In this document: positions 1 to 64,000 of the stretch, one piece after another
Layout of the letters: the number at the start of each line of letters is the position of its first letter
Numbering within the stretch: the first letter of the stretch is position 1
Assembly: GCA_963681505.1 (NCBI GenBank)
Contig: OY811975.1
Span: 4,882,490-4,946,489 of the forward strand
Length of the DNA stretch: 64,000 nt
Reading direction: 5' to 3'
From: Eunapius fragilis
Lineage: Eukaryota > Porifera > Demospongiae > Spongillida > Spongillidae
Position numbers and translations under genes: made by a program
The notes under the pieces: generated by a model
Databases searched by the model: none
The model's input: only the letters and a program-made list of their open reading frames with translations
What the model was told of the DNA's origin: nothing

Positions 1-602
1 GTGGTGCCAGCGAAGGCGTTCTCACTGGTGCCATATTGGTACCCCGTAATTCGGCCGCACACTGTCTGCCATCTCAGCCCCAAGGTTGAAATGGTCACCG
101 AGTCACAGGAGCTACCTGTTGATTTTTGGCACAGGTTGTGTCCCGAAACTGTAATACTGGTGAGCTTCGTCGGGCACTGCTTGACTGTGTCTGCAGTGAC
201 ATTGACGCTGGTTAAACGCGCATAGCCGCTGGTATTGGAGAGGCCGAAGTAGGAGAGGTTGGTGAACGAATCAAACCGACAGTAGATGCGAACCGCCCCT
301 CCGGTAGCGTTTAGCACCCAGAAGTAACCGGAGGTGCTGCTAGGATATGCAAGGAGTACTTGCTGGCAGGTAGTAGCCGGCTTGATCTGGGATGATCCTA
401 TGGGAAGAATACACCCACTCAGCGAGTTATCTATCATAGAAGCCACCTGGGTTGCTATTTGACTTTTGATCGCGTCCAGTTCGGTTTGAGTCGAACATGC
501 CGACTTGACGATAGTAGGGGGCAGCGTGGTTGGGCATTGAGCATCGCACCGCTCCGGAAGGCTGGTGTACAACAGCGTTAATACTAGAAGAATCTCAAAC
601 AT
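1..602 (-). CDS. Secreted fibrinogen-like protein, copy A (N-terminal part, cut by window edge)
   Basis: The frame is open from an ATG at 602 down to the window edge. The product begins with a hydrophobic leader (MFETLLVLTLLYTSL) ending near a CDAQC motif, so it is probably secreted or exported. A fibrinogen-like opening follows (GYFWVLN, then VRIYCRF). The missing C-terminal part can be read from copy B, which is nearly identical: window base 1 aligns with 20129. The start is placed at the Met that directly begins the hydrophobic leader; an in-frame upstream ATG exists but would put a polar stretch before the signal. Family membership is my recognition of the pattern; the function is unknown. 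Confidence 0.75.
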   Translation of the reverse strand, partial: MFEILLVLTLLYTSLPERCDAQCPTTLPPTIVKSACSTQTELDAIKSQIATQVASMIDNSLSGCILPIGSSQIKPATTCQQVLLAYPSSTSGYFWVLNATGGAVRIYCRFDSFTNLSYFGLSNTSGYARLTSVNVTADTVKQCPTKLTSITVSGHNLCQKSTGSSCDSVTISTLGLRWQTVCGRITGYQYGTSENAFAGT

Positions 603-1918
603 AGAGCTTCGTCGAACGTCGGTCGATTCTTGGATGATTAACAATTGAATGTTGGGTGTTAATTAATATAAATGCATGTATAACATTATACATGAATTTT
701 CTCCATAAGATTTAACCTTTGAGATGCATATATGGTACACATTCTGCTACAAAGGGTTATGTATTTGTACTCAGCTAAACACCCGCCTCAATAATGGTTA
801 GTCGCGTCACAGTTAGTTCGAACCTATCTCTAAAACCCATGCCCCCCCCCCCCCCCCCCTCCCCCCCCAAACAAAGCAGTTGTTCGAGAAAGTTTTTACC
901 TATAGGAAGCATCCATAAATGATGCCACGCATTTTTTGATGATACTTGAACCATGCATTCATATGTATGCCACGAAATACGTGCTCAGACATTAAAATAC
1001 ATCACAGCGGTGGGTGGACTACACGGAGCGTAGCGGTGATGTTCCTATTTTAGAGTTTGGGCAAGACACTAACAATAGAGCAATTTCATGTGTTCTAGTC
1101 TTCTGCGTTGTAATCAATTATGGAGAATACGAGTTTGAATTGTCACAATGGCGAAGGAACGGCGTCCTGAGCTGGCTACAACTCAGTAGCGGATCCAGGG
1201 GGGGGGGGCACAAATCATATTCACAATTAATTTTCCCATATATGGCATAGGTTGTACCATATATGGTGAAAACGGCGGCGTTCGGAAAAACGGCGGCGCG
1301 CAACGTAATCAGCGGAACAAAATCCGGAACTTTAAGGGGTGCATGTCTGAATTAGAATGGCTGACCAGTATAGACAATGTGATTATACGTCACATACTTT
1401 CCTGAGACGATGTGCGTTTGTACGTCTTTCACCCATCCACAAACAATTATATGCTTCCAGAGATTTATATATGCTTTGAACTGCTTGCTAGTTATAACAC
1501 TGGTCTGCAGGTACTCAATACGATACCAAATCGCATGCACTAACTGGTGGTACAACGTCCGATTTTTCTCCCAACGAAGTCAGATGAGAACGATCTAGCC
1601 CACCCGCGCTTTCGATATCGAGCCTTTGCATCTGGAGGTAAGCTATCTGCATCCTTTGACATGCTTTACGTTTAAAAGAACCGGATACCCGAGCTACGGC
1701 GGACGTCAACTAATGATAATGCTACTACAGATCACGCGATGAAAGACATATCCAATTTTAAAAATATATGTCACATCTCATTAGATCTACCAAAACGAAA
1801 TATTTTTGACGTTGCTGAGATGGCAAACATACAAACGGCGCAGCCGTCTGCAGCATGAAACGACACAGCTCACCAAGCATGCAGGGAAAAATGTTGATAC
1901 ATCTAATGAGCCAACATT
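603..1918. other. Spacer between S copy A and the WDR60 remnant
   Basis: About 1.3 kb with no coding region I can support. It holds the upstream region of S copy A, a poly-C run near 841-868 and a short inverted repeat of CCATATATGG around 1236-1265, next to two GGCGGCG motifs. The same spacer is repeated at 20729-22046. In unit C only the first part (near 51287-51420) is recognisable. Confidence 0.6.
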
Positions 1919-3511
1919 AGGAGCTGAAAAGGGAGTCCAAATAGACTTCAAACAGCTTGAAGTCATGTCACGTGGACTATAAGAATTGTTCAGGTAATGC
2001 ATCTCCAGATTGCCATCAGCAAAGGCCAGCAATAGACTGGGTGTGTCCTCAATGCAGTGCGGCAGTTGGCAGCAGACCACGCTGAAATTGAAAGAGAATA
2101 GCAGAATGACACATAACGAAGAATTGCTGTGCCAACATGCATATGCACGCACATAGACTGTGGATTGGGAGGTGTGGCTTTGTGGAGAGGGGTGGGTGCC
2201 CTGGGTGGTTTATATAAAGTGTACTCCTGGGTCCATAGTACATATTCATGCACACACATACTCCTTGAGATGAGGGACAGGCAAATAACCCTCTCGTGTA
2301 ACCCACTACCAAAAGAGAGCTGACACCTAATAACACACAAATAACATGTGCAGTCACGGCTGGGAGTGAGGCCATATATTGAGGCGTTGGACAACACCAT
2401 GAATTGTGTTAACCAATGAATAGTACAAAATTCATTGCGTTGCCCATACATAATTGGCTTGTGTTGTGTGAGAATTAATTGAAAACCGCACCTCAAACCT
2501 TTCTGCTCACCTAGATGAGATTTGGTGGCAGCACATTGGAGAAGCATCACACTGCAGAAGGTCCCTGTCATGAAAGAGACCCACAACCATGCAGAGTGAC
2601 ATGGTACCACACGTCCATTCAGGTATACGCTTACCATACATAGATAACAGAGCTTTCGTCCAACACGCAAATAACCCAGGTTTGGATGGAGACCACTGGA
2701 CAGTCTGCACACTGGTTCCCCCAGTAGAACGAGGCCAATAAACCAGTGGGTGTTCTATAATGTACACAGGATGGTTAAATGCTTTACAGTATTATTCAAA
2801 AGCATTATTCAAACGTTTCAGCTCATGTTTTAACTCTGATGCTACTACTTATTCAGTATAAATATTAAAAAAAAAAAGCTACCATTAAAAATGGAATTTG
2901 CATTGATATTGCTTTGCAGGGAGAGTTCATTACAACTGTAAAAGCCATGCAATATGTGACAGCCCTGAGAGGGAAGAAGGGGGAGGAAAGTGGAGGGGGT
3001 AGGAGAGGAGGGGTGAGGTGGGGAGGAGTGGGAATGAGGGGTGAGGTGGGGAGGAGTGGGAAGGAGGGGTGAGGTGGGGAGGAGTGGGAAGGAGGGGTGA
3101 GGTGGGAAGGAGGGATGGAGAGTAATTTGAGTGAGACTTACATGTAGGACAAAAATTGGCAGAACAATAACAGTTATTCAAGTTAATTATATGATACCAA
3201 TAGAAACTAAGCAGGCAGCTTCAAGGGAACAGACTCTTGTAATGCAATGCAGCCTGAGAGAGCCATCAGAACCAGCTGATAAGAAATGATCTGGTCACTG
3301 TGGACAGAAGCTGATTGAAGTGACATCACAGATCGCACCTGTCCATTGAGAAAGAGAGCCATGGCAGTGTGCCCACGCATCCTCCCCCGCCCCCATCCCC
3401 ACCCCCCCACCCCCCACCCCTAAGTGCGATATGCTAACCTTCTATCTGACCAGATTCATATAACTTTGGTACGGGCCTCCTTCCATATCTGGTGAAGTGG
3501 TGTACACATCC
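1919..3511 (-). pseudogene. Truncated WDR60/DYNC2I1 3' fragment, copy A
   Basis: Five exons matching the last five exons of the full WDR60 gene lie at 3439-3511, 3234-3338, 2635-2754, 2511-2564 and about 1919-2081, with short introns between. They encode the end of the WD40 propeller (SISFCPQRPDHFLSAGSDGS and VQWSPSKPGLF are visible). Relative to the copy at 53895-55805 the 120-nt exon has lost one base, the donor after the 105-nt exon has lost a G so its GT is out of place, and the last exon has lost one base near the C-terminus. Homology stops at about 3706, inside what is an intron in the full gene, so the rest of WDR60 is absent. I infer a dead by-product of segmental duplication; a transcript could still be made. 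Confidence 0.85.
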
Positions 3512-3694
3512 CTGTCCAAGATAAGGAAAGGGGGAAGTGCTTTTGTAAGTACACGTACATGTAAAATAAATATACACAGGGGTGTGGTTATGGGCAATGT
3601 GAGAGGGTGTGGTTATGGGCCAGTGAGAGGGTGTGGTTATGGGCCAGTGAGAGGGTGTGGTTATGGGCCAGTGAGAGGGGTGTGGTTACGGGGA

Positions 3695-3720
3695 ATGTGT
3701 GAAGAATAAGTGAATATCCT
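3695..3720. other. Segmental duplication junction, unit A
   Basis: Left of about 3706 the sequence follows the WDR60 intron at 55900-55982. Right of it the sequence is upstream DNA of MOB2 and has no counterpart in unit C. The same join is found at about 23747. The junction lies next to short tandem copies of a GTGTGGTTATGGGCCAGTGA motif (about 3590-3690), which may have helped recombination. Confidence 0.6.
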
Positions 3721-3831
3721 TGCAAATGTGTGAAATGTGACGAGTTCCAGATATTTGAATTATTAATTTTTTATTTTTATATAAATTGATTTTTCAGTGG
3801 ATTACAAATCAATACGTGAAGAACAGTACAT

Positions 3832-3833
<2 letters not shown>

Positions 3834-3874
<41 letters not shown>
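3834..3874. repeat. (AC)n microsatellite
   Basis: Pure AC dinucleotide tract of about 40 bp. The counterpart in unit B (23875-23921) is slightly longer. Confidence 0.95.
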
Positions 3875-3877
<3 letters not shown>

Positions 3878-4400
3878 GCCTTCACTTTTAATTTTAAGTA
3901 CCAGATACATGTACATGTGTAAACCTGTATGCGGCTTAGACTTACGTACATGTAGCCACTGGTGGCTATTTATAGAAGCAGGACTTGGTAACCTTCTCGT
4001 ATGATGAAATTTCCTGTTGTGGATGCTGCCCCCTTTAGTGTGGTCTAGTGGTTACATACTTTTGGCTGGGGAATCTGGTGGTGAGCACGACAGGGTTGGG
4101 ACACTTGGGATGGAGAGGAATGGTGGTGAAAGGGCAATGGGGGGGGGGGGGGGGGGGGACTAGGTACCATGTGGGGGGGAGGGGGACAGCTGTAGTGACA
4201 CCTTTATTGTTGTGTGTTGGCCCTTGCATATAAATTTTTGGAGGGCAGTCATTTCATTTTTGGTGCATAGCATTTGACCTCTGACCTCGGACCATTAACT
4301 GTTGATGACATGTCTGAATGGGTCCCATGTTTCTGTTTTGTTTTGGGTCAAATATGTCTACATGTACATGTAGTGTGCAGTTTCAGCCCTTATGGAGCAG

Positions 4401-4404
<4 letters not shown>

Positions 4405-4487
<83 letters not shown>
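4405..4487. repeat. (TG)n microsatellite
   Basis: Pure TG tract of about 83 bp; the unit B counterpart is about 59 bp. The long CVCVCV reading frames here are shadows of the repeat. Confidence 0.95.
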
Positions 4488-4490
<3 letters not shown>

Positions 4491-4698
4491 CACTTACACT
4501 AGGGATAGTTATCCATTGTGTCATTACATATCCAGATCGTTGTATGCTGGTTTATAGCCTATGTCGCCTTGCTTGGGTAAGAAAACCCGAGGCCAAACTA
4601 TGAAAAGGGCGCCACAAAGGGGGGGGGCTTTCAGACTTAGGTATGGTTATACATGTACGTTGGTTACTTTGTATTGATAGCCCATATTGTTCTTATTT

Positions 4699-4736
4699 GG
4701 GGGGGGGGGGGGGAGGGGGGGGGGGGGGGGGGGGGG
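4699..4736. repeat. Poly-G tract
   Basis: A G run of nearly 40 bp broken by one A and one C. It is present but shorter in unit B (about 24777-24805). A second G run lies near 4140-4158. Such runs may form G-quadruplexes and are prone to sequencing error. Confidence 0.9.
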
Positions 4737-4814
4737 CGGTTGTAGACAATGCTGGTTTAAAAACGGTCGAATACATGCAAGTATTTTATTTTTAAGCCGG
4801 GCCACACTGTACAC

Positions 4815-4920
4815 GCCTCTTAAGGGGCGGGGCTTTTAAGATCGGCAGTGATATTCAATTTTGTTACGCATGCGTCGCGCGTTTGTTAACTGACGTAAGA
4901 ATCGGATCAGGTGGAGATGC
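4815..4920 (+). promoter_or_regulatory. Candidate MOB2 promoter, unit A
   Basis: A compact set of motifs typical of CpG-type animal promoters: a GC box (GGGGCGGGG, 4824-4832), a palindromic ACGCATGCGT resembling an NRF1 site (4866-4875) followed by CpG-rich GCGCG, and a CRE-like TGACGTAA (4891-4898). An ATG at 4917 could begin a basic first exon of MOB2 (in unit B it reads MPKVRRKKNN), but no clear splice donor was found. The role is inferred from position and motifs. Confidence 0.4.
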
Positions 4921-5110
4921 CAAGGTTAGAAGGAAAAAAAAAATTAACTGGGATTCGCTTATTGTTTCGCCGGTCACCGGGGTTAGGCGGTTTGGAATAT
5001 GAATACTGACTGTCGTGGTTATTCGGTGCGATCGTTTGACAAATATGCTGCGCCTGATGATCGCTTGTCGACATTCATAGCAGCCGCATTAGACAATGTT
5101 GTTTAATTCC

Positions 5111-7084
5111 CAGGGCCGGCGCCGCAGGTCCGGTTGCACGGTTTTAACCGGACCACTTTTTATAACTGAGGGCTTTTTTTAATTACATCATTGTATATTC
5201 TTGCACTACGTCACTTCGCGTGCGCGCGCAATCCGTTATGCGTTAATTAGTACATGAACATGCTATTACTTTACACATGGTCAGATGTGGCGACCAAAGT
5301 CTCATCTGTTACATCTATATCAGCATGTTATTAGCTATACATGTATAATAAAGTTAACAGCATTCAGTAAAAAATAGCTACTGTTGTCAATGTGCGAGAT
5401 TCGATTCCCAGCTTACCTGATGAGCCCCACCATCCTAAATCCTTTGCTTTTCCGAAGCGAAGCTTTGGAAAGACAAAACCTGTTTTTTGCTCAGCAAAGA
5501 GCCAGTGGTTCGATACTTGGCCTTTTCTCCATTACGATGAAGGACAAGATGTGATATTCTGCCACACTTGTGTCACTGCCTTTAAGCTGGGCAGAATTAA
5601 GTCAAGTAAAAACCCTGCAACTGCATTTATAAGTTTATACGCGAGCAAGCAATATGGTCATGCTTAGTGAGTGACAAATGTTTTTGTGTCTCAGGTAACT
5701 TCAGGATTTTGTAACTGGAAAGATGCCACTGTTGCTTTCAGTAAGCATCTCCAGTCCAAGTCTCACATTGAAGCAGTTGAAGCCGTCATTACACTTCCGA
5801 AACAAACAAAGGATGTTGGCGCGCAGCTTAGTATTGCTCACAAAGCAGAGAAGGAGGAGGTAAGGGACATGTTGCAGATTATTCTGTCAAGTGTTTGCTT
5901 CCTTGCCAGGCAAGGGCTGGCCCTTCGTGGTGATGGCAGCGATATGTCCTCTAACCTCACTCAGCTTCTTCATGTGAGAGCTGAAGGCAATCCAAAAATG
6001 CTACAGTGGATTATCAAAAAGGCTTGCAAACATATGCATCATGATAATCAAAATGAGATGCTATAGAGCTTATGCTCATCAAGTGCTGAGAAGAATTCTT
6101 GATGACACACACACCTCTCCTTTCCTTGCTGTGATGGTAGATGAAACCAGGGATCAATCTAACAAGGAGCAGCTGACCTTAGTTCTGAGATGGTTAGGGA
6201 TGACTTCACTGTTTCAGAAGAGTTTGCTACCTGTTAGTGATAGATGCTCAGAGCATTGGGGATGCCATAAAAGATGCCTTTTTGCGGTTCCAGATACCTT
6301 TCACAAAGCTTCGTGGTCAGTACTATGATGGATGTAGCATCATGGCTGGAGCAACAGCTGGTGTAGCTGTAAATATCCAGGAATTGGAGCCTCGAGCTGA
6401 GTTCACACATTGCTATGGCCATGCACTCAACCTAGCTGTTAACGATACAATAACAAAGGTACCTAAAATGAAGGACTGTCTGGACACCTGTTACGAAATA
6501 GTGAAGCTGATTAAGTTTTCACCAAAACGAGAGGCCATGTTATCTCAACTTAAAGAAGAGATGGGTAGTGATGCTCCAGGTGTTAGAACCCTATGCCCAA
6601 CAAGGTGGACTGTTCGTGCTGAATCACTATATAGTATTCTTGCCAACTACGACCACATTCTGCTGCTGTGGGAGGCTGGGGTGCATGAAACAGAGATGAA
6701 GGCAATTAAGGATTCTGGGGGTGCGGAGTCAAATGCAGTCCAACTTTCTTTTCTGCATTGTCTTGTCTGAGATGATTTTGTGGCATACTGACAAGCTTAG
6801 TAAGACACTACAGCAGCCAACCTATCCAGCATTGAAGGGCATGATATAGCGATGTTAACTGTAAAAACCCTTGAAGGTTTGCGAAATGAAAATGACTTTG
6901 AGCGGTTTTGGCAGAAGATTGAAAAAATGAGAGTGCAGTTTGATATTGATGAGCCATTGCTACCAAGGAAGCGAAAGGTACCACAGCAATTTGAGACAGG
7001 CGCTCCCCCATACCCCCTAGCTGGGCTGGTTTGGGTCACTAACTGTACAACTGGACCACTCTTTACACCGCGGCGCCGGCCCTG
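5111..7084 (+). mobile_element. hAT-type DNA transposon, unit A copy
   Basis: The ends are perfect 15-bp inverted repeats (CAGGGCCGGCGCCGC), flanked by the direct repeat ATTCC (5106-5110 and 7085-7089). The interior on + encodes, in order, a TTF/BED-like zinc finger (SQWFDTWPFLHYD, then FCHTC), the DUF4371-like region with AVMVDETRD, and the hAT core with YDGCS, HCYGHALNLAV and LCPTRWTVRAE. The frame is broken into at least four pieces (about 5392-5667, 5671-6066, 6237-6770, 6852-7085), and the usual C-terminal dimerisation region is absent or very short, so it is not autonomous. The transposase type is known for cut-and-paste elements. A 5-bp duplication is short for the superfamily (usually 8). 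Unit B carries the same insertion. Confidence 0.88.
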
Positions 7085-7089
7085 ATTCC

Positions 7090-7529
7090 CCTACGACTTG
7101 CGGTGTTAAAGGTTAGTCTGAAGCAAGGAGGAGGCACTTTGTTAACTTTCTGGGATGAAGGTTTCAGGCAATTAGTTGTCTAGCTTCAGCTGAAGCCATA
7201 CCGGCCACCAGACCCTCGTAGTGGTGCGCTTTAATTTAATTATGTTTAACCTCCCCCTGTCCTACACTTTTTGGAATCCCTTGTGTTGGTATGGCCTAGT
7301 AATTTTAACAGCCATACAGGGCACCTAATCTCTCTTGCTATGATAGGGTATTTTAGATGCATTACATTTTGTGGTTGTCACCACTACAAGTAGACATGGT
7401 CTGTAGTTTTCACTACAGGTGCATTGGGTATACATGGTCTGTGGTTATTTGCTATTTGCTATGTGACAGCATGTGAATAATCAAAGGGAAAAATTTTAAA
7501 ACTTGGATTCCACTTTTCTTTTTTTCCCC
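7090..7529. other. Spacer, nothing recognised
   Basis: About 440 bp between the hAT element and the minisatellite. No open frame, RNA gene or repeat was recognised. It is probably MOB2 intron 1 if the first exon lies upstream of the hAT insertion. Confidence 0.4.
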
Positions 7530-7978
7530 GTGTGGGGAGGGCATGGGTGGCCATGCCTGCTGTGTGGGGAGGGCATGGGTGGCCATGCCTGCTGTGTGGG
7601 GAGGGCATGGGTGGCCATGCCTGCTGTGTGGGGAGGGCATGGGTGGCCATGCCTGCTGTGTGGGGAGGGCATGGGTGGCCATGCCTGCTGTGTGGGGAGG
7701 GCATGTGTGGCCATGCCTGCTGTGTGGGGAGGGCATGGGTGGCCAGGCCTGCTGTGTGGGGAAGGCATGGGTGGCCAGGCCTGCTGTGTGGGGAGGGTAT
7801 GGGTGGCCATGCCCGCTGTGTGGGGAAGGCATGGGTGGCCATGCCTGCTGTGTGGGGAGGGCATGGGTGGCCATGCCTGCTGTGTGGGGAAGGCATTGGT
7901 GGCCAGGCCTGCTGTGTGGGGAGGGCATGGGTGGCCATGCCTGCTCTGTGGGGAGGGCATGGGTGGCCAGGCCTGCTG
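7530..7978. repeat. 30-bp minisatellite, short allele (about 15 units)
   Basis: Tandem copies of a 30-bp unit (core GGGGAGGGCATGGGTGGCCA) with scattered G/A and T/G variants. Because 30 is a multiple of three, several frames stay open on both strands and give fake 150-220 residue proteins rich in HACCVGRA or PSPHSRHGH. It lies about 140 bp upstream of MOB2 exon 2. Unit B has about 37 units. Confidence 0.95.
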
Positions 7979-8574
7979 TGTCTTTCTCAGTCTCATAGCG
8001 CTTACAATGGCACAAATTCTGTGCATCTCATGTCTCATATGGCCAGTTGGTGCATTATGCACATGTCTCCCACGTCACCTCTTCACCACCTCTTCCTCTC
8101 CCACCTCCCTCTAGCAAACCTAAAGCATCGCATGGCAGTGCAGTGGACAAAAGGCTGGCTTTCCTGGACCCTGAAGCCCTTGTAGTCAATGACGCAGTGG
8201 CTGGGAAGCTTCAACACTTTGCCAGGCTCCCCCCTCAAAGCGATGTGAATGAATGGTTGGCAACTAACTGTAAGCCCCCTGTGGGAAGGGGGGGGGGGGG
8301 GGCGGGTGGTATGGGGAGGAGGTCTGCCCCCTGCCCTTGGTGATTTTTCCCTATGGCACACTACTTTGATAAGCTGGTGTGTGTAAGGACAATCGGATCA
8401 TTATGTATTCCTGCGTGTACTGAGTAGTGTTCATGTGTGGCATTTTTACATTGTACATGCGTATAAATGCGGCTGTGAAACAAGCGAGAAATCAAATCAG
8501 CGTTTGTATGCACTGCATGTGCACTTATTCATTCCAGCATACCTGTGGTATCATACACGTCCCTGCTGTGTGTG

Positions 8575-8590
8575 TGTATGTGTGTGTGCA

Positions 8591-8623
<33 letters not shown>

Positions 8624-8627
8624 GTTG
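8575..8627. repeat. (TG)n microsatellite in MOB2 intron
   Basis: TG-rich tract interrupted by A and C. It is shorter in unit B (about 29312-29340). Confidence 0.9.
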
Positions 8628-9600
8628 CACCACTCTTCTACTCTATCCCGTGGCACAGTCTCTTCCCCTAGCTCTTCATACCACTGGTAGTGTAGTGTCA
8701 CTTGTGTATTGGCAAATTGTTTTGAAGTGTAAGACAGTGGAGTGTTTGAATGAATTTGATCACACTTGTGGAATTCATGATGAGGGTCTCAAGTTGTGTG
8801 TTGGTGTTTTTAGATGTAGGTTTTAAAACGCGCTGCAATTACATCCAGTTTGGCTGGGGGGGCCCTACAGTAATGCATGGTATACAAGTCATCACATTTC
8901 AGCCACCACAGGTATTGGTTGTCATTCCAATTTGGATGATGTAGTGGCTTATGTTATACCATCTGTTTTCTCTAATTGTGGATGATTTGATTGTTATTGT
9001 ATTGCGGGTCTTTACAAAGTACATTAGACATTTCTCTTACATGTAAGAAAGGATCTAGTTGACCAGTGAAGGCTGCTGCATGTTGAGGCAGCTACTGTTG
9101 CTTTGATCTCACTGCTCAACATGGAGAAAATTTTGATGCTGTTGCAACTCAACGCATGGTGAAAGGTTGTTTAGTTGTCTTATTTTTGACAATTATCGTT
9201 ATGTGATGTTGATGATGTGTGGTAATGGAAACGTCTGGCTGCAAGTGAAGTCATTTGATTCCTTCACTGTTATTGCTAAATCCTTCTCTGTTGTACTCAC
9301 CACACTTGGCAGGCTGCAGATTTACATGTAGGAGGAGGGGAGGTATGAATGTTATCATTGCAGTACTCAGAAACTGTCTTTGGTTTCAGACACCAGCCAC
9401 AACTATGTGGGCTGCACAGTGGTAGCGTGTACATGTATGTGCACATATATGCACTACCTTGCCACTGTTGTGTTTCAGTGATGATATTTTAAAATAGACT
9501 GGTAGCAGTTACGTTGTGGATACATGTACTAACACCAATGGATCTACATGTTTGACGTCTTGGTTATAGCATCCAAAGGTATTCTTAATCATGTATCTTT

Positions 9601-9602
<2 letters not shown>

Positions 9603-9690
<88 letters not shown>

Positions 9691-9703
9691 CCTCCCTCCC
9701 TCT
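9603..9703. repeat. (CT)n tract at the acceptor of MOB2 exon 9710
   Basis: A CT dinucleotide run of about 85 bp that passes into CTCC repeats and then TATAG at the 3' splice site. It is the polypyrimidine tract of this acceptor. In unit B the run is about the same length, but about 330 bp of upstream intron (A 9270-9603) is missing there. Confidence 0.9.
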
Positions 9704-9940
9704 GTATAGGTCTGGCTTTCTTCCATCAGATTAATACACAGGTTGGAGTTATTGCAGAACTATGTACAACACAAGGGTGTCCCTCAATGAGTGCAGGAAA
9801 GGAGTAAGTGTCTCTGTTGGTACTGTTATTATGGGTATGTTTACACTATCCACCTTTTTTTTCTTTCATCCATTGCTCCATTTCCTCCCACTGTACTCCT
9901 CCCTCTCCATCTCCCATGCTCCCCCCCCCTCTATCTCTTC

Positions 9941-10083
<143 letters not shown>

Positions 10084-10265
10084 TCTCTCTGTCCCTCTTC
10101 CCTCCCTGGTCACCACCCTTGTGTTATTATGTTAGAATATTTGAGTGGTTGGAGGATAGGAAAGGAAACAAGAAACACAAGACTCCTGCGAAACAATACA
10201 TAAATACAGCTCTGGAACAAATCCAAAAGATTCTGCAAGATGAAGAAAGTTTCCCACAAAGTTTG

Positions 10266-11290
10266 GTATGTTAATGTGTTATCCATCTTTGGACTTAATG
10301 TGTAAGTAGTCATTATTAAGTATTGCATGTGAATTTGCCTCTATTCGTTTGTATTTGCATCAATTTGTGTCAACATATCACAGATACCACTAAACATTTG
10401 TAGGACAGCATGCATGTACACTAGGCAAACTTTGAAACATTAGTAAACTAATGTTTTACTAATTCGATTCATTAAGTTGTGTGCAACATTGTAGCCAAAT
10501 GTATGATGATGGCCTTATGACACTCAAATAAATACACGTGTGCATCTTCTGTTGGCATCCTAACGGGACCAGAGCACGTATTGTGCGATAATTATACATT
10601 TGAGTGAAAAGGCCCCTCCCCATTCACACACATACAGCCAATGTGTATTGATTTGTATCTGCTGCCAATTTTTTATTTATTTGGGATTGTTGCCATGAAC
10701 AGGGTCCTAATGTGGTATTATCCAGGAAGGAGCATCAAAGTGGCTGCATGTGTATGCATAATTATAAACTGTAACTCCATGGTAGACAGACCAAGGAAAT
10801 AGTTGTAGAGGACCTAAGCTAGGCATGTAATATAAATATCTCTTAGAATATTCCAACTGAACTGAAAATGCATGTCATGGCAACCATCCCATTTATATAT
10901 TTATTTACTAGCTCAGAAAAAAACAGTTCCATTTATGGTTAATCACACCCTTGGCTAACAAATGTGTTCTCAACTTGTTGGTGACTTAGTTGTGTGAAGT
11001 CATTAATGTTAGAAGCTTTTCACTGGGTTAATACCTTTCATTTTTAGCATTGTGATAGCAGCAAGCAGATGTAAAACCACGATTCGCGCATGTATCATAT
11101 GTATGTGTATGTGTGGGTATTACTAAGAATTCAAGTTTTTATCAAAACTGCACATATTGATGTACATGTACGTTGTAGTTTATGAGGGTCAGTGTATATG
11201 TGTTTCCCTTAGATGACTTGAATATTCATGGTACTCTGTTCATGCATGCTTTCATCTATCATATTTCTCATTTTTGGTGAAAACCAAAAG
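10266..11290. other. MOB2 intron, nothing else recognised
   Basis: About 1 kb between the exon ending at 10265 and the last exon. AT-rich with short TACATGTAC motifs; no open frame or repeat of note. Confidence 0.5.
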
Positions 11291-11610
11291 GCTTGGACTT
11301 TCCTCCTGACATTGTTCAGACAATTAAAAAGATATTTCGGACATATTTTGCCATTCTGGCACACATATACTACCATCACTTCACTGAGTTGCTCAAGCTT
11401 GGGGCCCACAGAGGTTTAAACACGTTGCTCCTACACCTGGTGTACTTTATCAGGGAGTTCGGTTTGATGGATCCCAAAGAACTTCAATGCTTAGAAGAAT
11501 TGGTTACGAAACTCATCAAAGTGGAAGAGGAGTCGGCCAAAAACCCTAAGCAGGATGACGATTACTTGGAGTATGAGATGCACACGACCAGTGGACTTAC
11601 TGCATCTTAG

Positions 11611-12210
11611 TATTCCTTTTATTCCCCCTCAACCCACCCCCCACCCCCCTTTTTTTTTACATTGTTACATTGTATGTGTGTCTGTTGTGGCCAGTGCTTT
11701 ATGCATGTAGTGTGTTTGCCTCTGTTCTTCATTATTATATTCTCTCAACCTCTGCTTTTTTTTGGCCCTCTGTTGTAAATGTATGTGCATTGTGTGTCAC
11801 CCACACACATACTAAGAATTGAAGTTATTCCGATGGACAAGTTTTTGCATCACTTTATGGTATCAATTCTGCTAGCGTACTGGTAAAAAGTACGTTAATG
11901 TCTAATGTACCGGGGGTACATTCAGTTGCCTACCGCGAGCTTGGCCCGAAACGGCCACAGTTTAATTCTTTTTCTCTGGTCCCAAGTCAGCGCAACGAAG
12001 TGAAGCTATTCGATCTACTAGATACGAATGGTTACTGTATAATAACTCCGTATCTCAATCACTTTGAGCATGACACTCTGGCTTGGGACCGGAGGATCTC
12101 GGGCCAAGCTTCAAAGGATCTGTACAACGAGCATACACTTCTCCCACACTTCTGTTATTATTTGTCCTACCTGAATAAAATCTTCATTACCGGGATTTGT
12201 TTTCATTTAG
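11611..12210. other. MOB2 3' region and start of a diverged segment
   Basis: Holds the MOB2 3' flank (C-rich then T-rich stretch at 11617-11660) and, from about 11900, a block shared with unit B. In unit B that block has an open frame (see 32333-32530); here the frame is shifted by one base near 12050. No product is recognised. Confidence 0.4.
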
Positions 12211-12297
12211 GACAAAAAGTATCAGAAACATGCATGTGGTTCTTCCAGAGATATATTATCTCTGGTTCCTAAACAATATGAGCGTTTGATAACTTGA
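12211..12297 (+). other. Candidate terminal exon of an unknown gene, unit A
   Basis: After a pyrimidine-rich acceptor (TTTTCATTTAG) there are 28 open codons ending ILSLVPKQYERLIT and a TGA at 12295. An AATAAA follows at 12340-12345 and an A-run near 12369. The identical arrangement occurs in unit B at 34461-34547 with only one residue changed (SSR to SSG), so the frame has been kept. It could be the last exon of a host gene, or the end of an old retrocopy. I do not recognise the protein. Confidence 0.4.
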
Positions 12298-12699
12298 CTT
12301 GTTTTGTTTGTTGTGTGTGTCTTTTAACCTGTATGCATGAATAAAACTGTATAATATTATGATTTTTAAAAAAAAAAGCACATTACTTATAGAAATTACC
12401 GTTGGCTTTTCGATGCTTGTTTGAATAGGTGTAGTCATCTTCATCCTATGTACAGTTTCGAGCCTAGGTTTATGACAACACAGTCTGATCTATACTGAAC
12501 TATTCTGATTTGGAAGAACTATCATTGAAAAGCTTGAATCTATGTATTTTGGTGTATTTCTTTGATTTGTAGGATGCTTGCTAGGGAATGACAAATATAT
12601 TACATTGTACACAGATATGCAATGAAAGGAACGGCAAAAAAGAATAGTTCAATTTAGTTCAGACATTGACCACCTTTGTACACTTCATGATCAATACCA

Positions 12700-12965
12700 T
12701 CAATCTCATTAGTCTTGAGTGATCATCATTCTCATTACCATCAGTCTCATGATCAACATCATCACTCTCATGACCAACGTCATCAATCTCATGAGCACCA
12801 TCAATCCCATGACTGTCATCACCTTCATGGCCAGAATCATCAGTTTTATGGCAAAGGCACTCTCATCATTATCTGTTTGCTCCTTCATCATCATGATCAT
12901 ACTTTTCATCAACAGTCTGTTGTTAGGCATGGTAAAAGACTTCAAATGCTTCATATATGAATGCA
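12700..12965. repeat. Degenerate TCA/CAT-rich repeat (His or Asp codons)
   Basis: Imperfect repetition of TCATGA/CATCAT units. One + frame reads as a His-rich peptide (HHSHYHQSHDQHHHSHD) and minus frames read as Asp/Glu/His-rich or Met-rich. The block recurs in unit B (34945-35165) with small indels and no frame kept across its whole length. Probably low-complexity sequence or the relic of an acidic exon. Confidence 0.45.
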
Positions 12966-13066
12966 GGCCTGTACTGATATTTTTAATAGAAAAGAATTCT
13001 TTACTGAGTTGTTTTTGTTTCATAAGGACCAAGCCATTTGTAATCTAAACATCCTCTGCTCTTCTC

Positions 13067-13425
13067 TTTTTTTTTTTTTTTAATATCATGCACGTGCCCA
13101 TTATTATAATAATCATATACAACGTTGCAATACAATTACGGTATGACTGGTTAAATAATTAGGTTAAATGATATTGATCAACTAGGTACTCTCTAGTCCA
13201 AAGTAAACCTAGATTCACTTACAGGGAGAGGGACACTGCAAGGTATACGCCCCTTTGATGAACGAGCTTCTCTGATGCATTGGATGGATGAGCGGAGGAG
13301 AGAAAAAGACAGACGGCATCGCAACCAACCAATGGTTTGGCTGTTGGATGAGTTCCTTTTGGAAGCTAGCCTGTCTGCAAGGCGCTTATAAAAAGTTGTT
13401 GCAATTGGACCCATTCCACCAGTAG
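13067..13425 (-). mobile_element. 5'-truncated LINE-like 3' end with poly(A) tail
   Basis: The insertion lies on the minus strand: a T-run at 13067-13081 is its poly(A) tail, and it is flanked by the direct repeat TGCTCTTCTC (13057-13066 and 13426-13435). The minus frame at 13193-13414 (IGWLRCRLSFSLLRSSIQCI) matches a C-terminal pattern I associate with reverse-transcriptase elements of cnidarians and sponges. Unit B lacks it (site near 35296), so it arrived after the A/B duplication. Tail plus target duplication indicates target-primed insertion. Family assignment is tentative. Confidence 0.65.
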
Positions 13426-13713
13426 TGCTCTTCTCTATCTTCTAAAGTCCTTCTTCAATACTAGCTAGCACCCACGACATACTGTGATTATTATTGTGCT
13501 GAGTTTCATAATTATTAGATTTTTGTCAGAGCTGTCAAAATATTTCTTTCCTAAAACAGCTAGCCTAGGAACAAGCAAACATGCACAAAGCATAAACTTT
13601 CAAGTGTGCTGAAGATCCTGCAACAAGCTTCTGTCATCTTACTTTAGTACAGGTAGTACCGCTCATCAAAACCATTGGCCTATAAATTATATAAAACGGT
13701 AATTGCAATTATT

Positions 13714-14073
13714 TCAGTCATGATCTAAGCGATTCCTGACTTCTCGTCCCTGATCTGCATGTAGACAACAGCTTGGGCAATCCATTCTCATGGATATCTT
13801 TAAAGCAGGTCTTACTATATACACGTGACTGTATAAATAGTGAGTAATGCATAATACCTTCATTAGAGAAGTAGCAACACGTACCAGCAGCACACTTGCT
13901 TCAACCCATTTCGTGGAGTAGTCCGACAATATAAGCAACGTATCTGTCACCATTATATGGGAGATAAGAGTAATTGAACTAATGAATAACAAGTAACCAG
14001 GAAATGACAGAACAGGATGTAGAATCATGTAGTTGTTGATATGTCGCAAATGCATGTGATCAAAAAGGTACAT
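13714..14073 (-). mobile_element. Broken integrase fragment (Gypsy- or Ginger-like), unit A
   Basis: Short minus-strand stretches resemble an rve integrase core (ILSDYSTKWVEA and ADQGREV). The fragment is old and broken in several places, and no flanking long terminal repeats were seen. The same fossil occurs in unit B at about 35590-36000, so it predates the A/B duplication. Confidence 0.5.
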
Positions 14074-14973
14074 GTCGGCCTCCCTTCCAGAATTCCTGTA
14101 TCCGCCCCTGTACCTGGGTGCCGTAGATGTTTGAAGAGCAACTGGAAACTGGGATAAATCATGATGCCCAAACAGTTCACTTAAAATGAAGAACCCTACG
14201 CCATAGCGTAGTACTGTATTATATATACTTTACACGGAGTTGGCGTGCCGCAATCGAATCAGCTTAACACGCTGACTTTGACGCGCTTTGGCTCGCTTTC
14301 TAGGCCGGACTACAAAAAGAGCCATAGCTTGGCAACTCCAGAAGATCTGTACAACCAGAGCCGCTGTCACAGGACTACGCGACCCCCTAAAAATTGTCCG
14401 GCCGGACATTGTATCCTAGGACCCGGAGTCCGCCGGACGCCCAGTACTAGGATACAATGTCCGGCCGGACAACGTATCCTAGGATTTCATGTCCCCCCTT
14501 AGAACTAGCGGTCCCCCTCCCCCATTTATACAGCGTTACAATTATAAGCATGTGCATGCCTCGGCATAAATGCATGGGGCATCGTATATATATATATATA
14601 TATATATCCTATAAGGGTGGTCAGCTAAAACCACAAAAGAGAAATGAAACAGATTAGTAGCACCTATTTCAGTGTCTTGTTCTTTGAATATTATTTACAG
14701 TCCTATACACAACGCATTCAGCTCAGAGTATAATTGTTTTCATTTTACTATATCGAGATGCATGATATCCATTGATACACGGAATTGCATGCACATAGTA
14801 TATGCTGATGAATAAATGAGCTAGTTCGTGCTTCTGAATTGACGTATACATTGATAGTTCATGATCAGTTGATTAAAGGTACAGATTGACACATTTTACA
14901 GTGCCATTTGCATTATAAGTTGCTCCAGGCCTTTCGGGGTATAGAGGAGTCACATTTCTTGTGAAACCATTCT

Positions 14974-16527
14974 TTAGTTGCAAGAACTGCATTGAATCAT
15001 TACTCCAGAATCTGGCAATCGGCAGTAGCACCTCACTTTAATCATCTCATTGGCCACAATATGATGGTTTTCTCTACCTGAACTAGGAAATGCAGTCATT
15101 CTTCCACTTTCCAAGCATTTCAATAGATGCTGCCGCATGACCATCATGTCATATTTTCTGGAACATACATCTTCACCACAGCATAACCCAGTAGCATAAG
15201 CAATGGCATACAAGCCACAGTCTGAGCTGTTGGTCTGTTTGTCAACATCAGTAAAGTGGAGGTACACAGCATTGTTAGGGGTGAAAATAATGGAGCACAT
15301 TTGGTCTATGGCATGATCAGTACAGGTCTGATACAGGCTGTCATAGATGTTTACATGACCTGATGGCAATCCAAGGGTAGAGATCGTTAGCCAATGGTCT
15401 TCTCCATTATGAAGAATTTGTACGAAGTCCTTTCTCATGATGTCAAATGTTAGGTGGTATCCAAGTGTTGTTGCTTGTAATCCTGATATACCATACTGAC
15501 TGTGGAGAAGATATTGAGAAGCATTAATGTCTATTGTCCTGAGTGTCCACCCGGGGGTACAATTGGACACCCGGGTGGACAGCAAAAAAAGTTTTTGCCG
15601 TTCGGTCATGGAAGTTAAGGGACCTAGTGGCATTTAACGGTACCGGCTTATAGAACAAGTCTTTTTAGGATCGGGCCGAGATAAGTAAGGCTTAAATCCT
15701 TTCGATACCCGTAAAACGAGCCGTGCTAGCGGACCTATCCATTACGCTCCGTGCGGTACGTACATATCGTATACGAGCTACGTAAGGTAAGTTTTTTTTG
15801 CCAACGTTCATACAGATAGTAAAATAGCTGTTTCTCTGGACTAGTGTTTGTCAACAAAAGGTGATAGAGAGCTTTCAGCTGTCTGTTTGCTGGTAGGGCT
15901 ATGTTTAAAAGGACATGTACGCGTATAGACTATATACTCGTACATGTCCTTTTAAACATAGGCCTAAACAGACAGCTGAAAGCTCTCTATCACCTTTTGT
16001 TGACAAACACTAGTCCAGAGAAACAGCTATTTTACTATCTGTATGAACATTGGCAAAAAAAAACTTACCTTACGTAGCTCGTATACGATATGTACGTACC
16101 GCACGGAGCGTAATGGATAGGTCCGCTAGCACGGCTCGTTTTACGGGTATCGAAAGGATTTAAGCCTTACTTATCTCGGCCCGATCCTAGAAAGACTTGT
16201 TCTATAAGCCGGTACCATTAAATGCCACTAGGTCCCTTCCATGACCGAACGGCAAAAACTTTTTTTGCTGTCCACCCGGGTGTCCAAATGTACCCCGGGT
16301 GGACACTCAGGACAATAGACATTAATTATAGCATCATCCAACCACTGTGTATTAGACTCAATAATGGATTTATGTTCCTCAGATAGTAACACATCTCCTA
16401 CTTCCAGCCAGCATTTACTTTTCTTTGATACACGTTGTTTGACCCTGGTAATTGTCATTTTTCCTTCTTTAGGAGGATGGCTGATTCCATTGGCACTCAT
16501 ATTATCCTCAAAGACTGTAGTTATCAC
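14974..16527 (-). pseudogene. Ulp1-type (C48) protease plus PHD-like tail of the Ginger element
   Basis: Two minus-strand blocks, 16228-16527 and 14974-15520, lie on either side of a nested foldback element. Visible Ulp1 signatures are the lead-in QWLDDAII, the His box GEDHWLTIS, the Asp in IYDSLY, and the Gln/Cys box KQTNSSDCGLYAIA. The C-terminal end starts a PHD-like zinc finger (RCYCRLPDSGVMIQCSSC). Ulp1 enzymes remove or process SUMO; the role in a transposon is unknown. The unit is broken. Confidence 0.8.
15528..16321. mobile_element. Foldback element nested in the Ginger Ulp1 gene
   Basis: Almost the whole 794 bp is one inverted repeat: each arm is about 380 bp, the centre is near 15930, and the arms match closely. 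It is bounded by TTAA on both sides (15524-15527 and 16322-16325), and the flanks would join cleanly if one TTAA were removed. The ends read TGTCTATTGTCC and its complement. No coding capacity. A TTAA target is used by piggyBac- and Kolobok-type transposases, so it is probably a non-autonomous relative; ATTAAT is also possible as the duplication. Confidence 0.85.
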
Positions 16528-19069
16528 ATTAGTATGAGGTTGACTTTGGTCTATGCAAGAGATTTACACAACAAATAAGTAAAGTACTTGAACTCATGAA
16601 ATGAATTTCAGCTTACTTGTTATGGTGAGGCTATCAAGGGTTACCCCTTTCTCATTGCACAATTTCTTGTATCCAAAATCCATTGGCAGAAGGTATCAAT
16701 GTTTGCTGAAGACATTAGTACATATGTTTTGTCATATTTACTAATTGTTTTAAGGTTTGTAGCATTAGAATTGTACCAATGCTTCACCAGTTCAATAGCT
16801 TCGACAGCATATAAATCAAGATCGAGAGTATGCTTTCTGAAGCGGTCAAACTCTTCTTCAAGTGTGTCATTCATTATTACAAAACTCTCCCCACAAATCA
16901 CCCTCAATGGAACTTCTCCTCTATACGCCCGATGATTAATCCACAATTCAACAATAAGGTCTTTACTTAGAGCATACTCATCGATTTCCAGATTGTATGC
17001 AGTTGGCTAAAATAATGGTACAAACAGTACTAGTAATCAGTAATTATATATACATATTCATGTGTGCATGTATAACGTACATCAAATTCTTCATCTTCTG
17101 CTGCTTCATATGCAAGCTCATCAGCTCCTGTTCTCCATAACCGAAGCAAGCTTGGTGAATACAACTGATCATTAAGTATTTCATGAGCAGATGACTCCTT
17201 TCCTCTTTCAGTTTGGAAATCAGTTTCACCCTGTCCCTCCATGCATGCATTCTCATCACTACCAGCAGCTGGATACTCTTGCCTTTGTTGGTATATTTTC
17301 AGCTGGGCTGAGTTGTACTTCTTTTTTAGTATCTCCCCACTCTCATTCTTTAGTCGATATAACCCCTTACCACATAATTCATCTATAACATATGTGCCTG
17401 ACCATTCCTTCTTCAATTTACATGTATACCTCCTTTGCGACTAAGATTTCTCATGTTTCTTAAAAGGACACGGTCTCCCAGCTGAAATCCTGTTCTTGCA
17501 TGCTTACGGTCATAATACAGCTTCTGTTTAGCTTGAGCATTCTGAATGTTGGATGTCACTTCTGTAAATACTTCAGTTCTCACCTCTTCCAGATTTGTTG
17601 CATATTCTTGAGCTTTACTTTCTATGCCAGTCATAGAAAAAAAGCACATCGTTTCCATCTTTGCACTCAGTCTGTAGTTGGGGAGGTAGAACTGCTTCTC
17701 GCCCATACATCAGATAAAAGGGTGTGTATTTCGTCGTAGCATGAACGCTGGTGCGATACGAAAAAAGCACACATTCCAACTTTTCATCCCAGTCACTTTG
17801 ATCTGTGTTTATGTACTTTACAAGAGACTTCGTCACTGTTTGATTCAACCCTTCATCTAATCCGTTTGTTTGCGGGTGATACGCACTAGCTATGCGATGC
17901 TCAATTCCTGTCAGCGAGAACAATTTCTCATTAAGAGAATTGACGAACTCTCGACCTTGGTCCGAAATGCATACTTTGAAACAGCCAAACCTATAGTGAT
18001 CAGGGATAGAACAAACTTTGCCACACCCTCGGCACATTTTGACGGAAGTGCTTGAGCTTCTGGCCATTTAGAAAAATAGTCGGTACATGTTATTAGATAC
18101 CTGTTTGAAACCAAAACCATGCACCTTTAAAAAAATAAATAAAAAAACATCAAGCGTATATTTAATTTTCCTTACCTGTTTTTGTTGCGTTTCAGTGTCA
18201 ATGGTCCAACAATATCGATACCAACTTGGTACCATACTTGAGCTCTCACCGGAATTGGATGTAGCTCAGCCGAAGCCTTATTTAATCTCTTGTTTGTTCG
18301 TTGGCAGGTGTCACATGTTCTTACATGTTCTTTTACGTCGTTCGTCATGTTCTGCCAGTAGAACCGCGAACAGATCTTCTGTAACGTTTTGTCCCTACCA
18401 AAATGTCCTCCGCCTAGATAAACGAAAATTAGAATATGCGTGGTTTACATGCATGTAGGTGGCTATATGCGTGTGCGGGATGGCCGATTACCTAGTTTGT
18501 CATCGTGGCAAGCCTCCATCACTCTTTTTTTATCTTCCTCATCGAAAACCCAACGTCTAGCTTCCTGGCCATTCTTTCCCTTAATATACAACTGACCATC
18601 GTTGACTGCTGTGAAATCTTGCGCTTTCCTGCGGATCGTCCTCTTCCATTGCTTTTCAGCTTCCTCTCTGTATGACCTCTCTCTCCGTCAAATACCTCAA
18701 CACGTCTTTGTAAAACAGCTTCTCTTGTGCGCTCTTTTCGATTCAGCCATGGCGATGCCTCGTAACAGCACGTGGATCTAGCACTGCGTCATTCTCCAAT
18801 CAGGAACAACGTAATGTAAACAACGTGCCTCAGCTATAGCTAATAGCTATACATGTAGACCTATCCAATAAAGTACCTATTTTCTACCAACATTGAAAGA
18901 GTGAGAAGGACGTGTACAAGCAGATAACAGTAATTATTAGGCTTAACTACCTCGGTTCGATGAGGGGCAATGGGGGGGGACTGCCTATCCTAAGGGGGGA
19001 CTCCGTATCCTAGGACCACGAGTCCGGCCGGACGCATAATCCGGGGGGACGCATAATCCTGTGACACCG

Positions 19070-19708
19070 CCAAGGGCCAGTCCTAGCCTGGAGCCCGGGG
19101 GCAAAAAGGGCCGCCAATATATATTTTATGCCTGAACGCCATTAAAAAAAAAAGGCTGCCAGTTCGGACCGATCTAGTCGTGAAGAAACTATATATTACC
19201 GCCGGGTCCAGGGCCATGCTAGTCGGGGCGTGGCTCTAAAGGACCGGGCCGCTTAATGGGCGAAATTTAGCTCCCAGAACGCAGTGTACACCACGGTAGA
19301 CAGCCACTAATGTACCCACTGGATATGTGAGACATTATATCATTATTATTTACATATAGCCCTATACAAAAATGACGAAGAATGGAACAAAACACCGAAT
19401 GACACCATAATAATATTTATTACATGCAAAAAAAAAAAAAATGAAATGGACAAACTGAACACCGATCATCAACTGAATTGATTAGCTGGGCGTGCCGCGT
19501 TCACTTAAGTACATTGTTGCCCACTTAGGAGCTGATGTGTGATAATGGTAGGCAGATGCTTCCATGCCACGTAACCTCACAACCAATATTCATATAATAT
19601 CAAATCAAATCACATAACGATTTCACAAGAATATTACATAACACTCCAAAACAGTATAGGCTTTGTCACCCGACTAACCGTCCGAACGCGGTAGTCGGTG
19701 AATCGATA
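19070..19708. other. Spacer downstream of S copy B
   Basis: No gene recognised. It contains A-runs near 19147 and 19427 and is nearly the same as 36292-37317 in unit B apart from a LINE-like insertion there. Confidence 0.5.
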
Positions 19709-20728
19709 TCATAGTACGTAAAACTCCCATTGTTCTAACCCAACGTTTTCCGCAGTCAGAACATCGTTCATACATAATCTCATCTCCAGATCGCCCGTCA
19801 CAGGTGAAGACAGCTTCTTACAGAACCAAGGCTGGACTGTAGGGAGACAGCATGCAACCTCTACGTCACCACAATTCATTCCATCCCACAGCGGGTCATT
19901 AATAGCGTAAGTTGCAGTATTATAAGTGTTCGACTTAGGAACACCAGACTCACAGTACTGGCTGGCGCCTACAAAGGTGGGGGGCGCCGGACCTGACGAA
20001 CACGGGCAGTTGTGGCCGTTTGCTTGGTTGGACTCGTACTTGCCTATCCCGTACGACCAGAGGTGGTTCCTCGGGCTACCGTAGGTGATACTCACGCCGT
20101 CAACATACAAGCTATCAACAGTAGTCGTGGTGCCAGCGAAGGCGTTCTCACTGGTGCCATATTGGTACCCCGTAATTCGGCCGCACACTGTCTGCCATCT
20201 CAGCCCCAAGGTTGAAATGGTCACCGAGTCACAGGAGCTACCTGTTGATTTTTGGCACAGGTTGTGTCCCGAAACTGTAATACTGGTGAGCTTCGTCGGG
20301 CACTGCTTGACTGTGTCTGCAGTGACATTGACGCTGGTTAAACGCGCATAGCCGCTGGTATTGGAGAGGCCGAAGTAGGAGAGGTTGGTGAACGAATCAA
20401 ACCGACAGTAGATGCGAACCGCCCCTCCGGTAGCGTTTAGCACCCAGAAGTAACCGGAGGTGCTGCTAGGATATGCAAGGAGTACTTGCTGGCAGATAGT
20501 AGCCGGCTTGATCTGGGATGATCCTATGGGAAGAATACACCCACTCAGCGAGTTATCTATCATAGAAGCCACCTGGGTTGCTATTTGACTTTTGATCGCG
20601 TCCAGTTCGGTTTGAGTCGAACATGCCGACTTGACGATAGTAGGGGGCAGCGTGGCTGGGCATTGAGCATCGCACCGCTCCGGAAGGCTGGTGTACAACA
20701 GCGTTAATACTAGAAGAGTCTCAAACAT
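19709..20728 (-). CDS. Secreted fibrinogen-like protein, copy B (complete)
   Basis: A single uninterrupted 339-residue frame from the ATG at 20728 to a stop at 19709. Residues 1-22 are a hydrophobic leader. A polar segment with DAIKSQIATQVASMIDNS follows, then a fibrinogen-like opening (GYFWVLN, VRIYCRF). The C-terminal half has DGVSITYGSPRNHLWS, CPCSS, FVGASQYCESG, DPLWDGMNCGD, CC and PWFCKKL, rich in paired cysteines. I recognise this layout from extracellular proteins of cnidarians and sponges that are mostly annotated as uncharacterised. Export is inferred; matrix or lectin-like roles are guesses. An in-frame upstream ATG adds 14 polar residues and is less likely. This is the only intact copy in the window. 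Confidence 0.85.
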   Translation of the reverse strand: MFETLLVLTLLYTSLPERCDAQCPATLPPTIVKSACSTQTELDAIKSQIATQVASMIDNSLSGCILPIGSSQIKPATICQQVLLAYPSSTSGYFWVLNATGGAVRIYCRFDSFTNLSYFGLSNTSGYARLTSVNVTADTVKQCPTKLTSITVSGHNLCQKSTGSSCDSVTISTLGLRWQTVCGRITGYQYGTSENAFAGTTTTVDSLYVDGVSITYGSPRNHLWSYGIGKYESNQANGHNCPCSSGPAPPTFVGASQYCESGVPKSNTYNTATYAINDPLWDGMNCGDVEVACCLPTVQPWFCKKLSSPVTGDLEMRLCMNDVLTAENVGLEQWEFYVL

Positions 20729-22046
20729 AGAGCTTCGTCGAACGTCGGTCGATTCTTGGATGATTAACAATTGAATGTTGGGTGTTAATTAATATAAATG
20801 CATTATACATGAATTTTCTCCATAAGATTTAACCTTTGAGATGCATATATGGTACACATTCTGCTACAAAGGGTTATGTATTTGTACTCAGCTAAACACC
20901 CGCCTCAATAATGGTTAGTCGCGTCGCAGTTAGTTCGAACCTATCTCTAAAACCCATGCCCCACCCCTCCCCCCCCCCCCCCCCCCCCCCCCCCCCAAAC
21001 AAAGCAGTTGTTCGAGAAAGTTTTTACCTATAGGAAGCATCCATAAATGATGCCACGCATTTTTTGATGATACTTGAACCATGCATTCATATGTATGCCA
21101 CGAAATACGTGCTCAGACATTAAAATACATCACAGCGGTGGGTGGACTACACGGAGCGTAGCGGTGATGTTCCTATTTTAGAGTTTGGGCAAGACACTAG
21201 CAATAGAGCAATTTCATGTGTTCTAGTCTTCTGCGTTGTAATCAATTATGGAGAATACGAGTTTGAATTGTCACAATGGCGAAGGAACGGCGTCCTGAGC
21301 TGGCTACAACTCAGTAGCGGATCCAGGGGGGGGGGGCACAAATCATATTCACAATTAATTTTCCCATATATGGCATAGGTTGTACCATATATGGTGAAAA
21401 CGGCGGCGTTCGGAAAAACGGCGGCGCGCAACGTAATCAGCGGAACAAAATCCGGAACTTTAAGGGGTGCATGTCTGAATTAGAATGGCTGACCAGTATA
21501 GACAATGTGATTATACGTCACATACTTTCCTGAGACGATGTGCGTTTGTACGTCTTTCACCCATCCACAAACAATTATATGCTTCCAGAGATTTATATAT
21601 GCTTTGAACTGCTTGCTAGTTATAACACTGGTCTGCAGGTACTCAATACGATACCAAATCGCATGCACTAACTGGTGGTACAACGTCCGATTTTTCTCCC
21701 AACGAAGTCAGATGAGAACGATCTAGCCCACCCGCGCTTTCGATATCGAGCCTTTGCATCTGGAGGTAAGCTATCTGCATCCTTTGACATGCTTTACGTT
21801 TAAAAGAACCGGATACCCGAGCTACGGCGGACGTCAACTAATGATAATGCTACTACAGATCACGCGATGAAAGACATACCCAATTTTAAAAATATATGTC
21901 ACATCTCATTAGATCTACCAAAACGAAATATTTTTGACGTTGCTGAGATGGCAAACATACAAACGGCGCAGCCGTCTGCAGCATGAAACGACACAGCTCA
22001 CCAAGCATGCAGGGAAAAATGTTGATACATCTAATGAGCCAACATT
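20729..22046. other. Spacer between S copy B and the WDR60 remnant
   Basis: Near-identical to 603-1918, including the poly-C run (about 20962-20996) and the CCATATATGG inverted repeat. No gene supported. Confidence 0.6.
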
Positions 22047-23578
22047 AGGAGCTGAAAAGGGAGTCCAAATAGACTTCAAACAGCTTGAAGTCATGTCACG
22101 TGGACTATAAGAATTGTTCAGGTAATGCATCTCCAGATTGCCATCAGCAAAGGCCAGCAATAGACTGGGTGTGTCCTCAATGCAGTGCGGCAGTTGGCAG
22201 CAGACCACGCTGAAATTGAAAGAGAGTAGCAGAATGACACATAACGAAGAATTGCTGTGCCAACATGCACGCACATAGACTGTGGATTGGGAGGTGTGGC
22301 TTTGTCGAGAGGGGTGGGTGCCCTGGGTGGTTTATATAAAGTGTACTCCTGGGTCCATAGTACATATTCATGCACACACATACTCCTTGAGATGAGGGAC
22401 AGGCAAATAACCCTCTCGTGTAACCCACTACCAAAAGAGAGCTGACACCTAATAACACACAAATAACATGTGCAGTCACGGCTGGGAGTGAGGCCATATA
22501 TTGAGGCGTTGGACAACACCATGAATTGTGTTAACCAATGAATAGTACAAAATTCATTGCGTTGCCCATACATAATTGGCTTGTGTTGTGTGAGAATTAA
22601 TTGAAAACCGCACCTCAAACCTTTCTGCTCACCTAGATGAGATTTGGTGGCAGCACATTGGAGAAGCATCACACTGCAGAAGGTCCCTGTCATGAAAGAG
22701 ACCCACAACCATGCAGAGTGACATGGTACCACACGTCCATTCAGGTATACGCTTACCATATATAGATAACAGAGCTTTCGTCCAACACGCAAATAACCCA
22801 GGTTTGGATGGAGACCACTGGACAGACTGCACACTGGTTCCCCCAGTAGAACGAGGCCAATAAATCAGTGGGTGTTCTGTAATGTACACAGGATGGTTAA
22901 ATGCTTTACAGTATTATTCAAAAGCATTATTCAAACGTTTCAGCTCATGTTTTACCTCTGATGCTACTACTTATTCAGTATAAATATTAAAAAAAAAAGC
23001 TACCATTAAAAATGGAATTTGCATTGATATTGCTTTGCAGGGAGAGTTCATTACAACTGTAAAAGCCATGCAATATGTGACAGCCCTGAGAGGGAAGAAG
23101 GGGGAGGAAAGTGGAGGGGGTAGGAGAGGAGGGGTGAGGTGGGGAGGAGTGGGAAGGAGGGGTGAGGTGGGAAGAAGGGATGGAGAGTAATTTGAGTGAG
23201 ACTTACATGTAGGACAAAAATTGGCAGAACAATAACAGTTATTCAAGTTAATTATATGATACCAATAGAAACTAAGCAGGCAGCTTCAAGGGAACAGACT
23301 CTTGTAATGCAATGCAGCCTGAGAGAGCCATCAGAACCAGCTGATAAGAAATGATCTGGTCACTGTGGACAGAAGCTGATTGAAGTGTGACATCACAGAT
23401 CGCACCTGTCCATTGAGAAAGAGAGCCATGGCAGTGTGCCCATGCATCCTCCCCGCCCCCATCCCCACCCCCCCCACCCCCCACCCCAAAGTGCGATATG
23501 CTAACCTTCTATCTGACCAGATTCATGTATCTTTGGTACGGGCCTCCTTCCATATCTGGTGAAGTGGTGTACACATCC
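22047..23578 (-). pseudogene. Truncated WDR60/DYNC2I1 3' fragment, copy B
   Basis: The same five exons as in copy A, at 23506-23578, 23299-23405, 22757-22876, 22633-22686 and about 22047-22209. It shares with copy A the one-base loss in the 120-nt exon, the altered donor and the one-base loss near the C-terminus. In addition, the exon at 23299-23405 has gained two bases (GTGTGACATC for GTGACATC). Shared lesions show it was already dead when units A and B separated. It lacks everything upstream of the intron break near 23747. Confidence 0.85.
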
Positions 23579-23734
23579 CTGTCCAAGATAAGGAAAGGGG
23601 GAAGTGCTTTTGTAAGTACACGTACATGTAAAATAAATATACACAGGGGTGTGGTTATGGGCAATGTGAGAGGGTGTGGTTATGGGCCAGTGAGAGGGTG
23701 TGGTTATGGGCCAGTGAGAGGGGTGTGGTTACGG

Positions 23735-23760
23735 GGAATGTGTGAAGAATAAGTGAATAT
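23735..23760. other. Segmental duplication junction, unit B
   Basis: The same join of WDR60 intron sequence to MOB2 upstream DNA as at about 3706. Two units with an identical junction mean it was made once and then copied. Confidence 0.6.
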
Positions 23761-23873
23761 CCTTGCAAATGTGTGAATGTGATGAGTTCCAGATATTTGA
23801 ATTATTATTATTTTATTTTTATATAAATTGATTTTTCAGTGGATTACAAATCGATGCGTGAAGAACAGTACAT

Positions 23874-23874
<1 letters not shown>

Positions 23875-23921
<47 letters not shown>
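23875..23921. repeat. (AC)n microsatellite
   Basis: Unit B counterpart of 3834-3874. Confidence 0.95.
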
Positions 23922-23922
<1 letters not shown>

Positions 23923-24118
23923 CCTTCACTTTTAATTTTAAGTACCAGATACATGTACATGTGTAAACCTGTATGCGGCTTAGACTTACGTACATGTAGC
24001 CACTGGTGGCTATTTATAGAAGCAGGACTTGGTAACCTTCTCGTATGATGAAATTTCCTGTTGTGGATGCTGCCCCCTTTAGTGTGGTCTAGTGGTTACA
24101 TACTTTTGGCTGGGGAAT

Positions 24119-24196
24119 CTGGTGGTGAGCACGACAGAGGGGGAATCTGGTGGTGAGCACGACAGAGGGGGAATCTGGTGGTGAGCACGACAGAGG
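24119..24196. repeat. Triplicated GGGGAATCTGGTGGTGAGCA unit
   Basis: Three tandem copies of a unit of about 28 bp (GAATCTGGTGGTGAGCACGA core). Unit A (about 4070-4092) has one copy, so this expansion is private to B. Confidence 0.85.
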
Positions 24197-24497
24197 GTTG
24201 GGACACTTGGGATGGAGAGGAGTAGTGGTGAAAGGGCAATGGGGGGGGGGGGGGGGGACTAGGTACCATGTGGGGGGGAGGGGGACAGCTGTAGTGACAC
24301 CTTTATTGTTGTGTGTTGGCCCTTGCATATAAATTTTTGGAGGGCAGTCATTTCATTTTGGTGCATAGCATTTGACCTCTGACCTCGGACCATTAACTGT
24401 TGATGACATGTCTGAATGGGTCCCATGTTTCTGTTTTGTTTTGGGTCAAATATGTCTACATGTACATGTAGTGTGCAGTTTCAGCCTGATGGAGCAG

Positions 24498-24501
<4 letters not shown>

Positions 24502-24560
<59 letters not shown>
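24502..24560. repeat. (TG)n microsatellite
   Basis: Unit B counterpart of 4405-4487, shorter by about 24 bp. Confidence 0.95.
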
Positions 24561-24561
<1 letters not shown>

Positions 24562-24774
24562 TGTATGCACTTACACTAGGGATAGTTATCCATTGTGTCA
24601 TTACATATCCAGATCGTTGTATGCTGGTTTATAGCCTATGTCGCCTTGCTTGGGTAAGAAAACCCGAGGCCAAACTATGAAAAGGGCGCCACAAAGGGGG
24701 GGGGGCTTTCAGACTTAGGTATGGTTATACATGTACGTTGGTTACTTTGTATTGATAGCCCATATTGTTCATAT

Positions 24775-24806
<32 letters not shown>

Positions 24807-24882
24807 GGTTGTAGACAATGCTGGTTTAAAAACGGTCGAATACATGCAAGTATTTTATTTTAAGCCGGGCCACACTGTACAC

Positions 24883-24988
24883 GCCTCTTAAGGGGCGGGG
24901 CTTTTAAGATCGGCAGTGATATTCAATTTTGTTACGCATGCGTCGCGCGTTTGTTAACTGACGTAAGAATCGGATCAGGTGGAGATGC
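24883..24988 (+). promoter_or_regulatory. Candidate MOB2 promoter, unit B
   Basis: Same motif set as in unit A: GC box (24892-24900), ACGCATGCGT, and CRE-like TGACGTAA (24959-24966). The ATG at 24985 opens a basic frame MPKVRRKKNN, which differs from unit A because of one extra C just after the ATG. A first coding exon here is possible but not shown. Confidence 0.4.
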
Positions 24989-25176
24989 CCAAGGTTAGAA
25001 GGAAAAAAAAATAACTGGATTCGCTTATTGTTTCGCCGGTCACCGGGGTTAGGCGGTTTGGAATATGAATACTGACTGTCGTGGTTATTCGGTGCGATCG
25101 TTTGACAAATATGCTGCGCCTGATGATCGCTTGTCGACATTCATAGCAGCCGCATTAGACAATGTTGTTTAATTCC

Positions 25177-27161
25177 CAGGGCCGGCGCCGCAGGTCCGGT
25201 TGCACGGTTTTAACCGGACCACTTTTTATAACTGAGGGCTTTTTTTAATTACATCATTGTATATTCTTGCACTACGTCACTTCGCGTGCGCGCGCAATCC
25301 GTTATGCGTTAATTAGTACATGAACATGCTATTACTTTACACATGGTCAGATGTGGCGACCAAAGTCTCATCTGTTACATCTATATCAGCATGTTATTAG
25401 CTATACATGTATAATAAAGTTAACAGCATTCAGTAAAAAATAGCTACTGTTGTCAATGTGCGAGATTCGATTCCCAGCTTACCTGATGAGCCCCACCATC
25501 CTAAATCCTTTGCTTTTCCGAAGCGAAGCTTTGGAAAGACAAAACCTGTTTTTTGCTCAGCAAAGAGCCAGTGGTTCGATACTTGGCCTTTTCTCCATTA
25601 CGATGAAGGACAAGATGTGATGTTCTGCCACACTTGTGTCACTGCCTTTAAGCTGGGCAGAATTAAGTCAAGTAAAAACCCTGCAACTGCATTTATAAGT
25701 TTATACGCGAGCAAGCAATATGGTCATGCTTAGTGAGTGACAAATGTTTTTGTGTCTCAGGTAACTTCAGGATTTTGTAACTGGAAAGATGCCACTGTTG
25801 CTTTCAGTAAGCATCTCCAGTCCAAGTCTCACATTGAAGCAGTTGAAGCCGTCATTACACTTCCGAAACAAACAAAGGATGTTGGCGCGCAGCTTAGTAT
25901 TGCTCACAAAGCAGAGAAGGAGGAGGTAAGGGACATGTTGCAGATTATTCTGTCAAGTGTTTGCTTCCTTGCCAGGCAAGGGCTGGCCCTTCGTGGTGAT
26001 GGCAGCGATATGTCCTCTAACCTCACTCAGCTTCTTCATGTGAGAGCTGAAGGCAATCCAAAAATGCTACAGTGGATTATCAAAAAGGCTAGGCTTGCAA
26101 ACATATGCATCATGATAATCAAAATGAGATGCTATAGAGCTTATGCTCATCAAGTGCTGAGAAGAATTCTTGATGACACACACACCTCTCCTTTCCTTGC
26201 TGTGATGGTAGATGAAACCAGGGATCAATCTAACAAGGAGCAGCTGACCTTAGTTCTGAGATGGTTAGGGATGACTTCACTGTTTCAGAAGAGTTTGCTA
26301 CCTGTTAGTGATAGATGCTCAGAGCATTGTGGATGCCATAAAAAGATGCCTTTTTGCGGTTCCAGATACCTTTCACAAAGCTTCGTGGTCAGTACTATGA
26401 TGGATGTAGCACCATGGCTGGAGCAACAGCTGGTGTAGCTGTAAATATCCAGGAATTGGAGCCTCGAGCTGAGTTCACACATTGCTATGGCCATGCACTC
26501 AACCTAGCTGTTAACGATACAATAACAAAGGTACCTAAAATGAAGGACTGTCTGGACACCTGTTACGAAATAGTGAAGCTGATTAAGTTTTCACCAAAAC
26601 GAGAGACCATGTTATCTCAACTTAAAGAAGAGATGGGTAGTGATGCTCCAGGTGTTAGAACCCTATGCCCAACAAGTTAAGGTGGACTGTTCGTGCTGAA
26701 TCAATATATAGCATTCTTGCCAACTACGACCACATTCTGCTGCTGTGGGAGACTGGGGTGCATGAAACAGAGATGAAGGCAATTAAGGATTCTGGGGGTG
26801 CGGAGTCAAATGCAGTCCAACTTTCTTTTCTGCATTGTCTTGTCTGAGATGATTTTGTGGCATACTGACAAGCTTAGTAAGACACTACAGCAGCCAACCT
26901 ATCCAGCATTGAAGGGCATGATATAGCGATGTTAACTGTAAAAACCCTTGAAGGTTTGCGAAATGAAAATGACTTTGAGCGGTTTTGGCAGAAGATTGAA
27001 AAAATGAGAGTGCAGTTTGATATTGATGAGCCATTGCTACCAAGGAAGCGAAAGGTACCACAGCAATTTGAGACAGGCGCTCCCCCATACACCCTAGCTG
27101 GGCTGGTTTGGGTCACTAACTGTACAACTGGACCACTCTTTACACCGCGGCGCCGGCCCTG
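25177..27161 (+). mobile_element. hAT-type DNA transposon, unit B copy
   Basis: Same insertion as 5111-7084: identical 15-bp ends and ATTCC flanks (25172-25176, 27162-27166). The zinc finger and hAT core are present but broken, with private differences such as five extra bases near 26090 and an in-frame TAA next to the LCPT-R-W motif near 26680. Presence at the same site in both units shows the insertion predates their duplication. It sits between the putative MOB2 promoter and exon 2, in the gene's own orientation. Confidence 0.88.
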
Positions 27162-27166
27162 ATTCC

Positions 27167-27605
27167 ACTACGACTTGCGGTGTTAAAGGTTAGTCTGAAG
27201 CAAGGAGGAGGCACTTTGTTAACTTTCTGGGATGAAGGTTTCGGGCAATTAGTTGTCTAGCTTCAACTGAAGCCATACCGGCCACCAGACCCTCGTAGTG
27301 GTGCGCTTTAATTTAATTATGTTTAACCTCCCCCTGTCCTACACTTTTTGGAATCCCTTGTGTTGGTATGGCCTAGTAATTTTAACAGCCATACAGGGCA
27401 CCTAATCTCTCTTGCTATGATAGGGTTTTTTAGGTGCATTACATTTTGTGGTTGTCACCACTACAAGTAGACATGGTCTGTAGTTGTCACTACAGATGCA
27501 TTGGGTATACATAGTCTGTGGTTATTTGCTATTTGCTATGTGACATGCATGTGAATCAAAGGGAAAAATTTTAAAACTTGGATTCCACTTTTCTTTTTTT
27601 CCCCG
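27167..27605. other. Spacer, nothing recognised
   Basis: Counterpart of 7090-7529. No gene, RNA or repeat recognised. Confidence 0.4.
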
Positions 27606-28727
27606 TGTGGGGAGGGCATGGGTGGCCATGCCTGCTGTGTGGGGAGGGCATGGGTGGCCATGCCTGCTGCGTGGGGAGGGCATGGGTGGCCATGCCTGCT
27701 GTGTGGGGAGGGCATGGGTGGCCAGGTCTGCTCCGTGGGGAGGGCATGGGTGGCCATGCCTGCTGTGTGGGGAGGGCATGGGTGGCCATGCCTGCTGCGT
27801 GGGGAGGGCATGGGTGGCCATGCCTGCTGTGTGGGGAAGGCATGGGTGGCCATGCCTGCTGTGTGGGGAGGGCATGGGTGGCCATGCCTGCTGTGTGGGG
27901 AGGGCATGGGTGGCCATGCCTGCTGTGTGGGGAGGGCATGTGTGGCCATGCCTGCTGTGTGGGGAGGGCATGGGTGGCCAGGCCTGCTGTGTGGGGAAGG
28001 CATGGGTGGCCAGGCCTGCTGTGTGGGGAGGGCATGGGTGGCCATGCCTGCTGTGTGGGGAGGGCATGGGTGGCCAGGCCTGCTGTGTGGGGAAGGCATG
28101 TGTGGCCATGCCTGCTGTGTGGGGAGGGCATGGGTGGCCAGGCCTGCTGTGTGGGGAAGGCATGTGTGGCCATGCCTGCTGTGTGGGGAGGGCATGGGTG
28201 GCCATGCCTGCTGTGTGGGGAAGGCATGGGTGGCCATGCCTGCTGTGTGGGGAGGGCATGGGTGGCCATGCCTGCTGTGTGGGGAGGGCATGGGTGGCCA
28301 TGCCTGCTCTGTGGGGAGGGCATGTGTGGCCATGCCTGCTGTGTGGGGAGAGCATGGGTGGCCAGGCCTGCTGTGTGGGGAGGGCATGTGTGGCCATGCC
28401 TGCTGTGTGGGGAGGGCATGGGTGGCCAGGTCTGCTGTGTGGGGAAGGCATGGGTGGCCAGGCCTGCTGTGTGGGGAGGGCATGGGTGGCCATGCCTGCT
28501 GTGTGGGGAGGGCATGGGTGGCCAGGCCTGCAGTGTGGGGAAGGCATGTGTGGCCATGCCTGCTGTGTGGGGAGGGCATGGGTGGCCAGGCCTGCTGTGT
28601 GGGGAAGGCATGGGTGGCCAGGCCTGCTGTGTGGGGAAGGCATTAGTGGCCAGGCCAGCTGTGTGGGGAGGGCATGGGTGGCCAGGCCTGCTCTGTGGGG
28701 AGGGCATGGGTGGCCAGGCCTGCTGTG
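27606..28727. repeat. 30-bp minisatellite, long allele (about 37 units)
   Basis: Same 30-bp unit as 7530-7978 but about 2.5 times as many copies. Variants (GGCC-A-GG against GGCC-A-TG, GGGAAGG, GCATGTG) alternate in recurring blocks, which suggests expansion by multi-unit duplication. The 340-440 residue frames on both strands are artefacts of the 3n period. Confidence 0.95.
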
Positions 28728-28861
28728 TCTTTCTCAGTCTCATAGCGCTTACAATGGCACAAATTCTGTGCATCTCATGTCTCGTATGGCCAGTTGGTGC
28801 ATTATGCACATATCTCCCACGTCACCTCTTCACCACCTCTTCCTCTCCCTCCTCCCTCTAG

Positions 28862-31978
<3,117 letters not shown>

Positions 31979-32332
31979 TATTCCTTTTATTCCCCCTCAA
32001 CCCACCCCCCACCCCCTTTTTTTTTTACATTGTTACATTGTATGTGTGTCTGTTGTGGCCAGTGCTTTATGCATGTAGTGTGTTTGCCTCTGTTCTTCAT
32101 TATTATATTCTCTCAACCTCTGCCTTTTTTGGCCCTCTGTTGTAAATGTATGTGCATTGTGTGTCACCCACACACATACTAAGAATTGAAGTTGTTCCGA
32201 TGGACAAGTTTTTGCATCACTTTATAGTATCAATTCTGCTAGCGTACTGGTAAAAAGTACGTTAATGTCTAATGTACCGGGGGTACATTCAGTTGCCTAC
32301 CGCGAGCTTGGCCCGAAACGGCCACTGTCTAA

Positions 32333-32530
32333 TTCTTTTTCTCTGGTCCCAAGTCAGCGCAACGAAGTGAAGCTATTGGATCTACTAGATACGAATGGTT
32401 ACTGTATAATAATGCGTATCTCAATCGCTTTGAGCATGACACTCTGGCTTGGAACCGGAGGAAGCTCCAAAGGATCTGTACAACGAGCATACAGAATGTG
32501 AATAAATTTGTTTTCTGTAGACCGCGGTAG
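32333..32530 (+). other. Unidentified open segment, possible exon
   Basis: A frame reading ...STRYEWLLYNNAYLNRFEHD followed by TLAWNRRKLQRI stays open until TAG at 32528. The composition (aromatic and charged, Asn-rich) looks like real protein rather than noise. In unit A the same stretch has one extra base near 12050 that shifts the frame. No family recognised. It might be an exon linked to the terminal-exon candidate at 34461-34547, or part of an old element. Confidence 0.3.
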
Positions 32531-34388
32531 ACAACTGCGCATGCATGCAGACACCCCCGTGCGTTAGACATTAATATATTGACTCCAGTGCTTTAAAGAC
32601 AAGTGGAATTCAAGACATCGACCATTATCCACAGTACATAAAAATACAGTGAACTCGTTGCCTATGGGACTGTCTACAAATTTAACTTTAATGGTAACAT
32701 ATAGTTAAATTGAAATACACTGATACTTTATTGTGATTAATGGTTTAATTTAATATATTATTAAGTCAACTTATAAAACACACAAATAACGTCAAGTCAT
32801 GAAGGCCGGAAAGATGGCTCTGGCAATGGACCTGACCAAGGTGATGTTCAGTCTACTGTAAATGTCTTGCAAGAAGGTTTGGGAGAGGACATGCTGATGG
32901 CAAGGTGGAATGCCAACCTAGAGAACGTGTGGTGAGTCTCCTTACCCCAGTTGTAGAAGGTCTCAACAGCTAAGGGAACCCCAATGGCTGGCATTTGGGA
33001 CCATTGGTGAGTAGCTGCAGGTCTCTACTGCCGTAGAAGCTGCACCAGATGATCTGCATGACTCCCTTAGTATGACTGGACAGAGAGGTGATATTTCAGA
33101 CATCAAAAGCTGCAGGCTTGCCCCTGTCCCACCCAGCAATGAGCACACCTGCTCTTGGAAGACCATGACCCTTCTCCATACTCACACCAGATGAGCTCGC
33201 CAACAAGTCCACAAAGAGACATCACACTACGCCATACCACCACAGCCTGCGGTTACAGCATGGTGACCCATCAGATCAAGAGTAAACTCCAGGCGAAAGG
33301 GGCACACAGTCCATTCACACCTAGCCACCACCTTACTGCAGTCTGGAACTAATTGGACTTCTTATGTAGACCTAAGCCCATGGAAGGGACCACTGACAAC
33401 CATGAAGATGAATGAGGGGCTGACACAGACATGAGTCTGGCTTTGTTGGCGGGGGGGGGGGGGGCTTTTTTACAGAGTAAACTCCAGGCGAAAGGGGCAC
33501 ACAGTCCATTCACACCTAGCCACCACCTTACTGCAGTCTGGAACTAATTGGACTTCTTATGTAGACCTAAGCCCATGGAAGGGACCACTAACAACCATGA
33601 AGATGAATGAGGGGCTGACACAGACATGAGTCTGGCTTTGTTGGCGGGGGGGGGGGGGGGGGGGGGCTTTTTTACATTGTTTTATTGAATAAAACATTCA
33701 TAATAATACATCATAATTATAATATAACTTGATTATGAAGTTGTTGTTACCAACCGTCCTTATTTAAGGGCTGTGATCTTTTAAAATTAGAACGATAATG
33801 ATGCATTAAATTAAAAAGATCAGCTTGATGGCTATAAACATCATTGACCGATTTTACAAATTATAATCTTTATCCCGTTTATCTGTCAATCAAATCTTGC
33901 ACATACTTCATTCAGGAGCGGATAAAATTCAAGATTAAATGTTAGGGAAGGCGTGCAGTTGAATGGTATGGGAGGGTGCATGCCCCTCCATCCCCCCTCC
34001 ACAACATACTAGCTAGGGGGTCTGGGGCCCCCAACCACTTTATTTGGGCATGCATACAGTTGTCTTCAAATTAATGACGAGTAGGGTGCATCATAACTCT
34101 CAAGTGCAAAATATTAAAGGCATGGTGTGCAGCCCTGCTAGTTTTACACTGGCACAGGTTAGCAGTAGAGCCTGAGGACCTATCTGCTCAAAGGGCAGAT
34201 AGAAGATCTAATGTGGCTTTATGACAAAGCTTTATGACAAAACTGTGCACAAAATAGCTGCATTTACAGACAGAGAGAGCTGTCACGCAAATCATTTTAA
34301 ATCCCTGGGACGAAATGTTTTGACTGCAGTAGAATATAATGTTTCTGAAATGTTTTGGCCTAGGACTAACAGTATTAGAAACGTTTTA
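32495..34388. other. 1.9 kb segment present in unit B only
   Basis: Units A and B align up to CAACGAGCATACA (A about 12134, B about 32493) and again from TCTCCCAC (A about 12141, B about 34391). The extra 1.9 kb has no clear inverted ends or target duplication. It may be an insertion in B or a deletion in A. It contains a tandem pair of about 200 bp (next entry) but no recognised coding region. Confidence 0.5.
33279..33674. repeat. Tandem duplication of about 195-200 bp
   Basis: Two near-identical copies (33279-33473 and 33474-33674) starting AGAGTAAACTCCAGGCGAAA, each ending in a poly-G run and CTTTTTTAC. They differ mainly in G-run length and one G/A change, so the duplication is recent. 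It could be an assembly artefact at the G runs. Confidence 0.85.
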
Positions 34389-34460
34389 TCTCCCACTTTT
34401 ATTACTATTTGTCCTACCCGAATAAAATCTTCATTACCGGGATTTTATTTTTTCTTTTAG

Positions 34461-34547
34461 GACAAAAAATATCAGAAACATGCATGTGGTTCCTCCGGAG
34501 ATATATTATCTCTGGTTCCTAAACAATATGAGCGTTTGATAACTTGA
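34461..34547 (+). other. Candidate terminal exon of an unknown gene, unit B
   Basis: Acceptor TTTTCTTTTAG, then 28 codons ending ILSLVPKQYERLIT and TGA. AATAAA lies at 34590-34595 and an A-run near 34616. Same as 12211-12297 with one amino-acid change. Confidence 0.4.
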
Positions 34548-34944
34548 CTTGTTTTGCTTGTTGTGTGTGTCTTTTAACCTGTATGCATGAATAAAACTGT
34601 ATAATATTATGATTAAAAAAAAAAAAAAACATTACTTATGGAAATTACTGTTGGCTTTTCGATGCTTGTTTGAATAGGTGTAGTCATCTTCATCCTATGT
34701 ACAGTTTCAAGCCTAAGGTTTATGACAACACAGTCTGATATAAACTGAACTATTCTGATTTATTGAAAGGCTTGAATCTATGTATTTTGGTGTATTTCTT
34801 TGATTTATAGGATGCTCGCTAAGGATGACATTTATTTGTCAAAAATATTAAATTGTACACAGATATGTAATGAAAGGAACAAAAAAGAATAGTTCAATTT
34901 AGTTCAGACATTGACCACTTTTGTACACTTCATGATCAATACCA

Positions 34945-35165
34945 TCAATCACATTAGCCTTGAGTGATCATCATTCTCATGACCATCAGTCTCATGATCA
35001 ACATCATCACTCTCATGACCAACGTCATCAATCTCATGAGCACCATCAATCTCGTGATTGTCATCACCTTCATGGCCAAAATCATCAGTTTTCATCAGTT
35101 TCACTCTCATCATTATCTGTTTGCTCCTTCATCATCATGATCATACTTTTCATCAACAGTCTTTT
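34945..35165. repeat. Degenerate TCA/CAT-rich repeat, unit B
   Basis: Counterpart of 12700-12965 with small indels. Neither strand keeps one frame through the whole block. Confidence 0.45.
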
Positions 35166-35589
35166 GTTAGGCATGGTAAAAGACTTCAAATGCTTCCTAT
35201 ATGAATGCGGGCCTGTACTGATATATTAGAAAAGTATTCTCTACTGAGTTGTTTTTATTTCATAAGGACCAAGCCATTTGTAATCTAAACATCCTCTATC
35301 TTCTAAAGTCCTTCTTCAATACTAGCTAGCACCCACGACATACTGTGATTATTATTGTGCTGAGTTTCATAATTAGATTTTTGTCAGAGCTTTCAAAATA
35401 TTTCTCTTTATAGATCTTCAAGAATGATGTTCCTAAAACAACTAGCCTAGGAACAAGCAAACATGCACAAAGCATAAACTCACAAGTGTGCTGAACATCC
35501 TTCAACAAGCTTCTGTCATCTTTCTTTAGTACAGGTAGTACCGCTCATCAAAACCATTGGCCTATAAAACGGTAATTGCAATTATTTCA

Positions 35590-36000
35590 GTCATGATCTA
35601 AGCGATTCCTGACTTCTCGTCCCTGATATGCATGTAGACAACAGCTTGGGCAATCCATTCTCATGGATACCTTTAAAGCAGGTCTTACTATATACACGTG
35701 ACTGTAAAAATAGTGCATGAGTAATGCATGATAATACCTTCATTAGAGAAGCAGCAACACGTACCAGCAGCATGCACCACTTGCTTCAACCCATTTCGTG
35801 TAGTAGTCCAACAATATAAGCACGCATCTGTCACAATTATATGGGAGATAAGAGTAATTGAACTAATGAAGTCCATCCCAACATGTAACCAGGAAATGAC
35901 AGGAACAGGATGTAGTCATAGATATTTGATACACTTGTATCATGATGTAGTCGTGGATATGTCGCAATGCATGTGATCAAAGGTACATGTCGGCCTCCGT
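35590..36000 (-). mobile_element. Broken integrase fragment (Gypsy- or Ginger-like), unit B
   Basis: Same fossil as 13714-14073. A short GMDFI-type stretch typical of the start of an rve core is visible on minus. Old and broken; no long terminal repeats seen. Confidence 0.45.
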
Positions 36001-36287
36001 TCCAGAATTCCTGTATCCGCCCCTGTACCTGAGTGCCGTAGATGTTCAATGAAGAGCAACTGGAAACTGGGATAAATCACAATGCCCAAACAGTTCTTTT
36101 AAAATAAAAGAACCCTACGCAATAGCGTCTGAGTAGTACAGTATTATATATACTTTAGACGGAGTTGGCGTGCCGCAATCGAATCAGCTTAACACGCTTA
36201 CTTTGACGCGCTTTGGCTCACTTTCTAGGGACCAGAAAAAGAACCATGCAGAGCTTGGCAATCTCCAGAAGACCTGTACAACCAGAG

Positions 36288-36291
36288 CCGC
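36288..36291. other. Empty target site of the Ginger element
   Basis: The sequence CCAGAGCCGCCAAGAGCCAG continues without interruption, with a single CCGC. In unit A the same flanks are separated by the 4.7 kb element and CCGC is doubled. Confidence 0.95.
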
Positions 36292-36712
36292 CAAGAGCCA
36301 GCCCTAGCCCGGAGCCCGGGGACAAAAAGGGCCCCAATATATTTTAATGTCTGAACGCCATTAAAAAAAAAAGGCTGCCAGTTCGGACCGATCTAGTCGT
36401 GAAGAAACCATTTATTACCGGTCCGGGGCCTGCCTAAATGCTAGTCGGGGCGTGGCTCTAAAGGACCGGGCCGCTTAACGGGGCGAAATTTAGCTCTCCC
36501 CCCCCCCCCCCCCCCCTTAACCCGTAGGACAACGAGCATGCACCGTTAAATGCATAACTGGAAGAACGCAGTGTACACAGCGGTAGACATGCAGCCACTA
36601 ATGTACGACATTATTATTATTATTATTTACATATAGCCCTATACAAAAATGACGAAGAATGGGACAAAACACCGAATGACACCATAATAATTATGTATTT
36701 ATTATTATTCAC

Positions 36713-37055
36713 ATGAAATTATAGCACATCAAAACACCACTAAGTCTACATGTATTGTTCAGCTTTAATAACATCCAGAGTGATGACTCTGGACAACAGT
36801 GCCCTGACATTGGCTCGGACAAGGGTTATGCTCAGTCGACCATAGAGGGATGCTGTTTCTGTTGACTTCGGGCAATTGAGCCTCATGGCTAATCGAGAGG
36901 CCAGCTGTGACAATGCCCATTTAGCCTCTGTACCCCAGCACCCATACGTCTCTACCACTACTGGAATAGAGACCCAACCCAGTTCTGCACACTTCACATC
37001 ATTTGCCTGATGTTTTCTCAGCATAGGCTGCTGACCCTGCTGTCACACTCGCTTC
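36713..37055 (-). mobile_element. LINE-like C-terminal fragment, unit B only
   Basis: About 340 bp absent from the matching place in unit A (near 19415). The minus frame 36746-37024 reads ELGWVSIPVVVETYGCWGTE, then ASLYGRLSITLVRANVRALL, a pattern I associate with the C-terminus of retroelement polyproteins in sponge and cnidarian genomes. Truncated at its 5' end. Family not assigned. Confidence 0.5.
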
Positions 37056-37317
37056 GTGCAAAAAAAAAAAAATGAAATGGACAAACTGAACACCAATCAA
37101 CTGAATTGATTAGCTGGGCGTGCCGCGTTCACTTAAGTACCCACTTTAGGAGCTGATGGGTGATAATGCTACGCAGATGCTTCCATGCCACGTAACCTCA
37201 CAACCAATATCAAATCAAATCACATAACGATTTCACAAGAATATTACATAACACTCCAGAACAGTATAAGCTTGTCACCCGACTACCCGTCCGAACGCGG
37301 TAGTCGGTGAATCGATA

Positions 37318-38066
37318 TCATAGTACGTAAAACTCCCATTGTTCTAGTCCAACGTTTTCCGCAGTCAGAACATCGTTCATACATAATCTCATCTCCAGAT
37401 CGCCCGTCACAGGTGAAGACAGCTTCTTACAAAACCAAGGCTGGACTGTAGGGAGACAGCATGCAACCTCTACGTCACCACAAGTCATTCCATCCCACAG
37501 CACGTCGTTAAGAGCGTAAGTTGCAGTATTATAAGTGTTCGACCTAGGAACACCAGACTCACAGTACTGGCTGGCGCCTACAAAGGTGGGGGCGGCCGGG
37601 CCTGATGAACACGGACAGTTGTGGCCGTTTGCCTGGTTGGACTCGTACTTGCCAATCCCGTACGACCAGAGGTGGTTCCTCGGGCTACCGTAGGTGATAC
37701 TCACGCCGTCAACGTACAGGCTATCTATAGTAGTCGTCGTGCCGGCGAAGGCGTTCTCAGCGGTGCCATATTGGTACCCCGCAATTCGGCCGCACACTGT
37801 TTGCCATCTCAGCCCCAAGGTGGAAATGGTCACCGAGTCACAGGAGCTACCTGTAGATTTTTGGCACAGGGTGCGTCCCCCCGAAACTGCAATACTGGCG
37901 AGTTTCGTCGGGCACTGCTTGACTGTGTCTGTCAGGAGATTGACGCTGGTTAAACGTGCAAAGCCGCTGGTATTGGAGAGACCGAAGTAGGAGAGGTTAG
38001 TGAATGTATCAAATCGACAGTAGATGCGAACCGCCCCTCCGGTGGCGTTTAGGACCCAGAAGTAAC
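37318..38066 (-). pseudogene. Secreted fibrinogen-like protein, copy C, C-terminal half
   Basis: Matches copy B from the fibrinogen-like GYF site to the stop, including TYGSPRNHLWS, CPCSSGPAAPTF, FVGASQYCESG, DVLWDGMTCGD and PWFCKKL. The differences from B are mostly substitutions plus one in-frame gain of three bases near 37876. The gene is cut at 38066 by the 11.9 kb transposon; its first part lies at 49978-50259. The insertion alone is enough to silence it, and the reading frame is otherwise well kept, so the insertion is probably recent. Confidence 0.9.
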
Positions 38067-38344
38067 AACCGCTTGGAAGTTAGCACCACATTCCTCAGCA
38101 CCACATTCCAATTAATTTGTAATGTGATTAAGATGCGGCCTGACGATAATCATTAATGCGGCCAACATTAATCGCGGCCAGAACGTTCAGGTACATGTAG
38201 CTAGCTGCTTGCGTGGAAGGAAAACAGCCTACTTACCAGTTCACGACACGGCCTGTAATATGAGCCGGGCTTCCACATATGGACTGGAATCACGGTACTT
38301 TTTGTGTCCAAGGCGCCTGGCTAACCCTACCAAGTTGCACAGAA

Positions 38345-41300
38345 ATGAGACTTTTTATTGTACAGGTGAACCCGCAACCATGATGCACAAAAACAGGGCG
38401 ATGGAATGGTATGGCAGAGGCATAGGGACATCTCACTAGGTCTGTCTGACACTGCTATGCACTTTTTGTGTGCTATGTCCCTCCCCTTTGAGAACCGTAG
38501 CTATGTCAATCATTCCTTTTATAGTACAGGTGACCCGCAACCATGATGCACAAAGACAGGGCGATGGACTGGTATGACAGAGGCATAGGGACATCTCACT
38601 AGGTCTGTCTGACACTGCTATGCACTTTTTGTGTGCTATGCCCCTCACCTTTGTGAACCGTGGCTATGTCAATCATTCATTTTATAGTACAGGTGACCCG
38701 CAACCATGATGCACAAAAACAGGACGATGGACTGGTATGACAGAGGCATAGGGACATCTCACCAGGTCTGTCTGACACTGCTATGCACTTTTTGTTTGCT
38801 ATGCCCCTCCCCTTTGAGAACCGTAGCTATGTCAATCATTCCTTTTATAGTACAGGTGACCCGCAACCATGATGCACAAAGACAGGGCGATGGACTGGTA
38901 TGACAGAGGCATAGGGACATCTCACTAGGTCTGTCTGACACTGCTATGCACTTTTTGTGTGCTATGCCCCACCGTAGCTATGTCAATCATTCCTTTTATA
39001 GTACAGGTGACCCGCAACCATGATGCACAAAAACAGGGCGATGGACTGGTATGACAGAGGCATAGGGACATCTCACTAGGTCTGTCTGACACTGCTATGC
39101 ACTTTTTGTGTGCTATGCCCCTCCCCTTTGAGAACCGTAGCTATGTCAATCATTCCTTTTATAGTACAGGTGACCCGCAACCATGATGCACAAAAACAGG
39201 GCGATGGACTGGTATGACAGAGGCATAGGGACATCTCACCAGGTCTGTCTGACACTGCTATGCACTTTTTGTTTGCTATGCCCCTCCCCTTTGAGAACCG
39301 TAGCTATGTCAATCATTCCTTTTATAGTACAGGTGACCCGCAACCATGATGCACAAAAACAGGGCGATGGACTGGTATGACAGAGGCATAGGGACATCTC
39401 ACTAGGTCTGTCTGACACTGCTATGCACTTTTTGTGTGCTATGTCCCTCCCCTTTGAGAACCGTGGCTATGTCAATCATTCCTTTTATAGTACAGGTGAC
39501 CCGCAACCATGATGCACAAAAACAGGGCGATGGACTGGTGTGGCAGAGGCATAGGGACATCTCACTAGGTCTGTCTGACACTGCTATGCACTTTTTGTGT
39601 GCTATGCCCCTCCCCTTTGAGAACCGTGGCTATGTCAATCATTCCTTTTATAGTACAGGTGACCCGCAACCATGATGCACAAAAACAGGGCGATGGACTG
39701 GTATGACAGAGGCATAGGAACATCTCACTAGGTCTGTCTGACACTGCTATGCACTTTTTGTGTGCTATGCCCCTCCCCTTTGAGAACCGTAATCATTCCT
39801 TTTATAGTACAGGTGACCCGCAACCATGATGCACAAAAACAGGGCGATGGACCGGTGTGGCAGAGGCATAGGGACATCTCACTAGGTCTGTCTGACACTG
39901 CTATGCACTTTTTGTGTGCTATGCCCCTCCCCTTTGAGAACCGTGGCTATGTCAATCATTCCTTTTATAGTACAGGTGACCCGCAACCATGATGCACAAA
40001 AACAGGGCGATGGACTGGTATGACAGAGGCATAGGAACATCTCACTAGGTCTGTCTGACACTGCTATGCACTTTTTGTGTGCTATGCCCCTCCCCTTTGA
40101 GAACCGTAGCTATGTCAATCATTCCTTTTATAGTACAGGTGACCCGCAACCATGATGCACAAAAACAGGGTGATGGACTGGTATGACAGAGGCATAGGGA
40201 CATCTCAACAGGTCTGTCTGACACTGCTATGCACTTTTTGTTTGCTATGCCCCTCCCCTTTGAGAACCGTAGCTATGTCAATCATTCCTTTTATAGTACA
40301 GGTGACCCGCAACCATGATGCACAAAGACAGGGCGATGGACTGGTATGACAGAGGCATAGGGACATCTCACTAGGTCTGTCTGACACTGCTATGCACTTT
40401 TTGTGTGCTATGTCCCTCCCCTTTGAGAACCGTGGCTATGTCAATCATTCCTTTTATAGTACAGGTGACCCGCAACCATGATGCACAAAAACAGGGCGAT
40501 GGACTGGTGTGGCAGAGGCATAGGGACATCTCACTAGGTCTGTCTGACACTGCTATGCACTTTTTGTGTGCTATGCCCCTCCCCTTTGAGAACCGTGGCT
40601 ATGTCAATCATTCCTTTTATAGTACAGGTGACCCGCAACCATGATGCACAAAAACAGGGCGATGGACTGGTATGACAGAGGCATAGGAACATCTCACTAG
40701 GTCTGTCTGACACTGCTATGCACTTTTTGTGTGCTATGCCCCTCCCCTTTGAGAACCGTAATCATTCCTTTTATAGTACAGGTGACCCGCAACCATGATG
40801 CACAAAAACAGGGCGATGGACCGGTGTGGCAGAGGCATAGGGACATCTCACTAGGTCTGTCTGACACTGCTATGCACTTTTTGTGTGCTATGCCCCTCCC
40901 CTTTGAGAACCGTGGCTATGTCAATCATTCCTTTTATAGTACAGGTGACCCGCAACCATGATGCACAAAAACAGGGCGATGGACTGGTATGACAGAGGCA
41001 TAGGAACATCTCACTAGGTCTGTCTGACACTGCTATGCACTTTTTGTGTGCTATGCCCCTCCCCTTTGAGAACCGTAGCTATGTCAATCATTCCTTTTAT
41101 AGTACAGGTGACCCGCAACCATGATGCACAAAAACAGGGTGATGGACTGGTATGACAGAGGCATAGGGACATCTCAACAGGTCTGTCTGACACTGCTATG
41201 CACTTTTTGTTTGCTATGCCCCTCCCCTTTGAGAACCGTAGCTATGTCAATCATTCCTTTTATAGTACAGGTGACCCGCAACCATGATGCACAAAGACAG

Positions 41301-41605
41301 GGCGATGGACTGGTATGACAGAGGCATAGGGACATCTCACTAGGTCTGTCTGACACTGCTATGCACTTTTTGTGTGCTATGCCCCTCCCCTTTGAGAACC
41401 GTGGCTATGTCAATCATTCCTTTTATAGTACAGGTGACCCGCAACCATGATGCACAAAAACAGGGCGATGGACTGGTATGACAGAGGCATAGGGACATCT
41501 CACTATGTCTGTCTGAAATTGTTATGCACTTTTTGTGTGTTATGCCCCTCCCCTTGAAGACCGTGGCTATGTCAATCATTACTTGAATTGTATTAGTACA
41601 ATACA
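38345..41605. repeat. About 162-bp satellite array with higher-order structure, inside the transposon
   Basis: About 20 tandem copies of a monomer of about 162 bp (landmarks TACAGGTGACCCGCAACCAT and CACTTTTTGTGTGCTATG). Within it a 969-bp block of six monomers, including a shortened one that lacks GGCTATGTC, is repeated without visible change (39183-40151 and 40152-41120). The recurrent short frames here are monomer translations. The array begins about 230 bp inside the left end. Its role is unknown; repeats near the ends of transposons can bind transposase. Confidence 0.9.
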
Positions 41606-41963
41606 TTACCTGGAGCCATTCAAAGGACAGTCTAGTTTGAGCATTGGTTATTTAGAGGGCAGACAGAGAGGCAGGCTTGACCTACTAACCTTTTTGCAGA
41701 CGGAGAGGCAGGCTTGACCTACTAACCTTTGACAAAGCTCCCTTTTAACACACCATTCAAGTGGCGTTCAAAGCAATTGTTCTCTCGATCACGGAAGCTG
41801 AAGTCATCGAACCATTAATAGATATATAGAATTGTTTGGGCTATATATATATATATATATAAGTACCACCAGCATAAATGCAGTCTGTGAAAGATTTGTT
41901 TGCTATGGTATGTTGATTTCAATTCATATCTGCGCGGTGTGTATAACCAGATGAATCTGTCAG

Positions 41964-42412
41964 GGGAAGAAGAAATACAACATAGACTTTGCGAGACTCA
42001 TTGCTGTTATCAGAAAGAAAGGCCTCCCTCCTCTCAATTCCTCCCGATGTGGCCCGAATGGATACTGGTTCTTAGTTGCTGCAGCTTTATCTAACTGTAT
42101 CAAACCATCAGATAATTATGTTCTTGCTGTGTATAAATGTTGGCAGTACAACAAAGGTGGTCTGCGCACATCTCTTGGTAAGGCATCAGTACATAAGTGT
42201 CTCACAAATTTGCTACTATAGTTTCTGTATTATTATTTACTGAAGGCGAGTTACAGCATCAGGACAAAGAAGTGATTGGAGGCACAGAAGAAGGTGTAGA
42301 CGACGATGGTGACATGGATGATGTGAGTGGTGGTGATGTTGCTGAGGTGCAGGAGGAATTTGTTCCGTTATATGTTGGAGATGAAAGCTTGGTCGAGCCA
42401 AGGTTTGCTGAT
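41964..42412 (+). CDS. N-terminal exons of the transposon gene (unrecognised domain)
   Basis: Two exons with good borders: 41964-42177 (after CTGTCAG, before GTAAGG) reads KKKYNIDFARLIAVIRKKGL, then CGPNGYWFLVAAALSNC and CWQYNKGG; 42246-42412 reads GELQHQDKEVIGGTEEG, then an acidic DDDGDMDDVSGGD stretch. No domain recognised in the first; the acidic stretch resembles linkers next to chromatin readers. An upstream start exon was not found. Confidence 0.5.
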
Positions 42413-42491
42413 AAATACTAAAAAAATAGCCATATAAATAATGCTCTATACTACATGTTTATATAATTTTGAATGGAGTATTGGAATGCAA

Positions 42492-42914
42492 GTTGTTACG
42501 CCGATCGCGAATCATCAACAAGCAATAAACCTCGAAGCCTTGCTTCGTGAAGACGAGAAATTATACTGCATCTGTCAGGAACCTTTCGATGAGTCAAGGT
42601 TAAACAGTACCTGGTCAATTACAAAAATTGATGTGTAATGTTCTTCATTTTAAAAGGTTCATGATAGCATGTGACTACTGTGGCAAATGGTATCATGGCG
42701 ATTGTGTCGGGATATCTTTAGAAAAATCTCTATGTATCACTGCATACAAATGCTCTGCATGTACCATGGAAGGCATACCCACTCCCTTCTATACAACTGA
42801 AGGTTCGTTTTCATTAATGTTGCTTTGAATATATGTTACTATAGTAAAAGCATTAATTTTTAATTACTAGCTGCACAGCAAAAGGAAGATACTCAAATTA
42901 CATCAATTCATGAG
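42492..42914 (+). CDS. PHD zinc finger exons of the transposon gene
   Basis: Exons at about 42492-42599 and 42657-42802, plus a short one at 42871-42914. The eight zinc ligands of a PHD finger are complete across the intron: CIC, CDYC, H-x2-C in WYHGDC, and CSAC, with the usual W before the histidine. PHD fingers read histone H3 tails, so this domain may bind target chromatin or help choose insertion sites; that use is inferred. The next exon starts at 43400, after about 480 bp of AT-rich intron. Confidence 0.8.
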
Positions 42915-43399
42915 GTATATGCTATATGTTGTGCATGTTGCTGTTATGCTGCAATTCCGTATGAGTACTGAACATGGTACAAAGAAATAGTTGCAATGTA
43001 ATGAGTATTTTTAAAAATACTTTTTATTTTAAGAATATGTTATTTTAAGATTATCTTTTAATTCACCAGGTTATTAATCTGCATAATATTTTTCAGTTAG
43101 GGCAATAATTACTAACACAAAGTCAAAGTGTTGAACGCATAAAATAAAGTTGTTAGTATGATGCATGTAAATTCCATGCTGATATAGTCTGCTTATCAGG
43201 CTAGAGCCCATAAGGCTCTAGAGCCTCACATCTATGATGCTGCACTTGGGACCCCCCGCCACCTCGGTAGCTGTAGGCTGCTGTAGGTGCCTTGGGGCTT
43301 AGCCACGGCCTGCGGCGGCCACTGGCGGGGTTTGAGTTTATGGTGTGTAACTCTGCATGGCGGTAGAGTGTATAACATTATTTGTATCTTTCATATCAG

Positions 43400-45487
43400 T
43401 CAGGCCTATCAAGGCAAACTGCTATATGTCTTGGTAAATCAATGGAAATTTATGAAGGCCACAATGCTGTTATGAGGAAATCACTAGATCAGTTTGGAAA
43501 ATTTGACATAAGCCAAGATGAATTCCTCTTACATTTTGGCAATGAGAAAGTTAATCCTTCATGGGTTCATTTATTTTCTAAAGGATTGGCTGAAATCAAT
43601 ACATACTGCAGTTTTGCGTTTAGAAAACATTGGATTAAAAAAAAATCTTCTTCTAAATCATCTAATTTCTTCTTTAAAGCTAATGCTTATTGCACATTTT
43701 CTACGTGTAATGTGCTAGCATTTCTGGACATTAAAGATGAAGGATTGTCAAACACTAATGTAACCATAAATGTCAAGTTTGAGGGGAGCATATGCCATAT
43801 CGCCAGCGAACGACATGCTCGTAGATTGAGTCTAAGTGTCAGAAAAGATACACAGACATATTTCCAACAGACGCGTATACCTCCATCTAAAGAGTATATA
43901 GGAAGGCTTATGAAGCTCACACCTGGACAATTTGCAACAGGAAATCGCGACAATGTAGGCTGTAACCCTTCTGCATTACGAAAAATATCATCGGAAGCAA
44001 GGCTTGCATTACAAGAAGACGAAAACCTTGTATCATCTCTGCTAATACTTAAACAAATATTTGAATTAGATGAGGCAAAACTTGTCAAAGAAGAATTTAA
44101 CCAAAAACCAGCTGTTTGTGGGTACATACAGTGTATTCAGGCCTCTCCATTTGCAGTTATATGCTTCAATGATGCAGCAGTGAGGTTGTATCACGAAGTA
44201 GCAAAGAGAAACCCTATATTTTGTGATGCTACTGGCACTATAGTGTCTGTTCGTAATGAGGCTGGAAATAAACTTGTAACGTACTACTACAGCCTAGTGA
44301 TAAAACACCCCATCAGAGGCAAACCGCCAATTGCAGTGGCAGAATTAATATCAACGGATCACACTGTTTTAACTGTTTGCTACTTTATTAATTGCTTTCG
44401 ACGAGCAGAGGGTTTAATATTTGGATTTAATAATCTCATTAGCCCCAAACACATAGTCATTGATCGCAGTATGGTTTTGTTGCTGAGCTTTTTGCAGGCA
44501 TTTAATATGGAAACATTACACGAATACCTCCAAAGAACCTTCCGTGTATGTAGTGGAGCAGGAAGTGACAAGGATATTAAAAAGATATCTCCTCATGCCT
44601 GTACTAGTCACGTGATGAATTCTGCTAAAAAGGATTGCAAAAAGTGGTGAGTTTTATTAATTTAGATGTTTTCAATAGTAAAATGCAATATTTTTCTTCT
44701 ACCGTAGGTTTCAGAAAAGGCTGTATTCTTTTTCTATGTACAGCTTTTCTAGCCTCGTAAACTGTACAACTTTAAATGAGTTGGTGAAGAGATTATGTCT
44801 CTTAAAAGTATTGTATTGCTCAGAAATGGAATCAGTAGATACCAGAAAAGCATACAATTGTATTGTCAGGATTATAAACTTACTTAATAAAGAAACATTA
44901 ACCTTGCCACATGAAAACGATTACTGCAATACAGAGGAAATATTAAATGACTTATCAGATTATGATAATGACTCATTACATGTGCAACCTTTTGGGGCAT
45001 ATTTCCAACTTAAAGTGGCAAAAGTGAGCCTAACATCACAGGAAAAGTGTAAAAATATGTATTACCAACCACATTTTTTCTTAACGATCATTGAGAAATG
45101 GATGCCAATGGCACCATTTTGGACATGCCTGATGCTGGGTAAAATTTAACTTGTCGTATATAGTGTTCATAATTTCAATTTTTTTAATTTAACAGGCGAT
45201 CTGGAACGTCATAAAGCAGAAAAGGCTTTAGATGCAACATCTCTGGTAATATAATTATGGCTGTAAAGCCGTACACAATTTAGTTGATGGATATTATGGT
45301 ACAACAGAATGAACTGACACGAACAGCTGGAACAATTGAAGCCTGGAATTATATTCTGAAAAAGGTCGATCATTCGCAAAAGCGATTGCGACCTGATGTA
45401 TTCTTAAAAGAACACTACCCTTTGATAATTGCACGACAAAGGCAATTCTTTGACGACATGACACAGCCTATTAAAAAACGAGTAAAG
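43400..45487 (+). CDS. DDE transposase of the 11.9 kb element
   Basis: A large exon 43400-44646 follows ATATCAG, then 44709-45139, a short exon near 45196-45248, and about 45283-45487. Candidate catalytic acids are the Asp in NPIFCDATGTIVS, the Asp in HIVIDRSMVLL, and the Glu in TAGTIEAWNYIL followed by KRLRPDVF. A C-x2-H motif (HACTSHVMNSAKK) follows the second Asp, as in Mutator-like transposases. The frame is open over the whole 1.2 kb exon. This is the mobilising enzyme. I call it MULE-like from the motif order; a profile search should decide between MULE and KDZ/Zisupton. Confidence 0.75.
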
Positions 45488-45539
45488 GTGAGTTGTTCTG
45501 CTAGCTACGTAATGTGCTATAATTATTTTCTAATTAGAA

Positions 45540-47291
45540 ATCTCTTCTAAGAAAGCCATCTCGGCCACTTAAAGAGAAGTGGCAAAGACGAATTATCGAC
45601 ACAAAAAGATCCCATGGATTTTTCCAGCAGCCTCCTAAAGAATTAATACATTTGATTGATATTGATGAGTTTACTGGTATGACAATGCTGTATATCAGCA
45701 TTGTAGTTTATGATTTTTTTTTGGTTGTTGTTGCCGTACTGGGATTGTTCCAGCCAAAGAAGTTGCCATGGTAAGCTTTCCAAAGCATGTTACTTTTACA
45801 TCACCCTGTAACCTGGCTATGTTCTCCCCATACTACTCACATCAGCAACCAGACAATGACCCTCTCCCCACATCTTTTCCCGTTCAAAATTCTAGCAGCA
45901 CATTGTTTCCAAACCCATCATCACCAGCACAACCATCTCCAAAGTCACCATCATTATTACCACGATCATACCAGTTACAAACGAAAGAGAAAACAGCATT
46001 GGGAGATATGATTGAAGTTAATAAGAAACTTAATTCAGGACTTAAAAGTAGTTCCAATCTTTGCTGGCTGAATTCGGTTTTGCAATCTCTTAGTTGCACT
46101 CCATTGCTGCTGATGCTGCAAGGTAAACTACCCATATCATTCAAGTTGGAACAGCTAGTAATTTTTATATACTATAGCACTGCCTTCAACCGGTTTGACT
46201 CCACTTCAAGCAAGCTTTGTGGACCTAATGCAAAACCTCAAGAACACTGAAAAACGTTATTGTATATCTACTGACTTTGCAGTAAGGGTTTTTCAGTATC
46301 TTTACAGCTACAGTTAATAATAGCTCTACTCCAATAGAAGTTGCTAACAAGGGAAGCTGTATTCCTTCAGTATGGAGCTCAAAATGATTGCTGTGAAGGA
46401 ATTATGGCAATAATAGAAAAGTTACTTATGTCAACTAATGTAAATTTTAATTTGTTTTGAGCAGCACACATTGGTAACCACTTTTTTTTTACAGATGCCA
46501 TACAAGTGTGAGGAGGTTTTTAGAACAAAGTTCAACAAGGTTGCACATTGCTGTTCATTGGTAATTGCTGTTCTTAAAAGTTTAGTATTGACTTCACACT
46601 TCTCATCTTAAATAGCCTGTGCATGAGGTTTCATCATGTACTGTAGTTTCATGTGGTGATTCATCAAAAAGAAATGTGTTTGAGTCAATGTTGGTCTATC
46701 TGGAAGCAACTGTATTATCACACATGGAAGTACAAACGTAAGTACCTTCCCATGGCACATCTGTAAGTGATTACTGTTTCTTTCAGGTGTTGTGAAAAGT
46801 GCAATAATTCTTTAGACATTATAGAAAGTCACATGCTGCTTCCACCAGTATTAATTATTCACTGCAATCGGGTGTCAGATGAGAATACATCTGTCAAGCT
46901 TAAAAGCCAAGTAATTGTTCCAAGGTGATTTCTTTATGATTCAAAAAGAAACACTATTTTCATATCTAAGTACACAGATGGCAACAATTATCTCATCCAA
47001 GTATCGATGGAAGCATATGTTACGAGCTGAGTTCAATAGTCGTGAGCAGATAAATCTTGATTATCAGTAGTACTAGTATTGATTTATTTATCTTCACATT
47101 AAAGATCCATCATGGAGAGAGTGCTACAAGTGGACATTGTAACTAAATCATTTGCTTAATTCATGGTATAAATTGTGGTTCTAATACAGATACGTGTGCA
47201 GTAAGAAATCAGAACAAGTGGATATTGTATAATGAAGCTAAAGTTACTGAAATTCAAACTTCACACTACAACACAATGCCGGAAGTAGAGG
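45540..47291 (+). CDS. USP-type (C19) deubiquitinase region of the transposon
   Basis: A Pro/Ser-rich linker (about 45850-45960) leads into the Cys box NLCWLNSVLQSLSCTP (near 46055-46100), then LTPLQASFVDLMQNLK, CCEKCNNSLDI (zinc-knuckle-like CxxC) and LPPVLIIHCNRVS (near 46780-46925). The His box is split by an intron: ESATSGH at about 47115-47147, then YTCAVRNQNKWILYNEA from about 47190 on. The order and spacing fit the ubiquitin-specific protease fold, and both catalytic Cys and His are present. The domain is short (about 350 residues) and spread over 7-8 small exons. USPs cut ubiquitin from proteins; within a transposon it may protect the transposase or counter host silencing, which is inference. 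Confidence 0.75.
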
Positions 47292-47330
47292 TATGTAATA
47301 TTTATTTTGAATAGCATTGATATCATTCTT

Positions 47331-47600
47331 TTGCAGGAAAACATTTGCCTTGCTATATATGCATCATGCATGAAAGATGCAAGTTACTATATTACGGGGT
47401 ATTTTGTTACTCAAAACGCTTCTAATCCACTTAGACCTTTATTGATAAAATTAATTCCACTCAACCCATATGTGTTGGCACCCAATTTGTAAGAACATAT
47501 CTAGGCTTAATGCTCTGCTTAAAGGATATGCTTTCCCAACAGCCGTTTGTTGGCTTGCCAGACCACTTGGAAGCCAAGGTTTGCACGTGACCCTAAGTGC
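47331..47600 (+). CDS. Linker exons between USP and Ulp1 regions
   Basis: A frame near 47338-47490 reads NICLAIYASCMKDASYYITG, then LRPLLIKLIPLNPYVLAPN. Splice borders were not settled and no domain is recognised. Confidence 0.35.
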
Positions 47601-47635
47601 AATTATATGCATGCAATGTTTTGTTTGATACATAA

Positions 47636-48580
47636 AGATACAAGGAAATACATTAAAGCCACATTCCAGATTTCAGCTTCTGGAAACAGATATATTGGCT
47701 CTGGTATCAGGAGATTGGATTGATTCTCGAGTAAGTTCTCAAGATCTGGCAACGGTTAGCAAGGTTTCATTCTTGAATGTGCTCATTTAGGTAATTGTTG
47801 CATACATGGAACTTCTGCAAACATCCTTGTCAAGTGTAATCTAATTATCCAAATTTCTTTGCTCTAGTTCTGAAGTAACTTTCATTGTGTTACAACCAGG
47901 TGGGGAGAACAGTGATGTGCTTTGATCCCTTACTGATTCCAATCTTAAGAGCAAATGGTTTTGAAGCAGTATCAACACTTTCGAAAGTATGTATGAAAAG
48001 CAATCATTGTTACATGCATAAATTATACAATACTACAAGGGAGTAAACATATTGATGTATGATGTGCTACTCTTCCCTGTACACAAGACCAAACACTGGT
48101 GTTTGATGGTTGGTTAAAATAGATTCAGATTTGTTGTCATGTATTTCATGAACCTGACAGGTGGTCCACCCTCACCAGAAAACTGTTGATTGCTTTGACC
48201 CATTGCATGACTCAAATGATGATGCCTTCAATTGGATATGGTTAGATAATGTGATAATTTGTATAGTACATTGAAATATTTTTTCTAATTTAAGGCTGTA
48301 CATTTGCACTGAGGTTTACCATAACTTGAAGCAAAGGCTGTCAATCTCAGATTGGAAATACAATGACTCAAAAGTATGCACTTCTAGTGTTACCATCATG
48401 TGATGTAATATATTTTTAGACCAATGGTTCACCAGCTCAAACAAATTCAGTAGATTGCGGTACTTTTTTATGTTTCGTAAGAAAAAATTATGTTTTATTA
48501 TCCAGCAGTTTTCAGTGAATTGATTATATTATCAGGCTGCTCGATTACAGGCTGAAGGTTTGCCATGCCTGCATACGCAG
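47636..48580 (+). CDS. Ulp1-type (C48) SUMO protease region of the transposon
   Basis: Small exons with GT-AG borders, approximately 47636-47730 (DILALVSGDWIDSR), 47792-47837 (VIVAYMELLQTS), 47901-47987, 48040-48108 (VLLFPVHKTKHWCLM, the His box), 48161-48239 (DCFDPLHDSND, the Asp), 48295-48372 (LYICTEVYHNLKQRL), 48419-48477 (PAQTNSVDCGTFLCF, the Gln and Cys) and 48536-48580. The full catalytic set His-Asp-Gln-Cys is present in the right order, so the enzyme may be active. It follows the USP region on the same strand, so one long fusion protein or two adjacent genes are both possible. Confidence 0.82.
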
Positions 48581-48619
48581 GTATGTTTAATAGTCCATGC
48601 CTTTAGTGGTTACTCTTAT

Positions 48620-49683
48620 ATCATTATGCTGCTGAAAGGAAATGATGAACACATTCAGACACCAGATGGCCTATGAGCTATCTGAAGGAATGCTATACCC
48701 ATTGCAAGGCAGCTCTTCCTGTTGTGCATGGAATTATACAAAAGATACTCCAAAGGTGCACTAAGAGCCCCAGGATAACATTCTTAATTTTCTAACCATG
48801 CGTTTGCAGGCTGATGATGATGGTAGTGATAGCGTTGTCATGGATGAAGAAAGAGAGTTTCAAAGTGATGGTATGGGCCATTGTAGGGTAGTACTGTCAT
48901 AGTGTATGAGAAAAAAAACGTGTAACTTCTCATTTCAGAACAAGATCATGATGTATCAGATTACTCTGATGGTGGCGGAATGCACAAACGATTTTGCAGT
49001 AAATTTCTCATTCCTACCTATGTTAATACTCCTGATCCAGATGACATCACTGCTCTTAAATGGGGCAGAGATCATTACATCCGTTTTTATCCGACATTGA
49101 GCAGACTGCCATACACGTAAGATGAATAAGAGTGATTATCATATTATAATTGCCAACCCTTTGAAGGGAAAAATCATGTCCTTTCACACGGGAGTTCATA
49201 AGAAGTGTAGTAAAGGACATGGAAGTAAGATAGAAAATGTTACTACAAGAATATATCATGCTTTTATAATTATAGCCTACTATCAGAAAGCTTCAGAATG
49301 GACAGCTACTTAGTGAATATCATGGGAATATTCCTATTGTTAAAACGCTTGTGAAAAATGACTCATATTGGCCTTTGCAGCACTGTCAAGATATGGTAAG
49401 TTGCATGTGTCAACTTTAACCACAAGTCAATGGGATCATTTTAGGTTGATGAAATAATTCATTACCTTATGGAAGTGGAAAGTGACTGCAAGAAAACTGC
49501 TTCAGTTTCCATGACACCCATGAACAAACTTATTGTATGGCCAGAAGTAAGGCACGTAGTGTATACATAATACGCAAATGACATGACTCTTTCATAGATT
49601 GTTACATCACTTATCATGAAACACTATAATATCAGTCGCAAGGAAGCGATTGCGCACTACCTTGCACACACATTTCCAGAATG
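48620..49683 (+). CDS. C-terminal exons of the transposon gene
   Basis: Frames suggest an acidic segment (DDDGSDSVVMDEEREFQSD, about 48810-48870), DHDVSDYSDGGGMHKRFCSK (about 48945-49010), DDITALKWGRDHYIRFYPTL (about 49040-49100) and a last exon from about 49613 ending AIAHYLAHTFPE with TGA at 49681. No known domain. The stop lies about 250 bp inside the right inverted repeat. Confidence 0.5.
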
Positions 49684-49977
49684 AATATGTTCGTATTTCG
49701 TAGTTCGTATTTCGTATTACTTTTTGTGTTCACCTACTATCGTGCCATTGCAACGCAGGCATTGAGGCACAAAAAGTCCCTAACGGTACGACGTGCGGCG
49801 CGCGCACAGGTTATAGCCCTCCCTCCGACAGGCACCTTGTTGCCGCACAGAAAGTCCCTAACGGTAAGATTAGAGTGCGGCGCGCGTCAGCAAGCGCACG
49901 CGCACCTTTTGATTATAGAATAATCGAATTACGTTGGAATGTGGTGCTGAGGAATGTGGTGCTAACTTCCAAGCGGT

Positions 49978-50259
49978 GAAGTAACCGGAGATGCTGCTAG
50001 GATATGCAAGGAGCACTTGCTGGCAGGTAGTAGCCGGCTTGACCTGGGATGATCCTATGGGAAGAATACACCCACTCAGCGAGTTATCTATCATAGAGGC
50101 CACCTGGGTTGCTATTTGACTTTTGATCGCGTCCAGTTCGGTTTGAGTCGAACATGCCGACTTGACGATAGTAGGGGGCAGCGTGGTTGGGCATTGAGCA
50201 TCGCACCGCTCCGGAAGGCTGGTGTACAACAGCGTTAATACTAGAAGAGTCTCAAACAT
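49978..50259 (-). pseudogene. Secreted fibrinogen-like protein, copy C, N-terminal part
   Basis: ATG at 50259, the same signal-like leader, CDAQCPTTLPP, and the sequence up to the GYF site, where the 11.9 kb transposon begins. Read through, the frame would run into transposon DNA after SSISGYF. The other part of the gene is at 37318-38066. Confidence 0.9.
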
Positions 50260-50299
50260 AGAGCTTCGTCGAACGTCAATTCCTTGGATGATTAACAAT

Positions 50300-51290
50300 T
50301 GTGAGGTGTTAAGGTGATAGGGTACCCTCATGGAATTTGAAAAAAAATCATACTAGCTTGTAGCCTGAGAGCATCTTAGAGGACCGTATCATTTTGACAG
50401 TTATTAGATGAGCAGTAAAAATGGTACAAATATTCTAAGAACAAAACTTCATAATTGGTTTGTTGAAAACTGTAGTGCTTAAAAATCACCAAATTTGGAG
50501 GATAAATATGAAATAATATCTTCTTTCGTTTGGTGCATTCGTTTCGAAACGGAGCAGTAGGTTTGTGCCATAGCTTATACTAACCATCGTTTCAGGGTGA
50601 AATAATTAGGCTACTCATGGATTACTCATGCTGGGCATTCCAGAACAGCTACTTTATCGTGATTACACGTTCTTCATTACTTAATTGTCCTTTTGGTGCA
50701 TCGATAACGTTACTACCCTTTTCCACAAATGTACAGCAATTTTTTACAAAGTTACGCATCCCTGGACGCCATATTTGTACCTTGAAATTGAAATGTTATT
50801 AATAGATAGATTTTCGGTTTTCGGCTATTTAGAAAAAAGTAACTTATTTTGAAAACAAGGACAAGATATTTTCCTACACGTACGCTCTTCTTGGTGCTTA
50901 GCTCCTATCGTAATAATATGCTCAGCACTTGATCATAAGGTCTGTTGTCCTGAATGTGCAGGAAAAAGAGTTTTTACCGTTCGTATTTCAAGGTGCTCGT
51001 AAAACAAGCGGTGCTAGTGTTTCTGCGCGTTATTGAAATGCTATCAAGGTGGCATATCTTAAACAATAAGGTGGATTCTCTCCGAATTATATACGGTACT
51101 TGAACAGAACTACCAATTGTTGATGACGTATTTTAATAATTCAGACCCCAAAATACATGGCGGACTCAAACTGCGCATGCGTGCGCGAATTACAAGATGG
51201 CGGATGCCAAAGTTTAAGGCATTGCGCTCGGTTAAATACGTTACTTATCCAAATGATATCAAGGTGGCATATCTTTAAATGCAGGTATAA
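50300..51290. other. About 1 kb segment private to unit C
   Basis: Alignment with unit A is lost just upstream of the S start (GGTGTTAA) and resumes at AAATGCA near 51280. The extra DNA has a direct repeat (CAAGGTGGCATATCTT at about 51045 and 51264). Possible TTAA-flanked insertion, but the ends are not clear inverted repeats. No coding region. Confidence 0.35.
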
Positions 51291-51467
51291 CATTATACAT
51301 TAATCTTCTCCATAAGATTTAACCATTGAGTTGCATATATGGTATAAAAGTACAAACTCATGCTTTGCGCAGCTAAACATCCGCCTCAATAAGGATTGTG
51401 TAGTCAATGCCCCTCCCCCTCCCCCCCCCTCCCCCCCCCGTCCATCAATTTAAAAAAAAAAAAGAAT

Positions 51468-51650
51468 TTGAATTGAAGGCAATTGGTGGTGTAAAAAGCA
51501 AGGAAACAAGGTCTTATCAGAAGGGAAATGTAATGGTCCTATATTTAGCATATTTCTAGGGCATGTGTTGTTTGTGTGCTAAATATAGGACTATTACATT
51601 TTCCCTTCTGATAAGACCTTGTTTCATTGCACCAATTGCCTTCAAATCCT
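51468..51650. mobile_element. Short hairpin element (MITE-like)
   Basis: An inverted repeat with arms of about 80 bp: the left arm contains TGAAGGCAATTGGTG and CAAGGTCTTATCAGAAGGGA, the right arm their complements. It lies next to an A-run. Target duplication not clear. Present only in unit C. Confidence 0.6.
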
Positions 51651-52205
51651 CTATACCACCAAATTTCTCGTAGAGAATGTTTTTAGTTACTTAACTTGTT
51701 TATTATGATATCCAGATCTATCGCGCGCGCTTCGTGAAGTCGGTAATGTTGCAAACGGCCAACTGTCCCCATTGATTGTTAGCTGCCAAATTAAATGGTA
51801 ACTGGTAATTTTTATGCCAATAATACACCGAGTTTCTGGGTCTGAGGCCCCCCCCCCTTTCCCCCCCGTCGGCGGACAAACGGAATACTGTCAACAAAAG
51901 CCCCCTTTGAAATTCACGAATGTAATAATCCACGCCCACAAATCTTATGTATTTCCGCCGCGGCTGGCAAGAGCCATGTTGATGAAACTATGTATATAGG
52001 ATGGTGTGTAGGACTGCCGATTCCCTCCCTCGGGTTTATGATACCGTTGTAGATGTAATGCTGCGTAGTGTACTAGCTTGTAAATTCAAGCATATAATTC
52101 AAAGGTACACTAAACAACATGCAAGAGATGAGGCAGCACAATTGATACATAATAACATAATCAACATCGGTAGGTGTTTATGGGTAGGAACTGGTAGTAT
52201 TGAAC

Positions 52206-53535
52206 CATAGATTATTTAGACAGGGATTGGAAACGGGTCACGTGAGCCATACACTTTACGGTAGCACCGTCAATATTATAATGGATAGCACCTTTTGAGT
52301 TTGGCGGGAAAATGTCTTATAGCTGGTTTTGGTGAAATCCGTATCGTGTAGAGTCTCGAATGTGTTCCACCCAATTAATGAAAGGTAAGGTTTGTCTAGA
52401 AACGTGTTTGAAGTTCTAGTGAGCGAATCTTCGGGGGCTTTTAATAAAAACTGAGAAATGAAGCTATGTGAATCCTTTCTGGGCGTGCAAAAACTGTTCT
52501 GTACGTTTTTTGACCTTGATTTTTTGTAAATAAGCTCTTCGTAGCAATCTGAATAGAACTGGATAGGTTTTGCCCTTTCCCCTAGCTTTGAAAACATAAC
52601 GTGGCACGAAACAGCGTTTTAGACATACAGGCAGTTCTGGGCGTATAACTACTTTTGTAAATAGTGTAAACGTGGTTTGAAGGTTTCATCCTCTAGTGCA
52701 CTCATTTTGCGATAGAACTGGGCTATGGACTAAGCCAGGGAGTGTTGGTATGACGTTATAAAAAGTTCGCTATACATCGACTATCGCGTCAATCATTAGG
52801 GACACGGCAGGAATAGACAATTAGATAAACAGCTAGGCCGTACTGGCAGTTCTGGGCGTATAGCTACTTTTTTATATAGTATTAGCAGGGAATGAAGGTA
52901 TTTTTCTCTTGTGCACTCATTTTGCGATAGAACTGAGCTATGGGCTATGCCAGGGATTGTTGGTATGAGGTTATAAAGAGTTGGCTTTACATCGACTCTC
53001 GGGTCAATCATTAGGGACGGCGCGAATATAGAATAGTCTCGTACCCAGACCGTCTATGACGTAAGCGATTATCGCTGTAAACAGTATAATCACTACGTCG
53101 CATGGACGTAGTGTTTACAGCGATAATCGCTTACGTCATAGACGGTCTGGGTACGAGACTAAATATAGAATACTGTCAGTTCTGGGCGTATAGCTTCTTT
53201 TAAGTATTAACGGAGTTTTAAGGTTTCAACCTCTAGTGCACTCATTTTGCGATAGAACTGGGCTATGCACTAAGCCAGGGAGTGTTGGTATGAGGTTTTA
53301 AAAAGTTGGCTTTACATCGCGTCAATCATTTGGGACACGGCACGAATAGAGTAAGACTGCTGTCCTTTCTGGGCCTGTGGCTACTTTATTAACGGGGTTT
53401 GAAGGTTGGTTTCTTGCTACTCATTTTGCCATTCCAGAATTAATAACTACTACAATAACCTATCTTCCGCTAATATAGGAGCTGTTAATTGGCGTGCACG
53501 TGATCCGTTTCCAATCCCTGTGTAAATAATCTATG
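52206..53535. mobile_element. 1.33 kb non-autonomous element with internal tandem repeats
   Basis: Imperfect inverted repeats of about 38 bp at the ends (CATAGATTATTTAGACAGGG and, on the other side, the complement of CATAGATTATTTACACAGGG), flanked by ATTGAAC on both sides (52199-52205 and 53536-53542). Inside are about four tandem copies of a unit of about 200 bp (landmarks CAGTTCTGGGCGTATAGCTA and CACTCATTTTGCGATAGAAC), the last partial. No transposase. A 7-8 bp duplication suggests a hAT or related family. A second element is nested within it. Confidence 0.75.
53034..53161. mobile_element. 128-bp MITE with 9-bp target duplication
   Basis: Nearly perfect hairpin beginning TAGTCTCGTACCCAGACCG and ending with its complement, flanked by AATATAGAA on both sides (53025-53033, 53162-53170). 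A 9-bp duplication points to mobilisation by a Mutator-like transposase. Nested in the 1.33 kb element. Confidence 0.88.
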
Positions 53536-53894
53536 ATTGAACCAGATAGGCACATGCAGCAACTAGAAGCGTGATTTCATACAACAAAATGGCACCGCAC
53601 GTGACGCTCAAAAATCGTCTTGTAGGTAACAGTATAGATCTACAGGTAGAAGCGTGACAGGTTTAATTAGCCAATATCCACAGGTAAAAAGGCTGGCCCG
53701 ACGCTCCGGCTCCACTCAGTAATTCGTATGCAAACATTGCCCGCGCACGTGCACCAAATTTTCAGAATGATAATGAATTTGCGCGTGTGCAAGTACTACA
53801 AAATGAGTCATAAAATGCAACCGACTGCAGCATGAAACGACACAGCTCACCAAGCATGCAGGGGGAAATGGTTGATACATCTAATGAGCCAACA

Positions 53895-64000
<10,106 letters not shown>

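Follow-up and report, generated by a model that had tools for sequence, protein, structure and literature searches.

The window analysed here is a 64,000-nt stretch of the Eunapius fragilis assembly GCA_963681505.1 (contig OY811975.1, positions 4,882,490-4,946,489, forward strand), and a mobile element occupies positions 38068-49977 of it (Table 1; coordinates are those of the window). A preliminary description of this DNA had proposed 44-bp perfect inverted ends, an 8-9 bp target-site duplication and an uninterrupted host gene elsewhere in the window, and all three were borne out. The host gene is represented by two uninterrupted paralogues, in which the left and right flanks of the element, searched separately, overlap at 20447-20454 and 321-328; the insertion appears to lie in the early part of the host reading frame (a single case, judged by eye). 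Our sample of the family to which the element belongs (family A) comprised 15 close copies, including the one in the window. Both ends could be examined in 13 of the 15, and of these 11 are flanked by a perfect 9-bp duplication, the window copy by one identical at eight of nine positions, and one (c20) by none. The terminal inverted repeat (TIR) pattern, with up to three mismatches, was matched 58 times in the genome and the reversed control pattern not at all, which removes the concern, raised in the preliminary description, that no other copies might carry these ends.

A single gene can be predicted within the element, with 36 introns that are all GT-AG, consistent phase and no in-frame stops; its product would comprise, in order, a PHD finger, a DDE transposase, a ubiquitin-specific protease (USP) domain, a Ulp1 domain and an acidic tail. 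The profile search that had been suggested for the spliced product was run on a provisional 1725-aa version, before the final 1727-aa model, and returned Pfam UCH (3.3e-23), Peptidase_C48 (4.5e-16) and PHD (7.9e-7), all above the gathering score. Together with the comparison of six families below, the gene model and these matches support the earlier placement of all four domains on one strand of one mobile element, and such an element almost certainly exists.

Table 1. Features of the element and its target site in the window
Feature	Position	Strand	Details
Left target-site duplication, gaagtaaca	38059-38067		Pairs with 49978-49986, 8/9 bp
Left TIR, 44 nt, perfect	38068-38111	+	Matched by 49934-49977
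Left subterminal segment	38112-38352	+	Common to family B
Tandem array, 163-bp unit, 20 copies	38353-41584		Follows the 5' TIR side in family A
Single gene model, 37 exons, 1727 aa	41878-49684	+	Predicted splicing; open in the window copy
Exons for PHD finger (C4HC3)	42479-42802	+	Closest to BPTF/PHF2/PHF8
DDE transposase region	43400-45487	+	D513 (codon 44225), D592 (44462), HAC..H (44594), E832 (45338)
Proline-rich linker, fast evolving	45538-46022	+	15% mean amino-acid identity
USP (Peptidase C19) domain	46023-47405	+	C1031 (codon 46062), H1259 (47135), N1274
Ulp1/SENP (Peptidase C48) domain	47659-48580	+	H1415 (48094), D1432 (48197), Q1479 (48438), C1485 (48456)
Acidic stretch and C-terminal region	48666-49684	+	Homologous in family B (one pair, 45% identity)
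Right TIR, 44 nt, perfect	49934-49977	-	Matched by 38068-38111
Right target-site duplication, gaagtaacc	49978-49986		Pairs with 38059-38067

Domains of the predicted protein

Six families, namely A and five further ones, were compared through one representative each. The DDE residues (D, D, C..H and E, the last placed by position and conservation) are invariant in all six, and it is this invariance, together with the 9-bp duplication and evident mobility, that supports the assignment of the transposase. Pfam transposase models gave no match (families A and F at E<=1, the family D fragment at E<=0.01), a profile search of the PDB with the DDE core returned nothing below E 0.79, and of the pattern matches to this core in viral and genome contigs (53 and 54, respectively) tblastn confirmed none. 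A C..H motif between the second D and the E is characteristic of MULE transposases; the earlier label of a MULE-like core is fair by anatomy, but the MULE profile matches none of A, F and the D fragment.

The PHD finger, whose ligand set had earlier been described as complete, is of the C4HC3 type. Its best matches among solved structures are BPTF, PHF2, PHF8, KDM7A, CFP1 and DIDO1, whose PHD fingers are readers of H3K4me3 in active chromatin. At the positions that we take to form the H3K4me3 aromatic cage, W and M are found in all six families, F or Y at the second cage position in all six, and Y at the first in five (H in family E), so that the finger is predicted to have the aromatic cage of H3K4me3-reading PHD fingers. 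Its closeness to such readers disfavours, at the level of sequence similarity, the earlier suggestion that it could read silencing chromatin.

The Cys and His boxes described for the USP and the His-Asp-Gln-Cys set described for Ulp1 are both present in the window copy. The Ulp1 set is kept in all six families, with 25% of the columns of the domain invariant; the Peptidase C48 profile scan covered families A and F. In the USP domain, 14% of columns are invariant, the catalytic His is found in all six families and the Cys in five, its codons having been lost from the G copy. The residue that presumably corresponds to the usual oxyanion asparagine is N in families B, E, F and G, S in A and G in D, and the third member of the triad is S in family E; given these substitutions and the lost codons, USP activity may vary among families. 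Among solved structures the best match of Ulp1 is SENP1/2 (2e-20), and the closest relatives of both proteases are isopeptidases of ubiquitin and SUMO. Both are probably active in at least some families.

Conservation across and within families

The five further families have about half of their residues in common with A, and silent sites are near saturation (fourfold sites differ at 57-72% across the 15 family pairs). All six nevertheless possess the four domains in identical order. Mean identity over the 15 pairs is 54% for the DDE region, 40% for USP and 49% for Ulp1, and the contrast between the proteases and the linker, at this divergence of fourfold sites, indicates that the proteases are under purifying selection across families. 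Introns at the same place and phase as in A number 7-8 of 9 in USP and 6-9 of 10 in Ulp1; in the linker there are none, and its exon models are weak in families B-G. Matches to Ulp1 exons were also seen downstream, on the same strand, of 16 non-A transposase loci (by eye; single matches are weak, up to E 0.011). As six diverged families all have the four domains, the pairing of the proteases looks functional rather than accidental. Capture of host exons by one copy can be rejected, since both proteases recur in these families with common introns and retained catalytic residues; they are, as had been proposed, part of the element. Distances between modules form a star-like pattern with little power for a congruence test, and congruence with the DDE region was not beyond chance (permutations reaching the observed correlation: USP 120/720, Ulp1 307/720, PHD 213/720).

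Within family A, two of the 14 other copies (c4 and c6) are fully open with all splice sites kept, c6 being 99.8% identical to the window copy over the compared part, and the remaining 12 have missing exon parts or lesions. USP and Ulp1 are each covered to at least 95% in 11 of the 15 copies. Divergence of exons relative to introns is mixed: lower in c4, c10, c20 and c21, not in c3, c9, c16 and c19. Codon changes (12 synonymous and 16 nonsynonymous in c2, c4 and c6; 37 and 76 in c20 and c21) are too few for a selection test.

Relationship to known elements

We interpret the element as a DNA transposon that moves by cut and paste and belongs to the Mutator/Rehavkus kind. It has the 9-bp target duplication (range 8-11) and, in all six families, the C..H motif of MULEs in the broad sense, together with the PHD finger in the transposase that marks Rehavkus. 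The 9-bp duplication speaks against KDZ elements, in which it is 8 bp. By anatomy, the basis of the comparison here, Rehavkus, near Mutator, is the closest known group. In the sections available, it is described as a Repbase group of arthropods and annelids, with a 9-bp duplication, TIRs within 26-400 bp, a PHD finger in the transposase and a satellite near one terminus (PMC6446971); Rehavkus-1_TC of Tribolium, 9.5 kb long, carries in its inverted ends a satellite whose unit is 164 bp (PMC10218199). Neither USP nor Ulp1 is mentioned in those sections (PMC6446971, PMC10218199), and the Rehavkus satellite precedes the 3' TIR (PMC6446971), whereas the array follows the 5' TIR in family A and arrays flank the gene on both sides in B. 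Over its outermost 315 bp, the left end of A is 98% identical to the one B copy with which it was compared; the far TIR of B was not met in the examined DNA, to the edge of which its array ran. The 163-bp repeat unit and a 153-bp unit have a common motif, which is absent from a 173-bp unit and from the right end of A.

Each protease has been paired with a transposase before, separately, and Ulp1, OTU and USP domains in transposons are suspected of a role in transposition (excerpts of PMC2836005). Mutator elements with Ulp1 occur in hydra, lancelet, Arabidopsis, maize, rice and melon; they resemble the present element in type and in Ulp1, but USP is unmentioned in that part of the source (PMC2836005), and MULE profiles match none of the present transposases scanned (A, F and the D fragment). 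Ginger1 transposases bear a C-terminal Ulp1 or OTU, with Ulp1 and PHD in one hydra family, but are integrase-type, and the accompanying table gives each family a single protease, which is never a USP; Trichomonas XP_001314237.1 joins Peptidase C19 to a different transposase domain (transposase_11), with no mention there of Ulp1 or PHD (PMC2836005). Helitrons and Helentrons, although rolling-circle elements, may also have more than one de-modifying cysteine protease, VTD and OTU (121 VTD-containing Helitrons also have OTU), and zebrafish VTDs, when tested, reacted with ubiquitin and some with NEDD8, but not with SUMO probes, according to the text available (PMC9741609). RAG1-RAG2 and TransibVDJ likewise combine a transposon-derived recombinase with a PHD finger, but in two proteins, and the RING ubiquitin ligase of RAG1 adds the mark rather than removing it (PMC4411706, in part). 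Our literature search, whose reach excluded Repbase, bioRxiv preprints and most subscription papers, found no transposase with both USP and Ulp1, and no experimental test of a protease role in transposition.

Possible roles of the two proteases

We somewhat favour a multidomain Mutator/Rehavkus transposase that is tethered through H3K4me3 and protects itself with its proteases as the best explanation overall. The PHD finger would bind H3K4me3 and tether the transposase to active, open chromatin, which its similarities make fairly likely, and the DDE core would do the cutting and joining. USP and Ulp1 would guard the transposase, or the complex that it forms with DNA, against SUMOylation and subsequent ubiquitylation, exactly the two marks used by the SUMO-targeted ubiquitin ligase route; by stripping them, they could save the transposase from extraction and degradation until integration and repair have taken place. 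That such self-protection is the main role of the proteases is offered tentatively. It is also conceivable, if doubtful, that this lineage, which links a deSUMOylase of the SENP type and a deubiquitylase of the USP type to a reader of H3K4me3, has a transposase that is the first to carry its own protection in cis against SUMO-then-ubiquitin clearance, retained while at least six families radiated.

The proteases might instead act outward on chromatin: at donor or target sites they would strip histones and silencing factors of ubiquitin and SUMO, which would allow the element to be expressed or to insert. SUMO-dependent transposon silencing is established in animals, and the proteases are joined to a histone-reading type of PHD finger, but the resemblance of that finger to readers of active H3K4me3, rather than of silenced chromatin, makes this somewhat unlikely. 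The element might also hold two genes, one for a PHD-transposase and one for a USP-Ulp1 accessory protein. The poor conservation of the linker, its uncertain exon models in B-G and two ATG codons that lie in frame upstream of USP (45768 and 46008) would suit such an arrangement, which we regard as rather unlikely because the predicted splicing of the window copy keeps to a single frame and the junctions on either side are GT-AG. Less probable still is a maturation protease, with Ulp1 or USP cutting the transposase free from the accessory parts of the giant protein: C48-like enzymes process proteins in some DNA viruses, and a long, variable linker separates the modules, but the closest solved relatives of the two domains cleave ubiquitin and SUMO conjugates. 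That the protease regions are host exons taken up by the element, or dead cargo, could be argued from the uptake of host gene pieces by Mutator-like elements (PMC6446971 and PMC6431247, in part) and from the damage in most other A copies; this view is largely refuted and highly improbable, given six diverged families with the proteases in the same place, common introns and catalytic residues kept.

Both kinds of eraser stand in one gene model here and have been kept over deep divergence, and they are found in young copies too, namely the window copy and the two others with fully open frames. Point mutants of the two active sites could show whether SUMO and ubiquitin directly control a transposase.

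Predicted gene product and domains

Joining GT-AG exons, placed by eye and by splice-aware alignment, gives a gene model with no in-frame stop and a consistent phase at all 36 introns (table below); the joins 47405/47543 and 47578/47659 were picked with the help of D and F, two diverged families of the same genome. Among 14 other copies of the window element's family (family A), c4 and c6 retain the whole frame and every splice site, while 12 carry lesions or lack part of the exons; with the window's counted, 11 of the 15 A copies retain at least 95% of the USP region and at least 95% of the Ulp1 region. As the frame stays open across the proline-rich linker in the window copy and two others, PHD, DDE, USP and Ulp1 are predicted to form a single polypeptide.

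Three Pfam domains score above their gathering thresholds in a provisional 1725-aa version of the A protein: UCH (3.3e-23), Peptidase_C48 (4.5e-16) and PHD (7.9e-7). The family F protein matched the same three (3.3e-27, 2.4e-15 and 1.6e-8). No Pfam transposase model matched either protein at E<=1, so that of the domains proposed in the preliminary description PHD, UCH and C48 were recovered by profile and MULE was not; the Pfam MULE test of Mutator membership is thereby negative.

Among solved structures, the USP is closest to USP21 (9.5e-10), followed by USP9X, USP12, USP46, USP2 and others. The Ulp1 region is closest to SENP1/SENP2 (1.9e-20 to 4.8e-18), with SENP3 and SENP5 near 1e-9, and SENP8, the NEDD8 enzyme, is absent from the 15 solved sequences matching at E<=0.01, which favours SUMO as the predicted substrate. 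The nearest PHD fingers are those of BPTF (1.6e-15, family A) and PHF2 (1.9e-18, family F), with PHF8, KDM7A, CFP1 and DIDO1 close behind, all of which we take to be H3K4me3 readers. The cage positions hold W, M and F or Y in all six families, and Y in five.

Copies, ends and mobility

The transposon's boundaries are borne out by perfect inverted repeats bordered by gaagtaaca and gaagtaacc, and the uninterrupted host gene reported elsewhere in the window proved to be two paralogues, at which the separately searched flanks overlap. These paralogues lie in the surroundings of a large duplication within the window. Other copies with the same ends exist: the 219-Mb genome (24 contigs) holds 58 matches to the terminal inverted repeat (TIR) at <=3 mismatches, against none for the reversed pattern.

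A genome search with the left end gave 87 candidates, 40 of which were scored; 29 (window counted) matched more than 100 bases and 11 gave short matches to the TIR region only. Leaving the window's own aside, 28 left ends remained; of the 20 whose adjoining DNA was retrieved, 14 lead into a window-like body (family A, with most aligned blocks at 97-99.8% identity) and six into a different one (family B). Both ends were in hand for 13 of the 15 A copies, window counted, the right ends of c2 and c11 not being found within the DNA retrieved around them. Perfect 9-bp target duplications, every one different, flank 11 of these 13; the window copy has 8/9 bp and c20 none. Two broken copies, c5 and c7, which sit at separate sites with unlike duplications, have in common two frame-breaking insertions and one stop; this suggests mobilisation by transposase supplied in trans. 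The 163-bp array ranges from about 8 to 32 units among A copies (L009-L028; reckoned from alignment coordinates), so that the element, as it moves, disperses satellite DNA whose unit is close to nucleosomal length. Facing pairs of a TIR variant, with the same three differences each time and spaced by 1.2 to 8.4 kb, may represent an additional family that is in part non-autonomous.

Coordinates of the features (plain positions refer to the window; C, contigs of the same genome)
Feature	Position	Detail
Window (G000)	C5:4882490-4946489	
TIRs	38068-38111; 49934-49977	44 nt
Tandem array	38353-41584	163-bp unit x 20
Gene model	41878-49684	+ strand, 37 exons, 1727 aa
Flank overlaps, host paralogues	20447-20454; 321-328	
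Duplication	1-7981; 20127-28056	96% identity
32-bp unit array	27605-28728	35 copies
Its counterpart	7530-7981	14 copies
Copy c5	C5:4143906-4157831	
Copy c7	C3:3792632-3804270	
Family G copy (L043)	C2:5290000-5297000	
Family B array (L041+L038+L019)	C18:4589066 onward	173-bp unit
TIR-variant facing pair	C1:7187852-7189034	
TIR-variant facing pair	C3:7595536-7596918	
TIR-variant facing pair	C6:4049715-4058096	
TIR-variant facing pair	C10:2913475-2916504	

Five further families

Used as a query, the DDE exon also matched non-A loci less closely, with 46-62% identity in the better cases among the best candidates, to which scoring was confined. Splice-aware alignment with the A protein as guide was applied to one representative each of families B, D, E, F and G, and all five have the order PHD, DDE, USP, Ulp1. 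Although such a guide might bias the reading towards A's order, it was given no intron positions, and these coincide with those of A in place and phase at 7-8 of 9 introns in the USP and 6-9 of 10 in Ulp1. A second family D stretch (L047) likewise has USP then Ulp1. Furthermore, Ulp1 exon matches, paired by eye, lie downstream on the same strand at 16 or more non-A transposase loci (among the matches listed, all seven B loci and nine others; individual matches are weak, up to E 0.011), and three further loci have USP matches only among those listed.

Mean amino-acid identity over the 15 family pairs is 56% for PHD, 54% for DDE, 49% for Ulp1, 40% for USP and 15% for the linker, with fourfold sites 57-72% different, near saturation; columns invariant in all six families make up 35%, 32%, 25%, 14% and 2%, respectively. 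D, D, E and C..H of the DDE core, like H, D, Q and C of Ulp1, are present in all six families. The USP triad has His in six, Cys in five and D/N in five (S in E). Five positions ahead of the USP cysteine most USPs have N; S in A and G in D at this position count against full USP activity. In the G copy the stretch encoding the USP Cys box is gone and the remaining USP is open. Data on selection within family A are thin and mixed, and congruence of module distances across families, a comparison of little power, was not beyond chance.

A's left end recurs in B at 98-99% (L015, L019, L020, L021, L022 and L025, near ends; the only B copy compared in full matches over 315 bp at 98%). Since the proteins are about half identical and the B gene is reversed relative to the common left end, the two families probably swapped ends recently. 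Upstream of the B gene, the retrieved part of a longer array holds 49 copies over 8.4 kb.

Placement and possible role of the proteases

Set against published descriptions of Rehavkus, the element is anatomically a Rehavkus-like member of the wider Mutator assemblage. Excerpts on Rehavkus describe a 9-bp duplication, TIRs of 26-400 bp, a PHD finger, a minisatellite before the 3' TIR and arthropod and annelid hosts (PMC6446971), and inverted ends that contain a 164-bp satellite in the 9.5-kb Rehavkus-1_TC (PMC10218199). In the relevant parts of Bao et al. 2010 (PMC2836005), Ginger1 elements carry Ulp1 or OTU, one family Ulp1 with PHD; hydra, lancelet and plant Mutators have Ulp1, a Trichomonas transposase_11 protein carries Peptidase C19, and ubiquitin and SUMO pathways are already proposed to act in transposition. 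Helitron-borne VTD deubiquitinases are demonstrated in PMC9741609, some of the elements having OTU as well. USP and Ulp1 in one transposase are not described in the passages of journal articles examined, which came from these four sources, PMC13359780, PMC6431247 and PMC4411706 among others.

Judging from anatomy and mobility, the DDE core would make the cuts and joins. The PHD finger probably tethers the protein to H3K4me3-marked promoters, and the window insertion, which falls early in a host reading frame (a single case, by eye), fits such tethering. SUMO-targeted ubiquitin ligases use SUMO and ubiquitin marks to clear DNA-bound proteins. The two proteases match these two marks, and we therefore tentatively prefer, as one possibility, that they protect the transposase complex itself; our second choice, that they act on chromatin at the donor or target, is only slightly less likely.
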